64,000 nucleotides of DNA. It comes from Flavobacterium sp. CFS9. GTDB taxonomy: Bacteria; Bacteroidota; Bacteroidia; Flavobacteriales; Flavobacteriaceae. Location of the stretch: assembly GCF_041154745.1 (NCBI RefSeq), contig NZ_AP031573.1, positions 3,224,001-3,288,000 of the forward strand, given 5' to 3'. Position 1 is the first letter of the stretch, and every line of letters starts with the position of its first letter. The position numbers were made by a program, and so were the translations under genes. Shown one piece after another: positions 1 to 64,000 of this stretch. Below the pieces are notes generated by a model. It searched no databases. It was not told the origin of the DNA and saw only the letters and a list, made by a program, of their open reading frames with translations.

Positions 1-3000
1 CTCGTCGAATACAATGAACTTATTGAAAGGGATATGGTTATACTCTTTCACACTTGAAAAGATATTAAGCATAATGACAAACAGACCAAGGGCTTCGTCT
101 TTAACAATGAATTCATCTCTTAAATCGACTATGATTAATCTGCCAGGTTTAATATTATCCCGCATAAAAATAGTATCATCAATATATTCTTGAGCAAAAT
201 TTAGTTTTTGACGCGCTAATGCTTTCTGAGATGACGTTAATAATTCTGATTCTTCGACACTTTCTCTAAGACCATTCAAAGAAAGATTATTTCTTTGGGA
301 CCTCATAATCATTTTTAGTTGTCTTATATAAGCCGAATCATTACCGATTGCTCCTAACAAAAACATCCAATCTTGTACATTCAATTCTTGAGAATTGAAT
401 GCTATTGGTTTTATTTCGATAGAAGGGAATTCTCGTTTACGCTCTTCTAATTTATCAGTAGGGGTTAAAAGTACTATGTCTTTAATGGAGGCAGGATTTG
501 CACCGTATTTTTCCTTTAAAATTGCCAATTCATATTCTTCATTGTTCTCGTATATCATTGAGGTAAACTCAGGTTCATAATCCATACTTTCACTATAATG
601 AAAAATTACACCGGCAAGAGGGCTCTTTAAAATATTTACATTTTGCACTTCTTTGAGGACCATTTCAGAAACTGTTCCTATAGTGTAACTTTTACCACCA
701 CCTTGAACACCAAACAAACTTATAGTATTGGTTTCAGATAAATCAATAGCAATTTTTTTACTATGAATTGATGTTCCAATTAAACCGTACTGATTTGATG
801 GCGATGATTTACCAATCATAATGTCAAATTTAGGAGCTATGATTTCGGTTACTGTTCTCGTTTCAGTAGTAGTTGAATTTGACTGTACCGTGCTAGGCGA
901 AGTTGAATCTATTTCAATTGATGGTTCTAAATTACTAACTTCAGAATGATTCCCATTTAAATGAATTGTAGTTTGAACTATATTTGCATTATCAATAGTA
1001 TAAGAACTATCTTCATCCTTGATTGCTTCACTTGCAAAAGCGAGTTCTTTTTTCTCATTTTCATAAATTTTAGGATTAACTGGAGCTTCTGACTGACTTG
1101 GTTTTAACTTTGGTTCAAATTTCTTTAGAAATGGTTTTAATTTATCCTTTACATTAATGCTATTTGCTAATTCATTTGACAGCTCATTATCTTCAAGTCT
1201 TGTAGTATTTAAATCAGAGTTAGCGTCTAAAATTTCTTTGATTAAAGAATGACCAAATGTAAAAAAGGTTGTATTATCATCGTCTACTTTTTTAAGATGC
1301 CTTTTATCAAAGGAAAAGTCGAAAATGAAACCAATTTTATTAAAACTCAATTTAAAACCTTCATTTAATGTTTGCATGAAGTTGATATAGGAATGATATG
1401 CGTTTTCAGATAGGTATTGGTAACGTTTTGCTCTTTCAATATAAAACTGAAAAATGCGCTTCAAATCTAAATTTTTAATTTCACGATCGAGTCTGTCTTC
1501 AGATTTAAAATCATTACGATCAAAATGAGTTTTTAACGCTAAGATTGTATTTTCAATTTGGCTTATTATTTTAGCTTTCAACTCCTCTCGTTCGACATGA
1601 TTAATGAATGATCTGCATTTTATTTCTAATACTGCAATATTAATCGTTCGAGTTTGTGCATCAATTGTCACAATTAAATTATCGGCTCTACTTTTTGAAT
1701 CAGAGCTTAAGTTTTCAAATAATTCTTGATGTAAATCGATAGGAACAATAAAGGCATTATCTAATAAACCTTTTTTTTGGAGTACTCTTTTAGAAAAAGC
1801 GGAACCAATTACTTCAAAAGCTTTATTTTTTGAAGAGTTGAGTTGAAGTACGAGTGAACTACTGATAGCTCGAACATCTTCTAATAATGTTTTGATACAC
1901 AAGACCCCTTCTTCGGTATTCGTATCAAGACCAAATTCTTCAAAATGAGGACTCAATAATCCAATTATTTCTGAAGATGGTTTAGTTGTAAGGTAAGAAG
2001 AAATACCTGTAACATCCTCACTAGGTATATAATCAAGTAAGAATGGTATTTCGGTATCTGTGGAAGGCTGGTCAAAGATTTGAGGGCCTAAATTTTTATC
2101 AAATGTTACTACCCAATCTGAATATTCGTGTAAATGAGAAATTAAGACTTTGTCACGATCATTAAGTTCTAATTGAATAGCAGGTAGTGAAGTTGTGTTA
2201 TGAGAGGCTAAAGTACATGCAATATTTTTTTGAAAATTTGTAAATAAATTTGTTGAAATAGCAGATTTGGCCTTGTTCACATCAATATAATTGATCCACC
2301 TCATTAAATCCTTTTCTTTGTCAATGTTCACTTCGGTAGAGTTACTTATTAAAATCCCATTTAAGCAATCAGATTTGTACTCATTACTTGGTTTAATAAG
2401 GGTAATTTTAGAATTAAAAGGATTTACTAAAAAGCTAATATGTGCATTATATTCTTCAGGAGCTACTAAGAAATCGCCTATTTCGTTTATGGAAAATCTT
2501 AATTTCGGAAACAATCTATTTTCAGAAGCTTGAGAAAATAATTCCGCTTCTTCTGAAATATTTGTTTCTGGATTAATTAATTCTTTTAAAGCATTACCAG
2601 GTTCAATTAAAGAAATATTACCCACAAAAATTCGAACTTCAAATTTTACATCTTGATATTCCGAAGTTTTTCCTATCTCAACAAAGGCCTCTGCAAATTT
2701 ATCAGCATCTCCCACATTGAATAAATTAATTACTAATTTATCGGTATAGGGGTGTTGTATTAAAAAGTTCTTCAAGTGCTTTACTAGTAACGATTTACTC
2801 ACTTCATTGTCAGAGTAATTGTCTTTTGTAATATTTAATAATGACTTGTAGTACTGTTTTAATTGATGTGTTACAGGCACTAAATTATCATTCCCTTTTA
2901 AGTAATCAGCATTAAAGTAAATACCCCAGCCCAAAGTAAGCTCGCCAGCGTATTCATAATTATCGAAATTAAAAGGATCAACAATAACAAAGGGGTTATT

Positions 3001-5097
3001 GGATGGATGTACTTTGCCTAAGAATAATTCTTGTAATTTAGCCCATTCTTTAAGATGATCTTTATAGCGCATTGTTTTTTCCTGCCAGTCATCAAATACT
3101 TCAATTAAGTTGTAAAACCATGCTAATCGTAAAGGATGTAAAGGTGATAAAAGCACGGCATTTATCGATTCGTTATTCGGAAGTTTCGTTTTAACCTTAA
3201 CAAGATCTAAAAATTGAATTTCTGCGTATACTAATTTTAGTTTATCCTGTTCGGAAGTATCAATATCTGTTTTGCTAATTTTTTTATTTAACTCACTAAG
3301 CCACTTGTTATAAAGATCTAAATATTCTTTAATGTCTTCTTTAAATTCGGCAATATTAGCCGTTTCAAAAATCCCGTTGTTAGTTATATTAGAAGCAATG
3401 ATTTTTTTGAAAACATTATCGCGTGCACTTACCATTTTCTTAGGGACAATATCATTTAAAGTGCTCGTTATGAATTCTATATTCTCGAATCCTAATTTCG
3501 TGTAATTATTACTTAGTTTAACATTGACATATCCGATATTATACGCTTGCTTTAATAATTCATTTTGGATCAATCTAAGCTTGGATGAAATAATAACTTG
3601 GTAATTGTGCTTGCTATTATAATTAATATGAAATACGGAATTAACCTTCGGTTTATCATCATTTAACCAAATATTTGAAGATTCGCTAGGAAGAGGGAAG
3701 TCTGCTTCGACACCATTTTTCAATAAATCGATATTGAATTTAAAATGACCTTGCAGTACATTGTTTAGTTTATCTTTTCTTTGATTTTCTTCTTTCTCTG
3801 GATTTTCAGTTATTTCGTATTCAAAATCTTCGGTATCACAAGTTAATTTGAAATTTAAATAGTCTTTAGCTTCTTTCGTTTTTCCTTCCTTTTCCCAAGC
3901 TTCTTGAATTTGAATACTTTGAAAATTGTCATTGTGGTTTAGAATTGCACCATTTTGGTCTTCAGCAATGATTTTAAAGAAATAGGAACCTTCTTCTAAA
4001 TTATTAGGATTTAGTTCAATTTTAGCTTCTCTATATTCTTGTTTAGCCGTAGTGTTGCTTAATTTTCTCAATGTATTAATTTCGATGCCCGCATAACCAT
4101 CTACCGCCATTAAGACTACTCTGAAGAATTTTAAATCATCCACTTGATTCGGAGGAGGAGTTGTTTTGAAACGAATCACTACATTAGAGTTTGCGTTCTC
4201 TTTTGCTTTTAAAATTTTTCTTCCTTCTTCTTCAACAAAATCAGTAGATCTGATTTCAAGAATCTCTAGTTTAATTTCTTCAAAATTTAAGAGAGGAATT
4301 TTCCAATTGTTAAACCATAAGTTGGATTGGTTTTCGGCAATAGTATTCACTAAATCTGCAATCGTTTTGATATCGGTTTCTTTTTTGAAAAGATTCACAA
4401 TATCTTTTTGAATTGTATCTTTTTCTATTTTTAAATTGTCGACTCTATCGTATAAAGTTTTATTGAAAGCGCCCAATAAACTACAACTGTCTTGATTTAA
4501 AGTTAGTCGGGAACGGATTTGATTTACTTCTTGAAGTAGGTTTAAATCAGGTAGTAATTCTAGAAAATGCAATAGCTTACCGAAATACTCTTTTTCAAAA
4601 TTATTTTCGGTTAAACCAATTAAATAGAGTATATAGTTAAATTTGTTTTTTTTAGCAGGTTTTACGATATCGTCAAAAGCCTTTGTAACCACTCTAAATT
4701 CGGAAGGTATTTCATTAATCAAATTTTTTAGTAATTCTTGTTCAATGTTGTCTAACGCAATTTCTTTAAATGTAGCGTTACCATATGAGTCTTCAGCAGC
4801 TGTTCTGTTATTTGCTGGAATAAGAATCAATAAAGGTCTTTGTTGGTTGTTTCTAAATTCAATTAATTTGGTTGCTGAAATATAACACTCCTCTTCCTCC
4901 ATTTCACTAATGATAAACACATCAATGTTTGAGAATTGTTTTTTGAGTTCTTCCCAAAGCACAACTAATTGATGAGCACCTAAACCAGTAATTTTCATAC
5001 AATGACCTGGTTTGGCATTCTGGAATTCATTACGATGAATTTTGGTAATCAATTCAACGATTTTTGAATAATATATTTGTTTAAAATTACTTTTCAT
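1..5097 (-). CDS. Large HerA/FtsK-like ATPase, MAD8-like (3' part beyond window)
   Basis: Open reading frame of 1699 codons running off the left edge; start ATG at 5097, 11 nt after the stop of the upstream gene. The first ~1400 residues show no domain I recognise. Near residue 1460 is a Walker A motif (GVQGGGKSYT), and at the very edge a Walker B (FIVFDEAHKYM), so the ATPase domain is C-terminal, as in HerA/FtsK-type and DptH-like defence translocases. Family knowledge: the last gene of methylation-associated defence systems is a large ATP-binding protein (MAD8). Position as last gene of a methylase/HsdS/kinase operon supports that reading. The C-terminus lies outside the window. The ATPase type is well supported; the MAD8 label is inference. 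Confidence 0.75.
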   Translation of the reverse strand, partial: MKSNFKQIYYSKIVELITKIHRNEFQNAKPGHCMKITGLGAHQLVVLWEELKKQFSNIDVFIISEMEEEECYISATKLIEFRNNQQRPLLILIPANNRTAAEDSYGNATFKEIALDNIEQELLKNLINEIPSEFRVVTKAFDDIVKPAKKNKFNYILYLIGLTENNFEKEYFGKLLHFLELLPDLNLLQEVNQIRSRLTLNQDSCSLLGAFNKTLYDRVDNLKIEKDTIQKDIVNLFKKETDIKTIADLVNTIAENQSNLWFNNWKIPLLNFEEIKLEILEIRSTDFVEEEGRKILKAKENANSNVVIRFKTTPPPNQVDDLKFFRVVLMAVDGYAGIEINTLRKLSNTTAKQEYREAKIELNPNNLEEGSYFFKIIAEDQNGAILNHNDNFQSIQIQEAWEKEGKTKEAKDYLNFKLTCDTEDFEYEITENPEKEENQRKDKLNNVLQGHFKFNIDLLKNGVEADFPLPSESSNIWLNDDKPKVNSVFHINYNSKHNYQVIISSKLRLIQNELLKQAYNIGYVNVKLSNNYTKLGFENIEFITSTLNDIVPKKMVSARDNVFKKIIASNITNNGIFETANIAEFKEDIKEYLDLYNKWLSELNKKISKTDIDTSEQDKLKLVYAEIQFLDLVKVKTKLPNNESINAVLLSPLHPLRLAWFYNLIEVFDDWQEKTMRYKDHLKEWAKLQELFLGKVHPSNNPFVIVDPFNFDNYEYAGELTLGWGIYFNADYLKGNDNLVPVTHQLKQYYKSLLNITKDNYSDNEVSKSLLVKHLKNFLIQHPYTDKLVINLFNVGDADKFAEAFVEIGKTSEYQDVKFEVRIFVGNISLIEPGNALKELINPETNISEEAELFSQASENRLFPKLRFSINEIGDFLVAPEEYNAHISFLVNPFNSKITLIKPSNEYKSDCLNGILISNSTEVNIDKEKDLMRWINYIDVNKAKSAISTNLFTNFQKNIACTLASHNTTSLPAIQLELNDRDKVLISHLHEYSDWVVTFDKNLGPQIFDQPSTDTEIPFLLDYIPSEDVTGISSYLTTKPSSEIIGLLSPHFEEFGLDTNTEEGVLCIKTLLEDVRAISSSLVLQLNSSKNKAFEVIGSAFSKRVLQKKGLLDNAFIVPIDLHQELFENLSSDSKSRADNLIVTIDAQTRTINIAVLEIKCRSFINHVEREELKAKIISQIENTILALKTHFDRNDFKSEDRLDREIKNLDLKRIFQFYIERAKRYQYLSENAYHSYINFMQTLNEGFKLSFNKIGFIFDFSFDKRHLKKVDDDNTTFFTFGHSLIKEILDANSDLNTTRLEDNELSNELANSINVKDKLKPFLKKFEPKLKPSQSEAPVNPKIYENEKKELAFASEAIKDEDSSYTIDNANIVQTTIHLNGNHSEVSNLEPSIEIDSTSPSTVQSNSTTTETRTVTEIIAPKFDIMIGKSSPSNQYGLIGTSIHSKKIAIDLSETNTISLFGVQGGGKSYTIGTVSEMVLKEVQNVNILKSPLAGVIFHYSESMDYEPEFTSMIYENNEEYELAILKEKYGANPASIKDIVLLTPTDKLEERKREFPSIEIKPIAFNSQELNVQDWMFLLGAIGNDSAYIRQLKMIMRSQRNNLSLNGLRESVEESELLTSSQKALARQKLNFAQEYIDDTIFMRDNIKPGRLIIVDLRDEFIVKDEALGLFVIMLNIFSSVKEYNHIPFNKFIVFDE

Positions 5098-5108
5098 TTT
5101 CTCTGAGT

Positions 5109-6665
5109 TTAATCCATTTGGTATCTAGGTCTTACTTTTTGCAGAATATATGCATCACTTAAATCGTTATAAAAACCAATTTGCCTTAATTTAAGTTTGA
5201 ACGCTTCTACATTTTCTTTGAAAGCTGCAATTGTATTTACATCAGCATTGTTAAAACGGTCTTCACTTAAACCATTTATAACAAGACCATATCTGTCTCG
5301 TAAATTTTTGATTAATTCTTCGATTGAAAGACTCTTGGTTGTAAACTTTTCATTATTTAGGTCTAAGACTTGAATTTGCACCAATGCTTCTAGTAACCTT
5401 GTCCCTAATACATATCTACGAGGATGTTTTTTGCTTCTGCCTTGCGCTAAATAACCTCTTTCATTATTCTTTTGAGCAACGCTATCCATAAATTGCGGAT
5501 AATATTTTAATTGATACGGTCCTTTTATCTTCATCAATAATTCGACATATTTATCAAAATATGTTGCTTCGTACTTGACCATATCGTTCACTAAAAGCTT
5601 ATCATCTTTATCAAAGTTACCGTAGATATAATCCCAGTGGGTTTCAAATTTGAGCTCAAAATTTTCATCTTTATTTTTTAGAATTTTCAAAATTTCAATT
5701 AAAGAATTTGAGTCTCCTTTGTCCAATTTATATTTAGAGCTTACTGCATTTACTTGAAAAGTTGCTTTTATGTAATTGTAAAGCGCGTTATAATTTTTTG
5801 TTGCATCTTCAATGGCGAGTGATGAAATTTTACTTTCAAAATTATCGGTTACATCTACCACAATATACCAATTATCCGTAACCTCAATTGTACCTTCTTC
5901 AATCATTTTTGGTAATAAATGAATTACTTTACTGATGTAAAGCGAAAGGTGAAAGGAAGTTATTGTTTTTAGGTAATCGATTAAAACATTTCTTGGGATT
6001 TCATTTTTATAAACCAATAGTTTATGAATGTCATCACAGTATAATTCTGCTTGCTTTTTTAATAATGGTCTTATTTTATTTAACTCAGAATTACTTTCCA
6101 AATAGCCTGGATTTACATTTTTTATTAGATGAAGAATACCTAAACTATCTACGTCTAGTGAATTTCCATTAAGAAACTGTCCTTGATTGGTGTCCCAACC
6201 ATCTTGTAAAAAGTTTTTTAATTCTGTTTTAACTGCAGGTTTTTGCCCCAGCATTAAATATATTTGATCGGCGCTAAAATAATCTCTCGTATTTGGAGCG
6301 TTTCTCACACGATAACTTTCTAAATGTATCGGTCTTAGTGAAGACACTTTTTCCTTTTGCGAATTTCCTCTATTTACCAAGTTTGTTAAATTACTTCGTA
6401 ACCATAGTTCTACTGCTTCAGGATTTTCAGTAAAACCGGAAAGATTACCTTCTTGCTCTAGTTTTAAGAAAATTTCTTTTAGTTTACCTAATTCGATAAA
6501 AACATTCTCCCCTTTACGGGTTCTTTGTTTGGGTCTCGAACCATTATGTTTGAGTAGCATAAACAAGTTAACCAATGTGCTATCAATATTATTTACTTTA
6601 GCATCTGGGGTAAAGATTAATTCGTTACGAAAAACCCCTTCATCTTTATTCAAATTAATAGCCAT
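5109..6665 (-). CDS. Unrecognised defence-operon protein, MAD7-like by position
   Basis: 518 residues, no signal peptide, no transmembrane segment and no motif I recognise. It is rich in Lys, Asn and Leu and looks largely helical. A basic motif (GRSKKHPRRYVLGTRLLEAL) near residue 415 could touch nucleic acid. It starts 2 nt after the kinase gene stop and ends 11 nt before the big ATPase start, so it is surely translated with them. In the MADS gene order as I remember it, this slot (between kinase and terminal ATPase) is MAD7. The assignment rests on position only; function unknown. Confidence 0.6.
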   Translation of the reverse strand: MAINLNKDEGVFRNELIFTPDAKVNNIDSTLVNLFMLLKHNGSRPKQRTRKGENVFIELGKLKEIFLKLEQEGNLSGFTENPEAVELWLRSNLTNLVNRGNSQKEKVSSLRPIHLESYRVRNAPNTRDYFSADQIYLMLGQKPAVKTELKNFLQDGWDTNQGQFLNGNSLDVDSLGILHLIKNVNPGYLESNSELNKIRPLLKKQAELYCDDIHKLLVYKNEIPRNVLIDYLKTITSFHLSLYISKVIHLLPKMIEEGTIEVTDNWYIVVDVTDNFESKISSLAIEDATKNYNALYNYIKATFQVNAVSSKYKLDKGDSNSLIEILKILKNKDENFELKFETHWDYIYGNFDKDDKLLVNDMVKYEATYFDKYVELLMKIKGPYQLKYYPQFMDSVAQKNNERGYLAQGRSKKHPRRYVLGTRLLEALVQIQVLDLNNEKFTTKSLSIEELIKNLRDRYGLVINGLSEDRFNNADVNTIAAFKENVEAFKLKLRQIGFYNDLSDAYILQKVRPRYQMD

Positions 6666-6667
6666 AA

Positions 6668-9600
6668 TTAGATATTTAACTTGTTAATAATTATTTTACT
6701 AGAGCCGGTTTTTTTAATTGAATAGAACTCTCTATTGTTAGGAGTAACAACAATTTCATCATATTTTAAGTTCTCTAGTAGATTTTTAAAAACAATTAAT
6801 TCCACAAACTTTCCTTTTAGGTCATTTAACGAAGGACTAAATCCTTTTTGAATGAAATACAGCATTTCGAATAAATCTAATGAAATGGTTAAGGAGATGT
6901 GTTTGTGTTTTTTGTGTCTAAAAATTAAACTATCCGCTTCGTATTCTATATACTTAGTTAGATGTTCCGCCTTATTTACAAATAAATCGAATTCCTCCAA
7001 AGCAAAAAGTTTGAACGATTTGCCGTAAGGGTCTTTAATCTCAGTAGAAGCTAAGACTAAATTTTTCTCATCGAGTTCTTTATTGTTACATCCTTCATTT
7101 AATGAAACGGCACGTGAAATCGTTTTTTTAATATTAGCTTCCAGTAATTCAGTACTTAATATATTTACAAAATCAAAAACTGATTTATAAGGCAAACGCA
7201 ATAAATATGAAGGTTTACCTATTTCAAGGGTTTTGTCCTGATTGTCGTTTTTGGCAATAATAGTATTGATATTTGCTAATAGTTTACCTTCGAAATATTG
7301 ATGGCGAATAAACACTTTCTGTCTTTCACGGATAGCGTTTATATACTCTTGGTTTTGTTCGTAGGCAGGAGAAAATGATTTTATTTCATTGAAAATATTG
7401 ATAAAATTGTATTCTCTATCTTCAAAACTCAAATAGTCTTTTACAGCGTGTTTGTTAAAGAATAATTCTCTATCTAATTTTGGAATCGCTACTTCACCAA
7501 TGTCTGTTTCTCTAATTAAATTGATAAGACGGTCTTTAGCGCCTGAATCATCATTTTTAGGGTTCGAAATATTGAAATAAAAGAGGTTCCAAAAATTTTC
7601 GATATTCCCATTTGATTCTTCCATTAGACCTGGAATTTCTTCACAAGCAAAATCACGGGTTAATAAAAAAGCGATGAAAGAACGAATATCACGCATTGTA
7701 ATGTGCAATTCACGTTTTAAGCTTACCGTTCTTAGAACCCATTCTAATCTTTTGATAACTGCATCACCTGAAACCTTATCGCTAAACGTTTTGACATTGT
7801 AATTAATAAAACATGAGTTTGCCAAATCGCAGCCCTCACAATTCTTCCAAAGTTCCTTACGAGTTAACTGTTCTATTTGTTTTTTGAATAAGCTGTTTTC
7901 TTCGTAGCTAGCAGCCACCACCGACCTTAAATTAAGATTGATAATTAAAACTCCATCGGGTAGTGTAAAATTCCCTTCTTCGTAGAAGTAATCTTCTATG
8001 TTTTTTGCTAATTTTTTATGTTTGGTTGAAGTAGTTAAAAATTCAACGAGACGACCTTCGTTGATGGCAATAATTCTACCTTCTTCCGCTCTGTTATAAT
8101 TCGATTGATTTTCAAAAGGGGCAAAGAAATTATCTAGAACCGCTGTGTTTTCCGTATCTTTTTCATCTTGGGAACCATCATAATTACTTTCATAATATTC
8201 GCCATTAATTTGGAATCGAGCTCCGTTATTATGTGCAAAATGTTGAATGTTTTTTACAGAAGGACTTTCTTCAATCTTTTTTACAAAAGCTGTTTTACCA
8301 TCACCAGCATTACCTGTAATAATTATTAATTTGTATTTACCATCAATAATAGCAGGAAGTAAAGTTTTATCAAGTTTTGTTGGGGTATAAGTTTGCTTGT
8401 CTAAATCGCTTGTATTAGTATTGACTCTGGTACCAAAATTTCCGTGCTTGGATTGACTGTATAATGAATTTACATAATCGACCATATTGATCCCTTCGAC
8501 CGAAATTTTATGAGCTTTAATTTTGTCTTTGTTTTGTTCAAACAATTCCTTCATAGCGTTATAAACTCGGTCAATATTACCAGGATTAAAATTGCGAGCA
8601 CCACCTTGCCAAAACGTATTGTTTATGATTATTTCATCATCAACTTTTAAGACTAATTTGATTTTTTCTCCTAAGTCAATTGAGGTTTTATACTTTTCGA
8701 TATTTTCTTTAAACTTCCCTAAGGCTTTACCAATTGCATCGTGTAAATTGACATAGGTATTGTTGCTGTTGAATAGTTTTAGATTGAAAGCATGTCCTTG
8801 AATGATGGATATTTGAGTATGGTATAATTTATTTCTTGAACTTACTTCAGTAGCCGTACTTTCAATGTTTTCTAGGATATCATTTTCAATTGCTCTTAGT
8901 GCATTAAGCATTTCTTGGGCCGATTGAAATCTGTTATTTTTGTTGGTTTCAATTGCTTTTAAAATGAAATTTGAAAATACAATAGATATTCTTGGCTCAA
9001 TGGTTTTAGGTGTATTTGCTACTCGGTCTCTCATTGGCATTTTATTTGGATGCCAAGGATATTGTTTGCAAATTAATTCAAACATAGTAACCCCAAGTGC
9101 GAACAAATCGGCAGTGAAATCCCAATTTACTTTGTAATTGCTTTCAATTAGATCAGGAGCTAAATAAGGGTTTGTACCTACAAAATCTTTATTTTCATGG
9201 TTAGTTGAAGCGACATTAAAATCTATTAAAACGAAGCGTTCACCTTTGTCCCAGATGATATTTTGTGGTTTAATGTCACGATGAATGATTGGTCTTTCTT
9301 TTTGCTGCATTTCTACTAAAGCAGCTAAAATATCGATACCTACATTGTATACTTGATGAATGGGCATACTTATATCGGTAGCGGTATATTGACGCAGGTT
9401 TTCACCCTCCAAATATTCCATTACAGTATAAAACTGACCATTGGGCGTTTCGCCATTCCAGCTAAATTTTACAATATTATTGTGATGTAGTTCAATTAAA
9501 GCCAGGTATTCGTCTTTAACTGAATTGACAAATACACTTTCATTAAATAATTTAAGGGTATAAAATTTATCTTGTAAACGATGTTTTACTTTAAAAACTT

Positions 9601-11140
9601 TTGAATAACCTCCTTTACCTAATACTTTATGAATGGCATAATCGCCAATCGTATCTCCTTCTTTTATTTCTTCAAAAGGGATGTTTTTTACCGTAGTAGG
9701 AAGGCTGTTTTCATTTTTAATATTATTTGTATTTTGTGCTAAAGCCGTATCGATAATCTCTAATAATTTTTCGATACTTTCAATTCGTTGAAATTCATCA
9801 GTAATAATCGATTTTTGACAGATATCATCGATCCATTTTGGAAGATTGGCATTGACTTTAGATGGTAGTAAGCTTTCCGGAAGTTTACCTCCTAAATTGT
9901 TTAATTCGAATGGTGTTGCGAAAGGTTCTTTTTCTGAAAATAGCCAATAAATTAAGACTCCTAACGAGTAAATATCGGAAGCAATTGAGGCATCACCAAT
10001 TGTTAATTCTAACGGATGATAAGCTGTTGCATTGCTTTGGTTGATGGTTGGCATTACGGTATAGCCTTCCTCGGAATGGTCTACAAAATACGATTTACCA
10101 AAATTACCTAAATAGGCATAACCGCTGCTTAAATAAATATTATCGGGATTGATATCACGATGGAAAATATTTTCTTTATGCGCTTCTTTGAGAGCAACCA
10201 TGATATTTTTGATAATCTCTACTTTTTCTTTGAAGGTAAAGGTTTTGATTCTTGCTTCAGATCGTAACGAATTTTCATCTAAGAAATCGGAAATTTCATA
10301 GAAAAGATGGTTTACGTTGTCTATTCTAAATTCTACATTTAAAATAAAAGGTTTGGTTTTTAGTTTATTTAAAGCATTGTATTGGTTTTTAATTTTGTTT
10401 TCCCTGTTTTTTAGTTCTTCGGGTGATAAACCAACAACTTGTAAGGCATATTCTTTTATTCTTCTATGAGAAGAAGTAGCCCCAATAGGTTTGGCTAAAT
10501 ATTCAACCAGATTGTTTTCTTGATGTAGAATTTTAACGATTTCGAACTCATAGATTTGTTTTTTGTCTATGGCTCTTTTTTGTGCTTGTTGTCCGGTTAA
10601 GAAATTAACAATATCATTTTGAATATCTTCTATCGCATCTTCCGACTTATTTAATTCTGTTGCATCGGTAAGGAAGTTAATTAATCTTTTGTTTAATTGA
10701 AAGGTTAATTTATCATCCTCAGGAGAAATAATAGGCGGACTGTAATTATCATAAGATAATGTCAGTGTATTTTGAATCCATGCCTTTCCCCAATAGCTGT
10801 TTTGCTCTTTTAGTTTTGAAGCCAAAATGGCCGTTTTTTGTCGGTTGGTTCTTAATGGATTGCGACGAGGTTGATCGTTGAGATACCAGGTATTTTCGTC
10901 TCCTTCAATACGCCCACGCCAATCTTTGTTTTCTATATTGAAAATGGCATGGGGAGCCACTACTATAAGATCGTATTCCCAATATTGAGTTTGGTTGTTT
11001 TTGGGATTGGTAGAAACTAATTCGATGTTTGGAATTAGGCAAAAGTCATCTGGGAGGTTGACATTTAAAAAGTCCAATAACTTTTGTTCACCTGCGTTTA
11101 CTACCGCATCAAAATAGGTGGGTTTTACAATTATTGCCAT
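6668..11140 (-). CDS. NERD - double protein kinase - P-loop NTPase, MAD6-like
   Basis: 1490 residues. Residues ~10-130 look like a NERD (nuclease-related) domain (YDLIVV, NIENKDWRGRI). Residues ~270-470 form a first Ser/Thr kinase fold with HRDINPDN near 324, but the DFG position reads GNFG, so it may be inactive. Residues ~495-770 are a second, more canonical kinase: glycine loop VLGKGGYSKVF (~503), catalytic HRDIKPQN (~620), DFN, and GTNPYLAPDL. Near 940 is a Walker A (GNAGDGKT) of an ATPase domain, followed by a cysteine cluster (CEGCDLANSC, ~1105). The start overlaps the HsdS-like stop by 10 nt. Kinases of this architecture occur in methylation-based defence systems (MAD6). Kinase calls are firm; NERD and MAD6 are likely. 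Confidence 0.8.
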   Translation of the reverse strand: MAIIVKPTYFDAVVNAGEQKLLDFLNVNLPDDFCLIPNIELVSTNPKNNQTQYWEYDLIVVAPHAIFNIENKDWRGRIEGDENTWYLNDQPRRNPLRTNRQKTAILASKLKEQNSYWGKAWIQNTLTLSYDNYSPPIISPEDDKLTFQLNKRLINFLTDATELNKSEDAIEDIQNDIVNFLTGQQAQKRAIDKKQIYEFEIVKILHQENNLVEYLAKPIGATSSHRRIKEYALQVVGLSPEELKNRENKIKNQYNALNKLKTKPFILNVEFRIDNVNHLFYEISDFLDENSLRSEARIKTFTFKEKVEIIKNIMVALKEAHKENIFHRDINPDNIYLSSGYAYLGNFGKSYFVDHSEEGYTVMPTINQSNATAYHPLELTIGDASIASDIYSLGVLIYWLFSEKEPFATPFELNNLGGKLPESLLPSKVNANLPKWIDDICQKSIITDEFQRIESIEKLLEIIDTALAQNTNNIKNENSLPTTVKNIPFEEIKEGDTIGDYAIHKVLGKGGYSKVFKVKHRLQDKFYTLKLFNESVFVNSVKDEYLALIELHHNNIVKFSWNGETPNGQFYTVMEYLEGENLRQYTATDISMPIHQVYNVGIDILAALVEMQQKERPIIHRDIKPQNIIWDKGERFVLIDFNVASTNHENKDFVGTNPYLAPDLIESNYKVNWDFTADLFALGVTMFELICKQYPWHPNKMPMRDRVANTPKTIEPRISIVFSNFILKAIETNKNNRFQSAQEMLNALRAIENDILENIESTATEVSSRNKLYHTQISIIQGHAFNLKLFNSNNTYVNLHDAIGKALGKFKENIEKYKTSIDLGEKIKLVLKVDDEIIINNTFWQGGARNFNPGNIDRVYNAMKELFEQNKDKIKAHKISVEGINMVDYVNSLYSQSKHGNFGTRVNTNTSDLDKQTYTPTKLDKTLLPAIIDGKYKLIIITGNAGDGKTAFVKKIEESPSVKNIQHFAHNNGARFQINGEYYESNYDGSQDEKDTENTAVLDNFFAPFENQSNYNRAEEGRIIAINEGRLVEFLTTSTKHKKLAKNIEDYFYEEGNFTLPDGVLIINLNLRSVVAASYEENSLFKKQIEQLTRKELWKNCEGCDLANSCFINYNVKTFSDKVSGDAVIKRLEWVLRTVSLKRELHITMRDIRSFIAFLLTRDFACEEIPGLMEESNGNIENFWNLFYFNISNPKNDDSGAKDRLINLIRETDIGEVAIPKLDRELFFNKHAVKDYLSFEDREYNFINIFNEIKSFSPAYEQNQEYINAIRERQKVFIRHQYFEGKLLANINTIIAKNDNQDKTLEIGKPSYLLRLPYKSVFDFVNILSTELLEANIKKTISRAVSLNEGCNNKELDEKNLVLASTEIKDPYGKSFKLFALEEFDLFVNKAEHLTKYIEYEADSLIFRHKKHKHISLTISLDLFEMLYFIQKGFSPSLNDLKGKFVELIVFKNLLENLKYDEIVVTPNNREFYSIKKTGSSKIIINKLNI

Positions 11141-12540
11141 GCGTCTATTTCTTTTTCAATTAGGTCTATTGCTTGGTTTTCTTTTGTTGTTGCTAAGTAG
11201 AGATTAGTGTATGCAGTTTTTATTTCCGTATCAATTTTTAGCATTTGGTCACTTTCTAAAACTGGAACAGGAATTTCCTTCAAAAGATTAGGAATTGGTC
11301 TACAAAGTTTTGTTCCAGATTGGGTTGAACGAATTAGTCTAAAACCATAATCTGAAGCAAGCCAGCAGTATAGATAACCAGATGGTACTGACTCGTTTGT
11401 TTTTAATCTAATGAATTCCCCAGAAACTAATTGCTTCTCCAATTCTTCGTTAGCAAATATTGTTCGGCAAAAAGTTTCTCCTTCTCCTAATGTGCCTACA
11501 CCTGCAATTAAAACCTCACCATATTCTACTAATTTTACATTACCTACAGCCCTTTTAGAAAGGTTTTTACCAACCTTTATAGAATTAAAAATATCCGATT
11601 GGTTTAATAATTTAATACCATTATCGCTGTTTACTTCTAGTCTTTTGAATGAACCGGTAGAAAAATATCCGTTATCTAACAAGCAGTCTTTGAGATTTAG
11701 ATACGATTTTGATGTAATAATATTAGTGATCCTTTTTATTCTTCTAGAATAATTAAAAGCATTGATTGTGTTAGCATTTATTTCTTTAATGGAAATACTA
11801 TATGTTGAAACTTCCCTATTAGCAACATGATTGCCAAAATATTCGTAGTCATCATTTGTAAGTTCTTCTAAATTCAATAAATCATATAAATACTTATTAG
11901 CACCTTTTAATAATTTATTTGCTTCCACACGCAAATCAGCGGCTTCCATAATTAATCCATGAATTTTTTGTTGTTCTGTTTCTGGAAAGAGAGGAATGGG
12001 TATATCTTTCACGAAATCGGGTTCTATATGTTGAATTACCGCACCGAAAGTACCTTTCGTTAATAAATTATATCCATACTTGCTGGACAAGTAAGCATAT
12101 AAATAACCTGAGTATACATTTTTTTTTGGCTTGATTCTTATAATATGTTCACTTGCAGCCTTACCTTTGTGAAATTCATTTGAGTAAATAGTGTTACCTA
12201 TAGTACCAGACCTTGAGATAAGTATCCATCCAGTATCTAAAAGATAGTTTTCTAAGTTTCTAGTAAGTTTCTTTGATATTAATTTCAAGCTGAATAAATT
12301 ATTTTTCAACATATCTGAGATACCCATGAAAGGTATTCCATTTATGACATTATTTACATAATATCTCTTATCACGACCACCATAAAATATGTCTTCAGCA
12401 AAATAGGAAATATTAGTTAGTTCATATTTTGATTTTTGTAATTTACTTAAGACAATATTACCAGAGCTTAAATATGGTTTAGCGTCCAATCTATAAGCGT
12501 TGCTACCAAATATTGATTTTTTGATATTTAAGACTTTCAT
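11131..12540 (-). CDS. Type I-like specificity subunit (HsdS), MAD5-like
   Basis: 469 residues with the duplicated layout of HsdS proteins: target-recognition domain 1 (residues ~1-175), central helical spacer starting at PLFPETEQQKIHGLIMEAAD, target-recognition domain 2 (~250-415), and a second helical spacer ending at the C-terminus (DQMLKIDTEIKTAYTNLY). These proteins choose the DNA sequence methylated by the partner methylase. The gene starts 5 nt after the methylase stop and overlaps the kinase gene by 10 nt, so it belongs to the same operon. No HsdR-type motor-nuclease is encoded in the window. The HsdS class is clear; MAD5 is inference from context. Confidence 0.85.
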   Translation of the reverse strand: MKVLNIKKSIFGSNAYRLDAKPYLSSGNIVLSKLQKSKYELTNISYFAEDIFYGGRDKRYYVNNVINGIPFMGISDMLKNNLFSLKLISKKLTRNLENYLLDTGWILISRSGTIGNTIYSNEFHKGKAASEHIIRIKPKKNVYSGYLYAYLSSKYGYNLLTKGTFGAVIQHIEPDFVKDIPIPLFPETEQQKIHGLIMEAADLRVEANKLLKGANKYLYDLLNLEELTNDDYEYFGNHVANREVSTYSISIKEINANTINAFNYSRRIKRITNIITSKSYLNLKDCLLDNGYFSTGSFKRLEVNSDNGIKLLNQSDIFNSIKVGKNLSKRAVGNVKLVEYGEVLIAGVGTLGEGETFCRTIFANEELEKQLVSGEFIRLKTNESVPSGYLYCWLASDYGFRLIRSTQSGTKLCRPIPNLLKEIPVPVLESDQMLKIDTEIKTAYTNLYLATTKENQAIDLIEKEIDAWQ

Positions 12541-12545
12541 ATTGG

Positions 12546-14549
12546 CTAAAGAATATTTGAAAATTTGATAAACTCTTCTACAATTTTCGGCAAATCGTCG
12601 TCGAGCATTTTTTGTTTTTCGCGACGTATTCTTAGTTCAAGCCCGTTATCTTTGTTGGTTACCACATATTTGTTATCAACCGTAAATAAGATTTCTGCAC
12701 CGTCTTCATCACGAACATAAATAGGGTTTCCTCTACGGTCTTTGCCCAGTTTCTCGGCAATTGCCATAAATACTTCATAATCTTCAACGGTTTCGCGAGC
12801 AATGCTTTTCTCGTTATCAGTTTTCTTTTGTAAAAACAATAAGGATGCTTGTACTCCTACTTGGGGTAAAAAGGCTTCTATAGCTAAATCTACAGATGCA
12901 AGGATTTTAAAGTTTTCTAAAATCCATTCTCTTACTGGTAAAGTATTTGGATTTCCTAAAATACCATCGGGTAATACGATTGCCATTTTACCTCCCTGTT
13001 TTAATAAGTTGTAACAAGCCTCAATAAATAATACTTCAGGAGCATCTGAGTATTTAGAAAGGAAATACTTGTCAGCAATTTCTTTTTCGACTTTTACTTT
13101 TGCTCCAAATGGAGGATTGGTAAAAATCATATCAAACTTACCTCGTGCATCATCGGTGTAATTATTATCGATATCTGCCATGCGCTCTAAGCTTAGTTTT
13201 ATGGAAACCTTGATTTTGTTTAATTCGGTAGGATCTTCCCAATCCGGGTAATCTAATGAGTTTACGTGAAATATGTTGGCATGTCCATCACCGGCCATTA
13301 CCATATTCATACGAGCTGCCTTTTTTAAGTCCGGATCAAAATCGAAACCGTAAATATTAGTCTCCGCATATTGACGCACACGTTCGTTTACTTCGTAGGT
13401 ATTAAACTTTTCAACTAATATTACATCGTCTAAATCAGGGTATAGTTCTTTAGCAATTTGTTTACGCACGTGTTCCAGTACCATTACTAAAAATCCTCCC
13501 GAACCACAGGCTGGATCTAAAACACGACTATTTTCATTTGGATTCAACATTTCCACCATAGCCCGAACAATATTACGTGGTGTAAAGAATTGCCCAGCTT
13601 CTTGTTTTAAAGTGTTGCTTACAATGGTTTCATAAGCCAATCCTTTTACATCGACAGTTGCATCCAGGAAGGAGTATTTTGCCAATTCGCTGGCAATAAA
13701 AGCAAGACCTTTATCGGTAAGTGCAATGGCTTCATTTCCATCAAAAACATCTGAAAATGTTCCGTCTTGTTTTAGTTCTTCGAAAATATCTTTGATGCGT
13801 TTGGCAACAGCTCTTCGTCCTTCATCTGTATTTTTTTCTTTAATACCTACCCAGAACTTTTTACGATAGGATTCTCCTGTTTCTATACATTTGAATCTAC
13901 GTTTTTCATCGTATAGTTTGCAGAAAATTAAATATAAGAGCTGCCAAAAGGCATCTTTTTTTCTTCCTTCGTTACCATAAATGTAGTCGTGAGAACGTTT
14001 GAAAACTTTAATTAGGGAGTCATTGGCAGGTTTTCTACTGTGTGAACGGTCGGCACGATCTATGTCTTCAATAGTTTCACCATTCCCAGGGAAATCTGAA
14101 ATATCTGTGAATTTGAAATCAAAATTATAATCATCGTCTTCTTTTTGTAGGTATTTTAAATCGTTGCCATTAGTCCAAAGACCAAAATCACAATTATCTA
14201 AAGCGGCAAGCGCATTTTCAAGAGTGATAGTAACTCCTTTCTTTTTATCGTTTTCTTTTATTTTTTCGTCTTGAATAGCTGCTATTCTAAGAATGTTTTC
14301 TTGATTTTGCTCAGCATTATCTTTGTAAACAACCACTTCGACTTTCTGTTTTTTAGATTTACCAGTATCTGGATCGACAAATACAATGTTTACATCACGA
14401 GCAATATTTTTTAAATCAAAACCATATTCTTCACTTAACATAAGAATAATGGATTGTATGTTTTTTTCTTGAGAAGTCGCTTTCTTAGGTTTGTCGGTCA
14501 ACACACAAACTAATTGGTTGTCTTCTATGATTATATCTTCTGTTGTCAT
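12546..14549 (-). CDS. N6-adenine DNA methyltransferase (HsdM type), MAD2-like
   Basis: 667 residues. The SAM-binding motif I (RVLDPACGSGGF, ~residue 345) and catalytic motif IV (NPPF, in FDMIFTNPPFGAK, ~residue 480) define a gamma-class N6-adenine methylase. The HsdM N-terminal helical domain lies between ~190 and 330. The first ~150 residues resemble the HSDR_N-like domain often placed in front of such methylases, but I do not see an intact nuclease ExK motif there. It lies 11 nt after the nucleotidyltransferase gene and 5 nt before the HsdS-like gene. Likely role: host DNA marking for self recognition by the downstream kinase/ATPase proteins. Confidence 0.9.
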   Translation of the reverse strand: MTTEDIIIEDNQLVCVLTDKPKKATSQEKNIQSIILMLSEEYGFDLKNIARDVNIVFVDPDTGKSKKQKVEVVVYKDNAEQNQENILRIAAIQDEKIKENDKKKGVTITLENALAALDNCDFGLWTNGNDLKYLQKEDDDYNFDFKFTDISDFPGNGETIEDIDRADRSHSRKPANDSLIKVFKRSHDYIYGNEGRKKDAFWQLLYLIFCKLYDEKRRFKCIETGESYRKKFWVGIKEKNTDEGRRAVAKRIKDIFEELKQDGTFSDVFDGNEAIALTDKGLAFIASELAKYSFLDATVDVKGLAYETIVSNTLKQEAGQFFTPRNIVRAMVEMLNPNENSRVLDPACGSGGFLVMVLEHVRKQIAKELYPDLDDVILVEKFNTYEVNERVRQYAETNIYGFDFDPDLKKAARMNMVMAGDGHANIFHVNSLDYPDWEDPTELNKIKVSIKLSLERMADIDNNYTDDARGKFDMIFTNPPFGAKVKVEKEIADKYFLSKYSDAPEVLFIEACYNLLKQGGKMAIVLPDGILGNPNTLPVREWILENFKILASVDLAIEAFLPQVGVQASLLFLQKKTDNEKSIARETVEDYEVFMAIAEKLGKDRRGNPIYVRDEDGAEILFTVDNKYVVTNKDNGLELRIRREKQKMLDDDLPKIVEEFIKFSNIL

Positions 14550-14560
14550 TCTCTATTTTA

Positions 14561-15409
14561 TTATTTGCTCAGTTGTTCTACAATTATTTTGATGCTTTCT
14601 AGAACATCATCGAATTGTATTGTTTTATGTGTTTCTATGATTTGATTGATAAGAATACTTGCTTCTTGTCTTTCAATATCTTTGTTTAAAACGGCTAATA
14701 GATATTCTCTTAGCTTAGGATTATCACTTACTAAATTGCGTAAATCTATACCTATCAAAGAAGCTGATGCTTTTAGTTCGGTATAATTATCTATTCCATA
14801 TACTTCGTCATAATGTTCTGTGGCTGCTCTTTCATCATTAATGTTGAGATAATTTTGCATGATGAAAGCGATATCATCCGCATCTTTGTTTCCTTTGTGG
14901 TGGCGATCTTTCCAAGCCACAATTTTTAAAAGAAAAATGCTGATTAAGTTTACTATTTCAAATTGAATTTCTTCATCTAGAATTATTGATTGGGTCTGTT
15001 TTTCAGCTTCTTCAAAACCTAGAACGTTCATTGCAAAAGTTTGATCTGGTGGCCAGTATATTTTATCCTGTTCGTCCATTATACTGCCAAACGGAACGAT
15101 GTCCAATTGAAAATCTTGTAAGTATAAAAACCGTTGCTGTTGTTGCTTATCTTTTGAAAAATTATCCAACTCAACAAGGTCTTTTGCAATTTCTTCAAAT
15201 TGTTCCCATTTATCGATACAGATTGCAATATCGATATCTTGGGTTCTACGGCCTGATTTTTGACCGTTTATTTCTAAAATGATATCCCTTGCAGTTGCAC
15301 CAATCACAAAGAATTTTATTTGTTTTTCTTCGAAAAAGGGAATTAAATCGGCTAATAAAGGTTTTAAAAGCGGATGCTCGATTTTAGCACTATCTATTTT
15401 ATAACTCAT
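14561..15409 (-). CDS. AbiEii-like nucleotidyltransferase (type IV TA toxin-like)
   Basis: 282 residues with a nucleotidyltransferase signature near the N-terminus: IGATARD followed by RRTQDIDIAI, where the spaced Asp residues would bind metal. The rest is helical, as in AbiEii/AbiGii toxin-like transferases. Its start overlaps the upstream HTH gene by 11 nt, the usual arrangement of AbiEi-AbiEii pairs, and its stop is 11 nt before the methylase. Family knowledge: AbiEii proteins are nucleotidyltransferases that arrest growth unless antagonised by AbiEi. In this operon it may act as an addiction module or as an effector. Family confidence is moderate to good; the role is inference. Confidence 0.75.
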   Translation of the reverse strand: MSYKIDSAKIEHPLLKPLLADLIPFFEEKQIKFFVIGATARDIILEINGQKSGRRTQDIDIAICIDKWEQFEEIAKDLVELDNFSKDKQQQQRFLYLQDFQLDIVPFGSIMDEQDKIYWPPDQTFAMNVLGFEEAEKQTQSIILDEEIQFEIVNLISIFLLKIVAWKDRHHKGNKDADDIAFIMQNYLNINDERAATEHYDEVYGIDNYTELKASASLIGIDLRNLVSDNPKLREYLLAVLNKDIERQEASILINQIIETHKTIQFDDVLESIKIIVEQLSK

Positions 15410-16394
15410 TTTCTAAAATCATTTTAGCTGTTTCTATATTTCTATTGTTTCCACTACCTATTAAATCTGCATAAACCACTAATGATGGGGCTATATTTAG
15501 ATTTTCGTTGTTTAAACTATCTGTCCAACAAGTATTGTAAATTTTAATATTTCCATTATTATCAGGTACCAACATTAGTTCTTTGCCAATAATACTCAAT
15601 TCATCGTCTGAGTAGATGATATAATCCAAAGGTTTAAGAAAACTAGTCATTATTTCTGCAGCAGGTTCTCCTCCGAAAAATAAAAATTTGGTTTTATTAT
15701 TACTTACTATTTTACGTAAATAATCAAGATTAATTGCTTTGTAAGTTTTTCTAAATAAACGTGGCTTCAATACTTCATTGTAAGCTAGAACCCATCTTTC
15801 AATTAATTCTTCCCGATTTTTAATGATCCTTTTATCATTCGTTTTTAGGATAAAATTGCTTTCTTCTAGTTCCTTCATTATCTGACTTACAGAACCTAAA
15901 GCAATACCTGCTTTCTCTGCCAATGCTCTATAAGAAAACTCTAAAGCATGCTCTTGAGAGATTAATAAAAGAATTAGTTTAAGGCCTGCTTCTTGAAATG
16001 CTCTAGCTTGATTAATGTTTTGTGGCTTTTTTTGTTTTCTTCCTTCAATTATAATTTTTAAATGATTGGTATTGATATAGCAGTTACCTGCTACATCAAG
16101 AAAATTGATATCATTCGCAATTAAAGATTCTGCGACATCCTTTGCAATGTACTCACCAACAAATAGCAGATTTCTATCTTTATTGATGAAATTTTTGAAT
16201 TGATTTACTTGATTAAAAATAATCCCTGAATTAGAGTTTCTTGCATCTTTTTTTGCATGACAGTAAAAAGTTGTACCGTTAATTTGTATTACGGCATCAT
16301 ATGGTTCTCTGTTGCTATCTACTGAAATTTCTGTTTTTAATAATTCCTGCAGATTTGAAAAAGCCTCATAAATAAAGTCATTCCCTTTGTACAT
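15399..16394 (-). CDS. AbiEi-like antitoxin / wHTH regulator, MAD1-like by position
   Basis: 331 residues. Residues ~1-120 have a degenerate restriction-endonuclease-like pattern (YDAVIQINGTTFYCHAKK; FLDVAGNCYI). Residues ~140-190 form a winged helix-turn-helix (YRALAEKAGIALGSVSQIMK). The C-terminal half is the AbiEi-type domain (FLFFGGEPAAEIMTSFLKP). It is the first gene of the seven-gene operon and overlaps the nucleotidyltransferase gene by 11 nt. A symmetric operator lies just upstream of its start and covers the promoter, which fits autorepression as known for AbiEi. MADS operons also begin with an HTH gene (MAD1), so it may fill that role. The regulator call is firm. Confidence 0.8.
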   Translation of the reverse strand: MYKGNDFIYEAFSNLQELLKTEISVDSNREPYDAVIQINGTTFYCHAKKDARNSNSGIIFNQVNQFKNFINKDRNLLFVGEYIAKDVAESLIANDINFLDVAGNCYINTNHLKIIIEGRKQKKPQNINQARAFQEAGLKLILLLISQEHALEFSYRALAEKAGIALGSVSQIMKELEESNFILKTNDKRIIKNREELIERWVLAYNEVLKPRLFRKTYKAINLDYLRKIVSNNKTKFLFFGGEPAAEIMTSFLKPLDYIIYSDDELSIIGKELMLVPDNNGNIKIYNTCWTDSLNNENLNIAPSLVVYADLIGSGNNRNIETAKMILENEL

Positions 16395-16735
16395 GTGTTC
16401 ATTATTTTAAAGCGTTCATTGACAATGAACAATCAAATATAATGAACAAAAAATAAGTATACAACTAAAAATTGATTTTTTGTATAGGTAAATTAGTGAT
16501 GTTACAGATTAGGTGTTTTTATAAGGTGATTTAGGAACTAATTGATAAATAGTGTTATGTATTGGTTGTTGAATCAAAAGAGAGACTACCAGTAATTAGC
16601 CTCTTTGTTTTTTTAATAAACCTTAAAATGCTTTTGCATTATCTTAATGTTTCAAAGTAGGTCATGAAAATAAAATGCTGTTCTTTTGAAAAGTGGAAAA
16701 AGGTTAAGGATGCTTTTTTTAACCAGAATCATTTT
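16395..16735. other. Intergenic region between defence operon and mob genes
   Basis: Besides the operator/promoter at its left end, it contains a weak stem of AAAGAG/CTCTTT type followed by a T-run (about 16577-16615), possibly a terminator for something reading rightwards. I see no gene. The relaxase gene ends at 16736 and reads towards the defence operon. Confidence 0.4.
16397..16464 (-). promoter_or_regulatory. Defence-operon promoter with four-half-site operator
   Basis: A perfect palindrome GTTCATTG-A-CAATGAAC sits at 16414-16430. One more half-site flanks it on each side: GTTCATT at 16397-16403 and AATGAAC at 16441-16447. Each is exactly 17 nt from its inner partner and equidistant from the centre at 16422. 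On the minus strand a Bacteroidota -7 box TATATTTG (16441-16434) lies within the array and a TTG -33 box (16464-16462) lies 20 nt upstream of it. The operator would cover the -7 box and the start site, 3 nt from the ATG of the AbiEi-like gene. Autoregulation is inference. Confidence 0.7.
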
Positions 16736-17980
16736 CTATATCCTTTTAAAAAGTCTGTTTTTCTTTTTTTGTTTAAATTGTTTCGAAACATAATCATTTA
16801 CTTTTTCCCCGCGAAGTAGTATATCTGCCAAGTTTTCTTTTACATACTCTCGTGATTTGAGATCTTGAAATTTCTCTGAACTTATTGGAATAGAGTTTTG
16901 ATGCTTTCTTTCGAGAGCAAGAATGTTCATGGCACAGCTCTCCTGAATTCCTTTTGCACTGAATTCTTTTCCTATACTGCTTCCATTGACAACGGTCTGT
17001 GTTTTAAAGTCTATAAAAGTAATTCCATAAAGTTTCCCTTCACTGCTTTTTCTTAGTACAGTATGAATGGCTTCATCTTTGAGCCTTTGAGATAATCTCT
17101 CAACAGAGGTAATTCTTTCATCAAAAAAAGCCTGTGTCAAAGCATTTTTAACGTGGCTTTTGCCGTATTGCTTTTTTGTTTCGTTTACCCTGAATTTTTC
17201 CTCCAGAAATTTTAAGGTAGGTCTGCTGTAGAATTCGCTGGCTTTTATCGGCACGCCAATCGGTTTTGAATTCTGGTCAAGTATCTTGTAAAGCAGTCCA
17301 TTATTTTTAAAAACTCTCGATTCCTCGCTTCCTCTGTCAGCATGAACGTTATAGAGGTTTAAAACCGCATTGAGTTCAGGCAGGCTTGAATATTTATAAT
17401 CAAATAAAACCTTATCTAAAACTGAATTGATTGCCTTTTTGGACTCTGCTTTTCCGTATTGGATTCTGCCGACATCTATCGGATTAAACGAAAAGTGCTC
17501 TTTCTGTTTTCTTCCCTCGGCTTTTACAAGCCCGAACATTTCTTCAATTTCTTTTCGGGCAGGTTCTGATTTTCTGACTCCCAGTAAATGCAGATCGATT
17601 CTTTTTCCGTCTCTCTGGATGTTGTTTGTCACGATATGGCAGTGCGGATGCCCCGCATCGAAATGCTGGTATACCAGATAAGGCTGTCTGCCAAATCCCA
17701 GTTTTTCCATATAAGTGTCTGCAATTTCAGCCAGTTTTTCTTTCGAATGATTTTCAGAAGGATCAAAGTTTAGCGAGATATGCACCGTATTCCGCTTCGC
17801 ATTGGTATTGAGTTCTGCCAGTTTTAGAAAGCGGTTTAATTTTGAAGTGAAACTCAGTTTTTCCAGTTCAAGCGGATAATTCACAGCACTTATGCATTCC
17901 GCTTTTCCAATCTCAACTTTATTTTCGTTGTAATTCAGAATACCTCTTATGGACGAGCTTGTTTTTATCACTGCAACCAT
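16736..17980 (-). CDS. Relaxase / mobilization nuclease (MobA-like)
   Basis: 414 residues. The N-terminal ~200 residues hold the relaxase signature: VHISLNF strand and the three-histidine metal site HFDAGHPHCHIVTNN (~residues 105-119), with N-terminal tyrosines as candidates for the nicking residue. The rest is basic and helical, ending in QKKKNRLF. Family knowledge: such proteins nick oriT and pilot the strand during conjugal mobilization of Bacteroidota elements. Its start overlaps MobC by 13 nt. An oriT-like inverted repeat lies upstream of mobC. No coupling protein or mating-pair genes are seen nearby, so transfer would need a helper. Confidence 0.9.
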   Translation of the reverse strand: MVAVIKTSSSIRGILNYNENKVEIGKAECISAVNYPLELEKLSFTSKLNRFLKLAELNTNAKRNTVHISLNFDPSENHSKEKLAEIADTYMEKLGFGRQPYLVYQHFDAGHPHCHIVTNNIQRDGKRIDLHLLGVRKSEPARKEIEEMFGLVKAEGRKQKEHFSFNPIDVGRIQYGKAESKKAINSVLDKVLFDYKYSSLPELNAVLNLYNVHADRGSEESRVFKNNGLLYKILDQNSKPIGVPIKASEFYSRPTLKFLEEKFRVNETKKQYGKSHVKNALTQAFFDERITSVERLSQRLKDEAIHTVLRKSSEGKLYGITFIDFKTQTVVNGSSIGKEFSAKGIQESCAMNILALERKHQNSIPISSEKFQDLKSREYVKENLADILLRGEKVNDYVSKQFKQKKKNRLFKRI

Positions 17981-18360
17981 TTTTCTGCTATTTTCTGGGT
18001 GTGGCCTGAGACCTCTTCCATTTTATCAAAAAGCCTTTTTCTCTGGATTTCGAACAGATAAAGATGCCCTTTGAAATCGGGAACTGTGCTGAGCGTGTTT
18101 ATCTTTCTGGCAATCTGATTGATATTATTGCCGATTGCCCGTAATTCGGAAGTAAGCAGAGCTGTCTCTTCCATCAGATCGTCTAAAGACTGGTTTCTGT
18201 AAGTGGCTACAATTGGTTTGTTGAATAAGTGGCTTCTGATGTGGTCACTTAATTTTCGGCAGGTGCTTGCTCTGAATCTTTTTTCCAGCTCGGCATACTC
18301 CAAAGGAGTGAATCGCAGTCCCACGATTCGTGTTCTGTTTGAATTTTCTCTTTTCATCAT
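17968..18360 (-). CDS. mobC: MobC-family relaxosome accessory protein
   Basis: 130 residues. The N-terminal part is ribbon-helix-helix-like (RIVGLRFTPLEYAELEKRF) and the middle carries the MobC hallmark (LRAIGNNINQIARKIN, ~residues 75-90). Family knowledge: MobC binds near oriT and opens DNA for the relaxase. The start at 18360 is supported by the RHH N-terminus and by the oriT-like repeat 70-110 nt upstream. It overlaps the relaxase gene start by 13 nt. A reading frame of 88 codons overlapping this start in another frame looks spurious. Confidence 0.85.
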   Translation of the reverse strand: MMKRENSNRTRIVGLRFTPLEYAELEKRFRASTCRKLSDHIRSHLFNKPIVATYRNQSLDDLMEETALLTSELRAIGNNINQIARKINTLSTVPDFKGHLYLFEIQRKRLFDKMEEVSGHTQKIAEKWLQ

Positions 18361-18420
18361 CTTTCATTTTCATTATTATCAAACTCTTTGCTTTTAAGTT
18401 TCTCCACCGCCGAGTTCCGA

Positions 18421-18480
18421 GGCAATGGGTGGCAAGATAGGCGGTTGTTAAACAACCGTTCATCTTGCCGATTGCAGGAA
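18421..18480. other. Candidate oriT: nested inverted repeats upstream of mobC
   Basis: Outer arms GGCAAGAT (18431-18438) and ATCTTGCC (18462-18469) enclose a perfect inner palindrome CGGTTGTT-A-AACAACCG (18442-18458). A further pair GCAAT (18422-18426)/ATTGC (18471-18475) flanks both. Such nested repeats next to MobC/relaxase genes are typical of oriT. The exact nick site cannot be told by eye. Confidence 0.6.
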
Positions 18481-18689
18481 CGTGGCAATCTTTAGAGATT
18501 TTTAAAAGCAAGCAACTAATTTAAAAAGAATATTTTAAAGTTTCATAGACATAATTTACTCATGATGGCTGTAGATGGTTAGGCTAAATAAATATCTAAA
18601 AAAAGAAAAAGGGAAAAAAGAAAGCAGTCTGAAATTGGACAAGCAGACAGTTGAAGTGCTATAAGTCCCGAAGAGCGACTTTTTTGAGG

Positions 18690-18750
18690 AACGAAAAAAA
18701 GACGTTATGCGCACTTCTCTGGCTGTGTCCAATACCTTGCTTTCCTTTTT
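18690..18750. repeat. Intra-element repeat, copy A
   Basis: The segment GAACGA...TTATGCGCACTT then TCTGG, TG, GTC and AATA matches 23409-23460 in the same orientation at roughly three of four positions. It contains the palindrome TGCGCA. Function unknown; it lies between oriT and the next gene. Confidence 0.5.
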
Positions 18751-18965
18751 TTCTTTTATATAGTTGTTAGTTAACAAAAGGTATAGCTTGAATATATTTT
18801 AAAGAAGTGACCGTCACGCTTAATTTTGATCTTTAGAAAACATTTTTAATTTTATGGGAAACCGTACAATTTTTTTATATTTTTTGTTTAGTATTGTGCC
18901 GTTAGGCTATTTTAATGCTCATATTATTATAAAAGAAGTAAGCAACAATTTTAAAAATTAGAGTA

Positions 18966-19643
18966 ATGATATATATAATTCCAACAAAAGGAGGTTTAGG
19001 AGTAGAAATTTGGGGAACATCTGAAGATTTAAATAATTTCTATGAAGTTATGAGCAAGTTTTGGAATGATGAAAACAAACTGAATAAAAAAGGATTTAAG
19101 AATAGAGATGAGTTAATTAGTGGCTTTTCTTATGAAATACGTAAAGCAAAAGATGGAGATAGATTAAAACGTGATAACAGCCATTTTTCATTTACTCAGC
19201 AAACTCATTATGGTGCTCAAATATCTTGGGTTCATTTTTTATTTTCACTGACTTCATTGAAATTTAACATGAGATATAGTGAGACTAATAAACTTGACAT
19301 TTCACAAATTCTTTTAATTGAATTTTGGCTTGAAAAAGCAATGAGTGACTATGACGAAATTGGAGCTAAAAACTTAATTGGTTTTATAGAGGATGGACTT
19401 TATGGAGGTAATGATTATATATATCAATGTATGAGAAGTGTTAACCTTGATTTCTTTCTTTTAGGCGGTGGAAAACGAGCTTTCAGAAAATTACCTGATT
19501 TGTTAAAAAGAGGTGTTTTTTACACGGAAGAATATAAAAATTATCTAACCTTTTTAGAAGCAGAGGCTAAGAAGCTTAACTGTGAAATATTTGAACTTGA
19601 AATAAATGATGATGATTTTGACTATGAAAATTTGAAATGGTAA
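18966..19643 (+). CDS. Hypothetical protein (DUF6904-like?)
   Basis: 225 residues, acidic C-terminus (INDDDFDYENLKW), no signal peptide. The opening IYIIPTKGGLGVEIWGTSED reminds me of a small family of uncharacterised proteins (DUF6904), but this is a weak recollection. No catalytic motif is visible. It stands alone on the plus strand between mob genes and the XRE regulator and ends ~60 nt before a strong terminator hairpin. Probably cargo of the mobilizable element. Confidence 0.55.
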   Translation: MIYIIPTKGGLGVEIWGTSEDLNNFYEVMSKFWNDENKLNKKGFKNRDELISGFSYEIRKAKDGDRLKRDNSHFSFTQQTHYGAQISWVHFLFSLTSLKFNMRYSETNKLDISQILLIEFWLEKAMSDYDEIGAKNLIGFIEDGLYGGNDYIYQCMRSVNLDFFLLGGGKRAFRKLPDLLKRGVFYTEEYKNYLTFLEAEAKKLNCEIFELEINDDDFDYENLKW

Positions 19644-19702
19644 AAAGAATATTTATAGGTGGTATAAACGATATGCTGAGTGAAGAGAATCGATAAAAAA
19701 CG

Positions 19703-19730
19703 AAAAAGAGACTTGAAGGTCTCTTTTTTT
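19703..19730. terminator. Bidirectional intrinsic terminator
   Basis: Stem AAAAAGAGAC / GTCTCTTTTT with a 6-nt loop and a T-run on both strands. It lies between the plus-strand 225-residue gene and the convergent XRE gene, so it can end both transcripts. Confidence 0.8.
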
Positions 19731-19758
19731 GTAAATTAACATATCTGATATAAAAAGC

Positions 19759-20166
19759 TTATTTGGTTTTCAGTAATTTTTCCAAATATTCGACTTTGTC
19801 TTTTTCGGCTTGGACCAAACGTTCATATAGTTTGATTTGCTGTTCATGGGCTTCTATTAATTTATCTAATGGATTGAATGTGCATCCATAATGTACTGCA
19901 GAAGAATTATCCACATGATATGTATTGCCAATAATATTTAAAACAGCTTCTTCCGAGAAATTCTTAATTGCCTCTACAGTAACTCCTAAGGCTTTTGCCA
20001 CTTCTGCTAGCCTTTCATCATCGATATCTTCACTATTTTCTAATATCGAAACAGTCTGCTGGTTTGTTCCCATAGCCTGAGCCAGCGCTTCCTGCTTCAT
20101 GTCTTTCAGTTCACGGATACGGCTGATTTTACGCCCTATGTGATTTGGTTTTGTTAATGTACTCAT
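19759..20166 (-). CDS. XRE-family transcriptional regulator
   Basis: 135 residues. An N-terminal Cro/C1-type HTH (residues ~10-68: ISRIRELKDMKQEALAQAMG, TNQQTVSILENSEDIDDE) is followed by a C-terminal coiled-coil segment (YERLVQAEKDKVEYLEKLL) for oligomerisation. It is divergent from the NTase/HEPN-like operon, with a cluster of GTAnnnTAC palindromes between them. A TATCTTTG box (20178-20171) lies so close to the ATG that the transcript would be leaderless or nearly so. Likely represses itself and the divergent operon. Confidence 0.85.
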   Translation of the reverse strand: MSTLTKPNHIGRKISRIRELKDMKQEALAQAMGTNQQTVSILENSEDIDDERLAEVAKALGVTVEAIKNFSEEAVLNIIGNTYHVDNSSAVHYGCTFNPLDKLIEAHEQQIKLYERLVQAEKDKVEYLEKLLKTK

Positions 20167-20170
20167 AGTT

Positions 20171-20279
20171 CAAAGATAATGATTAAGAATAAAAAAGTGT
20201 GATTTATGTATGATACAAAAAATTTCATGTATGGTACGGGAAAATTTGATACCGTACGGTACTAGTAATTGTTTATTTG
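20171..20279. promoter_or_regulatory. Divergent promoter region with XRE operator cluster
   Basis: Three related 9-nt palindromes: GTATGATAC (20208-20216), GTATGGTAC (20229-20237) and GTACGGTAC (20254-20262), the last inside a perfect TACCGTACGGTA palindrome (20250-20261). The minus-strand -7 box TATCTTTG is at 20178-20171. A plus-strand near-match TTTATTTG is at 20272-20279. The first site lies about where the -33 element of the regulator promoter would be. Binding by the XRE protein is inference. Confidence 0.6.
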
Positions 20280-20339
20280 CCAGTGTATTGAACAAAAATA
20301 CAATTTTTCGGACAAGTATCAATTAAAATAAATGAAATT

Positions 20340-22064
20340 ATGAATTATCAATTAAGAATTCCGGAGTCATACCCAATGCGGGAGCAGTTGGAAAAGGCTA
20401 TTATTGACCTTTTGGTCTTTGTTGAGGCAGGGACTATTTACATAAGTTTTGATAAACAATACAGTATGTTAATTATCATCACTTTTATTCTGAAAAAAAA
20501 TTGTGGACAAGATAGTTATGAAATGGAGCAGATTTCAAAGAAAGTATTAAAGTCCTACCCAAGTTTTATTTTCAGATTTATTAATGCTACTCATGCATCA
20601 CACGGATTTGAAAATGGAGCACCTTATCTTATCCGTCATTGTGCAATAAATGAACTGGTTTATTATGAGCCTGATAACAAAGTTTTCTTTCCTGTAAATC
20701 CCGATTCAGAAGAACTTATAAAAAGAGCCGGAATTAGTTTCAGGGAAAATAAAGAAGCTACCTTGGAGGATTTTCGCTCTGCATTGACCCATATAAAAAA
20801 CAATGAGAATATTGAAGCAGCCATAGAAATGCATCATGCGTATTGTTCGCTTTTTAGCTGTTATTTAGGATTTTTTATTGGAGAATTTGGAGAGGACATT
20901 GGCTTTAGCAACATATTGGAGGATTATAAAAGAATCATTGTATTTGTTCCTCATTTAAAAGAGATATTCGATTGCGAAATATCAGAAGACAAGGAAATTA
21001 TAATATCGCTTATGACCGCCCATAGCTGTAAGAATTTAAAAACTGTTATGGCGGATGTGAACATGGTTGTCCTTGAAAGAGCAAAGCAAAAGTTTGAGCT
21101 ACTGGACAATGAACTTGAAAGACAGTTCTTAGAATACACAGAATACTGCAAACAAAAAATGACTGGATTCAGTAATTTGCGTTTTCTGGGCAAATCCATT
21201 TTTACCGATAAAATCCAATCCAATTTTATATTGGATTTGGCACTACAGCAAATAAGTGCTTTGATTGCAGATTTTTTCAGAACCCGTGCAATTTATTGTT
21301 TTGGTTACCATGTAATTCATGACCAATCAGGAGCGGAAAACAGCAAATATTTTAGAAAAAGGCTCCCACGATATCATTTTTACTTGTTAGTACTTAATAT
21401 AGAGCATAAGGAAAATGCAATATCATTACTACAATCCCTTATCCGTGAAAAATTTGCAGATAAATATAAAATCACTATTCTAAATCATAGAGCACAATAT
21501 CTGCGTAAACAAAACCAAAATCAAAGATGTTTTTTTGATGCTGTAACAACAAATGGACTTTTGATATATAATAACCCATTACATCCAATATACTGTAAAA
21601 ACTTTGGAGTGGTGAGAGATTTTGAGTTTTCCAAAAACTATTGGCAGAACCGCATTTTGGCATCAGAACATTTTCTGATTCTTGTTCAGGATTCCAATGA
21701 ACCTGAAGTACCTCTAATTATAAATTCAATTCTTCAACAATCCATTAAACAGGCTGTAGTGGGACTTATTGATTTGTTTTTAGGATACCATCCCAATAAA
21801 TATTCTATAAGCTACCTATTTTCTCTGCTTTACTATTTGGATATTATTGAACTTCCATTTGATTTAAACAATGAAAAAGAAAGATTTCTCTATCAATTGC
21901 TTTCAGCCAACATGGATATGATCATGTATAAGGATTTAAAGCGTGAGAATGCAGAAGATAGTGACCTTCTTTTTAGTAAGTGTGAGAAATTCTTTGAATT
22001 GGCAGAACAGATTGGAAACAATGAAGTTCAGCGCATTGAAAATTTGAATAATGTTGAAACTTAA
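20340..22064 (+). CDS. NTase/HEPN-like protein (574 aa)
   Basis: 574 residues, cytoplasmic. I read two similar halves. The first has a degenerate nucleotidyltransferase-like part (GTIYISF, YSMLIIITFIL; LVYYEPDNKVFFP) followed by a helical HEPN-like segment (AAIEMHHAYCSLFSCYLGFF). The second half repeats this (NGLLIYNN; QAVVGLIDLFLGYHPN). No canonical GSxxxxD NTase motif and no clear RxxxxH nuclease motif is visible. It is the first gene of a three-gene operon with a smaller relative 11 nt downstream. Proteins of this look are common cargo of Bacteroidota mobile elements; function unknown. Confidence 0.6.
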   Translation: MNYQLRIPESYPMREQLEKAIIDLLVFVEAGTIYISFDKQYSMLIIITFILKKNCGQDSYEMEQISKKVLKSYPSFIFRFINATHASHGFENGAPYLIRHCAINELVYYEPDNKVFFPVNPDSEELIKRAGISFRENKEATLEDFRSALTHIKNNENIEAAIEMHHAYCSLFSCYLGFFIGEFGEDIGFSNILEDYKRIIVFVPHLKEIFDCEISEDKEIIISLMTAHSCKNLKTVMADVNMVVLERAKQKFELLDNELERQFLEYTEYCKQKMTGFSNLRFLGKSIFTDKIQSNFILDLALQQISALIADFFRTRAIYCFGYHVIHDQSGAENSKYFRKRLPRYHFYLLVLNIEHKENAISLLQSLIREKFADKYKITILNHRAQYLRKQNQNQRCFFDAVTTNGLLIYNNPLHPIYCKNFGVVRDFEFSKNYWQNRILASEHFLILVQDSNEPEVPLIINSILQQSIKQAVVGLIDLFLGYHPNKYSISYLFSLLYYLDIIELPFDLNNEKERFLYQLLSANMDMIMYKDLKRENAEDSDLLFSKCEKFFELAEQIGNNEVQRIENLNNVET

Positions 22065-22075
22065 AAATAAAGATC

Positions 22076-22912
22076 ATGTATCATAACATTTTAACTCAGA
22101 AGGATCAACCGGAATATCGTGCTGTAAAGAAGATCGTGAAACTACTTTTGGAGTTTGTGGAGATTGACAGTATTTACTTTTCGAAATCTGATGAAGAATC
22201 AAACCTTGGTATTCTTACAGTGATTATAAGTAAAAAAAGCCCTCAGTATTATGATGAAATTCGCGAGCACTTATGGAAAGTCATTAAAAATCACAATGAA
22301 TTTTCATTCTGCATTTTCGATAGAGACTGGATTAAGCGTGAGCTTAAGAAAGGAAATTTATTTTTTGTTCTGTATTGTAACCAAAGTATGCTTGTCTATA
22401 GTGAAGTCAACCATAAACTTGTTTTAGATGTAAAAGAAATAAAGCTGAAAAAGCTTCTAAGAAAGACCAGTGAAAGATATAAAATGTGGACGTCAGAGAA
22501 TGATATTATCGGAAGGGACTTAAAATACTATCAAAAGTGTGAAAATCATTTAATGGCATTATATGTCATACAACAACAGCTCCGTTATGTGTTTATAAAT
22601 GTTTCTGAATTACTAACAGGAGAATGGATATTTAGTGATAGTATCAAGGAACAGCAGAAGCATGTGAAGATGTTTCATAACTCGTTAGGTAAAGCATTTG
22701 ATCCAGAGCGTAAAGAAGAATGGACGGTTTTAAAAAAGCTTGATCGAGCACGCGAAGCTTTTCAATGGGGTAAGGAAATAGAGCCTATAGATGCTGAAGT
22801 GGTCGCATCGGCATTCGAAAAATTGGAATGGATGAAAAATGAAGTAAGGACATTATTTCAGCAGTACGCAGAAAAAACAAAGTTAATATTTGAAAGTTAT
22901 GGAAACAGATGA
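22076..22912 (+). CDS. NTase/HEPN-like protein (278 aa), relative of upstream gene
   Basis: 278 residues with the layout of one half of the preceding protein: an N-terminal sensor-like or NTase-like part (VEIDSIYFSKS; SMLVYSEVNHKLVLDV) and a C-terminal helical part (HLMALYVIQQQLRYVFINVS). Similarity in the spacing of IYFS and VYSE elements suggests the two genes arose by duplication. It starts 11 nt after the upstream stop and overlaps the next gene by 14 nt. Function unknown; possibly a partner subunit. Confidence 0.6.
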   Translation: MYHNILTQKDQPEYRAVKKIVKLLLEFVEIDSIYFSKSDEESNLGILTVIISKKSPQYYDEIREHLWKVIKNHNEFSFCIFDRDWIKRELKKGNLFFVLYCNQSMLVYSEVNHKLVLDVKEIKLKKLLRKTSERYKMWTSENDIIGRDLKYYQKCENHLMALYVIQQQLRYVFINVSELLTGEWIFSDSIKEQQKHVKMFHNSLGKAFDPERKEEWTVLKKLDRAREAFQWGKEIEPIDAEVVASAFEKLEWMKNEVRTLFQQYAEKTKLIFESYGNR

Positions 22913-23263
22913 AATAAAAAACTTAGAAACTATAAAAAGACTGGTATCAAACTGCTTCAGCACGTTGAAACCTTCCGATGATAACAACGGGGTTCATACC
23001 GCCGAGATAAGAATGTATGATTATTATGAACTGGCTTCGGTTATCAGAAACCTGATAAAATTATGTATTGTAGCACTTGATGACGACTCTGCCGAAGTTC
23101 CCATAACGATAAGAAATCAGAAAATTGATGTGGGCTTATATTTGGAATTGCCCTTCAGCTATTTCCTATTGATGAATTTGAACTTTTAAATGAAATTAGT
23201 TATTTATATCCTGCTAAAGATAATCAGCAGATAGATAAAATTAATACGGATTCTGATCCGTGA
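22899..23263 (+). pseudogene. Small partner gene broken by a frameshift
   Basis: The frame starting METDEIKNLE (22899) stops at 23189. In the other frame, reading from about 23145, a clean continuation IALQLFPIDEFELLNEISYL runs to a stop at 23261-23263. Joined at the short A-run in ttggaatt (about 23142-23148), the product would be ~121 residues; restoring one base gives YLEIALQLFPID. So this is either a 1-nt deletion or a sequencing error in the third gene of the NTase/HEPN-like operon. No domain recognised. Confidence 0.65.
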
Positions 23264-23400
23264 GAAAGTTGTTTTCTACCGCTTTCATATACATATTATG
23301 TCCAGGATTATTACCAAAAAGCATCTTATCTTTGTAAAAGCTAAAGAGAGTGTAAGTTTATTACAAATAAGCTTTATTGCTATTAATTCTGAAGGATTGC

Positions 23401-23470
23401 GAAGCGAAGAACGAGAAGGGCAATTATGCGCACTTTTCTGGTTGCGTCTAATATCCTATCTGTTGGCTTT
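23401..23470. repeat. Intra-element repeat, copy B
   Basis: Matches copy A at 18690-18750, with TTATGCGCACTT at 23424-23435 and conserved flanks (GAACGA before, TCTGG and GTC-AATA after). Same orientation. Confidence 0.5.
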
Positions 23471-23604
23471 TTTATTTTAGAGTGATGTGTTCTTTTCTCA
23501 ATATTCCTTAAAACTAAAATTAATACCAGATAAACAAGCATTTTGTAAGGCTTTTCAAAGCTGAAAATTTACTCTTGTGCATTTTGGGTTTTTAATGAAT
23601 GAGA

Positions 23605-23634
23605 GGTACAACTGGGGTACAACAAAAGTTGTAC
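23605..23634. promoter_or_regulatory. Operator-like motif GGTACAAC x2 plus inverted GTTGTAC
   Basis: GGTACAAC occurs at 23605-23612 and 23616-23623 (11 nt apart, about one helical turn) and GTACAAC-AAAA-GTTGTAC forms an inverted repeat ending at 23634. It lies upstream of the small ORF and the RteC-like gene. Binding factor unknown. Confidence 0.4.
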
Positions 23635-23696
23635 TTGCAGAGCGATTGATTAAATAGTTACTTTGAATAGTACAAAGTCAAAAAATATTTAAAAGC

Positions 23697-23831
23697 ATGA
23701 ATCAAAATCTCTTTCAAATTCATTATAGATCAAGAGAACAGTATTTTCAAATCAGTAATTACACACATTGCAATTTTGGAGTAGTTATTCAATTTTTTTT
23801 AAAAAAAAGCGACATGGTGTACAAAGCATAG
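23697..23831 (+). CDS. Possible small protein (44 aa)
   Basis: ATG at 23697, TAG at 23829-23831; begins MNQNLFQIHYRSREQYF. It lies between the operator-like repeats and the RteC-like gene, about 40 nt before the latter. No homology recognised; coding status uncertain. Confidence 0.25.
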   Translation: MNQNLFQIHYRSREQYFQISNYTHCNFGVVIQFFLKKSDMVYKA

Positions 23832-23871
23832 TAATATTTGCTTTCATTAGGAATCAGGAATAAAAAAATAA

Positions 23872-24300
23872 ATGAAAAGAGCTAAAACATATGAAATGAT
23901 AGATCATTTTTTTAATCTCGATATGAGGTTAAAAAATATAGAAAACTTAGTACTCTTAAATGAATCTGAGAATACTCAGAATAAAGTTTTATCATCTTGT
24001 AATAAATGCAAATGTTCTTATAATAAAATCGAGCTTGCAAATCTTTTTTATATTTTAATGGATGAACGCATTTTATATTTTGATTCAAATGATGCGAAAA
24101 AAAACCGAACCAGTTTTCAGGAATTTATAAGTGAAAATTTTACTTATAATGATAATGAAGGAGGCCAGAAGATGATAAGTGCAATAAATAGACAGTTTTC
24201 CGAATGTAAAGGCTATACTTATAAAGTGAAACAGATTAAATTTTTAAATGAATTTATTACAGTATTGCAGGAGCGCAAGAGAAGACTGGAGAGCTGGTAG
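23872..24300 (+). CDS. RteC-like regulator of mobile-element excision
   Basis: 142 residues. The C-terminal ~90 residues (ELANLFYILMDERILYFD; FISENFTYNDNEGGQK; KQIKFLNEFITVLQERK) match my memory of the RteC domain, known in CTnDOT-type elements as an activator of excision genes. The N-terminal part is shorter than in full-length RteC (~220 residues), with CNKCKC cysteines of unknown meaning. It is followed 44 nt later by a small HTH protein, a pairing common in Bacteroidota integrative elements. Confidence 0.6.
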   Translation: MKRAKTYEMIDHFFNLDMRLKNIENLVLLNESENTQNKVLSSCNKCKCSYNKIELANLFYILMDERILYFDSNDAKKNRTSFQEFISENFTYNDNEGGQKMISAINRQFSECKGYTYKVKQIKFLNEFITVLQERKRRLESW

Positions 24301-24344
24301 AATGGAAAGGAGGAAAAAATTAATAATAAGTAAAAAACTCACCA

Positions 24345-24635
24345 ATGATGAAGAAAGAAAAGTGGCAATCTTATGTGATGAAAGTGAAGGAGTTGATAGA
24401 GCCAGTGGTGGCAAGAATGGAAACAATTGATTTAAAAATCAGCCAGGGGAAAGGTTTGAGGCCTGAATATTATAGAAATGAAGATTTAAAAAAGATGTTC
24501 GGATTGTCAAATAATACAATAATAAAGTACAGGCAGACGGGAATTTTGCCTTACACTAAGCTAGGAGATATTTTTTTATATGATAGTGGTAAGATTGATA
24601 AAATATTGAGAAGCAATGGATCACTCAAAATTTAA
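24345..24635 (+). CDS. Small HTH DNA-binding protein (excisionase-like)
   Basis: 96 residues. The C-terminal half is a MerR/excisionase-like HTH: YRNEDLKKMFGLSNNTIIKY followed by RQTGILPYTKLGDIFLYDSG, the typical winged pattern of helix_turn_helix_17 proteins. The N-terminal half is a short helical extension. Such genes sit near attachment ends of Bacteroidota integrative elements and can direct excision. Here it ends ~160 nt before the first tRNA-Ser gene and follows the RteC-like gene. Confidence 0.75.
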   Translation: MMKKEKWQSYVMKVKELIEPVVARMETIDLKISQGKGLRPEYYRNEDLKKMFGLSNNTIIKYRQTGILPYTKLGDIFLYDSGKIDKILRSNGSLKI

Positions 24636-24729
24636 TTAGTTACCCAGATTAAAAAAAAACAGCTTAAAATAGAGTGGGTGACTGAAATAGGAACTGTTTT
24701 TGGGGCAGGGTTCGATACCATTTTAAGTG

Positions 24730-24765
24730 AAAAAGCCTTTAAACATCATTGTTTAAAGGCTTTTT
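24730..24765 (-). terminator. Terminator of tRNA-Ser copy 1
   Basis: Stem AAAAAGCCTTTAAAC / GTTTAAAGGCTTTTT with a 6-nt loop, 32 nt beyond the tRNA 3' end on the minus strand. The same hairpin recurs behind tRNA copy 2. Confidence 0.85.
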
Positions 24766-24796
24766 GCTTTTTAAAAGTCACTCTTTGGACTTTATC

Positions 24797-24884
24797 TGGC
24801 GGAGGAAGAGGGATTCGAACCCCCGGACCTGTTACAGTCAACAGTTTTCAAGACTGCCGCATTCGACCGCTCTGCCATTCCTCC
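24797..24884 (-). tRNA. tRNA-Ser(UGA), copy 1
   Basis: 88 nt including encoded CCA (24799-24797). Acceptor stem GGAGGAA/TTCCTCC, anticodon loop CTTGAAA with TGA at 24850-24848, long variable arm and GGTTCGAATCC T-arm, all as expected for a class II serine tRNA. It is nearly identical to the copy at 40855-40942. On the plus strand it gives a false protein containing [12 protein letters not shown]. This copy bounds the left side of the 16-kb island. Confidence 0.95.
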
Positions 24885-24914
24885 AGTATATACAATCATT
24901 TCTGATTGCGGGTG

Positions 24915-24922
24915 CAAAGATA
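24915..24922 (-). promoter_or_regulatory. -7 box of tRNA-Ser copy 1
   Basis: TATCTTTG on the minus strand, 31 nt upstream of the tRNA 5' end. I find no good TTG -33 element upstream, unlike copy 2. Confidence 0.55.
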
Positions 24923-25257
24923 GAATATTTTTTTGATTAGTGAAATTTTTTTTGATGCTATTTACAAAGAAATATTTTCTAAAGTTATAAGTGAGAAAAT
25001 TGCTATAAATATAGGATTTAAGGTTCAAAACCTTCTGTCATATGAGGAGTAAAATAAAGATTTTTATTGAAGAGAATTAAAAATAAGCAAAATTAATGGG
25101 CGGAGACAATGATTTTCAAAGCTTAAAATTCTTATTAAACAGAATTTCAAGATACGCATTTAAAATATATATCGAATAAAATAACTTTGAAGGTTAATTG
25201 TATTGTTATATAACACGATAATAAAATTTTGCGTAAATTTAGAAATAAAATTATTTT
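24923..25257. other. Intergenic, nothing recognised
   Basis: AT-rich sequence between tRNA copy 1 and the metalloprotease gene; no gene, repeat or hairpin seen apart from the tRNA promoter at its left end. Confidence 0.4.
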
Positions 25258-26061
25258 ATGAAATTTAGCCGTTTTATTTTATCTGCAATCTGTTTGGTAA
25301 TAAGTAACCTATCATCTGGTCAAGAAACTAATGATATTATTACAATACCAGTACTCTTTCACGTGGTTTTCGAGAATGACGAGCAAAAAAACATTAATAC
25401 AGATTTAATAAAAAAAGAATTAAATGATCTGCACGATGATTTTATGATGCTAAATAGGGATGTAATAAACGTTGAACCAATTTTTATAAAATTAATTGGT
25501 AATCCTCGTATCAAATTTATACTTGCTGCAGACCACCCTAGTGGAGGAATTATATTTATTAAAAAGACAAAAAAAGGCAGGTTCTATAAGTCGAGTCCGG
25601 TTATAAGCCCCGAGAGATACTTAAATGTTTATATCGGTAATATTTATAACCTGTTCAAGACAGTTGGTGTGGTTTATTCTTCCACACCTTGGGCAAGACC
25701 AGAATCAGATGCAATATTTTTAAATTATAGCAATATTGGAAAAGGAGAAAGACTGCTTACCCATGAAGCTGGACATTGGTTAGGCCTTCTTCACATCTTT
25801 CAGGACCGTAATCGATGCAAGGCAAAGTACGACGACGGCATTGTAGATACTCCTTGGCAAAAAAAAGCATCTGGAGATAAATCTGGTTGTTATGTACTTA
25901 ATTCATTTGAAAATACATGCGATCCTTTACTCCCAGCCATGTATAATAATTTTATGGATTATTCTAATTGTAGATATATGTTTACCAAAGGACAATGTGA
26001 GCTTATGCGTAGTAATTTGAAACAATATCGTCCAAACATGTTCAACGTTGCTGCTTTATAG
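25258..26061 (+). CDS. Secreted M43 (pappalysin-like) zinc metalloprotease
   Basis: 267 residues with a Sec signal peptide (FILSAICLVISNLSSGQ). The extended zinc motif HEAGHWLGLLH (~residues 175-185) and a downstream Met-turn (NNFMDYSNCRYMF) define a metzincin of the M43/cytophagalysin family. Cysteines around the active site (NRCKAKY, SGCY, ENTCDP) fit M43 disulfides. It lacks the C-terminal T9SS sorting domain often found on flavobacterial secreted proteases, so it may stay in the periplasm or be released otherwise. Its 3' end overlaps the convergent serine protease gene by 20 nt. Confidence 0.9.
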   Translation: MKFSRFILSAICLVISNLSSGQETNDIITIPVLFHVVFENDEQKNINTDLIKKELNDLHDDFMMLNRDVINVEPIFIKLIGNPRIKFILAADHPSGGIIFIKKTKKGRFYKSSPVISPERYLNVYIGNIYNLFKTVGVVYSSTPWARPESDAIFLNYSNIGKGERLLTHEAGHWLGLLHIFQDRNRCKAKYDDGIVDTPWQKKASGDKSGCYVLNSFENTCDPLLPAMYNNFMDYSNCRYMFTKGQCELMRSNLKQYRPNMFNVAAL

Positions 26062-27190
26062 CATCTATGCGTACAACTTTTTCACCGCTGCATTCAGGTA
26101 ACTTACACACAGGACTGTAATAGCAGTTACCATTGAATTGAAAATCTACCTCTCCAGATACCAGAACCCCTATTACTGAATGGGTTTTAGAATCAAATAC
26201 GGGTGAACCGGAATTGCCCATAAAACTGTCCAAGGTAGTATAGAAATATTGCGCTGAGTCTGCGTCAGAAATTGAAGCATTAACTGCGACTTTAAGAGGA
26301 AGACCACAAGAATGTCCAATCATGTAAATTTCATCACCGATTTTAACTGATTGGGATTCACTAAGTTTAAGGGGGGGGCTTTCAAGCCTTCGATCAACCT
26401 TGAATTCAACAGCGTCGATACCATAAAAATTATTTTTAATTGCTACTGGTATGTAAATATTGTCTTTAGAAAAAAAATTCTCAACGATACCGTTAGAATA
26501 AAGCAGGCGATACCCAAATATAATAACGTATTCTGATAACGGTTTTACAAACACATGTCTGGCAGTAATCATAGAATTATCTGAGATTATAAATCCTGTT
26601 CCTCCACCTAATACTGGTTGATTATAAAAGGGTTCATCTTCGCAAAGATTGAAAAACTTACCAAGAGTAGTATTTGTATCCAGATAATAATAGTGATCAG
26701 TTAGCTTTTTTATTTTGTTTTTTTCTACTATAATACCAACCGATTCACAACTCTTAAGTATTGCAGACTGCCATGGAACTAAAGGGTTCAATTGATGCAT
26801 TTCTATGCGGCTATCAAATTGTGTTTTACCTTTTAGCCGTGTGCCCTTTACTTTTATATCTTCGGAATCTTGATATTTTTTTCCACTTTCAAGGAGGTCA
26901 TCAATTATTTTTGCCTGTACATTAACTGCCATTTCAAATTTATCGACTTTGACGCCCTTTTTGCCGGCCTCCAATATTAAATTATCTTCAGTTTTAATTA
27001 TCATATCTTGTATTTCTGGTTCAGATTTTGCCTGTTGGATAATAACATTATACAATTCCTGAGATCGTGCCTTGACATTAAGATCTTGATAAAAATTCTC
27101 ATAACGGACCATATTATCCTTTACGTGGTGAATAGAGTCTTGCTGTGCATAAATCACAGCGGGCAGAAACAAAAACAATAAAAGTCTCAT
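26042..27190 (-). CDS. Exported trypsin-like serine protease with N-terminal helical domain
   Basis: 382 residues. Signal peptide LLLFLFLPAVIYAQ; residues ~20-190 are helical with no known domain; residues ~195-375 form a chymotrypsin fold with the triad visible as His in MITARHVF, Asp in GIDAVEF, and Ser in FMGNSGSPVF. It is the second gene of a pair: its ATG shares a base with the upstream stop (TAATG), so translation is coupled to the 1113-residue protein. The substrate is unknown; the neighbours suggest an envelope function. Confidence 0.85.
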   Translation of the reverse strand: MRLLLFLFLPAVIYAQQDSIHHVKDNMVRYENFYQDLNVKARSQELYNVIIQQAKSEPEIQDMIIKTEDNLILEAGKKGVKVDKFEMAVNVQAKIIDDLLESGKKYQDSEDIKVKGTRLKGKTQFDSRIEMHQLNPLVPWQSAILKSCESVGIIVEKNKIKKLTDHYYYLDTNTTLGKFFNLCEDEPFYNQPVLGGGTGFIISDNSMITARHVFVKPLSEYVIIFGYRLLYSNGIVENFFSKDNIYIPVAIKNNFYGIDAVEFKVDRRLESPPLKLSESQSVKIGDEIYMIGHSCGLPLKVAVNASISDADSAQYFYTTLDSFMGNSGSPVFDSKTHSVIGVLVSGEVDFQFNGNCYYSPVCKLPECSGEKVVRIDAIKQQR

Positions 27191-30100
27191 TAGAACTTTG
27201 CTTTATTGAATATAGTGAGTATAGGTATATCTATGAGAAAGCCAAAACCAATTCTATAAGATTCCAATGAAGTAAAGCTTTGAGTCCCACTGCCATTATC
27301 AGCTTCAGGTATATTTCGAAGTTTTGGACCGTATTGAACTCCAAAATTAACAGCAAAAGGTGATTTTGGAAATCCGTAGCTAATATACAAACCAGGACTG
27401 AAGATGTCAGCGAAGTCAAACTCAGGCAAGCTTTCCGTATCTCGGTCAGAGTCTAAGCGTACCCTAACTGGCGCACCAATATCGATAATTGGAATAAAAA
27501 TACCGATGGAGCCCCACTTTTCCATTGGGAAAAATTGTGCATATAACCCAACAGGTGCGGTTATGCCTACAAAATTTGCTTCACTTTTAGGGTCACTGTA
27601 TTCCCAGCCTGCCAGAATACCTGGGTAAGTATTAAGGCTGATGTTAAATTTTGAGTACTCTTTAAGTGATGAAGTGCCTGTGGGCTCTGCAAAGTTTTGA
27701 ATGGCTGTCTTGACGTCTTCACTATTTTTAGAAATTGCCATATCGTTTAAAAAACCCAAAAGCCTTAGAGCTACATCATCTTTAATATTTGTATTTTCTG
27801 TCAACTGTGGTAGTATTATTTTAAGTTTAGCGTACAAGTCCTTTTCAATGTCAACTTGAAGAGGCTCGTTAAAAACAAAATAGTCGAAATACGCTTCGGC
27901 ATAATTTTGCAGATCGTTATCAATCATAGAAATTATTGATGCATATTTATAATCGCCTTTTAACTTAAGATATGCTTTGCTGTTTTTTACAGCGTCCAGA
28001 ATAAGGTAATTAAGCAGTTTAATTTTGTCACGCTCGACACTAGATTTAAGCGAATTAATATACAAAACTAGGGTGGCTCTATCTAAAGGCGCAACTCTGG
28101 CCAATGTCTCCACATTACTTTTGAAAGTTGAAATATCAAGTTTCAACTGACTGAAGTCTGAAGGCAACGTACTGCCAAAGTGGTTAAATTCTTCAGAGGC
28201 AAATTTCGCAGCATCAATAATCGCTTGATCAGCCGATGAGAAATCTATTGCTAATATCTCTTCTGCCAATGTGGTTTTTGCCAAATCAACTTCTAGATTA
28301 GAAGACATTAAGTTATTTTTTAGAGAATCAACCTCACGTTGAACGTCGGCCAATTGAAAGTCCTCCCTTAATGATAAAACATAGGTTCTGAAAGAATTGA
28401 TTTCATCATGTAAGGTTGCATAAATTGGTGGTATATATAGCTGAAATGATAAGAGATAAGAATTTGCTGAATTCAAAAGTTCATTCACTTTCTTTTTGTT
28501 CATATTTCTTATGTCTGCGGTAAACAACTTTTCTAGACCAGGCATTTGAGCCAGCTTAAGTTTTTTTTGACTTAATTCAGTCTTCATCTGTTGTATGGCA
28601 TTTTGAGCCAAATTTTTGTTAAAAGATACAGACATTGCATCCGAGAGGCTTATTAATGATTCCAAACTATTTTCTGCTTTACTATAACCTTCTGTTGGGA
28701 GATATTGGTAGAGAATCAGCAACTTATCAGTTTCAGCTTTGATCACCGACATAATTTGGGCATCATAAGCAGACATGTCAATTGTAAATGCTGAAATAAG
28801 GTTATAACTTGTCACTTTGTCTCTAATGACTGATTCAATTTTCAATAGTTCATTTTGGGAATCGTTTTTTTCTGTTAAGGCCAATGGCAGCTTCAGGGCG
28901 GTTGTTAATGCAGCTGAATATTTTTTTTGTTGGAGGTCAAGAACAATCAGATTTGCAAAACGTGAAGCCTTTGTGTAGGGCTTTAATTTTGAACTTATAG
29001 AAAAACTTAAGTGTTCAGATCCAAAAATACCTTCATGAGCGAGGATATCTAAAGATCTTCCAAGTTCATCAGTGATATTTATAAAAGAGTCAACAAATGA
29101 ATATACATTTTCATAGCTTTTGGTTTCGCTTGTTTTATGTTGCTTTAGCTCCTGTGAAAGATTATAAATCTTTTCCGCATTTTCAAGGACCGGAACCAAA
29201 ACTCGTTGAAAAACTTCTTTTTTCTGTTCAAGCAGGAATAAATTATCCGCTGGAACAACGCTCATTATTTTGCGAAAATTGATTTCTTGTTTAACTCCAG
29301 CATTATTTTTAAAATTTACATTGTAATAATTCCTATTTTGCTGATGGAGTAATCCAATATAGAGAAGGTAAAAGTTTTTATCCGAAGCATAAGTAGTAAG
29401 TGCATCTACAGTCAGAAACCTTTGTTCGCCACTTTCGATGACAGTCAGGCTATACGCCATCATTGACAATAGTTTTATACCTTGTGCTATATTGTATTTT
29501 GTCGTATTGGGACTAATAGACCATGTATTAAGCATTCTGCTGTTCTCCAAAATTCCAAAGTAATCTACCGGATTTTTAATCTCTTTTAGCCTGGGAAGTA
29601 ATTCGAGTCCTTCAAAGGCAAAATCAAGATCAGGGTATTTCGAAATTAATGCCGTAACTTTTGGTGTATGGCGGAGGTTAGCCATATTTTTAAGAATGCT
29701 GTTAAGATCGTTTTCAATATGCTGTTTCAGTTGGTCATTGATATTTACCAGTTGATCAGCCGTAAAACTTTTTAAATATTCTGTAGTTTCCGGCATAATT
29801 GCCAATAGTTCGTAAGCATAATTATCAGGTTCCGGATATGTTAAATAATTCCTGATTTTCTCAACTGCATAAAGAGTAAGTTCTTTTTTTATACCTTCAG
29901 CTATAAATTTTGCCAGTTCATCTATAATTACCTCCAACCCTAAGCCTCCTGCAATTGGAAATCCTTTATTGACTGAGATAGAATTACTTCTTTTACTGTA
30001 TTTGTCATAATCCCCACGATTGATAGCATCGTACTTAGTGGAAAAGGCTTGAACCATTACTGCAAGATAGGGGTTGTTCTCTTTAAGTTTAACGCTAAGC

Positions 30101-30531
30101 TGTAACAGCTGATTATTATCATAATCAAATCTAGATGTGTAATAGTCTCGTTTAAGTTCTTTTAAGCTATCATATTTTGCAACATATTCCTCTACGGCTT
30201 TATTAACTGTATATTTTTCGTTGACAGAAACTCCCGATGAAGAGAAAGATCGAAGAGCCTCTTCATAGTTTTTTATTTTTTCTATATCTTTATGTGATGA
30301 GATAAATAATACTGAGGAAGAGAAATCGGGAACATAAGCTTTTAGAATAGCTAAAACTTTTGCCCGATCAGTAATTACATTTTCATCCAAATTTTCTGGA
30401 TTTATAGTGTAATCTTTTGTTAGAAGATCCAAAAGCGTAATTATATCGCCGGCCACAGGTGCAGATTTTTGTGCTGTCCCATAGATTGTAAAAAATAACA
30501 AAAATAACAAGGTAATTTTTTTCATAGGCAT
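27190..30531 (-). CDS. Large exported protein with probable C-terminal outer-membrane barrel
   Basis: 1113 residues. Signal peptide (ITLLFLLFFTIYGTAQ), a very long helical body (~30-940) with no recognised domain, then ~150 residues with amphipathic strand spacing (GLYAQFFPMEKWGSIGIFIP; SPGLYISYGFPKSPFAVNFG) ending in KAKF, a terminal aromatic as in outer-membrane barrels. So it is probably anchored in the outer membrane with a periplasmic helical domain. It is translationally coupled to the trypsin-like protease. I do not recognise the family. Confidence 0.7.
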   Translation of the reverse strand: MPMKKITLLFLLFFTIYGTAQKSAPVAGDIITLLDLLTKDYTINPENLDENVITDRAKVLAILKAYVPDFSSSVLFISSHKDIEKIKNYEEALRSFSSSGVSVNEKYTVNKAVEEYVAKYDSLKELKRDYYTSRFDYDNNQLLQLSVKLKENNPYLAVMVQAFSTKYDAINRGDYDKYSKRSNSISVNKGFPIAGGLGLEVIIDELAKFIAEGIKKELTLYAVEKIRNYLTYPEPDNYAYELLAIMPETTEYLKSFTADQLVNINDQLKQHIENDLNSILKNMANLRHTPKVTALISKYPDLDFAFEGLELLPRLKEIKNPVDYFGILENSRMLNTWSISPNTTKYNIAQGIKLLSMMAYSLTVIESGEQRFLTVDALTTYASDKNFYLLYIGLLHQQNRNYYNVNFKNNAGVKQEINFRKIMSVVPADNLFLLEQKKEVFQRVLVPVLENAEKIYNLSQELKQHKTSETKSYENVYSFVDSFINITDELGRSLDILAHEGIFGSEHLSFSISSKLKPYTKASRFANLIVLDLQQKKYSAALTTALKLPLALTEKNDSQNELLKIESVIRDKVTSYNLISAFTIDMSAYDAQIMSVIKAETDKLLILYQYLPTEGYSKAENSLESLISLSDAMSVSFNKNLAQNAIQQMKTELSQKKLKLAQMPGLEKLFTADIRNMNKKKVNELLNSANSYLLSFQLYIPPIYATLHDEINSFRTYVLSLREDFQLADVQREVDSLKNNLMSSNLEVDLAKTTLAEEILAIDFSSADQAIIDAAKFASEEFNHFGSTLPSDFSQLKLDISTFKSNVETLARVAPLDRATLVLYINSLKSSVERDKIKLLNYLILDAVKNSKAYLKLKGDYKYASIISMIDNDLQNYAEAYFDYFVFNEPLQVDIEKDLYAKLKIILPQLTENTNIKDDVALRLLGFLNDMAISKNSEDVKTAIQNFAEPTGTSSLKEYSKFNISLNTYPGILAGWEYSDPKSEANFVGITAPVGLYAQFFPMEKWGSIGIFIPIIDIGAPVRVRLDSDRDTESLPEFDFADIFSPGLYISYGFPKSPFAVNFGVQYGPKLRNIPEADNGSGTQSFTSLESYRIGFGFLIDIPILTIFNKAKF

Positions 30532-30880
30532 TTGTTTAAAAAAAATATTACAAAGTCTAAATATAACTTTTCAGAGATCGTTATTTTATATATAACTTTA
30601 TATAAATCAATCACATTATAAAGGAAATGAAATAAAAGCAATTAAGAATACGTATAAATGCGTAATTTTAAGTTTTGTTTTAAATAATGAATTTAAATGA
30701 GTTATTATATTTCATTATAGCAAAATAAATTTTTGAAATTCTAATACAATCTTTACGATTTATTGTTAGCCGTATATAGATTATTATTTCAAGTATTTAT
30801 TACGGAACTTCAGACTCCACAACATAAAGATGACTTGACGAATTACCTTAATAGATTCAGCAGAAAAACTGGATTATAGA

Positions 30881-30905
30881 AAGCCTGCAGATTTTCTGCA
30901 GGCTT
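30881..30905 (+). terminator. Intrinsic terminator-like hairpin
   Basis: Perfect 11-bp stem AAGCCTGCAGA / TCTGCAGGCTT with a 3-nt loop, followed by ctgtttt. It directly follows a TAG at the end of a short open stretch, as if terminating a lost gene. Confidence 0.6.
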
Positions 30906-30921
30906 CTGTTTTGTACCCACC

Positions 30922-31006
30922 TTTCGAACCTAGGCTGTTAATGTGCTGGTAAATAGAAGGTTTTGCTTACAGTGAAACAGAATGCCCCGATTCTGCCATA
31001 AAACTT
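30922..31006 (+). repeat. 85-nt direct repeat, copy R1
   Basis: Starts TTTCGAACC and ends GCCCCGATTCTGCCATAAAA-CTT. Closely similar to R2 (37280-37364) and, less, to R3 (37422-37509), all in one orientation. R1 precedes and R2/R3 follow the Avs-like/HNH gene pair. Confidence 0.75.
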
Positions 31007-31531
31007 GGAATTATGAAATATTTCTAAAAAAACACCTTAATTTTTTGTCGTAAAAGGGGGCTTCCGCAAATATTATCTCCAACGATATTACTACAAGATG
31101 TCAAACATTATAGTTGTTGTAATGTTATACTAAAGCGTCTTAACTTATGTTTCAACTAAGTTATCAACTCAGAAGACTAGTTAGGCTCAAATCGACACAA
31201 ACTGAAAGGATAGATGAAATTGTAAATGTTTCTTTTAAAAGTTAACATATGTCCTATTTTTTAACTAAGAAAAGGATTCTTCGTAATTGTAAGTACATCA
31301 TTAATAACTGATGATAAAATTAACAAAGGTAATCCATCAAATAACCCTTTTTTTTTATAATATTTATACCTGAAATATATTTAAAAATTTCCATTTTAAT
31401 ATTGCTTGATCATTTACGTGGTATTAAAATGGCTAGGCAATTTTTGTCCATTTCATTATGAAATTTCATATGAAAAGATGAAAACCAATTTTTTAAATTT
31501 ATAATTATTTTAAAATCTTAATATTACTGGA

Positions 31532-34500
31532 ATGAATTGGACAAGTTTTACAACATATGGAGATGGTTACAATCAAGCCTTCGAGACTCTTTGCAATCAC
31601 TTATTTGAGCGTAAACTTCGCAGGGAGTACAAAGAAAAACTGCTGAAATTTAATGTAATTAATGGTGCAGGTGGTGATGGCGGTATAGAAGCTTATGGAC
31701 TCTTGGACAATGGAAATATTATAGCAATTCAGGCAAAGTGGTTTAGACAGACTCTCGGCCCATCTGAAATCTCCCAGATTAGGAAATCAGTGACGACCGC
31801 AATGGATCTAAGGCCGCAAATAACTGAATATTTAATCTGCGTCCCACGTGCTGTAAGTTCCTTAAAATTTGGTCGTGGAAAAAAGGGTTTAAGTAAACAG
31901 CCTATACAAAACCATGAGGAAAAAACTGTTGATCTGTTTACAGATGAAATGGAACAACTGTATCCTAAATTAAGTATTAGTTGGTGGTTCGAGCAGGATA
32001 TTGAGTCTCAGATTATGTATGAAGAAAATGAAGGAATTCATAAGTTCTGGTTCCAAGGGGAAGTCGTTTCTTTTCAACGCTTAGTAAAGCAATTTAATTT
32101 GGAAAAAGCTAGCTGGCTGCATGACCGCTACATTCCTGAATTAAACGGAAAAGGAGTTATTTATGACAATATTCAGCAATTGCTTTATAATAAATCATTT
32201 CGTGATCGTTTGTGCAAAAAACTGGAGTCAAACTTGTCCACGTTGCAAATGGTTGACAGACTGTTGACAAAATTCATTGACAATTTGGATAATAGCCCGC
32301 TATTTAGAGATCAGTTACAGGATATTCTAATGATGACGCGCGAGGATTTAAGTACTGCCAACCAGCTTGTTAAAAGCATAAGTGCAGGTGATAATACTAT
32401 TGTTATTCCTGCCTCAAAACAAAAGAAGATAGAAAGGGAAACGCTTGAGGCTTTTGAAAGAATGCCTGAAAGCAACAAATACATGTCAAAGAAACCTTTA
32501 TTGGATGCACTGGTTAAAGTTAATGAAATTGATGTTGCCAATATTTTTACTTCGGTTGTCACTGAGGCCAACCAAAACGGAAAAATATTTTTAGGAGATG
32601 CAGGTACTGGCAAGACACAAGGTATGAGCCACACGGTTGAAACACAACTACAAAGTAAATCACCGGCAATTATCATTAGAGCCAAAGGCACACCAAGCCA
32701 AAACTGGACATCAGTCCTTTCAAATAGTCTTGATCTCATCGGATGGGATACTTACCAAATTCTTACCGCCTTAGATACACTGGCAATTCGAAATAATCAT
32801 AGATTTGTTGGTAGTTTAAAAGCAGGAACATCCTCCACGGAAGATACTAAAATAGTTATATGCATTGACGGACTTGAGGAAGATATTAAGCATTGGCCTG
32901 AATGGCATGATCTTATAAATCAAAGCATCGTTCTAATGAAAGACTTTCCAAGATTGAAGTTTGTTTTTACAGCAAGAAGTTATTTTCTCAACAAAAACAA
33001 ACTTGCATGTTCGGAAGGTTTTGAGGTTATTGAGCTGCCTCGAGAAGGTGATGTCCGTATCTTGGATGTTATTGATCATTATTTCAGCAAGGAACATTAT
33101 AATATTTCGATTGAACCCAGAACACTTATTAGAGGAATCGACAGTCTTTATGCCCTCAGGCTTTTTTGCGAACTTTATAAAAATCAGAGACTAACAGCTG
33201 CTGACGATATAAAGGTTGTGGAAAAAGCTTTATTAAAATTAAAAGTGGGACGAGTAAGTGACGAGTTTTCAGTACTTCATGACTCGGCAGGAGGAGCACG
33301 AAGACCAGTAATTGATGCGTTGCAAGTTATAGCAGATTGTTTTTACAGTGACGCCTTGATAAGCCACGAAGTATTATTTCAAAGATTAAATGATAAAGTC
33401 GGCCACTATTTAGGGGCTCAAAAGATTGATATCCTGATAAAATATTTATCAGATAATGGATTTTTAATAAAGAGTGAACGGCCGATTGAAGATGACATTT
33501 TAGGGGATGTTGCTGTTGTTTATGAGCTCCCATATCAGTCAATTATGGAGCGAATTATGGCAGATAAATATGCGAGGGCAATTGCCAATGGTGAACTAGC
33601 AGGTATACCACCGTTTTTACTGGAAAAAGCAGTTTTTGAAGATGATAGCGAACATAATGTTCACGTGCTGGTCAGCCGAAAGATTGTTCAGAATATTATC
33701 AGCACCATGTTTGAAGACTATGGAAAGCTTATCGGGGAGAACGGATTTCTAACAGCGGGACTTGATGAAGAACAGATTTTTAGCCTTAAGATTGAAGCTC
33801 TCATTAAAGCACCACTAGAGCATGCTGTTAGATACAAGGAATCAATTGTAAGTTTATTTTTGAAAGATTATAAGAGCAGATATTCAATATTTAAAAATTT
33901 AATTCTTCCTGCTGCTGCACAGCCCGGCAGTTTTTTTGGAGCAGAGTTCCTGCACGAAATCCTAATGAAAGAGCCAAATGCATTTTCACGTGACATGATT
34001 TGGCTAGGCTGGGATGCATTCCAGATAAGTAATCTTGATGGTAGAGATCAAAATAATTACCCACTTTATAATCTTCAAGTTGCTATAAATCCAAACGGCA
34101 TTGATGAAGTTATATCTTTATCACCATTAGCGCTTCATAATGAAATGCCTTTATTATATGGATGGTCATTGTCTACATTAGATCAAAATCTGAGACACAA
34201 TTTAAGAATCGGTTTAATGAAATGGGCAATTGAGCAGCCAGACGAATTTGTATTGCTTTTAGAAAAATTATTTAGATGTAACGATCCGCAGATAAAGGAA
34301 GATTTGGCATCAATCGCTCTGGGAGTAACTACAAAAATTAAGGATAAGACCACGATCAAAAATCTTGCTTTATGGACAATACAAAATGTATTTAAAAATT
34401 GGAACATCCATAGGAGTGTCATTATACGTCAAGGCTTTAGAGGTATTGTTGAAAAAGCCTTTGCAAATGGCTTAATAGGCGAGGATTTAGTAGTTTTGGC

Positions 34501-35851
34501 GAGGCCGAGAATAGTTTTAGATGATGAGCCACTAATACTGGATGTAGATGCTTTGCAGATTTCCAAAGAGCAAATATACCCTATTGTGCATGATCTCGCT
34601 TGGTATGTCGTAAAGGGTGCTTATGAGGATTTCTATAGTATCGGTTATAATCCAGGTGAGAATAGCGCTAGAGGTACATTTCTAAAAATGCGTATGGGCA
34701 CCAGCAAAGTTGACCTGGCTCCGCATCGATGGGCAATGGCTGCAGCTATTAGTTACATCAAAAGCCTGGGATTCAATAGAGAAAAAGGCAATGGGATGAC
34801 ACAGGCTTCCCATGGAAGTAAAAGTGAGATTTTTACTTTAGAGGAAAAATATACTTGGTTGGCAGTCCATTATATTAAAGGCTATCTTTCAGATCATCTT
34901 CCTTTGGATAAAGACGGTGAATCTTTGGAGGATTATAGTCAAATAGTGGATATTCCCAATCCAGCAGAGTATGTAAAATCGCAAATGGATGCAGATTTTC
35001 AACCGCATTGGGTAATACCAGAAAATCTGGTTCCGGAGGCTAAATCAACGATTAATTTCGATGAACAAATAAGTAATGAAATAGCCAAAGAACCAAATCT
35101 TAATTTTGAAAGATGGATATCATACCCAATGAGTGACTTTTCCCAGGAATTGGAGGATAGGAATTTAATAGCATTATATAATTATACTTCACTAGTAGAT
35201 TCTCAACAATACTTTAAAACAGGGATTGAAATCCATGCTTGTATAATAAAAAAAGGAGACTCTGCTTTAATAAGGAATATGCTTTTAACAAGAAGGGACA
35301 TTTTGGGAACTGCCCAGCATATCGATGAATTGTACTCTTCTCCAAAAACTGAAATTTATAGTAATCCATCAGATATCGTTTGGATGCATTGGATTGGTGA
35401 AAGGGAACACTCAGCGATTTATTTTAATAATGAAGGAGATGAAAAGAACATGTATTATGGCATTGCCAAGGTAACGCACAACAGTCCAGAGGGAGAAAAA
35501 GAGGTTTTTATTCCCTCTAAACTTGTACGCGAATTGGTTGGAATTGCGTCTATGGATGGGAATTATTTTATAGGCCGCAGCGGTAATATCGTAGGTTTTA
35601 CGAACGCAATAACTGGAGTGAATTATCAAAAGCAGGAAATACTTCTTTTGGAAAAGGATACTCTTTTAGAGCAGCTCGATAAAAATAACTATGAATTGGT
35701 ATGGTTTGTTGAACACCTATCTCGAAAAAACCCTTTAAATCCTTCTATTGAAAGTTCAGTTTATCAGCAGAAATGTAGAAAATATTTTATCTATAATGAA
35801 AATGGTGAAATTAAAAATATAAAATATTGGGATGATAAATATTCAAATTAA
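31532..35851 (+). CDS. Avs-like STAND NTPase with N-terminal Mrr-like nuclease
   Basis: 1439 residues. Residues ~45-75 carry a restriction-endonuclease pattern: GGDGGIEAYG then IIAIQAKWF, i.e. the D...QxK form of PD-(D/E)XK seen in Mrr-like domains. A STAND NTPase follows, with Walker A GDAGTGKT (~355) and Walker B IVICIDGLEED (~440) and arginine-rich FTARSY after it. The last ~800 residues are helical, suited to target sensing. This layout matches Avs antiviral proteins, which bind phage terminase or portal and then cut DNA. No transmembrane segment. The HNH gene follows after 61 nt. Subtype uncertain. Confidence 0.8.
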   Translation: MNWTSFTTYGDGYNQAFETLCNHLFERKLRREYKEKLLKFNVINGAGGDGGIEAYGLLDNGNIIAIQAKWFRQTLGPSEISQIRKSVTTAMDLRPQITEYLICVPRAVSSLKFGRGKKGLSKQPIQNHEEKTVDLFTDEMEQLYPKLSISWWFEQDIESQIMYEENEGIHKFWFQGEVVSFQRLVKQFNLEKASWLHDRYIPELNGKGVIYDNIQQLLYNKSFRDRLCKKLESNLSTLQMVDRLLTKFIDNLDNSPLFRDQLQDILMMTREDLSTANQLVKSISAGDNTIVIPASKQKKIERETLEAFERMPESNKYMSKKPLLDALVKVNEIDVANIFTSVVTEANQNGKIFLGDAGTGKTQGMSHTVETQLQSKSPAIIIRAKGTPSQNWTSVLSNSLDLIGWDTYQILTALDTLAIRNNHRFVGSLKAGTSSTEDTKIVICIDGLEEDIKHWPEWHDLINQSIVLMKDFPRLKFVFTARSYFLNKNKLACSEGFEVIELPREGDVRILDVIDHYFSKEHYNISIEPRTLIRGIDSLYALRLFCELYKNQRLTAADDIKVVEKALLKLKVGRVSDEFSVLHDSAGGARRPVIDALQVIADCFYSDALISHEVLFQRLNDKVGHYLGAQKIDILIKYLSDNGFLIKSERPIEDDILGDVAVVYELPYQSIMERIMADKYARAIANGELAGIPPFLLEKAVFEDDSEHNVHVLVSRKIVQNIISTMFEDYGKLIGENGFLTAGLDEEQIFSLKIEALIKAPLEHAVRYKESIVSLFLKDYKSRYSIFKNLILPAAAQPGSFFGAEFLHEILMKEPNAFSRDMIWLGWDAFQISNLDGRDQNNYPLYNLQVAINPNGIDEVISLSPLALHNEMPLLYGWSLSTLDQNLRHNLRIGLMKWAIEQPDEFVLLLEKLFRCNDPQIKEDLASIALGVTTKIKDKTTIKNLALWTIQNVFKNWNIHRSVIIRQGFRGIVEKAFANGLIGEDLVVLARPRIVLDDEPLILDVDALQISKEQIYPIVHDLAWYVVKGAYEDFYSIGYNPGENSARGTFLKMRMGTSKVDLAPHRWAMAAAISYIKSLGFNREKGNGMTQASHGSKSEIFTLEEKYTWLAVHYIKGYLSDHLPLDKDGESLEDYSQIVDIPNPAEYVKSQMDADFQPHWVIPENLVPEAKSTINFDEQISNEIAKEPNLNFERWISYPMSDFSQELEDRNLIALYNYTSLVDSQQYFKTGIEIHACIIKKGDSALIRNMLLTRRDILGTAQHIDELYSSPKTEIYSNPSDIVWMHWIGEREHSAIYFNNEGDEKNMYYGIAKVTHNSPEGEKEVFIPSKLVRELVGIASMDGNYFIGRSGNIVGFTNAITGVNYQKQEILLLEKDTLLEQLDKNNYELVWFVEHLSRKNPLNPSIESSVYQQKCRKYFIYNENGEIKNIKYWDDKYSN

Positions 35852-35912
35852 ATACATGATAAGATTGTATCAAAAAAATAAGCTAAATTAAAACAAACGG
35901 GAAACGCATTTT

Positions 35913-37091
35913 ATGGAACAACTATTAGAGGGAAATGCTGCATCGGATATGAAAATTTGTGCTTACTGTAAAAATAAATATTTTGAGGATTCAGAACATG
36001 TATTTCCTTTGGGATTAGGAGGGGAGAATATTTTTATGAACTGTGTCTGCTCTGCCTGCAATAATTATTTTTCGGGCTTAGAGAGAGAATTGTATCAGAA
36101 ATCACCCATAGCCTTGGCGCGAAGTGTTGAAGAAGTAAAAGGATATAAAAAAAGCCAGAAGGCCTTTTTAAAAGCTTCTTCTCTTCTTAGTCATGATGTT
36201 GAAAATGATATACTTTACGAAGTAGGACAGTACGGAAAAATGAATGTTTTTATACGTCCTCAATTGTTTGAAGTTGATGGACAGTTGTATGGCCAGGCTG
36301 GTAAAGAAAGTCCCGGTATGGAGCAGCTGCTTCTAAAATTAAAACACTGGGCGGAGAATAATCTGCGAGTAGTTCTTGAGTTGCCAAAATATAAAGGTGA
36401 TGCAGCAAAATATGTAGAGTTTGTAAGAGATGGAAATCATTACAGCTATACCATTCTCACGGGAGAGCTTAAAATAAGAGAGGAAATTATCGTAGACATA
36501 CTCTCTGAGAATGATCCAAATTACAGAATATTAAAAGCCAGAGTGTATCTCAACGATGAAAGAAAATTAAGAGCAAGGAGTAATACAGAAGAGCAGGTTA
36601 TTTTATTCTTTCTTGAATTCCTTCATAAGAAAATTAAAGGAGTGTCTGTTAAAGACTATCCCTATTTTGGTGATATTCCTTCTACTGTTTCGATTGTCCA
36701 CAACTATGATCAGCTAAAATTGGAACAGGCTCTGGTTAAAATTACAGTAAACGTTCTTCTTTATTACTTCCCTGACTTGAAAGTAAATTTAACTCTTGAA
36801 CGTTATATAGGTTTTGTGATGAAAGCAACACATAGGCCAAGCATTCAGTTCACTGATCGCAGTGATATTATCGATTCAATCAGGGATGCTCATACCATTT
36901 TTCTTTATCAGATGGAGAATGAAGTACACGTAAGATTAAGTTTGTTTAGCGGAGTTTTTGCATTTTCATTTTTCCTTGACGCTCTGTCTCTTACTTTGGT
37001 CGGTAAATTTTATAGATTTACAGTGGAGTATAAAGATCAAAAAAATACATTTGAAGACTATAATGCTTTTTTTAAATCATTTAATAAATAG
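35913..37091 (+). CDS. HNH endonuclease-domain protein
   Basis: 392 residues. An N-terminal HNH/treble-clef motif: CAYC (16-19), SEHVFPLGLGG, then CSACNNYFSGLE (~45-56), matching HNH_5-type proteins in which Cys pairs bind zinc and EH...N form the active site. The C-terminal ~330 residues are of unknown fold and contain several hydrophobic strands. Located 61 nt behind the Avs-like gene in the same direction, so likely cotranscribed; it may be an additional effector or an independent defence gene. Confidence 0.75.
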   Translation: MEQLLEGNAASDMKICAYCKNKYFEDSEHVFPLGLGGENIFMNCVCSACNNYFSGLERELYQKSPIALARSVEEVKGYKKSQKAFLKASSLLSHDVENDILYEVGQYGKMNVFIRPQLFEVDGQLYGQAGKESPGMEQLLLKLKHWAENNLRVVLELPKYKGDAAKYVEFVRDGNHYSYTILTGELKIREEIIVDILSENDPNYRILKARVYLNDERKLRARSNTEEQVILFFLEFLHKKIKGVSVKDYPYFGDIPSTVSIVHNYDQLKLEQALVKITVNVLLYYFPDLKVNLTLERYIGFVMKATHRPSIQFTDRSDIIDSIRDAHTIFLYQMENEVHVRLSLFSGVFAFSFFLDALSLTLVGKFYRFTVEYKDQKNTFEDYNAFFKSFNK

Positions 37092-37279
37092 AGCAGCTCA
37101 CGAAAAAAGTTTGGTAAATATAGAAACTCCACGCAGCCCTATTGTGTTCAGTTTTAATCCGTAGGTGTTTTTATCTCCATAGGAATGCCGTTTTTGTAAT
37201 AGGGTATACTGAAACTTCATCTCTGTTTGCAGCAAAGTAGAAGCTTATTTATTTGTTTGCTAGAAGCGATGACCTACAG

Positions 37280-37364
37280 TTTCGAACCTGGACCTTTAAG
37301 ATGTTGATAAATAGAAAGTTTTGTTTGCAGTGAAACAAAATGCCCCGATTCTGCCATAAAACTT
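37280..37364 (+). repeat. 85-nt direct repeat, copy R2
   Basis: TTTCGAACC ... AATAGAAAGTTTTG ... TGCCCCGATTCTGCCATAA. Close match to R1 upstream of the Avs-like gene, about 6.36 kb away. Confidence 0.75.
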
Positions 37365-37421
37365 CAAAGGACTGAATTTTTCAAAAAATTAGCCTGCCGA
37401 AAACCCATTTATGACGTATAC

Positions 37422-37509
37422 AGTTTCGAATCTAAGCCTCTTAAGTATTGTTTTTATTGGATTTCTTGTTTCCTAAAACTGCAAGTGCCACGATTCTGCC
37501 ACAAAACTT
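37422..37509 (+). repeat. 85-nt direct repeat, copy R3 (diverged)
   Basis: Shares both ends with R1/R2 (CAGTTTCGAA... and CGATTCTGCC-CAAAACTT) but the middle has diverged. It ends 6 nt before the ATG of the orphan signal-peptide frame, so the repeat may derive from the leader of a lost gene. Confidence 0.6.
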
Positions 37510-37515
37510 ATCTCG

Positions 37516-37662
37516 ATGAAAAAAACGACAATATTCACCTTACTGTTTGCGGTAGGAATAGTATCGAGTCCAAAACTTTTAGTAGCAAGTAACGTATCAA
37601 CTCCAAGTTTAATTTTTGATTTTCTCAGGTGCAAAGCCTTTTTAAAACGACTTGATTTTTAG
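37516..37662 (+). pseudogene. Orphan signal-peptide fragment (48 aa)
   Basis: Frame starting MKKTTIFTLLFAVGIVSSPK, a convincing Sec signal peptide, that loses sense after ~25 residues and stops at 37660-37662. It looks like the 5' end of an exported-protein gene (perhaps a transfer gene of a conjugative element) cut off by recombination. It could also be a short secreted peptide. Confidence 0.45.
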
Positions 37663-37873
37663 TCGCAAAAAAGGTAGCAACTCTATTAAAAACGTTTTTG
37701 ATTTCTCATATGTTAATTATGTTCTAAATGACATTGTTCCTTTTACATTTTTAAATGATTGTGGTGGTCTTAAAGTAAAATTTGAAATTACATTTATATC
37801 TGGGGTAATTTAGTTTTAGTATTTTTGTTTTCGTAAGAAACATTCTACGTCACTTATTATTAATAATTGCATC

Positions 37874-38896
37874 ATGGCGAATAAAGAAAATAATATAACA
37901 CTTATTGAAATTGATTTACTTAATGAATTATCTCAACTTGTAGAGCAAAGTCAAAAGCAGGTTATCGTTCAAAATAATGCTACCTTGACATTGCTTTTTT
38001 GGCAGATAGGTTTTAGAATTAATGAAACGATACTTCAAAATAAGCGCGCTGAATATGGAAAACAAATTGTGCCGACACTGTCGGCACAATTAGAAACTAA
38101 ATATGGCAGAAGTTTTACTGAAAAAAATTTGAGACGAATGCTTCGTTTTGCAGAACAATTTTCTGATCAGCAAATGGTGATAGCATTTTCACAAAAATTA
38201 AGCTGGTCACACTTTATTGAATTATTACCCATAAAAAATCATGATGCCATGATTTTTTATGCAAATCAGGTTAACAGTCAATTAATGAGTGTAAGGGAGT
38301 TGCGAAAACAAATAGAAAAGAAAACTTTTGAACGTACAGAAATAGCAAACATACAGATACCTGCCTCTGATAAGAATTTACAATATAATTTCAAAGATCC
38401 ATATTTACTGGATTTCTTAAATTTAAGGAATGGTTATTTAGAAAAGGATTTAGAACAGGCAATATTATATGAGTTAGAAAAATTCATTCTTGAGCTTGGA
38501 AAAGGATTTACATTTGTGGAGCGTCAGAAACGAATGATCATAGATGGCGAAGATTTCAATTTAGATTTGCTTTTTTATCATCGTAAATTAAAGCGACTAG
38601 TGGCAATTGAATTAAAATTAGGGAAATTCCAGGCTAAACATAAAGGACAAATGGAGTTGTATTTGAGATGGCTGGATAAGTATGAAAAGCAGGAAGGCGA
38701 AAAAACACCAATTGGATTAATACTGTGCGCGGAAAGCAGCCGTGAACAAATTGAATTACTTGAAATGCATAAAGATGGAATAATAGTTGCTGAGTACTGG
38801 ACCGATTTGCCTCCTAAAAAACAGTTTGAAGAAAAAATTCATTCGTTATTAACTGAAGCAAAAGAAAAAATAGAAAGAAAATACCTTTCTGAATAA
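37874..38896 (+). CDS. YhcG/DUF1016-family PD-(D/E)XK nuclease
   Basis: 340 residues. The N-terminal DUF1016 domain (~10-165: LLFWQIGFRINE, FTEKNLRRMLRFAEQF, LSWSHFIELLPIKN) precedes a PDDEXK nuclease (~185-335) with DGEDFNLDLLFYH and AIELKLGKF carrying the D...ExK residues. Family knowledge: YhcG-like proteins are widespread, linked to mobile islands, and of unclear role. Codons ~64-73 (VPTLSAQL) coincide with a perfect 27-nt palindrome, and four related palindromes follow the gene. The start ATG at 37874 is in a CATCATGG context. Stand-alone gene. Confidence 0.9.
   Translation: MANKENNITLIEIDLLNELSQLVEQSQKQVIVQNNATLTLLFWQIGFRINETILQNKRAEYGKQIVPTLSAQLETKYGRSFTEKNLRRMLRFAEQFSDQQMVIAFSQKLSWSHFIELLPIKNHDAMIFYANQVNSQLMSVRELRKQIEKKTFERTEIANIQIPASDKNLQYNFKDPYLLDFLNLRNGYLEKDLEQAILYELEKFILELGKGFTFVERQKRMIIDGEDFNLDLLFYHRKLKRLVAIELKLGKFQAKHKGQMELYLRWLDKYEKQEGEKTPIGLILCAESSREQIELLEMHKDGIIVAEYWTDLPPKKQFEEKIHSLLTEAKEKIERKYLSE
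38065..38091. repeat. Palindrome P1, inside the nuclease gene
   Basis: Arms AATTGTGCCGACA / TGTCGGCACAATT around a central C, perfect over 13 nt each, followed by AGAAACT. It encodes part of the conserved IVPTLSAQLE segment. Confidence 0.9.
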
Positions 38897-38906
38897 ATTT
38901 CAAATC

Positions 38907-38935
38907 CAATTATGTCTACACTGTAGACACAATTG
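38907..38935. repeat. Palindrome P2
   Basis: TGTCTACA-C-TGTAGACA (38913-38929) with AATT on both sides (one mismatch each at the junction), followed by GAAATT. It starts 10 nt after the nuclease stop and may serve as its terminator. Confidence 0.85.
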
Positions 38936-38984
38936 AAATTAAAAAATAATTAATTGGGAAATAAAGCAATTTTATTTGTTTCTA

Positions 38985-39009
38985 TTTACGTCCGCAGTGC
39001 GGACGCAAT
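38985..39009. repeat. Palindrome P3
   Basis: CGTCCGCA-G-TGCGGACG (38989-39005), followed by CAATTAGAAATG; same core and same right flank as P1, P2 and P5. Confidence 0.85.
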
Positions 39010-39131
39010 TAGAAATGTCTAGAAATAATAGATTTATTCAATTTGTAGATTGCTGTTAAATGTGGAGATTATCGTTTCCGAGCCAAAATCTATATCCTTC
39101 AACCTGCAAATTAAAAATCTCTGTTTAGCTG

Positions 39132-39158
39132 AAATCTCTCAACACTGTTGAGAGATTT
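39132..39158. repeat. Palindrome P4
   Basis: AAATCTCTCAACA-C-TGTTGAGAGATTT, perfect 13-nt arms around a central C, sharing the CA-S-TG core with the other copies but not the AATT flank. Confidence 0.85.
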
Positions 39159-39213
39159 GGATAATCTTTATTCACTAAAAAAATAAAAGGAGTATAACTT
39201 TTTTGTCCATGTC

Positions 39214-39240
39214 AATTGTGTCCGCAGTGCGGACACAATT
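39214..39240. repeat. Palindrome P5
   Basis: AATTGTGTCCGCA-G-TGCGGACACAATT, perfect 13-nt arms, followed by TGAAATG. The core GTCCGCAGTGCGGAC is identical to P3. Confidence 0.9.
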
Positions 39241-39371
39241 TGAAATGTTTTTGTAGGCTTCGTTTCATTTTATTTATATGTCCGACAAATAGTGCTTTGA
39301 TTTTTTGTTATAAATTTGTCTAAACTTTTGGGTGCAGTCTAATTTAAGGGATCTCTTTCTAAAAAAAAATA

Positions 39372-40595
39372 TTACTTAAACTTAGATTTAAGTTTTTCCA
39401 TATCTTTCATTATATTAACATCTAAAACCTTTGCATAATGCTGTGTCTGCTTGGTATTGGTATGCCCCATCATGGCTGATACGTTTTCAAGTCTTACTCC
39501 ATTCCCTAAAGTGACAGTGGTGGCAAAGGTATGTCTGGCAACATACCATGTAAGGTGTTTGTCTATGCTGCAGGCGTCAGCAATTTCTTTTAGATAAGCA
39601 TTCATTTTCTGGTTAGATATTTTCGGGATAAGACCTTTCTGCTGGTTTTTATATTTAGAAATAATTTTCTCAATAGTAGGCAATACTGGAACATTGGCTC
39701 TAATGGCAGTTTTAGCTCTGTTGGTCATAATCCATAAGTTTCCATTTGAATCTTCAGATAAGTTTCTTTCGGACAGATCCATTGCATCGACGGGCGCATA
39801 TCCTGTATAACAGCTGAAAAGAAATATATCCTTGACCTTTTCCAGACGGGGCGTTGAAAATATTTTATTCTCGATCGTATTCAGTTCCAGCTGGGTTAGG
39901 AAAACAGCATCTTTTACACTAAGCCTTCCGTCATAAACGTTGAATGGATTTTTTATGATCAAGTCCATTTTAATGGCGTAATTGCAGGCGGTTTTATACA
40001 TTTTCATGTATTTTACCACCGAATTGTTTTTGATTCCTGTCTGGTCTTTGAAACTGCTCTCGTATTTAAGGAACTGCTCCAGTTTAAAGACAAAGGAGCT
40101 TGATATTTCAGATGCGGGCATATCTTCATTTTTGTAGGTACTGGTGATGAAATCCAAAAGTAAATCCCTCGCTCTTTTGTACTTCTGCAGTGAAGCCGCT
40201 GCGCGTTCTCCAGAATTAACTCTTTTGGTGAAGAATATATTGTATGTTTCCATAATTTCAATTATGGAAGAACCTTGAGGCTGGCCGATTTGGACTTTTC
40301 CTGTAAGTTCAGCTTTTAGCAATTCCAGATCAACGTCAGGATCAATTCGGAAAAGTTCTGTAAACTTCTTTTCGGCATTAAGCTGCATAAGATCAAGAGA
40401 GCTTTTAATTACCTTCTCTTTTTCTGCCTTCAATGTATTTTTCAGGTGGTTGGTCTGGATCCATCTTTCTTTCGAGATGAATTTTCCAGAGCCGATTGTA
40501 ATCTTTTTGTTTTTATAAGAAAGTCTAAGGATAATAGAGCATTCTCCGTCTCGGTTAACTCTGCCGGATTTTAGCAGAAAAATTGTTTTTAACAT
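39372..40595 (-). CDS. Tyrosine recombinase / integrase of Bacteroidota type
   Basis: 407 residues: N-terminal arm-binding domain (~1-95), SAM-like core-binding domain (~110-210) and catalytic domain (~225-400). The nucleophile lies in TQHYAKV near the C-terminus, with MMGHTN (box III His) and ARHTFATT (box II Arg) before it. The first-arginine region reads FSCYTGYAPVDAMDL, without Arg, as in many Bacteroidota integrases. The HxxR position reads YVAR. The gene lies 260 nt from the 3' end of tRNA-Ser copy 2, the classic place for an integrase, and likely moved the 16-kb island. Confidence 0.92.
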   Translation of the reverse strand: MLKTIFLLKSGRVNRDGECSIILRLSYKNKKITIGSGKFISKERWIQTNHLKNTLKAEKEKVIKSSLDLMQLNAEKKFTELFRIDPDVDLELLKAELTGKVQIGQPQGSSIIEIMETYNIFFTKRVNSGERAAASLQKYKRARDLLLDFITSTYKNEDMPASEISSSFVFKLEQFLKYESSFKDQTGIKNNSVVKYMKMYKTACNYAIKMDLIIKNPFNVYDGRLSVKDAVFLTQLELNTIENKIFSTPRLEKVKDIFLFSCYTGYAPVDAMDLSERNLSEDSNGNLWIMTNRAKTAIRANVPVLPTIEKIISKYKNQQKGLIPKISNQKMNAYLKEIADACSIDKHLTWYVARHTFATTVTLGNGVRLENVSAMMGHTNTKQTQHYAKVLDVNIMKDMEKLKSKFK

Positions 40596-40790
40596 GTTAT
40601 CTAGTTTTAAAATTAATAATCAAATTGAATTAAAAATTTTAAGAGAGCCCATTAACAGCAGGGAATTCCCGGGGAATTCTTTTGTTTTGGTGGTCCATTT
40701 TTGAGAAAAACGATCTCAAAAAAAGTGGGTCACTAATTGTGCCACTATCCTTTGATAAAACATGTGCTTTTTGAAAAGTATGCAAAAAGA
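40596..40790. other. Region between integrase and tRNA-Ser copy 2, possible att features
   Basis: Contains GGGAATTCCC (40661-40670) followed by GGGGAATTC, an inverted repeat TTTTTGAGA/TCTCAAAAA (40698-40722), and GTGGGTCACT (40725-40734), which differs by one base from GTGGGTGACT at 24674-24683, at a similar distance from tRNA copy 1. These could be recombinase-binding or core sites; not proven. Confidence 0.35.
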
Positions 40791-40824
40791 AAAAGCCTTT
40801 AAACACTAGTGTTTAAAGGCTTTT
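40791..40824 (-). terminator. Terminator of tRNA-Ser copy 2
   Basis: A perfect 34-nt palindrome, AAAAGCCTTTAAACACTAG and its complement, behind the tRNA 3' end on the minus strand, same stem as at copy 1 but with a palindromic ACTAGT centre. Confidence 0.85.
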
Positions 40825-40854
40825 GACTTTTAAAGTTTCTTTTGAAACTTCTAC

Positions 40855-40942
40855 TGGCGGAGAAAGAGGGATTCGAACCCCCGGACCTGTTACAGTCAAC
40901 AGTTTTCAAGACTGCCGCATTCGACCGCTCTGCCATTTCTCC
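40855..40942 (-). tRNA. tRNA-Ser(UGA), copy 2
   Basis: 88 nt with encoded CCA (40857-40855), anticodon TGA at 40908-40906. It differs from copy 1 only in the acceptor stem, where GGAGAAA pairs with TTTCTCC: a G-C pair became A-U on both sides, so folding is kept. It adjoins core genes on the right and the integrase on the left, so it is the probable native attachment locus. Confidence 0.95.
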
Positions 40943-40974
40943 AGTATGTTGCGACCATTTGCTGATTGCGAGTG

Positions 40975-41005
40975 CAAATATAAGACGCTTTTTCGGTTCT
41001 CAAAA
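40975..41005 (-). promoter_or_regulatory. Promoter of tRNA-Ser copy 2
   Basis: On the minus strand a -33 TTTTG (41005-41001), 18-nt spacer and -7 TATATTTG (40982-40975), a full match to the Bacteroidota consensus, 32 nt before the tRNA 5' end. Confidence 0.75.
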
Positions 41006-41093
41006 CTTTTTCTGGCCTTTTTTTAAGACTTTTTTGAAATAATTTTCAAGTATCTAATTATCAGTATTTATGAAAAGTAGATTTTTGATAAAA

Positions 41094-41492
41094 TTAGTTT
41101 AGATCGTCCAAAATAGGCACCGGTTTTTTGTTTTCATCCACTGCAACAAACGAAAATGTTCCTGAAACTACGGTTTCGCGAAGCTCGGAATACATTTGTT
41201 CCATAAAAATATCAACGTGAATTTTACAACTCGTTCTTCCAACACTGATCACTTTGGCTACTAATTCGATTAAAGTTCCTGCCGGAATGGCTTTTTTAAA
41301 ATCGATTTGACCGGTTGAAATTGTAACTACTTTTTTTCTGCTGAATCTTGTCGCACAAATAAAAGCAACTTCGTCCATAACATGGAGTGCTGTTCCTCCA
41401 AACAAAGTGTCGTAATGGTTTGTTGTACTCGGGAAAACCGCTTTAAAAATTCGTGTTTCCGATTTTATAATTCTTTCTTCTACTGTTCCCAT
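41094..41492 (-). CDS. Acyl-CoA thioesterase (hotdog fold)
   Basis: 132 residues, the usual size of YciA/BACH-type thioesterases. The active-site segment FPSTTNHYDTLFGG followed by HVMDEVAFICATRF (~residues 19-50) is the N/D-containing hotdog signature; STGQIDFKKAIPAGTLIELV is the conserved central strand-turn. It cleaves acyl-CoA thioesters in the cytoplasm. It starts 3 nt after the RibBA stop and is probably cotranscribed. Confidence 0.9.
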   Translation of the reverse strand: MGTVEERIIKSETRIFKAVFPSTTNHYDTLFGGTALHVMDEVAFICATRFSRKKVVTISTGQIDFKKAIPAGTLIELVAKVISVGRTSCKIHVDIFMEQMYSELRETVVSGTFSFVAVDENKKPVPILDDLN

Positions 41493-41495
41493 ATA

Positions 41496-42629
41496 TTAAT
41501 AACTTACGTATTCGGTAATTTCAAGTCCATATCCAATCATTCCCACACGTTTGGTTTGTTCCGTGTTAGAAACCAGTCTGATTTTTGAAATGTCGATATC
41601 GTGTAAAATTTGAGCGCCAATTCCGTAATCTTTGCTGTCAATGATTACTTTTGGTGCTTTCATTGTTCCTTCTGCCTGTAACGTTTTAAGTTCCGAAATT
41701 CTGTTCAACAGATTCACCGCTGTCATATCCTGATTGATGAATAACACGGCTCCTTTGCCATTTTCATTAATCACTTTAAACATATCGTCTAATTGCTGCT
41801 CGGCATTATTAGTTAAAGTGCCCAGTAAATCATTGTTTACCTGTGAAGAATTGATTCTCGTTAAGATCGCATCGCCAAGATTCCAGGTTCCTTTTGTTAA
41901 GGCAATATGAATTTGTTTGTTGGTAGTTTGCTCGTATGCTCTTAATCTGAAAGTTCCGAAGCGGGTTTCAATATCAAAATCCTCTTTTTTTATAATCAGA
42001 CTATCATGTTGCATTCTGTAAGCTACCAAATCTTCAATCGAAACTAATTTTAAATTGAATTTTTTAGCAACTTTTGCCAATTCCGGTAAACGAGACATGG
42101 TACCGTCTTCATTCAAAATTTCGCAAATAACACCAGCTGGTTTAAATCCTGCTAATCGGGCAAAATCTATCGCTGCTTCTGTATGTCCGGTTCTTCTTAA
42201 AACTCCGCCTTGTTTGGCTACCAAAGGGAAAATATGTCCGGGACGTGCCAATTCATGTGGCTTAACATTTGAATCGGTTAGAGCTATTACCGTTTTAGAG
42301 CGGTCAGCTGCCGAAATTCCTGTGGTTACACCATGACCTTTTAAATCTACAGAAACCGTAAAAGCAGTTTCCATATGATCGGTATTGTTGGTTACCATTG
42401 GTCTTAGGTCCAATTCCTTGCAACGGCTTTCTGTCAATGGAGCACAAATTAATCCACGTCCGTGAGTAGCCATGAAATTGATCATTTCCGGAGTTACTTT
42501 TTCGGCTGCAGCCAGAAAATCACCTTCATTTTCACGATCTTCATCATCGACTACAATGATTACTTTACCCTGACGAATGTCTTCAATAGCTTCCTCAATG
42601 GTGTTTAGTTGTATTTTTGTTGTTGACAT
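41496..42629 (-). CDS. ribB: 3,4-dihydroxy-2-butanone-4-phosphate synthase with degenerate GTP cyclohydrolase II half
   Basis: 377 residues. Residues ~1-205 are an intact Rib[14 protein letters not shown] metal/phosphate site, [29 protein letters not shown] and [17 protein letters not shown]. Residues ~206-377 align with the RibA fold but lack the three zinc cysteines and the RQEGRGIG catalytic segment (here [12 protein letters not shown]). So this RibBA-type protein should make the butanone phosphate for riboflavin but not open GTP; a separate RibA would be needed elsewhere. The C-terminal half may be structural or regulatory. It starts 2 nt after the LptG-like stop. Confidence 0.9.
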
Positions 42630-42631
42630 AG

Positions 42632-44089
42632 TTATTCTTTATTTTGAGCCGGAAAGAACCGCTCTGAAATTTTTTGAAATAGTTGTGAGATTGGGGTTGT
42701 AATTGCATCAAAGTTGATTAATCCGTTGTCGTTAGTAGCACGATACGTTAATAATACAGCTAATGGTGATAGTATAAAAGAGGACATCCATGATCCTAAA
42801 AACGGATTCATTGCGCCTTCCTGTGAAAGTCTTTTTCCGAAAGTATTGATGAAATGGAACGTAATAAAAATTAAAACGGCAAATACAATAGGCAGACCAA
42901 GTCCTCCTTTGCGGATGATAGCTCCTAATGGTGCGCCAATAAAAAACATTAAGAAACAGGCAAAAGCGATTACAAACTTTTCGTATAAGGCTGTTAAATG
43001 TTGGTTGATATCTCTTTGTTTTTCTTTTAAATCGTTTTGTGTTGACTCAATAGAATAGACATTGCTTGTCACATTACTGCTTGCCATTCTTATCACATCA
43101 GCCTTCTCTTTATTGGTGTAGCGCGATAAAAGATCATTGGGCAGATTTTTTTTCTTGATGGTTGTTTTTACAGATGGTACGGCTGATTTGGTAATACCCA
43201 CACGCTGATTGATATTTTCTGAAAAGGAGATGATTTCATTATCCAGATTTTTGTTCAGGGAATCCAGTGTATAACGAAGTTCGCTAATATTCAGCATTCC
43301 GTTGGTGTTGCTTATATTTTCTTTATCGTCATCGGTTTTGTTTAATTCGGATAAATCAATATTGATGATCTGTTTTTTGAAGGCACTTTTTATGAAAGGC
43401 AGTTTAGCGCGATCCTCATATTTTTTCGGAGTAACATCCTGATAGTAATATCCGTCATTTAAAACTAATTTTAAAATACTGGATTTTTCGTTACTCATCA
43501 ATTCACCATCCTTGGCTTTAATAACGGTTTTGTTTTCGCCGGTATTGGTTGGTTTTTCGTGAATGGTAACACCGGTTAAAATGTTTCCGTTTTCACCGGA
43601 TTTTTTGTTGACTTTAATGTTGTAAAATCCAACATCATTAAACTGTCCTTCAGCAATTGCCATGGCAGGTTTAGCCTGTGCTATATTTTTTCGGAAATTG
43701 ATGAATTTATATTCTGCATACGGAATTACATTATTGGCGAACCAGAAAGCGACAATACTTAAAACAAAGATAAATACGATCAAACCTCGCATTGCTCTCT
43801 GAAGTGATATCCCCGATGATTTCATCGCTGCGAATTCATAATTCTCAGCCAGATTTCCGAAAGTCATAATAGAGGCCAGTAAAACCGATAGGGGTAAAAC
43901 CAGCGGAATGATTCGGGGCATTGAGAACAAAAGGAATTTCACAACCAGGATCAAATCGAGATCTTTACCTGCAAGTTCAGAAATAAAGAGCCATACGGTT
44001 TGAAGTATGAAGATAAAAAAAAGGATTACAAATACCGTAGTAAATGTAATCAGGAATGTTTTTAGTAAGTATTTGTCTAAAATTTTCAA
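42632..44089 (-). CDS. LptF/LptG-family LPS export permease
   Basis: 485 residues. N-terminal transmembrane segments (FVILFFIFILQTVWLFI; IIPLVLPLSVLLASIMTFG; GLIVFIFVLSIVAFWFANNV), a large periplasmic jellyroll (~130-370), and C-terminal segments (FACFLMFFIGAPLGAIIRKG, the family signature). Family knowledge: pulls lipopolysaccharide from the inner membrane in the LptB2FG transporter. The periplasmic part is longer than in enterobacterial LptG, as usual in Bacteroidota. It lies 8 nt after lolA in one operon with ftsK. Confidence 0.9.
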   Translation of the reverse strand: MKILDKYLLKTFLITFTTVFVILFFIFILQTVWLFISELAGKDLDLILVVKFLLFSMPRIIPLVLPLSVLLASIMTFGNLAENYEFAAMKSSGISLQRAMRGLIVFIFVLSIVAFWFANNVIPYAEYKFINFRKNIAQAKPAMAIAEGQFNDVGFYNIKVNKKSGENGNILTGVTIHEKPTNTGENKTVIKAKDGELMSNEKSSILKLVLNDGYYYQDVTPKKYEDRAKLPFIKSAFKKQIINIDLSELNKTDDDKENISNTNGMLNISELRYTLDSLNKNLDNEIISFSENINQRVGITKSAVPSVKTTIKKKNLPNDLLSRYTNKEKADVIRMASSNVTSNVYSIESTQNDLKEKQRDINQHLTALYEKFVIAFACFLMFFIGAPLGAIIRKGGLGLPIVFAVLIFITFHFINTFGKRLSQEGAMNPFLGSWMSSFILSPLAVLLTYRATNDNGLINFDAITTPISQLFQKISERFFPAQNKE

Positions 44090-44097
44090 CCTTGTAA

Positions 44098-44745
44098 TTA
44101 ATCTAATTTATTGATGTAGTATTTTGGATATTTGCTCGCTACAAATGTAAATTGATTTTTTGATAAAGGCTGATTGGTTTTAAAAGAATTAACGGTTAAA
44201 GTGGTTTTTGTTCCATTTTTTCCGGTTTCGATCAAATTATAAATGTGTTTAGTCTGAACGTCAATACCTAACAGGATCTCTTTTCTTTGGTCTTTAGAAC
44301 TTGTAGGAGCTAATTTGATGTATTGTATTTTTCTTCCTTTTACATTTTGTACAATATCCATGTTGTATTTATAACCAGAATTGAAAAAAGTCAGCATTTT
44401 TGAAGGTGTAATCGCGTTATCGTCCTTTTCGTTTACTTTAGAAATGGTAACTTCTTCGTCTTCGGGAACGATAGTGTAGGTTTTCTGGCCATCAAATATT
44501 TTTGTCACTCCCATAAAATTTAATACATATTGATTGCCTTTCATGGTCACATTTCCTTTACTGTCCTGGTTGATGTTCTCTTTAGCGTTATTCAGAGTGT
44601 ATTTGAAGTCAATAACAATATTGTTGTAGCTTTTTATTTTTGAAGTTACTTCATTCAATAAATCTTTGGCTTTTTTATCCTGAGCCTGAATAGAAGTGAA
44701 GCTCAAAAGCAATAAAACCGCCATTTGAATGCACTTTTTAGTCAT
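44098..44745 (-). CDS. lolA: Outer-membrane lipoprotein carrier (LolA-like)
   Basis: About 215 residues from the ATG at 44745, chosen because it gives a clean signal peptide (MTKKCIQMAVLLLLSFTSIQ-AQ); in-frame ATGs at 44790 and 44835 are also possible, the latter overlapping FtsK. The mature part shows the LolA half-barrel pattern (KSYNNIVIDFKYTLNN; KGNVTMKGNQYVLNF; FDGQKTYTIVPEDEE). It carries lipoproteins or related lipids through the periplasm. It follows ftsK directly and precedes the LptG-like gene. Confidence 0.85.
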   Translation of the reverse strand: MTKKCIQMAVLLLLSFTSIQAQDKKAKDLLNEVTSKIKSYNNIVIDFKYTLNNAKENINQDSKGNVTMKGNQYVLNFMGVTKIFDGQKTYTIVPEDEEVTISKVNEKDDNAITPSKMLTFFNSGYKYNMDIVQNVKGRKIQYIKLAPTSSKDQRKEILLGIDVQTKHIYNLIETGKNGTKTTLTVNSFKTNQPLSKNQFTFVASKYPKYYINKLD

Positions 44746-44797
44746 CTTAGTAATAGAATTGTTTTGGATTTCCTGAATTTTTGTTTTCATGATGGGA

Positions 44798-47251
44798 TTA
44801 ATTTTGTTCATTATTAAAAAATTGGTCAAGAGCACTTAAGTCAGTGATGTTTACAGTTCTTGCTTTACTGCCTTCAAACGGACCAACAATACCAGCTGCT
44901 TCCAGCTGATCGATCAAACGACCGGCTCTGTTGTAACCTAATTTTAATTTTCTTTGCAGTAATGAAGCTGAACCTTGTTGTGCATTGACAATAATCTCTG
45001 CAGCTTCTCTAAATAAAGTGTCTCTTTCGGAAATATCCACATCAAGATTGATGCCATTTTCTTCTCCAACAAACTCCGGAAGCAAATAAGCTGTGGCGTA
45101 AGCTTTCTGCGAACCGATAAAATCCGTAATTTTTTCTACCTCGGGAGTGTCTATGAAGGCGCATTGTACACGTATCACATCATTTCCGTTGGTGTATAAT
45201 AAATCTCCTCGTCCAATTAACTGGTCAGCTCCCTGAGTGTCCAAAATGGTTCTGGAATCAATCTTCGAAGTTACTCTGAAAGCAATTCTTGCAGGGAAAT
45301 TGGCTTTAATTAAACCTGTAATCACATTTACCGATGGTCTTTGTGTAGCAATAATCAAGTGAATACCAATAGCACGAGCCAATTGAGCCAAACGGGCAAT
45401 AGGAACTTCGACTTCTTTTCCGGCAGTCATAATTAAATCGGCAAACTCGTCGACTACCAGAACGATGTAAGGTAAAAATCGGTGGCCCGCTTCGGGATTT
45501 AGTTTTCGTGCCCTGAATTTTTCGTTATACTCCTTAATATTACGAACCATCGCGTCTTTTAGTAAAGAGTAACGATTGTCCATTTCAACACAAAGTGAGT
45601 TCAGCGTGTTGACTACTTTTGCATTGTCGGTAATGATAGCATCTTCGGTATCCGGAAGTTTGGCTAAATAGTGTCTTTCAATTTTATTGAAAAGTGTCAG
45701 CTCTACTTTTTTCGGGTCTACCAGTACAAATTTAACTTCGGCCGGATGTTTCTTATATAAAAGAGAGGTTAAAACAGCGTTCAAACCTACCGATTTTCCT
45801 TGTCCGGTTGCTCCCGCCATCAGTAAGTGAGGCATTTTAGCCAGATCGACCACGAAAGTTTCGTTTGAAATCGTTTTTCCTAAAGCAATTGGGAGTTCCA
45901 TTTCAGCTTCCTGAAATTTCGCTGATCCAATAACACTTTTCATCGAAACCATTGTAGGGTTCTTGTTTGGAACCTCAATACCAATAGTTCCTTTTCCCGG
46001 AATAGGGGCGATAATACGAATTCCTAATGCAGAAAGTGATAATGCAATATCGTCCTCTAAACTTTTAATTTTAGAAATTCTGATTCCGGCCTCCGGTACA
46101 ATTTCGTATAAGGTTACAGATGGACCAACGGTGGCTTTGATTTGCGCAATTTCAATTTTGTAATTGCGCAGTGTATCAACAATTTTGTTTTTGTTTTCTT
46201 CTAATTCTTCCTGATTGATCGTAATTCCTCCAGTCGAATATTCTTTTAATATGTCAAGCGTTGGAAATTTGTAATTGGATAAGTCTAAAGTTGGATCGAA
46301 TAAACCAAAATCAGCTACCAATCGGGAAGCCAGATTTTCTTCGATAATATCTTCTTCCTCCGCTTTTTCAATTACAAATTCTTCGGTGTGAACGGGAGTT
46401 TTTACAGTTACAGGATTAATATCCATTTGGACTGGTTTCAAAACCGGATTCAAATCAATTTCTGATGCGTTAGAAATAGTTGGTTTTAAGGCTTCCTTGT
46501 TGATTTCGAATTGGCTGATATTGGATTTTAGATGAATGTTGTCTAATTCAGGATCTTCTTCGTCGATAGCAAATTCTTCTAAATTATAAGCACTTTCTGC
46601 TTCCTCAGGTTTTTTTATAGAAGCCAATTCTGAGTTGAATTCTTTTTTAGTAGAATCAAAATACGACTGAATTTTTTCAGGGGATAATTTGATTTTAAAA
46701 ATCAGGTACACGATTAATCCGAAAAGCAGCGTAAGCAAAGTTCCGGTTTTTCCGATGTAATCTTGTAAAAACAGATTGAGTTCGTATCCAATTGTTCCGC
46801 CCAGTTCAGGTGCTGATGTAGCGAAAAATCCAAATAGTACAGAGACAATAATAAGGGCAAAAAGATCCCAAAACCAGGTGTTTTTTAATTTTTTGGTAGA
46901 AAGTTCCAAAGCAAGAAACATTCCGGTAAGGAAAAATAAACGGACGAATATAAAAGAAGCAATACCGAAACCTCTGTATACAATAAGATCGGCTAGGAAT
47001 GCCCCAAATTTTCCGAGCCAGTTTTCTACAATTTCGGTACGATCGCCAAGCTGGCTTACCGCACTTTGGTCAGATTGCCATTGTCCGTTGACATAAAAAG
47101 AAATAAAGGCAACTAATAGTGCCACAGAAAAGAGTATCAGAAGACATCCCAAAACAAATTTTTGTTGTTTGGAAAGGTTACCATACCTTATCTTTTCAGT
47201 CTTTGATTCGTTTTTTTTGTCTAAAGTTTCCTTTTTGGTTGTTTTTGCCAT
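44798..47251 (-). CDS. ftsK: DNA translocase FtsK
   Basis: 817 residues. Four N-terminal membrane segments (~30-190), an acidic linker (~195-330), the alpha domain (~335-440), the RecA-like motor with Walker A GATGQGKSVG (~477) and Walker B VLVVDEFADL (~600), and a C-terminal winged-helix gamma domain (LLQRKLKLGYNRAGRLIDQL, ~750-810) that reads orienting DNA motifs. It anchors at the septum and pumps chromosome termini apart. It starts 18 nt after the dgkA stop. Confidence 0.97.
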   Translation of the reverse strand: MAKTTKKETLDKKNESKTEKIRYGNLSKQQKFVLGCLLILFSVALLVAFISFYVNGQWQSDQSAVSQLGDRTEIVENWLGKFGAFLADLIVYRGFGIASFIFVRLFFLTGMFLALELSTKKLKNTWFWDLFALIIVSVLFGFFATSAPELGGTIGYELNLFLQDYIGKTGTLLTLLFGLIVYLIFKIKLSPEKIQSYFDSTKKEFNSELASIKKPEEAESAYNLEEFAIDEEDPELDNIHLKSNISQFEINKEALKPTISNASEIDLNPVLKPVQMDINPVTVKTPVHTEEFVIEKAEEEDIIEENLASRLVADFGLFDPTLDLSNYKFPTLDILKEYSTGGITINQEELEENKNKIVDTLRNYKIEIAQIKATVGPSVTLYEIVPEAGIRISKIKSLEDDIALSLSALGIRIIAPIPGKGTIGIEVPNKNPTMVSMKSVIGSAKFQEAEMELPIALGKTISNETFVVDLAKMPHLLMAGATGQGKSVGLNAVLTSLLYKKHPAEVKFVLVDPKKVELTLFNKIERHYLAKLPDTEDAIITDNAKVVNTLNSLCVEMDNRYSLLKDAMVRNIKEYNEKFRARKLNPEAGHRFLPYIVLVVDEFADLIMTAGKEVEVPIARLAQLARAIGIHLIIATQRPSVNVITGLIKANFPARIAFRVTSKIDSRTILDTQGADQLIGRGDLLYTNGNDVIRVQCAFIDTPEVEKITDFIGSQKAYATAYLLPEFVGEENGINLDVDISERDTLFREAAEIIVNAQQGSASLLQRKLKLGYNRAGRLIDQLEAAGIVGPFEGSKARTVNITDLSALDQFFNNEQN

Positions 47252-47269
47252 TCTTGCGTTTCCTGTTGC

Positions 47270-47644
47270 CTATATAAATTTTGGGATGTAAATGATTAAG
47301 CCTATTGCGATTGCTGTCATCGCGGCAAAAAATACCGCTCCGGCCGCAATATCTTTAATAAAACCGATTCGCTTGCTGTAATCTGGGTGAATAAAATCGG
47401 CAATTTTTTCTACCGCTGTATTCAAGCCTTCGATACCTAATACAAGGCCTATGGCTAATGTTTGACACAGCCATTCGGTTTGTGATATGTGAAAATAAAA
47501 CCCGGCAATGGTCATGATAATTCCCAGAGAGAATTGAACCATTATGCTGTGTTCTGTTTTGATTAATTTTACCGCTCCGTTAAAAGCATAAGTCATACTT
47601 TTTAGTCGGCCGGTAACAAAGGTATTGTCTTTTTGAAATTCCAT
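47270..47644 (-). CDS. dgkA: Diacylglycerol/undecaprenol kinase family protein
   Basis: 124 residues with three predicted membrane helices and the family signature EGLNTAVEKIADF (~residues 70-82), which holds the catalytic glutamate and metal-binding residues; N-terminal AFNGAVKLIKTEHS is the conserved surface helix. It phosphorylates diacylglycerol or undecaprenol in the inner membrane. It starts 9 nt after the tpx stop in the direction of ftsK. Confidence 0.92.
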   Translation of the reverse strand: MEFQKDNTFVTGRLKSMTYAFNGAVKLIKTEHSIMVQFSLGIIMTIAGFYFHISQTEWLCQTLAIGLVLGIEGLNTAVEKIADFIHPDYSKRIGFIKDIAAGAVFFAAMTAIAIGLIIYIPKFI

Positions 47645-47653
47645 TTAAAGATC

Positions 47654-48151
47654 TTATAGTGCTGCTAAAGCTGCTTCGTAATTTGGTTCGTTTGCAATTT
47701 CAGCTACTTGTTCAGTGTGCGTTACTTTTCCATCAGCATCAACAACAATGATTACTCTTGAGTGTAAACCAGTCAAAGGACCGTCAACAATTTCTAAACC
47801 GTTTGTTTTTCCAAAATCTCCTGTCTGGAAATCTGATAAATTAACTACATTTTCTAATCCTTCAGCACCACAAAAACGTTTTTGCGCAAATGGTAAATCT
47901 CTAGAAATACACAATACAGTTGTGTTTTCTAAGCTGCTGGCACTTTCGTTGAATTTTCTAACAGATGTCGCACAAGTTCCGGTATCGATACTTGGAAAAA
48001 TGTTTAAAACCAGTTTTTTTCCGGCAAAATTGCTTAAAGAAACAACTGATAAATCGTTTTGTACTAGTTTGAAATCAGCTAGTTGTGATCCAACTGTTGG
48101 TAATTCGCCTGAAGTATGAATAGGATTTCCTCCCAATGTTATTGAAGCCAT
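47654..48151 (-). CDS. tpx: Thiol peroxidase Tpx
   Basis: 165 residues, standard length. Peroxidatic cysteine in [16 protein letters not shown] (~residue 59) and resolving cysteine in [12 protein letters not shown] (~93), with the [17 protein letters not shown]-terminal Tpx signature. It reduces hydroperoxides with thioredoxin. It is probably the first gene before dgkA and ftsK; the upstream intergenic region holds a tandem repeat and a terminator of the next operon. Confidence 0.95.
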
Positions 48152-48340
48152 GATTTTTATTTAAATTAATGAGGTTCAAAAGTAAGGATTAATATTCGAA
48201 TCTAAAAGTATTTGTTGATGGGTTTAAGGAGAGATTAAGGGGGGTGTTTTAATAGTCATGAATTCACAAATTATTTTGGATTTATCGCAAAGTCCTTCGA
48301 CTTCGCTCAGGAGGACACGCGTGGCTCAAGCAACGACCAC

Positions 48341-48433
48341 GACTGCAAACTGAGACTGTAAACTGAGACTGTAAACTGAGACTAGAAAACTGAGACTAGA
48401 AAACTGAGACTAGAAAACTGAGACTGCAAACTA
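48341..48433. repeat. Tandem 13/14-nt repeat, 7 units
   Basis: Three units of GACTGYAAACTGA (13 nt), three of GACTAGAAAACTGA (14 nt), and a last partial GACTGCAAACTA, head to tail without spacers. Intergenic minisatellite; unit number probably varies between strains. Confidence 0.9.
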
Positions 48434-48464
48434 AAAAAAAAGCGCTCCAAAATTGAAACGCTTC
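48434..48464 (-). terminator. Terminator behind the thioredoxin-group operon
   Basis: On the minus strand AAGCG ... CGCTT stem followed by nine T residues, ~35 nt after the stop of the 85-residue gene. Confidence 0.6.
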
Positions 48465-48498
48465 CCCCTTGTCATGTTTTTTTTATTTGTATGCTCGA

Positions 48499-48756
48499 TT
48501 ATTTATCGATGGAACCTAAAACACGTTTCATAAACGCATTTAGAGCTTCTTTTTTATCAGTGCCCTGAACTACCATTTTGTGTACTTCAAGCGCACCATA
48601 CATATTCGAAATTAATTCACCAATTACATCTAATTCTTCATCTTTTAAAGATGGAATTTCAGTCATCGCTTCTAAAACTTCGATAGTTTCAATGATATAA
48701 TCCTGATCGTTTTCTTCGATAAATTGGGTTAACTGCTTTATTACGGGTAATTTCAT
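48499..48756 (-). CDS. Small conserved protein (DUF6952-like)
   Basis: 85 residues, acidic and helical, no motif of known function. In flavobacteria a small protein of this kind (DUF6952, from memory) sits next to the thioredoxin and peroxiredoxin genes, as here, so a role in redox control is plausible but unproven. It is 84 nt behind the thioredoxin gene and is followed by a terminator. Confidence 0.75.
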   Translation of the reverse strand: MKLPVIKQLTQFIEENDQDYIIETIEVLEAMTEIPSLKDEELDVIGELISNMYGALEVHKMVVQGTDKKEALNAFMKRVLGSIDK

Positions 48757-48840
48757 TTTTCTGGATTTTTAGATTATTCGATTATTGGATTTTTAGATAA
48801 GGTTCAAAAAATCTAACCGTCTAAAAATCTAATAATCTGT

Positions 48841-49149
48841 TTACGCGATAGCGTTTACCAAGTCGATTAGAACTTCTTGTTTGTTGGTTTGAGTTTCTCC
48901 AACCAATTGTCCGTTTACAAAGGTTGCAAAGGTAGGCAAGTTGCTTACATTAGCTAACTTTCTTGATTCCGGTGAATTTTCAGCATCAACCAAAACAAAA
49001 GTGATAGCTTCGTTTTCTGTGGCTAATTTTTTGAATTTTGGTTTCATAATACGGCAATTTCCACACCATGAAGCGGAGTATTGCACTACTACTTTTTCGT
49101 TTTTAGCAACTAAATCTGCTAACGTATCTTCGTTTAAGTCGATTAACAT
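48841..49149 (-). CDS. Thioredoxin-family protein
   Basis: 102 residues, a minimal thioredoxin fold. Active site WCGNC (~residues 28-32) instead of WCGPC, then KFKKLATENEAITFVLVDAE and the cis-Pro loop NLPTFATF. The changed dipeptide should shift its redox potential. Neighbouring peroxiredoxin (228 nt upstream) is the likely partner. Confidence 0.9.
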   Translation of the reverse strand: MLIDLNEDTLADLVAKNEKVVVQYSASWCGNCRIMKPKFKKLATENEAITFVLVDAENSPESRKLANVSNLPTFATFVNGQLVGETQTNKQEVLIDLVNAIA

Positions 49150-49160
49150 AGTTTTTATTT

Positions 49161-49381
49161 TTAAGACACTAAGTTGCTAAGGTTCTAAGATGCTAAGTTT
49201 GCTCTCGAACCGAATAACTTCGTGTGGATTTATTTGGTGTTTTTTTAAGTCATTGAGATTCTAAGATCTAAGTTTAGTCTTAGAATCTCTCGACTTTTAT
49301 TGTAGAATTGTATGTATATAAGATTCAAAAGTGAAGTTAAAAAACTTAGCATCTTAGAACCTTAGTATCTTAGCAGCTTAA
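49161..49381. repeat. Nested inverted repeat between peroxiredoxin and thioredoxin genes
   Basis: Outer arms of ~40 nt (49161-49200 and 49342-49381) share GCTAAGGTTCTAAGATGCTA with its complement and a flanking CTAAG. Inner arms GAGATTCTAAGA (49255-49266) / TCTTAGAATCTC (49278-49289) are perfect. The outer right arm covers the stop codon of the peroxiredoxin gene (49380-49378). It resembles a MITE-like or REP-like dispersed element. Confidence 0.8.
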
Positions 49382-50016
49382 TTAGCGCTTAAATACTCAG
49401 CAGTACTAAGTCTGTCAGCAGACATTGCTTCTTTTCCGGCTTCCCAGTTTGCAGGACAAACTTCACCTTTAGTTTGAATGTGAGTGTAAGCATCCACCAT
49501 TCTTAAATATTCGTTTACGTTACGTCCTAATGGCATATCGTTAACACTTTCGTGGAAAATTTTTCCAGTTTCGTCAATTAAGTAAGTAGCTCTGTATGGT
49601 ACGTTTGAACCTTCGATGATAACTGAATCAGTTTCTTCGCTATAGCTTGTAGATTCAATATCAAGAATGCCTAAAATGTTAGCTAAGTTACGGTTTGTAT
49701 CTGCTAAGATTGGGTAAGTAACACCTTCGATTCCACCGTTGTTTTTTGGTGTGTTTAACCATGCAAAGTGTACTTCGTTTGTATCACATGAAGCTCCGAT
49801 TACGATAGTATTTCTTTTTTCAAATTCTGGTAAAGCAGCTTGGAAGGCGTGTAATTCAGTTGGGCAAACAAAAGTGAAATCTTTTGGGTACCAAAACAAT
49901 AATACTTTTTTGTTGTTGTTTACTGCTTCTTCAAAAATGTTGATTTTTAAATTATCACCCATTTCAGAGATAGCATCAACTGCAATACTTGGGAATTTTT
50001 TTCCTACTAAAGACAT
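49378..50016 (-). CDS. 2-Cys peroxiredoxin (AhpC/Prx type)
   Basis: 212 residues. Peroxidatic cysteine in FTFVCPTELHAF (~residue 50) and resolving cysteine in KGEVCPANWEAG (~190), a typical 2-Cys layout with HEFSVND-like central strands (ILGILDIESTSYSEETDSV). It reduces H2O2 and organic peroxides with the thioredoxin encoded downstream. The last codons lie inside a dispersed inverted repeat, so the C-terminus may differ slightly between relatives. Confidence 0.95.
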   Translation of the reverse strand: MSLVGKKFPSIAVDAISEMGDNLKINIFEEAVNNNKKVLLFWYPKDFTFVCPTELHAFQAALPEFEKRNTIVIGASCDTNEVHFAWLNTPKNNGGIEGVTYPILADTNRNLANILGILDIESTSYSEETDSVIIEGSNVPYRATYLIDETGKIFHESVNDMPLGRNVNEYLRMVDAYTHIQTKGEVCPANWEAGKEAMSADRLSTAEYLSAN

Positions 50017-50153
50017 ATTTTTCGTTTTAAAGTTAAAAATTTATTTCTGGTGCAAAAGTAGGGCATAAGTGCGTATTCTTATAATAAGAAGTAATTATTA
50101 ATATTTATTATGTGATAGTTTTTGATTATGAGTTACTGTTTGGTTTTTGTAAG

Positions 50154-51767
50154 TTATTGGATTTCAATATTTACAGGTAGGTTTCCTTTGCAAGTATTAT
50201 TTTCAAGAAATTGAATTCCTGCATTTTTTTGAAATTCTTCGAAATCCTGATACACCTGAATAATTCGGGAAGCTTTAGATAGATTCGGAATTATTGGTAA
50301 AACATAAGGGTTTCCGAAAACGTAAAGGAGGCACTTTTTGGTTTGAAGAAGGTCAGAAAGTAATTCTAAAACTTCATCATCGATTTCGAAATTATTCATT
50401 GGTTTTGCTTTAGGGACAAACAAAGAAATAATAACGGTTTCGAATGGCTCGAGACCTTTTTTGATTTCTGAAATGGATGAATCTCCTGCATTCTCGAAAG
50501 CAAATTCTGCTGAATTTAGAGCTGTGTTTAGAGCCTGAAAAAATGGATTTTCCGTGTTTTTGTATAAACTTAGCTTCGCTAACTGATTGTTTTTTTGTGC
50601 CTCGGAAATTTGTTCAATATTGAAATTATCAACAATTTTTGTGATGGTATTTTGAGCAATTTCAAGGTTTAAAGCTGATGCTTTTTCGAAATTTAGTTCA
50701 CCCGAAGTAAAGTGATTTTCCGCTAGGATTCCAACTTTTTGCTTGGCTTTCATAATTCTGTTGAAGCTTTCTTCAATACGTTCCGGAGAAGCATTTTTAA
50801 GAATGGCTTCGATTCCTTCGGGTACATTTTCGGCAAAACATAAAACGTCGTTACCGGCATTAAAGGCTTCCCATTCCAATTCTCCTTTGGTTTCATATAA
50901 TTTTGAAACACTATGCATATTCAGCGCATCAGAAATGACCAATCCATCGTAACCCAATTGTTCTCGTAAAAGTGTTTCGATAATGGGTTTTGATAAAGTT
51001 GCCGAAGTATTTTTCCCTTCGTTCAAACTTGGAACTGCTAAATGTCCGATCATTATAGAATCAACATCGTGTTCAATTCCTTTAATAAACGGATACAATT
51101 CGTTTTCAAGTAATTCTTCTAAAGTCTCGTTTAAAATCGGCAGCCCTAAATGAGAATCGACATTGGTATTTCCGTGTCCGGGAAAGTGTTTCAGACAGCC
51201 TAAAATTCCAACATCCGACATTCCTTTAAGGTATTCGACAGCAAAATGGGCTACTTTTTCTTTGTTTTCACCAAAGGAGCGATAGCCAATTACAGGATTA
51301 TTCGGGTTGTTGTTGATGTCAGCCAAAGGTGATAAGTTGTAATGAATTCCGGCAGCTTTCAAATCTAAACCAATTTGTTTTCCCACTTCATAAACCAGGT
51401 TTGATTTACTTTCCGGTAAAGCGCCTAATGTAATGGCGTAAGGGTACTGCGGTGTTTTTTCGATACGCATGGCCAATCCCCATTCGGCATCAATGCTGAT
51501 TAGGAGAGGGGTAGTGGCAGCTTTTTGGTAACGGACAATCAGGTCTTTTATTTTTTGATAGCTGTCGTCATTAAAAACAACTTTTTTCTTGCTCTCGTAG
51601 TTGGTTGCAGCACTGGCACGGCTGTGAAAAAAGGTAAGTCCGCCAATGTTGTGTTCTTTTATTAAACGTTCAGTTTCCTGAATGTTTTCTTCGGTATCGT
51701 TTATAAAAACTGCTGGGAAAAAGAATTGTCCCACTTTTTGTCTTAATGCCTGTGCTGTCATTTTCAT
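50154..51767 (-). CDS. Glycoside hydrolase family 3, NagZ-like beta-N-acetylglucosaminidase
   Basis: 537 residues without a signal peptide, so cytoplasmic. The catalytic domain carries the NagZ signature KHFPGHGNTNVDSH (~residue 190, with the His/Asp dyad) and the nucleophile region DGLVISDALNM (~280). A C-terminal extension of ~190 residues resembles the second GH3 domain. NagZ cuts GlcNAc from 1,6-anhydroMurNAc peptides. Its neighbours (AmpG-like permease, AnmK, MurQ) complete the recycling route, which supports NagZ over a general hexosaminidase. Confidence 0.85.
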   Translation of the reverse strand: MKMTAQALRQKVGQFFFPAVFINDTEENIQETERLIKEHNIGGLTFFHSRASAATNYESKKKVVFNDDSYQKIKDLIVRYQKAATTPLLISIDAEWGLAMRIEKTPQYPYAITLGALPESKSNLVYEVGKQIGLDLKAAGIHYNLSPLADINNNPNNPVIGYRSFGENKEKVAHFAVEYLKGMSDVGILGCLKHFPGHGNTNVDSHLGLPILNETLEELLENELYPFIKGIEHDVDSIMIGHLAVPSLNEGKNTSATLSKPIIETLLREQLGYDGLVISDALNMHSVSKLYETKGELEWEAFNAGNDVLCFAENVPEGIEAILKNASPERIEESFNRIMKAKQKVGILAENHFTSGELNFEKASALNLEIAQNTITKIVDNFNIEQISEAQKNNQLAKLSLYKNTENPFFQALNTALNSAEFAFENAGDSSISEIKKGLEPFETVIISLFVPKAKPMNNFEIDDEVLELLSDLLQTKKCLLYVFGNPYVLPIIPNLSKASRIIQVYQDFEEFQKNAGIQFLENNTCKGNLPVNIEIQ

Positions 51768-51875
51768 TATTGTATCAATTTTACTTACATTTTATTCCAG
51801 TGTTTTCTGATATAATGCCGATGTAATATGAAAATAGTACAATGCAATTGGATTATATTGAATATACAATCGGTA

Positions 51876-52325
51876 TTATAAAGTCATTTTCATGCAAACA
51901 CTATTGTCCATTTTCTCATAAGGCGGATAGTTTGGAATGATAGTGTATCCTAATTTTTGGTATAAGCTGATGGCTTCCGGTTGATTTTTACCAGTTTCGA
52001 GTATTGTATAGCGGTATTCGATTTCTTTTGCCCAACGTTCGAGTTCTGCCAGAACCTGAGAAGCAATTCCTCTTTTTCGGAAATCAGGGTGCACAAACAT
52101 GCGTTTGATTTCGACTGTATCTTTCTCTTTTTCTCTGAAAGCACCACAGCCAACTGCTCTATCATTTTCATAGAAAACGACAACATGTTTGATGAGATCG
52201 GTTTTGTTAAACTGATTGTAAAAGTCATGGTCATCTCCGTCTCTGATTTTTAAATCCTGATCGAGTAAAATGACCAGATTTTTAAAATCAGTATCGTCTG
52301 AGTTGGTTCGTTTTAGTTTGATCAT
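51876..52325 (-). CDS. GNAT-family N-acetyltransferase
   Basis: 149 residues. Acetyl-CoA binding motif A reads VHPDFRKRGIASQVL (~residues 75-89), preceded by VEIKRMF and followed by LYQKLGYT, the standard GNAT order. Substrate unknown; placed between the GH3 gene and a small TPR-like gene, it might act on an amino sugar or peptide, but this is a guess. Confidence 0.9.
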   Translation of the reverse strand: MIKLKRTNSDDTDFKNLVILLDQDLKIRDGDDHDFYNQFNKTDLIKHVVVFYENDRAVGCGAFREKEKDTVEIKRMFVHPDFRKRGIASQVLAELERWAKEIEYRYTILETGKNQPEAISLYQKLGYTIIPNYPPYEKMDNSVCMKMTL

Positions 52326-52380
52326 GATTCAAAAAAGTTAAGAAAAATAAAACCAAGTTGCTCTTATTTTTCTACCATAA

Positions 52381-52428
52381 AGAGATTAAGATAGTAAAGC
52401 TCAGTTTGGCTTAATATACTTAATCTCT
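52381..52428. repeat. Inverted repeat AGAGATTAAG / CTTAATCTCT
   Basis: Perfect 10-nt arms 28 nt apart between the GNAT and TPR-like genes, of the same AT-rich type as the dispersed repeats elsewhere in the core region. Confidence 0.55.
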
Positions 52429-52470
52429 TAATGGTGAAAAGAAAATTAAGCTTAATTTTAAAATATTTAT

Positions 52471-52812
52471 TTATTTCAGTTTTGCTTTTTTTTGTTTGCC
52501 TAATTGTTTTTTAGTTTCAATTGCTTTTTCCAGTCGGTTTTTAAAACGGAAAAGTTTCGGCAAACCTTCGAGTCGGTCTTCAAGTGTAATTTCTTCGTAA
52601 ACAACAATGGCTTTTTCTAAAACCCGGATCTCATTATCGAGATCGATCTGGTTTTTGTATAAGGTTGCCAATCGGTCGTAAGGGTGATTTCCTTTGAAAC
52701 CTTCGTTAATATTTTGTTCGTATAGTGCAATTGCTTTCTCAATTTCTCCTTCTTTTTCCAATTCAATTGCTTTCAGATTTCGTTCGGCCTGTAAATTTTC
52801 ATTGATTTCCAT
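52471..52812 (-). CDS. Small tetratricopeptide-like protein
   Basis: 113 residues, all helical, with a TPR-like pair (KAIALYEQNINEGFKGNHPY, then DRLATLYKNQIDLDNEIRVL) and a lysine-rich end. No signal peptide. It starts 22 nt after the AmpG-like permease gene. Function unknown; likely a protein-binding adaptor. Confidence 0.75.
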   Translation of the reverse strand: MEINENLQAERNLKAIELEKEGEIEKAIALYEQNINEGFKGNHPYDRLATLYKNQIDLDNEIRVLEKAIVVYEEITLEDRLEGLPKLFRFKNRLEKAIETKKQLGKQKKAKLK

Positions 52813-52834
52813 AGGTTAGATGTTCGATTTGGGG

Positions 52835-54157
52835 TTAAACTTCTTCAGACTTTTTTCCAAAATCTTTTGGGAATATTAAAAAACGGGATAAAATAAGACC
52901 CGGGATTGTGGCTATTATTACCCAGATAAAGAAGTTTTCATAACCTAAATATTTTTGTATAAAGCCGCTTAGCATCCCCGGTAACATCATTCCTAATGCC
53001 ATAAAACCGGTTGCAAGCGCATAATGTGCCGTTTTTGATTCTCCTTCCGCAACATGAATTAAGTACATCATAAAGCCTGTGAAACCAAAACCGTATCCAA
53101 ATTGTTCCAGAATAACAGTAATGCAGGTATAGAGATTTAAAGGAGAGTTAATTTCGAAAAAATATAAATTGATATGAAGATGGAAAATTGCTTCCGGTTG
53201 AAAATGTGCCAATCCGATAAAACCAAGAATAGGCAGGTGCATAATAAGGAACATAGGAAACATCCATTTGGTAAGACCATGTTTCGAAAGTGCAATTCCG
53301 CCTAAAATTCCACCAACAGTCAAAGCAAAAATTCCCAGAGTTCCATAAATTATTCCAACAGCTTCCGTATCTAATCCCATTCCGCCTAACTCCCTTCCGT
53401 CAAGTAAAAAAGGGCTTAACATTTTAAGTAGTTGAGATTCACCAAGTCTGAAGACAAGGATAAAAGCGAGAATTATTCCAATTTGTTTTTTTTGAAAGAA
53501 ACTTGTAAATATAGTGGCAAAGTTTTGATGATGCGTTTTATCAGTACTTTCTAAAGCGTTTATTTCTTCTTTTGGTGTAAAAATGAAATTGTAAAGGGTA
53601 ATAAAGGTCATTAATAAACCCACAATAATCATGGTATAAGACCAGGCTTTGGTATTGTCACCATATTTATGTTCTAAGTAACCTGCGAGTAAAACAATTA
53701 ATCCATTTCCGGCAAGCATCGAAAGTCGGTAAAAGGTACTTCTGATTCCTAAGAAAAAAGACTGCTGTTCTTTGGGTAAAACCAATAAATAAAAACCATC
53801 ACTGGCAATATCATTGGAGGCTGATGCAAAAGCGGCAACCCAGAATATGGCTAATGTCATCATGAAAAAGCCACTCGTTGGAATGGTGAATCCAACGATC
53901 AAAAAAGCAATGGAAATAAGCAATTGCATGGATAGAAACCATTTTCTTTTGGTACCGATTAATTCAATCAATGGGCTCCAAAGTGGTTTTATTACCCAGG
54001 GAAGGTATAATAAACTGGTGTAGACGCCAATATCTTCGTTTGATATTCCCAGATTTTTGTACATAATTACCGAAACAGAGATAATTATGGCATAAGGCAA
54101 TCCAGATGCGAAATTTAGAAACGGAATCCAGAACCATGGTTTATTATCTGTTTTCAT
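52835..54157 (-). CDS. MFS permease, AmpG-like
   Basis: 440 residues with ~12 membrane helices. The N-terminus (FASGLPYAIIISVSVIMYKN) and the loop SPLIELIGTKRKWF resemble AmpG-type muropeptide permeases; SNDIASDGFYLLVLP matches the AmpG-family helix-4 region (usually ASQDIAxDAxR). It overlaps the upstream hydrolase gene by 14 nt. Together with NagZ-, AnmK- and MurQ-like genes it most likely imports anhydro-muropeptides or related sugars. Confidence 0.85.
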   Translation of the reverse strand: MKTDNKPWFWIPFLNFASGLPYAIIISVSVIMYKNLGISNEDIGVYTSLLYLPWVIKPLWSPLIELIGTKRKWFLSMQLLISIAFLIVGFTIPTSGFFMMTLAIFWVAAFASASNDIASDGFYLLVLPKEQQSFFLGIRSTFYRLSMLAGNGLIVLLAGYLEHKYGDNTKAWSYTMIIVGLLMTFITLYNFIFTPKEEINALESTDKTHHQNFATIFTSFFQKKQIGIILAFILVFRLGESQLLKMLSPFLLDGRELGGMGLDTEAVGIIYGTLGIFALTVGGILGGIALSKHGLTKWMFPMFLIMHLPILGFIGLAHFQPEAIFHLHINLYFFEINSPLNLYTCITVILEQFGYGFGFTGFMMYLIHVAEGESKTAHYALATGFMALGMMLPGMLSGFIQKYLGYENFFIWVIIATIPGLILSRFLIFPKDFGKKSEEV

Positions 54158-55715
54158 TTGGCTGGGCAGGGGTATAAGGTTTAAATGGTTTTTTCAGGTC
54201 GATAGCTGCGGGTGTGCTTTCATTGGCATAATAATCAATAAAGGTTATAGCGCAGGCTTTGTATTGATTTATTTTTTCGGCAGGAATGCTGAATGAAATT
54301 ACTCCGTTTGTTTCGTAAACGGTAATTTTATCGATAATTTTTGTAGCGTCATTAATGTCCACTTTCGAAACATGATCTCCGCCATAAATTACGATGTAGC
54401 GGACTTTTGTATTCAGCGGACTTTTGATGGTGAATGTGTATTTACTGCTGTCTCTTGAATATTCATTGAAAACCGGTGTATCGATGATAATGTGTTTTAA
54501 ATTGGGTACCGGAGCCGGAAGTGCTGGATATTTATATTGATTTTCTTCTAAAAGACGCACAATATCAAAGTTTTTGTTCATGAACCATTTAGAACTGAAA
54601 TACGCACTTCCGCTTACTTTTTTAAAGCTTCTCGCATAATCAATCTGATTTGGGATTTCGCTGGCAAAATTCCAGCTTTTATCATTGTCTCCTCTGATTT
54701 TATAAGAGGCGTGTCCGATATAAAGTGCCGTATTGTTAGAGTTTTCCGACCACCATTTTACCAGTTTTGCATAAGAAGCTCTCGGGTTGTTCATACTCCA
54801 GTACAATTGAGGCAGGATGTAATCGATCCATTTTTGGTCCATCCATAGAACAGGATCGGCGTACAAATCATCGTAATTGGAAGTTGACTGGGTTTCAGAA
54901 CCTTTTGGATCCTGAGATTTATTACGCCATACTCCAAACGGACTGATTCCGAATTGTACCCATGGTTTACTGGTTTTAATCATGGTTGAAATGGTGTGCA
55001 CAAAATTGCTCACATTGGCACGACGCCAATCGCCAAGATTTAAGCCAGCTCCGTATTTTTTGTATGAAGCGGTATCGTTAAAGGTTTTTCCCGGGACAGT
55101 ATAAGGGTAAAAATAGTCATCAAAATGAATGGCATCGATATCGTATTTGTCGACTACTTCTTTTACTACTTTGGTTAAATGTTCCTGAACTTCTGGTAGT
55201 GCAGGATCGTAATATATTTTTCCGGCGTATTCAATCATCCATTCCGGATGTTTAAAAATATCGTGATCGGGACTTAGCTGTTGTTTGTTCAGGTCAAAAG
55301 TAGCGCGGTACGGATTCAGCCAGGCGTGAAATTCAAAACCTCTTTTATGGGCTTCTTCAATCATCCAGGCCAGGGTATCGTAATACGGATTGGGAGCCTG
55401 TCCTTCTTTCCCGGTCAGGAAACGGGACCATGGCGCGAGTTCTGTTGGATATAAAGCATCTCCAACGCTTCGAATCTGAACTATTACGGCGTTGTAGTTT
55501 AATTTTTTATAAGCTTCTAAAATTTCAAGATAGTCCGCTTTTTCTTTTTCTACGGTGTCTTTGGCAGTTTTAGGCCAATCAATATTTACGACAGTTGCAA
55601 TCCAGACCCCTCTAAATTCGTTTTTAGGGTAAAGTGTTTTTTCCTGTGCGTCGGATTTCCATCCGAAGAAAAATAAAAATAGAATAGAGAATAATAGTTG
55701 CTGATTTTTATGCAT
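54144..55715 (-). CDS. Exported GHL10-type glycoside hydrolase
   Basis: 523 residues with signal peptide (LLFSILFLFFFGWKSDAQ). The hallmark RGVWIATVVNIDWP (~residues 35-48) and later FHAWLNPYRATF, IDAIHFDDYFYPY and FGISPFGVWRN place it in the GHL10 (YngK/DUF187) family of TIM-barrel hydrolases; some members act on peptidoglycan glycans. A C-terminal beta-sandwich (~400-505) follows. Sitting before the AmpG-like permease, it probably releases sugars from cell wall material in the periplasm. Activity inferred. Confidence 0.88.
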   Translation of the reverse strand: MHKNQQLLFSILFLFFFGWKSDAQEKTLYPKNEFRGVWIATVVNIDWPKTAKDTVEKEKADYLEILEAYKKLNYNAVIVQIRSVGDALYPTELAPWSRFLTGKEGQAPNPYYDTLAWMIEEAHKRGFEFHAWLNPYRATFDLNKQQLSPDHDIFKHPEWMIEYAGKIYYDPALPEVQEHLTKVVKEVVDKYDIDAIHFDDYFYPYTVPGKTFNDTASYKKYGAGLNLGDWRRANVSNFVHTISTMIKTSKPWVQFGISPFGVWRNKSQDPKGSETQSTSNYDDLYADPVLWMDQKWIDYILPQLYWSMNNPRASYAKLVKWWSENSNNTALYIGHASYKIRGDNDKSWNFASEIPNQIDYARSFKKVSGSAYFSSKWFMNKNFDIVRLLEENQYKYPALPAPVPNLKHIIIDTPVFNEYSRDSSKYTFTIKSPLNTKVRYIVIYGGDHVSKVDINDATKIIDKITVYETNGVISFSIPAEKINQYKACAITFIDYYANESTPAAIDLKKPFKPYTPAQPNENR

Positions 55716-56104
55716 TTCAATCTTTTTTAACAGAAACCAAAAATAGTTTTTTTAGATGAGTATAAGAAATTATAATTTTAGAATAGTGATGAAGGGGGGA
55801 TGTTTAATTGTTTAATTGTTTATTCGTTTAATTGTAGGTTGATAAACTGAATGAAATTGGTTGTTGTTTATAGTTTATGGTTTATGGTTGTTTGTTTGTT
55901 TGTTTGTTTGTTTGTTTGTTTGTTGTTAGTCATAGTTGGTAAATCAATATTGTCCGTCTGAGCGGAGTCGAAGACAGGTCAACGGGAACGAGAGGGGCTT
56001 CGACTTCGCTCAGCCTGACATTAGGAACAGATTGATTTTTTATTTTGCACATCATAAATCATAAATCAGTAATCGTTAATCACAAATCTTAAATCTTAAA
56101 TCGG
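55716..56104. other. Intergenic region with TTTG microsatellite and REP-like element
   Basis: Eight TTTG units (55891-55922) are followed by a REP-like inverted repeat (55951-56020). A run of ATCATAAATCATAAATC-type short repeats lies at about 56045-56100. No gene seen. Confidence 0.6.
55951..56020. repeat. REP-like inverted repeat
   Basis: Left arm GTCTGAGCGGAGTCGAAG and right arm CTTCGACTTCGCTCAG-CCTGAC, enclosing ~24 nt. Same family as the elements at 48291-48317 and 61519-61638. Confidence 0.85.
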
Positions 56105-57373
56105 TTATACCTTAAAAATGAGCTTCTTCTTATAAAAATACCCTAAAACACAACTCCACAATAGCACATACAATACAGAATAGGTAAGGGACGATAACAA
56201 TTGATTTTCAAAAAGAAGGCTGATCCAATATTGGTACGCATAGTCTCTAACGCTTATAGTTTCGGAAATATTTTGAGGATCCTGAGTTTTGATCATCGCA
56301 AGTGCCCGAGGCAGTATGCCGGAAACAAAGAATACAATCATTGGATTTACGCCCCAGCTCAGTAAAAAGGTTGTCCATTTTTTGTGGTTGAGTATATCTA
56401 CTACATAATAGATTAAAGTGAGTAAAAACAAGCCAATCCCGGCAGTAAATAAAACATAAGAGCTGCTCCAAAGTGCTTTATTTATAGGAAAAAATAGAGA
56501 CCACAGCAATCCTGAGATAATCAGAGCAATACTAAGGATTCCCATTTTTTTAGCAATTTCGGTTTTGGGTATGGGGTTTAGAAGCAATTGACCTATTAGC
56601 AATCCGATTAATCCGTTTGCTATAGTGGGTACAGTACTTAGAATACCTTCCGGGTCCCAGGTTTTGGTAGCGATGTACATGTGATTTTCGAGTAAAATAC
56701 TATCGAGCCATGACGCTAAATTGGTACCCGGCTCCAGATTGGCAGGACCAATTCCGGGAACTGGAATGAGTGTCATGATCGCCCAATATCCAAATAGAAT
56801 AATAGCACTTAGAATGGCTTGGGTTTTTATGTTTGTTTTTAAATAGACGAGTGAAACCAGCAGATAAACAACCCCAATACGCTGTAATACTCCGGGAAGT
56901 CTGACATCGTTAAAGTTTTCATGTCCGCCATAAGCTAAAGTGAGGAAAATAATGAAAAGACCAACTGCTAAAATGGTTTTCATTTTAAGACTGAAGTTTC
57001 CAATTAAAGCATATCCAACTAAAATGGTGAGAATTAAACGTACGATAAGAAGTGGAAATCCGTCAAGTCCCAGAAAATAAATACTGTTGAAAAAGTACAG
57101 AAAAAATCCAAGGCAAATGATGCGCAGGGAACGGGTGATTATTTTTAAGATATTTTCGGGTTTGTCCTGTTTAATGGGCATGGCCAAAGGAATTGCGATT
57201 CCGACTACGAGTATAAAAAACGGGAAAACCAGATCGGCTAAAGTACAGCCGTTCCATTTTGCGTGATCGAGAATGGGGTAAACATAATCCCAGCTTCCCG
57301 GATTGTTTACGACGGTCATTAATAAGACGGTAAGGCCTCTTAAAACATCAACGGAAATGATACGGTCTTTCAT
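56105..57373 (-). CDS. NagX-like membrane acyltransferase (heparan-alpha-glucosaminide N-acetyltransferase family)
   Basis: 422 residues with ~11 membrane helices. The N-terminal SVDVLRGLTVLLMTVVNNPG and CTLADLVFPFFILVVGIAIP are the family signatures (DUF5009/NagX). Family knowledge: membrane acetyltransferases or transporters linked to N-acetylglucosamine use in proteobacteria and Bacteroidota. It lies 18 nt after anmK in the peptidoglycan-sugar locus, so it could modify or move amino sugars at the inner membrane. Confidence 0.85.
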   Translation of the reverse strand: MKDRIISVDVLRGLTVLLMTVVNNPGSWDYVYPILDHAKWNGCTLADLVFPFFILVVGIAIPLAMPIKQDKPENILKIITRSLRIICLGFFLYFFNSIYFLGLDGFPLLIVRLILTILVGYALIGNFSLKMKTILAVGLFIIFLTLAYGGHENFNDVRLPGVLQRIGVVYLLVSLVYLKTNIKTQAILSAIILFGYWAIMTLIPVPGIGPANLEPGTNLASWLDSILLENHMYIATKTWDPEGILSTVPTIANGLIGLLIGQLLLNPIPKTEIAKKMGILSIALIISGLLWSLFFPINKALWSSSYVLFTAGIGLFLLTLIYYVVDILNHKKWTTFLLSWGVNPMIVFFVSGILPRALAMIKTQDPQNISETISVRDYAYQYWISLLFENQLLSSLTYSVLYVLLWSCVLGYFYKKKLIFKV

Positions 57374-57391
57374 TTTTTTTTTTTGTGTTAT

Positions 57392-58600
57392 TTAATCAGG
57401 TAACGAAATTTTTCCCATGGTTACGGATGGGATTCCTTTGTGTGAGCCAAAATTAAAATCTTCTCCGGCTATGGTTTGATTGGCGAGAATGGCAAATAGA
57501 ACGGCTTCTTTGGCATCGCCCGAAATGCCCAGTTCATCTGTTTTGTGAAAAGTACAAGGCAGTAAATCTTTAAGCCATTGCACCAATAAAGGATTGTGCA
57601 TGCCTCCTCCGGACAGGTAAATTTTGAAATCTTCGAGTTTATCGGCTGAGCTGTTTACGGCGTAATGAATGGCTTCGGCGATAGTCTCGGCACTAAAACG
57701 GGTTAAAGTGGCGAGTAAATCGGGAGCAGAAATGGTTTCAGAAGTACTTTTAGCCAAAGCTGCTTTTACATATTCGGCACTAAAAAGCTCCGGGCCAATT
57801 GTTTTTGGGAATTCCTGACGGAAAAAAGCATCGTCTTTTAAATGATCGAGCAATAACTGATTTACAGTCCCTTGTCGGGCTATTTCGGCGTCTTTGTCGT
57901 AACTTTTTTCAGGATAATATTGTTTCGTAAAAAGATCGATCAGGGTATTTCCGGTTCCGGTATCGGTGACGAATGTTTCTTCGGGATGTAATGAAGCGGG
58001 TAAAAAGGTAAAATTAGCAATACCGCCCATATTGAGCATAATGCGGTTTTCACCCTTTTTTCCAAATAAAAAATAATCTCCGTAAACGGCTAACGGAGCG
58101 CCTTCGCCACCTGCTGCAATGTGTTTTTGCCTGAAGTCAGAAAGGGTAATGATACCTGTTTTTACGGCTATGTGGTCGCCATCGCCAATTTGCAGCGTGG
58201 CATTTGGAAATTTTTCGTGCTGATGTAAGAACTTAGGAGCATGCAGAACCGTTTGTCCGTGTGAAGCAATCAAATCGATTTCGGCAGCGGGAATATTTCG
58301 TTTTTTGAGAAAATCATTGATCATTTCGGCATGCAAAATTCCAATCCATTCGTTGAGCATCACTAAATGTTGAAAATCAATTTCTTTTTTTGCAAAAACT
58401 TTACGGATTTCGATTTTAATTTCTTCCGAATAATCGATGGTTTCAAATTGAGCGATTCTGACAGCAGTATTCTGACCCGAACCTGAAATTTCGCATAAAG
58501 CAATATCGAGCCCGTCAAGTGAAGTTCCTGACATTAACCCGATAATGCTGCGGGTTTCTTTTTGAGCTATTTGGTACAGTGCGTTTATATTTTTATTCAT
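57392..58600 (-). CDS. anmK: Anhydro-N-acetylmuramic acid kinase
   Basis: 402 residues, slightly longer than the usual ~370. ATP-binding loop GLMSGTSLDGLD (~21-32), catalytic region ASHGQTVLHAP (~113), DTGTGNTLIDLF (~190) and LSGGGMHNPLL (~335) are diagnostic. It opens and phosphorylates 1,6-anhydroMurNAc to MurNAc-6-P, the substrate of MurQ encoded upstream. It is probably cotranscribed with the NagX-like gene. Confidence 0.95.
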   Translation of the reverse strand: MNKNINALYQIAQKETRSIIGLMSGTSLDGLDIALCEISGSGQNTAVRIAQFETIDYSEEIKIEIRKVFAKKEIDFQHLVMLNEWIGILHAEMINDFLKKRNIPAAEIDLIASHGQTVLHAPKFLHQHEKFPNATLQIGDGDHIAVKTGIITLSDFRQKHIAAGGEGAPLAVYGDYFLFGKKGENRIMLNMGGIANFTFLPASLHPEETFVTDTGTGNTLIDLFTKQYYPEKSYDKDAEIARQGTVNQLLLDHLKDDAFFRQEFPKTIGPELFSAEYVKAALAKSTSETISAPDLLATLTRFSAETIAEAIHYAVNSSADKLEDFKIYLSGGGMHNPLLVQWLKDLLPCTFHKTDELGISGDAKEAVLFAILANQTIAGEDFNFGSHKGIPSVTMGKISLPD

Positions 58601-58691
58601 GAAAATTGAATTTTACAAAGACGATTTGAATTATAAAAGTGATAAGATTAACTCGTTGGATATAATTGTTTTAACACATAGATTTGTTTTC

Positions 58692-58742
58692 CGCCACAAA
58701 TTCACGAATTATTGCTTTATAATAATTCGTGAATTTGTGGCG
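58692..58742. repeat. Perfect 22-bp hairpin element
   Basis: Arms CGCCACAAATTCACGAATTA(TT) and its exact complement (58692-58713, 58721-58742) with a 7-nt loop, between the symporter stop and the anmK start. Possibly terminates the symporter transcript; also looks like a dispersed flavobacterial repeat. Confidence 0.85.
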
Positions 58743-58828
58743 AAATTTTTTATTCACAAATCATATTTAAAAGAGGCATCATTTTTTTCTTAACGGGTTA
58801 AAATTAGAGTATTTTGGCAGTAATCGGC

Positions 58829-60334
58829 TTAAAAGTATATTTTTTCATCGGTTTTTTTACTGGTAAAATAAAGGCCTGTATAGGTAATCAGTGCATTTAT
58901 AAGGATCAATTCATTATCAAAGACATAACCGAAAAGAGCTTTCGAATTTTCGCTTAGCAGATAAGTTAAAATAGGAGCTATGATACAAAACCAAGGCACC
59001 AGTTTGTCGGTTACAATTCTGTTTTTTTGAAGTAAACCAAAAGCATACAATCCTAAAAGCGGTCCATAAGTGTAAGAAGCTGCTTTGAAAACTAAAGCGA
59101 CAACGGAGCTGTCATTAAAAGAATTAAGAACGATAATTACCAAAAAGAACAGAAACGAAAAGGCGAGGTGCACTAAATGTCTTCGTTTTACATTTTTGGG
59201 ATTTGAAATGTTTTCGCTTTTATCCATGCCAAGAAAATCAACGCAAAAAGAAGTAGTCAGAGCCGTTAAAGCAGAATCGGTTGTAGCAAAAGTGGCTGCA
59301 ATGATTCCCAGCAAAAATACCAGAGCAGGGACAGTTGCCAAATGATTCAGTGCAATCTCCGGAAAAAGAAGATCCGTTCTGGGTTTGTTGGTGACTAAAT
59401 CCAGCGGTACGGAAATGTTGTTTTTTGCAGCATACATATACAGTAAAGCTCCGAGACTTAAAAAAAGAAGACTGATGGTGACAAAAATAACGGTGAAAGT
59501 GTACATGTTTTTCTGTGCTTCCTTGATGTTTTTGCAGCTGATGTTTTTTTGCATTAAATCCTGATCCAGCCCCACCATCGCAATCATGATTAGTAATCCT
59601 CCTAAAAATTGCTTGGCAAAATGATATTTATTGGTCAGGAAATCATCAAAGAAAAAGGTTTTAGAATAATTGCTGTTTCGAATTGCTGAAACCGATTCGA
59701 AAACGGTCAAGTCTAAACTGTTTAAAACAAAATAAATGGTGATAAAAACGGAGGATACCAGAAAGAAAGTTTGCAGGGTGTCTGTGATGATAATGGCTTT
59801 AAGACCGCTTCTGTACGTATATAAGAAGACAAATGTAAGACCTAAAAATACCGTGAGGGGAAACGGAACATGATAGTAATCAAAAACATAACGTTGCAAT
59901 ACGAGTATAACTAAATAAAAACGTAAAGCGGAGCCTACGGTACGGCTTACCAAAAAAATAGAAGCGGCCGTTTTGTAGCTGTTGGTTCCCATTCTTTTTT
60001 CGATATAGCTGTATATCGAGGTAAGGTTCATTCTGTAATACAAAGGAAGCAGCACTTTTGCAATAACGATAAGCCCTAAGGCCTGTCCCAATATAAACTG
60101 GAAGTATTTAAACTGCTCTCCGTTTGGTGATCCCACTTCGCCCGGAACAGAGATAAATGTTAGTCCGGACAGTGAAGTACCGATCATTCCAAAAGCAACT
60201 AAAAACCATTTGGAGTTTTTATTGGCCTTGAAAAACGAATCGTTGTCCTGTCCTTTTTTGCTGATGATTTGAGAAATCAGTAATAGTATGCCAAAATATA
60301 CGATGATGAAGATTAAGATGGTGCTTGAAGACAT
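58829..60334 (-). CDS. Sodium:solute symporter (SSS family)
   Basis: 501 residues with ~13 membrane helices. Conserved SSS features include the discontinuous first helix region SLSGLTFISVPGE, YSYIEKRMG, and the sodium-site helix ATFATTDSALTALTTSFCVDF. It imports a solute with Na+. Set between murQ and anmK, its likely substrate is MurNAc, GlcNAc or a related sugar acid; sequence alone cannot tell. Confidence 0.9.
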   Translation of the reverse strand: MSSSTILIFIIVYFGILLLISQIISKKGQDNDSFFKANKNSKWFLVAFGMIGTSLSGLTFISVPGEVGSPNGEQFKYFQFILGQALGLIVIAKVLLPLYYRMNLTSIYSYIEKRMGTNSYKTAASIFLVSRTVGSALRFYLVILVLQRYVFDYYHVPFPLTVFLGLTFVFLYTYRSGLKAIIITDTLQTFFLVSSVFITIYFVLNSLDLTVFESVSAIRNSNYSKTFFFDDFLTNKYHFAKQFLGGLLIMIAMVGLDQDLMQKNISCKNIKEAQKNMYTFTVIFVTISLLFLSLGALLYMYAAKNNISVPLDLVTNKPRTDLLFPEIALNHLATVPALVFLLGIIAATFATTDSALTALTTSFCVDFLGMDKSENISNPKNVKRRHLVHLAFSFLFFLVIIVLNSFNDSSVVALVFKAASYTYGPLLGLYAFGLLQKNRIVTDKLVPWFCIIAPILTYLLSENSKALFGYVFDNELILINALITYTGLYFTSKKTDEKIYF

Positions 60335-60415
60335 TTTGGTTTTGGATTAGTGGTGAGATTATTTTGTAACTCGTTTAATCGTGATGATAATAAGTTGGTT
60401 AATCGCAATATTGTT

Positions 60416-60538
60416 ATTTCGATGAAGGAGATTTGAGCGATAGTGACTGACGCAGTAAATCATAGAAGAAACTCCGCATAGAAAATCGACAATCTTTGTC
60501 AAATTAATAGTACGATTTCTCCCTCTGGTCGAAATGAC
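60416..60538. repeat. Dispersed imperfect inverted repeat
   Basis: Left end TTATTTCGATGAAGGAGAT and right end ATTTCTCCCTCTGGTCGAAAT face each other between murQ and the symporter gene. This is a second repeat type, distinct from the TGAGCGGAGTCGAAG family. Confidence 0.6.
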
Positions 60539-60579
60539 AAAAACTTTGCTGAAAATTATTTATCATAGTATTATCGAGT

Positions 60580-61401
60580 TCAGTCTTTGCTATTATTTGC
60601 CTGTAAAACGGCTCTGACGCTTTTGTGTTTCTCTAACAGTTCGGCAGCCTGATCGTGTTCAATTTGGAGTTCTTCTACGATCATTTTAATGGCTCTTTTG
60701 ACTAATTTTTCGTTAGACAATTGCATATCGACCATTTTGTTGCCTTTAATTCTTCCCAATTTGATCATAACCGAAGTTGAAATCATATTTAGAGTCAGTT
60801 TTTGTGCCGTTCCTGCTTTCATGCGGGTACTTCCGGTCAGGAATTCGGGACCAACCACGACTTCGATCGGATAATCGGCGACTTCGGCGATGAGTCCCTT
60901 ACTGATACAGGAAATACTTCCCGTTTTAATATTGTTTTCTTTGGCTTTTTTGAGTCCGCCCAGTACATAGGGAGTGTTTCCGGAAGCGGCTATCCCGATA
61001 ACAAAATCCAGACTCGAGATCTGGTGTTTCGATAAATCTTTCCAGGCCTGCTCGGTATCGTCTTCGGCATTTTCTACTGCTTTTCGAATGGCGGTATCAC
61101 CTCCGGCAATAATTCCAATAATCATATCATGCGGTACTCCAAAAGTAGGAGGGCATTCAGAAGCATCTAAAATTCCAATACGCCCTGAAGTTCCGGCACC
61201 AATATAAAACAATCGTCCGCCCAGCTGCATTTTTTTTACGATGGCTTTGACTAATTTTTCGATTTTGGGAATTTGCTTTTCAACAATATGAGGTACTTTT
61301 TGATCTTCTGTATTCATGTTGATCAGCAGCTCTTTGGTGCTCATCTGATCCAGGTTTTTATAAAGGGACTCTTGTTCGGTTTCGGGATTTTTATTTTTCA
61401 T
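60580..61401 (-). CDS. murQ: N-acetylmuramic acid 6-phosphate etherase
   Basis: 273 residues. SIS-domain sugar-phosphate signature GAGTSGRIGILDASECPP (~69-86, with catalytic Glu), GIAASGNTPYVLGGL (~140) and GSTRMKAGTAQKLTLNMIST (~195), then a C-terminal UBA-like helical tail. It cleaves the lactyl ether of MurNAc-6-P to GlcNAc-6-P. It uses the product of AnmK and so closes the recycling path in this locus. Confidence 0.95.
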   Translation of the reverse strand: MKNKNPETEQESLYKNLDQMSTKELLINMNTEDQKVPHIVEKQIPKIEKLVKAIVKKMQLGGRLFYIGAGTSGRIGILDASECPPTFGVPHDMIIGIIAGGDTAIRKAVENAEDDTEQAWKDLSKHQISSLDFVIGIAASGNTPYVLGGLKKAKENNIKTGSISCISKGLIAEVADYPIEVVVGPEFLTGSTRMKAGTAQKLTLNMISTSVMIKLGRIKGNKMVDMQLSNEKLVKRAIKMIVEELQIEHDQAAELLEKHKSVRAVLQANNSKD

Positions 61402-61766
61402 AATACATGCTGTGGTGGTGTTTAATCGTTTGTTGGTTTAATCGTTTAGCTGCTTATGGTTTGTTGTTTATGGTTTGTTGTTTGTTGTTTGGAAATCAAA
61501 GAAAATTAATAATGAATGTCAGTCTGAGCGGAGTCGAAGACTGGTCAATAAGGACTTGGGGGCTTCAACTTCGCTCAGCCGGACAATACTTCGGCTCCGC
61601 TCAGACTGACAATGCTTCTATTCCGCTCAGCTGGACAAAAGTTATGGATTGCAAACTAAGTCCTGGGGTTTTAGTTCAAAATATAAAATACTAACAAACT
61701 AAACCCCACAACTCATAACCCACAACCAATAATTTATAACTCACAACTCAATAAACTCATAACTTT
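61402..61766. other. Intergenic region with clustered REP-like elements
   Basis: Between murQ and the SusD gene. Low-complexity GTTTGTTGTTTAT repeats at 61430-61490 are followed by a cluster of REP-like half-elements (61519-61638). A 95-codon frame across the cluster is an artefact of the repeats. Confidence 0.6.
61519..61638. repeat. Cluster of REP-like elements
   Basis: GTCAGTCTGAGCGGAGTCG, then CTTCAACTTCGCTCAGCCGGA, CTTCGGCTCCGCTCAGACTGA and TATTCCGCTCAGCTGGAC follow each other in alternating orientation, i.e. two or more inverted pairs of the same family as at 55951-56020. Confidence 0.85.
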
Positions 61767-63044
61767 TTAGATAGCCGGATCAGCAGGAGTATTAGTATTG
61801 TTGTTCCTTTCAGAATCTGGATAAGGGTACCAGTTACGGTTTCTTTCAGCCCCGGTTGTTCCTGCTCCCGGACGGTCAAATCTTCTGCTGTCTTCCAGTT
61901 TTAGGCTTGACATGTACATTTCGATACAGCGGTTGCGGTAAATTTCGGTTAGAATAGCCGTTTTGGTTACAGTTCCTGCGTATGGAGGAAGGTTCGCTCC
62001 AATGCCATAAGCATCTGCTCCGGCGGTTTTGGTTAGAACTTTATTCAGCTCGACAAGGGCTTGCGGTAAATTGTCTTTTCTGGCATAACCTTCAGCTTTT
62101 ATCAGGATCATTTCACCCGGTAAATACAATGGGATCGATTTGGTATTCGAATCAAAGAATCCTGTAGCAACAGTTGGATTTGAACCCGGTTTGATGTAAA
62201 AATTCAACCTTCCGTCAGAGTTTGAAGGGGCTAAAGCAGCAGGCAATCCCAAAGTCAGATCAACAGGCTGAAAAACATTGTTGGTTGTGATTGAGATATA
62301 AGCGATAGGATTGGCACTAATCTGATCAAAAGCAAAAACTGATTTTACAGACAGGTCAACCTTATCGGCATAGGTAATGGCGTTGTCGTAATCTCCGGTC
62401 ATCAGATATGTTCTGGCTAATAGGGCGTAAACCGTATTTTTATAATTGATGCTATTCACTAAACCCGTCACTCCCGTAGCTTTGTCGAGTAATGGTTCTG
62501 CTTGTTTTAAAATTTTAATGGCTTCTGTTAATACATCAGCTCTGGAATCAAAAGAGGCATTTTTACTCGTCTTTAGTGGTACACTTTGAAAATACTGCAC
62601 AAGAGTGGTAAGTGCCATTGCCTTAAAAATAGAGGCGTGAACAAGAATGCTAGCTTTTTCAGTATCTGAGGTTAATACGCCAACATTATCGATTACTTTT
62701 TGCGATTCCGATTTAATGACAAGGCATTGTGACCACAAATTGTTTACCACCTGATTTTTGGTCGAAAGTACACCGCCGCCCACAGAAAGTTCACCTTCGT
62801 CGACATTTCCGGCGTTTAGCAATCTCAGTTCTTTTGTAGTGAAACCGTTACCGGTAATGGTGTTGTAAACAGGGCTTGTTCGGTCAACGCTCCAAAGCAG
62901 TTGTAGTCCGTTGGCAGCACCGATAACACCCTCCCGGGTTCCAAAAACTAATTCCTGAGAGGGCTTGGTAGGATCTAAATAATCTTCGTTACAGCTTGTT
63001 AAAAGCAATGTAAGGGTTACTATAGGGATGAATATTTTTTTCAT
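61767..63044 (-). CDS. SusD/RagB-family nutrient-binding lipoprotein
   Basis: 425 residues with a lipoprotein signal (FIPIVTLTLLLTSC, lipobox Cys ~18). TPR-like helices with YALLARTYLMTGDYDNAITYAD and the C-terminal RNRCIEMYMSSLKLEDSRRF segment are typical of SusD. It sits on the outer surface and lids the SusC barrel encoded 15 nt upstream. The ligand is unknown; the downstream MurQ/AnmK/NagZ genes suggest peptidoglycan fragments or amino sugars. Confidence 0.93.
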   Translation of the reverse strand: MKKIFIPIVTLTLLLTSCNEDYLDPTKPSQELVFGTREGVIGAANGLQLLWSVDRTSPVYNTITGNGFTTKELRLLNAGNVDEGELSVGGGVLSTKNQVVNNLWSQCLVIKSESQKVIDNVGVLTSDTEKASILVHASIFKAMALTTLVQYFQSVPLKTSKNASFDSRADVLTEAIKILKQAEPLLDKATGVTGLVNSINYKNTVYALLARTYLMTGDYDNAITYADKVDLSVKSVFAFDQISANPIAYISITTNNVFQPVDLTLGLPAALAPSNSDGRLNFYIKPGSNPTVATGFFDSNTKSIPLYLPGEMILIKAEGYARKDNLPQALVELNKVLTKTAGADAYGIGANLPPYAGTVTKTAILTEIYRNRCIEMYMSSLKLEDSRRFDRPGAGTTGAERNRNWYPYPDSERNNNTNTPADPAI

Positions 63045-63059
63045 GATGTTTTAATTGGG

Positions 63060-64000
63060 TTAGAATTGAACTTTTACCGCCAAGGAATAAGAACTTGGAA
63101 TTGGCACGGTTCCAAAATTGTATTTCGCTACAGAAGACTGTCCGCCTGAGTTGGTTTCCGGATCGAAACTGGTGAAATTATCCCAGGAGATCAGGTTTCT
63201 TCCACTGGCAGTGATCGTCAAATCATCGAAGAAATTGTTTAATTTTCCGAAAGAATAATTCAACGAAACTTCTCTTAATTTCAAATAGCTTCCGTCTACA
63301 ACTCTGAACTCTTCAACATTGTAAACCGACCAGATGTATCCGCGAGGCAATTCTCCGTTAAGTTCCTGAGCTACGATTGTTCCTGATCCCACACCCTGTC
63401 TGGTTCTGTAATCGGCATCAAAAACATCTACGCCCTGCACACCGTCAAACAATATAGAAAGACCAAATTTTTTGTAATTCAGATTGGCTCCGAATGAAAT
63501 GATATAATCCGGATTTGGATTGCCAATTTGTTTGTTTAAAATAGTTCCGGTTGGCTGTCCTGAAGCATCTCTTTGTGGTGCTCCGGTATTGACATCTCCC
63601 TTTTCAGTTTGTGGATATCCGCTTGGAGTTAACAATAAACTGCCGTCAGGATTTCGGGCAAAATAAGTTCCGTAGAAAATTCCGATAGGTTTGTCCATCT
63701 CCACAAAAACGGGAGCTCCTGCTAAGTTACTGTCCAGTTTGAAACGAGTTTGTGGTAATCCTGTCACTTTGTTTCTGTTGCTGCTGTAGTTTACAAAGAC
63801 ATCAAGGTGCAGGTTTTCTTTTTTGATCAGATCGTATTTCAAATTGACTTCGAATCCTTTGTTGTTCATTTGTCCGATGTTTTTAATCGTATTCGTAGCC
63901 CCTTCGGAAGCCGCGAGCTGAACCGGTAATAACAAGTCGTCAATGTCGGCATTATAATAGCTGAAAGATAAATTCAGACGGTCTTTGATGAAACCAAAAT
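63060..64000 (-). CDS. SusC/RagA-family TonB-dependent transporter (C-terminal part)
   Basis: The frame stays open to the window edge (reading ...DRLNLSFSYYNADIDDLLLP...), so at least 313 residues of the barrel are here and the N-terminus is outside. Typical SusC features: NKGFEVNLKYDLIKKENLHL, GNPNPDYIISFGANLNYKKF, LSILFDGVQGVDVFDADYR, LREVSLNYSF and a terminal VKVQF strand. It imports ligands across the outer membrane with the SusD partner 15 nt downstream. A TTG at 63935 could be mistaken for a start but lies inside the barrel. Confidence 0.93.
   Translation of the reverse strand, partial: FGFIKDRLNLSFSYYNADIDDLLLPVQLAASEGATNTIKNIGQMNNKGFEVNLKYDLIKKENLHLDVFVNYSSNRNKVTGLPQTRFKLDSNLAGAPVFVEMDKPIGIFYGTYFARNPDGSLLLTPSGYPQTEKGDVNTGAPQRDASGQPTGTILNKQIGNPNPDYIISFGANLNYKKFGLSILFDGVQGVDVFDADYRTRQGVGSGTIVAQELNGELPRGYIWSVYNVEEFRVVDGSYLKLREVSLNYSFGKLNNFFDDLTITASGRNLISWDNFTSFDPETNSGGQSSVAKYNFGTVPIPSSYSLAVKVQF

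Follow-up and report, generated by a model that had tools for sequence, protein, structure and literature searches.

Flavobacterium sp. CFS9 carries an operon of eight genes, all on the minus strand, which extends past the left edge of the window (the whole stretch of 64,000 nucleotides that was analysed). Its features, from head to tail, are:

16397..16447, no strand assigned: predicted AbiEi operator, a 51-bp inverted repeat of four half-sites, GTTCA-N12-GTTCA-N7-TGAAC-N12-TGAAC
16434..16441, minus strand: TATATTTG, which fits the Bacteroidota -7 promoter consensus TAnnTTTG and lies in the operator, between its first and second half-sites
15399..16394, minus strand: AbiEi-like antitoxin and winged-helix regulator, 331 aa (Pfam AbiEi_2)
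14561..15409, minus strand: AbiEii-like nucleotidyltransferase of the type IV toxin family, 282 aa (Pfam AbiEii)
12546..14549, minus strand: MAD2, N6-adenine DNA methylase, 667 aa (NF047738)
11131..12540, minus strand: MAD5, HsdS-like specificity subunit, 469 aa (NF047740)
6668..11140, minus strand: MAD6, NERD/kinase/kinase/P-loop protein, 1490 aa (NF047741)
5109..6665, minus strand: MAD7, SspG-like, 518 aa (NF047733)
1..5097 in the window (L004:2623-8097), minus strand: MAD8, 1,824 aa when complete (NF047742)
L004:1953-2630, outside the window, minus strand: PP2C phosphatase, the eighth gene, after MAD8

An earlier note on this DNA had described seven tightly packed minus-strand genes, and these are present as ORFs in the order given there. 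The operon does not end with them, though: 378 nt of the MAD8 gene lie left of the window edge, and the PP2C gene follows, overlapping the end of the MAD8 gene by 8 nt. From the ORF coordinates, the junctions from AbiEi to MAD8 measure -11, 11, 5, -10, 2 and 11 nt, the third being the 5-nt gap between methylase and HsdS genes that had already been remarked on. All eight ORFs are open, and they overlap or lie a few nucleotides apart. A terminator-like hairpin is found downstream of the PP2C gene (L004:1645-1628), but it is weak evidence because such sites barely exceed their number in shuffled sequence (11 in the stretch versus 8.5 ± 2.9). Note that two tRNA-Ser genes (24797-24884 and 40855-40942), examined as element borders, are both full and have different flanks; no third copy was found in 16 kb on the left side.

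Canonical methylation-associated defence systems (MADS) consist of MAD1 (HTH), MAD2 (methylase), MAD3 (ATPase), MAD4, MAD5 (HsdS), MAD6 (kinase), MAD7 and MAD8 (ATPase). Five products of the CFS9 operon passed the curated NCBIfam cut-offs for members of this set: MAD2 (802.9 bits, cut-off 720), MAD5 (547.5, cut-off 400), MAD6 (762.9, cut-off 460), MAD7 (628.7, cut-off 410) and MAD8 (224.6, cut-off 175). They are encoded on one strand in the order MAD2-MAD5-MAD6-MAD7-MAD8, the same relative order as in the one complete canonical locus used for comparison (L026). The assignment of the methylase, HsdS, kinase, 518-residue and ATPase proteins to MADS families, proposed earlier from the letters alone, is thereby borne out. 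The earlier note had named two results that would speak against it, namely dissimilarity of the last three proteins to MAD6, MAD7 and MAD8, or mad3/mad4 homologues just outside the window. Since the similarity was found and no mad3/mad4 homologues are among the genes adjoining the operon, neither occurred. MAD2 contains the motifs DPACGSGGF and NPPF. MAD5 is the most divergent core product, with 31-53% identity to six relatives, compared to 70-88% for MAD2.

MAD6 is composed of a NERD nuclease domain (Pfam, 59.4 bits, cut-off 22.1), a first kinase domain that looks degenerate, an intact second kinase and an SspF/DndF-like P-loop module. Residues 781-1490 match SspF (E 1e-25), and the P-loop GNAGDGKT is invariant in 16 aligned loci; a comparison of the C-terminus with solved structures returned nothing relevant. 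A NERD domain followed by an inactive and an active kinase domain is also described for DndF in the available part of PMC10853773. MAD7 matches SspG (E 1.7e-9), as do all 15 aligned MAD7 proteins. Its predicted model was poor (pLDDT 59.6) and gave no fold match at E ≤0.001; neither a solved relative nor a MAD7 in phage records was found. MAD8 combines a PD-(D/E)XK-like site with a HerA/FtsK ATPase, and a profile comparison connects it with HerA ATPases of known structure (E 1.1e-8). Residues D1139, E1158 and K1160 as well as the Walker A and Walker B residues are invariant in 16 aligned loci. SspH is matched by 5 of 11 MAD8 members, the protein of the CFS9 locus not among them; MAD8 of the window matched neither SspH nor DndH at E 0.1. 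The MAD6 C-terminus and MAD7 are thus related to SspF and SspG, and MAD8 may be to SspH. Unlike SspFGH/DndFGH systems, the MADS form goes together with an adenine methylase and HsdS; the operon contains no phosphorothioation genes, each of its genes being otherwise assigned.

MAD1, MAD3 and MAD4 are missing from the operon. The MAD1 model matched neither head gene, and neither the operon nor the adjoining genes include MAD3 or MAD4. Displacement of the latter two to another place in the genome was rejected: genome-wide searches gave nothing above cut-off for MAD3 (best 22.5 of 420 bits) and no match for MAD4, the MAD4 search recovering canonical L026 as positive control (the NCBIfam test of L026 covered MAD1 to MAD5). 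A MAD4 search of 21 genomes of the phylum, run without a positive control, also found none. The PADLOC mad3 model is unspecific, with 94 matches in the CFS9 genome and matches in 14 of 14 control genomes. A model of MAD4 is similar to the C-terminal region of OLD proteins, and the 'missing' genes MAD3-MAD4 thus look like an ATPase-nuclease pair of the OLD/PARIS ATPase-TOPRIM type, a type absent from the CFS9 operon.

A survey of Bacteroidota, as the earlier note had suggested, showed that MAD2-5-6-7-8 without MAD3 or MAD4 is common to all 18 loci compared (CFS9 and 17 others), so that the arrangement is more than chance. PP2C directly follows MAD8 in 16 loci and is missing in L023 and L055; in canonical L026 a kinase is present and no PP2C gene is annotated after MAD8. 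The heads are exchangeable: AbiEi with or without AbiEii (AbiEi-headed, 10/18), DUF6577, or a small HTH protein. AbiEii is missing in 8/18 loci and never forms the head by itself. Given these absences of AbiEii (8/18) and PP2C (2/18), neither is essential to the core. DUF6577-headed loci have their own conserved promoter box (6/6, a tally that includes the sequences used to describe the box). The earlier description of an operon 'lacking two middle genes' is right as to the absence of MAD3 and MAD4, but it implies a loss, whereas all 18 loci of the compact form share the absence, which may be ancestral.

The AbiE-like pair at the head was confirmed by Pfam. AbiEi scored 76.2 bits with AbiEi_2 (cut-off 21, residues 190-329), with HTH matches at ~141-199, and AbiEii scored 27.5 bits (cut-off 22.5). 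AbiEii residues G37, R54, D58, D60, R169, K175 and D179 are kept in 10/10 homologues, and K162 and D176 in 9/10; by our own mapping they would fall on the nucleotidyltransferase motifs reported as essential in AbiEii in the available part of PMC3985639. The likeness to AbiE type IV toxin-antitoxin systems extends to the inverted-repeat promoter element. In contrast to these systems, CFS9 AbiEi has ~140 residues before the HTH region, and the pair is not free-standing but precedes a defence core.

The predicted operator ends 2 nt short of the AbiEi start codon, on its upstream side. It agrees with the pattern at each of the 20 fixed bases and is the sole site in the window at ≤3 mismatches; the pattern did not occur in 100 shuffles. 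It is exact in 10/10 AbiEi-headed loci including CFS9, a count to be read with the pattern's origin in 8 of them (L033 and L034 were found with it afterwards; the defining sequences are part of the tally), and occurs at ≤3 mismatches in 0/9 loci without an AbiEi head. The sequence TAnnTTTG, the consensus of the Bacteroidota -7 element according to the available parts of PMC6847099 and PMC2483708, is present in 10/10 MADS AbiE operators versus 427/32,000 random 24-mers. This conservation supports a role of AbiEi as putative repressor of the promoter. Of 13 operator matches examined outside MADS, 7 have no recognised AbiEi abutting. One locus (L099) contains operator, AbiEi, AbiEii and PP2C without the MADS core, suggesting that these three proteins can work alone, and in another (L100) AbiE with the same operator lies beside an HsdS gene. 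The AbiEii and PP2C proteins of CFS9 and of other loci give weak to moderate matches to the B and C models of the PADLOC candidate PDC-M21; PDC-M21 named together with PADLOC was not found in the literature examined.

From the gene content, the families to which the products belong, their intact catalytic residues, the conserved boxes and the exchange of heads we arrive at a probable reading of the operon as a Bacteroidota subtype of MADS, distinct from the canonical eight-gene form. MAD2 and MAD5 would methylate adenine at sites chosen by MAD5 and so label the host's DNA as self. A restriction complex of the SspFGH/DndFGH type, made up of MAD6, MAD7 and MAD8, would damage unmarked DNA, with MAD6 as the putative sensor (P-loop module, kinase and NERD nuclease), MAD7 recognising DNA and MAD8 translocating and cutting. 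PP2C probably reverses signalling by the MAD6 kinase, so that the complex would be kept off until infection. AbiEi, bound to the four half-sites and covering the -7 element, would repress the entire operon, and AbiEii, as its paired toxin, may serve as a guard or as a reserve effector. Canonical MADS would have MAD3-MAD4 in the auxiliary position instead, between MAD2 and MAD5.

Could the operon instead be a canonical MADS in decay, non-functional after losing MAD1, MAD3 and MAD4, with AbiE and PP2C as bystanders? That the operon has no MAD1, and that neither MAD3 nor MAD4 reaches its cut-off anywhere in the genome, would fit, as would the varying auxiliary genes among relatives and MAD2 being split into two ORFs in relative L025. 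However, we consider this very unlikely, given eight open, closely spaced genes, invariant catalytic residues, and an order without MAD3/MAD4 in 18/18 compact loci, including some whose MAD7 shares no more than 44-46% identity with that of CFS9; moreover, the MAD7 tree separates compact from canonical forms with support 1.0. A BREX type 2 (PglW-type) or ordinary type I restriction-modification system is hardly credible, and both were rejected. MAD6 does share NERD and two kinase domains with PglW (PMC12839542, available part) and its N-terminus is PglW-like (E 1.5e-62, PADLOC, among the best 25 of 38 families), but the PglW model reaches 225.4 of the required 990 bits and the C-terminal half differs, being SspF-like. 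MAD2 and MAD5 likewise resemble HsdM and HsdS (PADLOC, among the best 25 of 70 and 76 families), and the MAD2 N-terminus has an HSDR_N_2 match just over cut-off (Pfam, 28.6 versus 25 bits). Apart from this match, Pfam detected neither an HsdR motor-nuclease, in agreement with the earlier note, nor PglZ among the operon products.

We give some weight to another reading, though on balance it is improbable: the AbiE pair and PP2C may be an independent toxin-antitoxin/phosphatase module that shares the transcription of the MADS core and adds nothing to it. The sets in L099 and L100 point this way, and head types are interleaved on the core tree. Yet PP2C lies at the far end past the largest gene whichever head is present (AbiEi 10/10, DUF6577 4/6, HTH 2/2) and so follows the core, not AbiE, and the operator precedes the first gene of a set joined at -11 to 11 nt, within which internal promoters are possible. 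We tentatively offer a further-reaching possibility. MADS would be a modular chassis of methylase, SspFGH-type core and exchangeable slots, the latter filled in Bacteroidota by an AbiEi-AbiEii lock with a self-punishing toxin on a promoter-covering operator (or by DUF6577 with the box that belongs to it) and a PP2C off-switch for the kinase complex, and in the canonical form by the OLD/PARIS-type ATPase-TOPRIM pair. Breaking or silencing of the system by phage or mutation would then release AbiEii, and the operon would guard itself.

In conclusion, the operon is of the known MADS kind. It shares MAD2, MAD5, MAD6, MAD7 and MAD8 with canonical MADS, and differs in carrying a PP2C tail and an exchangeable head, here AbiEi/AbiEii with operator, instead of the MAD3/MAD4 pair, as well as in lacking MAD1. 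As to its being an undescribed variant, the literature matches listed, to which the founding MADS paper does not belong, contained no description of MADS with PP2C, with AbiE or without MAD3/MAD4, but MAD7 is already the NCBI name of some homologues (from Flavobacterium, Chryseobacterium, Epilithonimonas and Sinomicrobium), so the kind is not new. The abstract of the founding paper, by Maestri et al. in 2024, is said to mention 'MADS-like systems'; the CFS9-type architecture may thus be in it. The finding sets the core of MADS (MAD2-5-6-7-8) apart from auxiliary parts and suggests that MAD3-MAD4 need not belong to it. It places a kinase and a phosphatase together in a single defence operon, and offers testable sites in the predicted operator of the 10/10 AbiEi-headed loci and the second box for the replacement regulator. 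Finally, it connects MADS, which relies on methylation, with SspFGH, which relies on phosphorothioates, as though a single restriction engine had been joined to different self-marks.

All seven minus-strand genes claimed by an earlier note were found at the left end of the window (contig positions 3224001-3288000), in a genome of 5.37 Mb. The leftmost, for the giant ATPase, is truncated by the window edge (full-length product, 1,824 residues), and beyond it, with an 8-nt overlap, lies a gene for a PP2C phosphatase of 225 residues. The operon thus comprises eight genes, in the order AbiEi, AbiEii, methylase, HsdS, NERD-kinase-P-loop, 518-residue protein, giant ATPase and PP2C; 400 nt separate the PP2C gene from a downstream RadC gene. 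Five products scored above the cut-offs of NCBIfam, NCBI's curated collection of family models, as MAD2, MAD5, MAD6, MAD7 and MAD8 of the methylation-associated defence system (MADS), confirming the likeness of the 518-residue, kinase and ATPase proteins to MAD7, MAD6 and MAD8 that the note had raised. The PADLOC mad2, mad5, mad6, mad7 and mad8 models concur, the best PADLOC matches being type II restriction-modification models for the methylase and HsdS, and PD-T4-6 and PglW for MAD6. NCBIfam models detected no MAD1, MAD3 or MAD4 in the operon. Across the window's genome MAD4 had zero matches and MAD3 nothing above cut-off, upholding the note's view that the operon lacks both. As a control, the canonical locus on the Piscinibacter plasmid L026 yielded MAD1 to MAD5 above NCBIfam cut-offs and also carries MAD6, MAD7 and MAD8 (PADLOC and phmmer), in the gene order MAD1 to MAD8. 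It was the sole record with MAD3 and MAD4 above cut-off (1/26 each) in searches that also covered the window's genome.

Further features lie to the right of the operon (window coordinates):
16736-18360, same strand as the operon: genes for a relaxase and MobC, immediately upstream of AbiEi
24797-24884 and 40855-40942: two complete tRNA-Ser(TGA) genes, one adjoining the tyrosine integrase
27190-30531 and 31532-35851: large proteins, one of 1,113 and the other of 1,439 residues
39372-40595: tyrosine integrase

The relaxase and MobC genes beside the operon suggest a mobilisable element. The 16 kb between the tRNA genes encode peptidases of the M43 and trypsin-like types, as well as an HNH protein and a nuclease of the DUF1016/YhcG kind; the proteins of 1,113 and 1,439 residues had zero Pfam matches at E 0.001.

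MAD7 above cut-off was present in 10/398 genomes of the genus, 4/397 of the family sample, 4/395 of the class and 1/395 of the phylum sample, each tally including the window's own genome. Four plasmid records also turned up; with three of them added, these surveys gave 18 compact loci with complete MAD8, the window's included. The gene order sought in Bacteroidota does recur as a core: MAD2-MAD5-MAD6-MAD7-MAD8 was present in 18/18 loci (in L025 as a MAD2 split into two ORFs) and MAD3 or MAD4 in 0/18. Excluded from this count were the canonical L026, the partial L030, weak matches (L020, L031, L048), distant or reordered loci (L035, L036, L037, L038, L067, L068) and L065, a partial locus of genome G1492 with MAD7 above cut-off. 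The L065 MAD7 clusters with canonical MAD7, and neither MAD3 nor MAD4 was found in G1492, a fragmented genome. L068 contains a tandem pair of MAD7-like genes (1489-5007). The PP2C gene directly follows MAD8 in 16 of the 18 loci, L023 and L055 being without it. NCBI already names some homologues MAD7, and the general kind of system is therefore known. The literature searched, outside which the founding MADS paper lies, yielded no description of the Bacteroidota arrangement of eight genes, of the kinase-PP2C pairing or of a regulator exchanged together with its operator.

The restriction half appears to be related to the SspFGH and DndFGH modules of phosphorothioation systems. The C-terminal 710 residues of MAD6 match SspF at 1e-25 (canonical MAD6: SspF at 2.4e-24, DndF at 2e-9), and SspG matched 15/15 aligned MAD7 members. 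For MAD8, the SspH model matched 5/11 members and the DndH model 2/11; the window's own MAD8 matched neither. MAD8 carries HerA Walker motifs, with a profile match to solved HerA ATPases (1.1e-8), and an invariant D1139/E1158-x-K1160 triad that we read as a putative PD-(D/E)XK site. In MAD6, kinase 2 keeps K530, D622 and D640 in 15/16 aligned loci, the exception (L067) being a short protein that aligns solely with the C-terminal P-loop part; kinase 1 in the window has NFG where DFG is expected. Some DndF proteins are described as carrying NERD, an inactive and an active kinase, and DndH as a REase with HerA/FtsK (Rakesh et al. 2024, PMC10853773); a term search of that main text returned no mention of HsdS, HsdM, AbiE or PP2C. 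SspFGH is reported to harm DNA without the host mark and to be toxic in unmarked hosts (Wu et al. 2021, PMC8092258). From these likenesses and accounts we infer a similar restriction mechanism for MADS. MAD5 of the window shares 31-53% identity with six AbiE-headed relatives, and MAD2 70-88% in the same comparison; such divergence of the specificity subunit would fit shifting target sites.

MAD7 forms two groups, canonical and compact, with 28-33% identity between them. The compact node was labelled 0.239 in a tree re-rooted on the distant loci L036-L038. Because re-rooting can shift node support labels, the tree was repeated unrooted, and the split received a support of 1.0 (13 versus 22 hand-chosen sequences). 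In the re-rooted tree L035 and L067, at whose loci no MAD3 or MAD4 was found, branch outside both groups. Absence of MAD3-MAD4 may therefore be ancestral, with a gain in the canonical lineage, a reading that depends on a weak rooting (0.81) and on loci of different gene order. Both have a ~590-residue protein, then MAD7, MAD2, MAD5 and MAD8, without a PP2C match; the likeness of the ~590-residue protein to MAD6 is confined to the SspF-like C-terminal part.

The compact loci vary in their first genes. These heads are AbiEi with AbiEii (9 loci), AbiEi alone (L062), DUF6577 (5), DUF6577 with AbiEii (1) or a small HTH protein (2), and PP2C follows MAD8 in 10/10 AbiEi-, 4/6 DUF6577- and 2/2 HTH-headed loci. 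AbiE and DUF6577 heads are intermixed on a concatenated MAD2/6/7/8 tree, where L032 (AbiE) and L064 (DUF6577) form a sister pair with a support of 1.0, indicating that heads have been exchanged. The AbiEi of the window (15399-16394, minus strand) has an extra N-terminal region (residues 1-140), which in the relatives L033 and L034 shows a PD-(D/E)XK nuclease-like D...E-A-K; the window has H for E.

AbiEi of S. agalactiae is known to repress its own promoter via inverted repeats (PMC7319586, PMC3985639). A predicted 51-bp operator with four half-sites (GTTCA-N12-GTTCA-N7-TGAAC-N12-TGAAC) ends 2 nt upstream of the AbiEi start. The pattern, derived from 8 of the 10 loci counted (L033 and L034 were added afterwards), is exact in 10/10 AbiEi-headed MADS loci and occurs in 0/9 others with ≤3 mismatches. 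All ten operators contain TAnnTTTG, the published Bacteroidota -7 consensus (PMC6847099, PMC2483708), between half-sites 1 and 2 (background, 427/32,000 random 24-mers). With ≤2 mismatches the pattern occurs in 22/338 genus genomes (reversed control, 2), six of them through MADS loci. Of the 16 non-MADS matches, 13 were retrieved (G904, G889 and G812 were left out): six adjoin an AbiEi gene and seven, including two exact matches, do not. At L105 (9774-9824) the pattern is a near-perfect palindrome over 51 bp, with no AbiEi recognised nearby.

DUF6577-headed loci carry a different box, [CT]GGCA-N15/16-TGCC-RAA, 57-91 nt upstream of the head gene as called (6/6); in 4/6 it extends into TTTG, 18-19 nt upstream of TAnnTTTG. 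No further copy occurs on either strand in 440,928 bases of 19 MADS loci; the expression was built from the same six loci, and only this absence elsewhere counts as a test. The AbiEi and DUF6577 regulators thus each appear to have brought their own predicted operator.

AbiE also occurs outside MADS. At L099 (7110-9711) an operator-AbiEi-AbiEii-PP2C set stands alone, with no MADS core remnant by tblastn with MADS queries, and its PP2C matches the PADLOC candidate PDC-M21C (5.9e-17). AbiE adjoins an HsdS gene in L100 and lies near a methylase-like gene in L108. Judged by these three settings, AbiE looks like a module picked up by defence operons.
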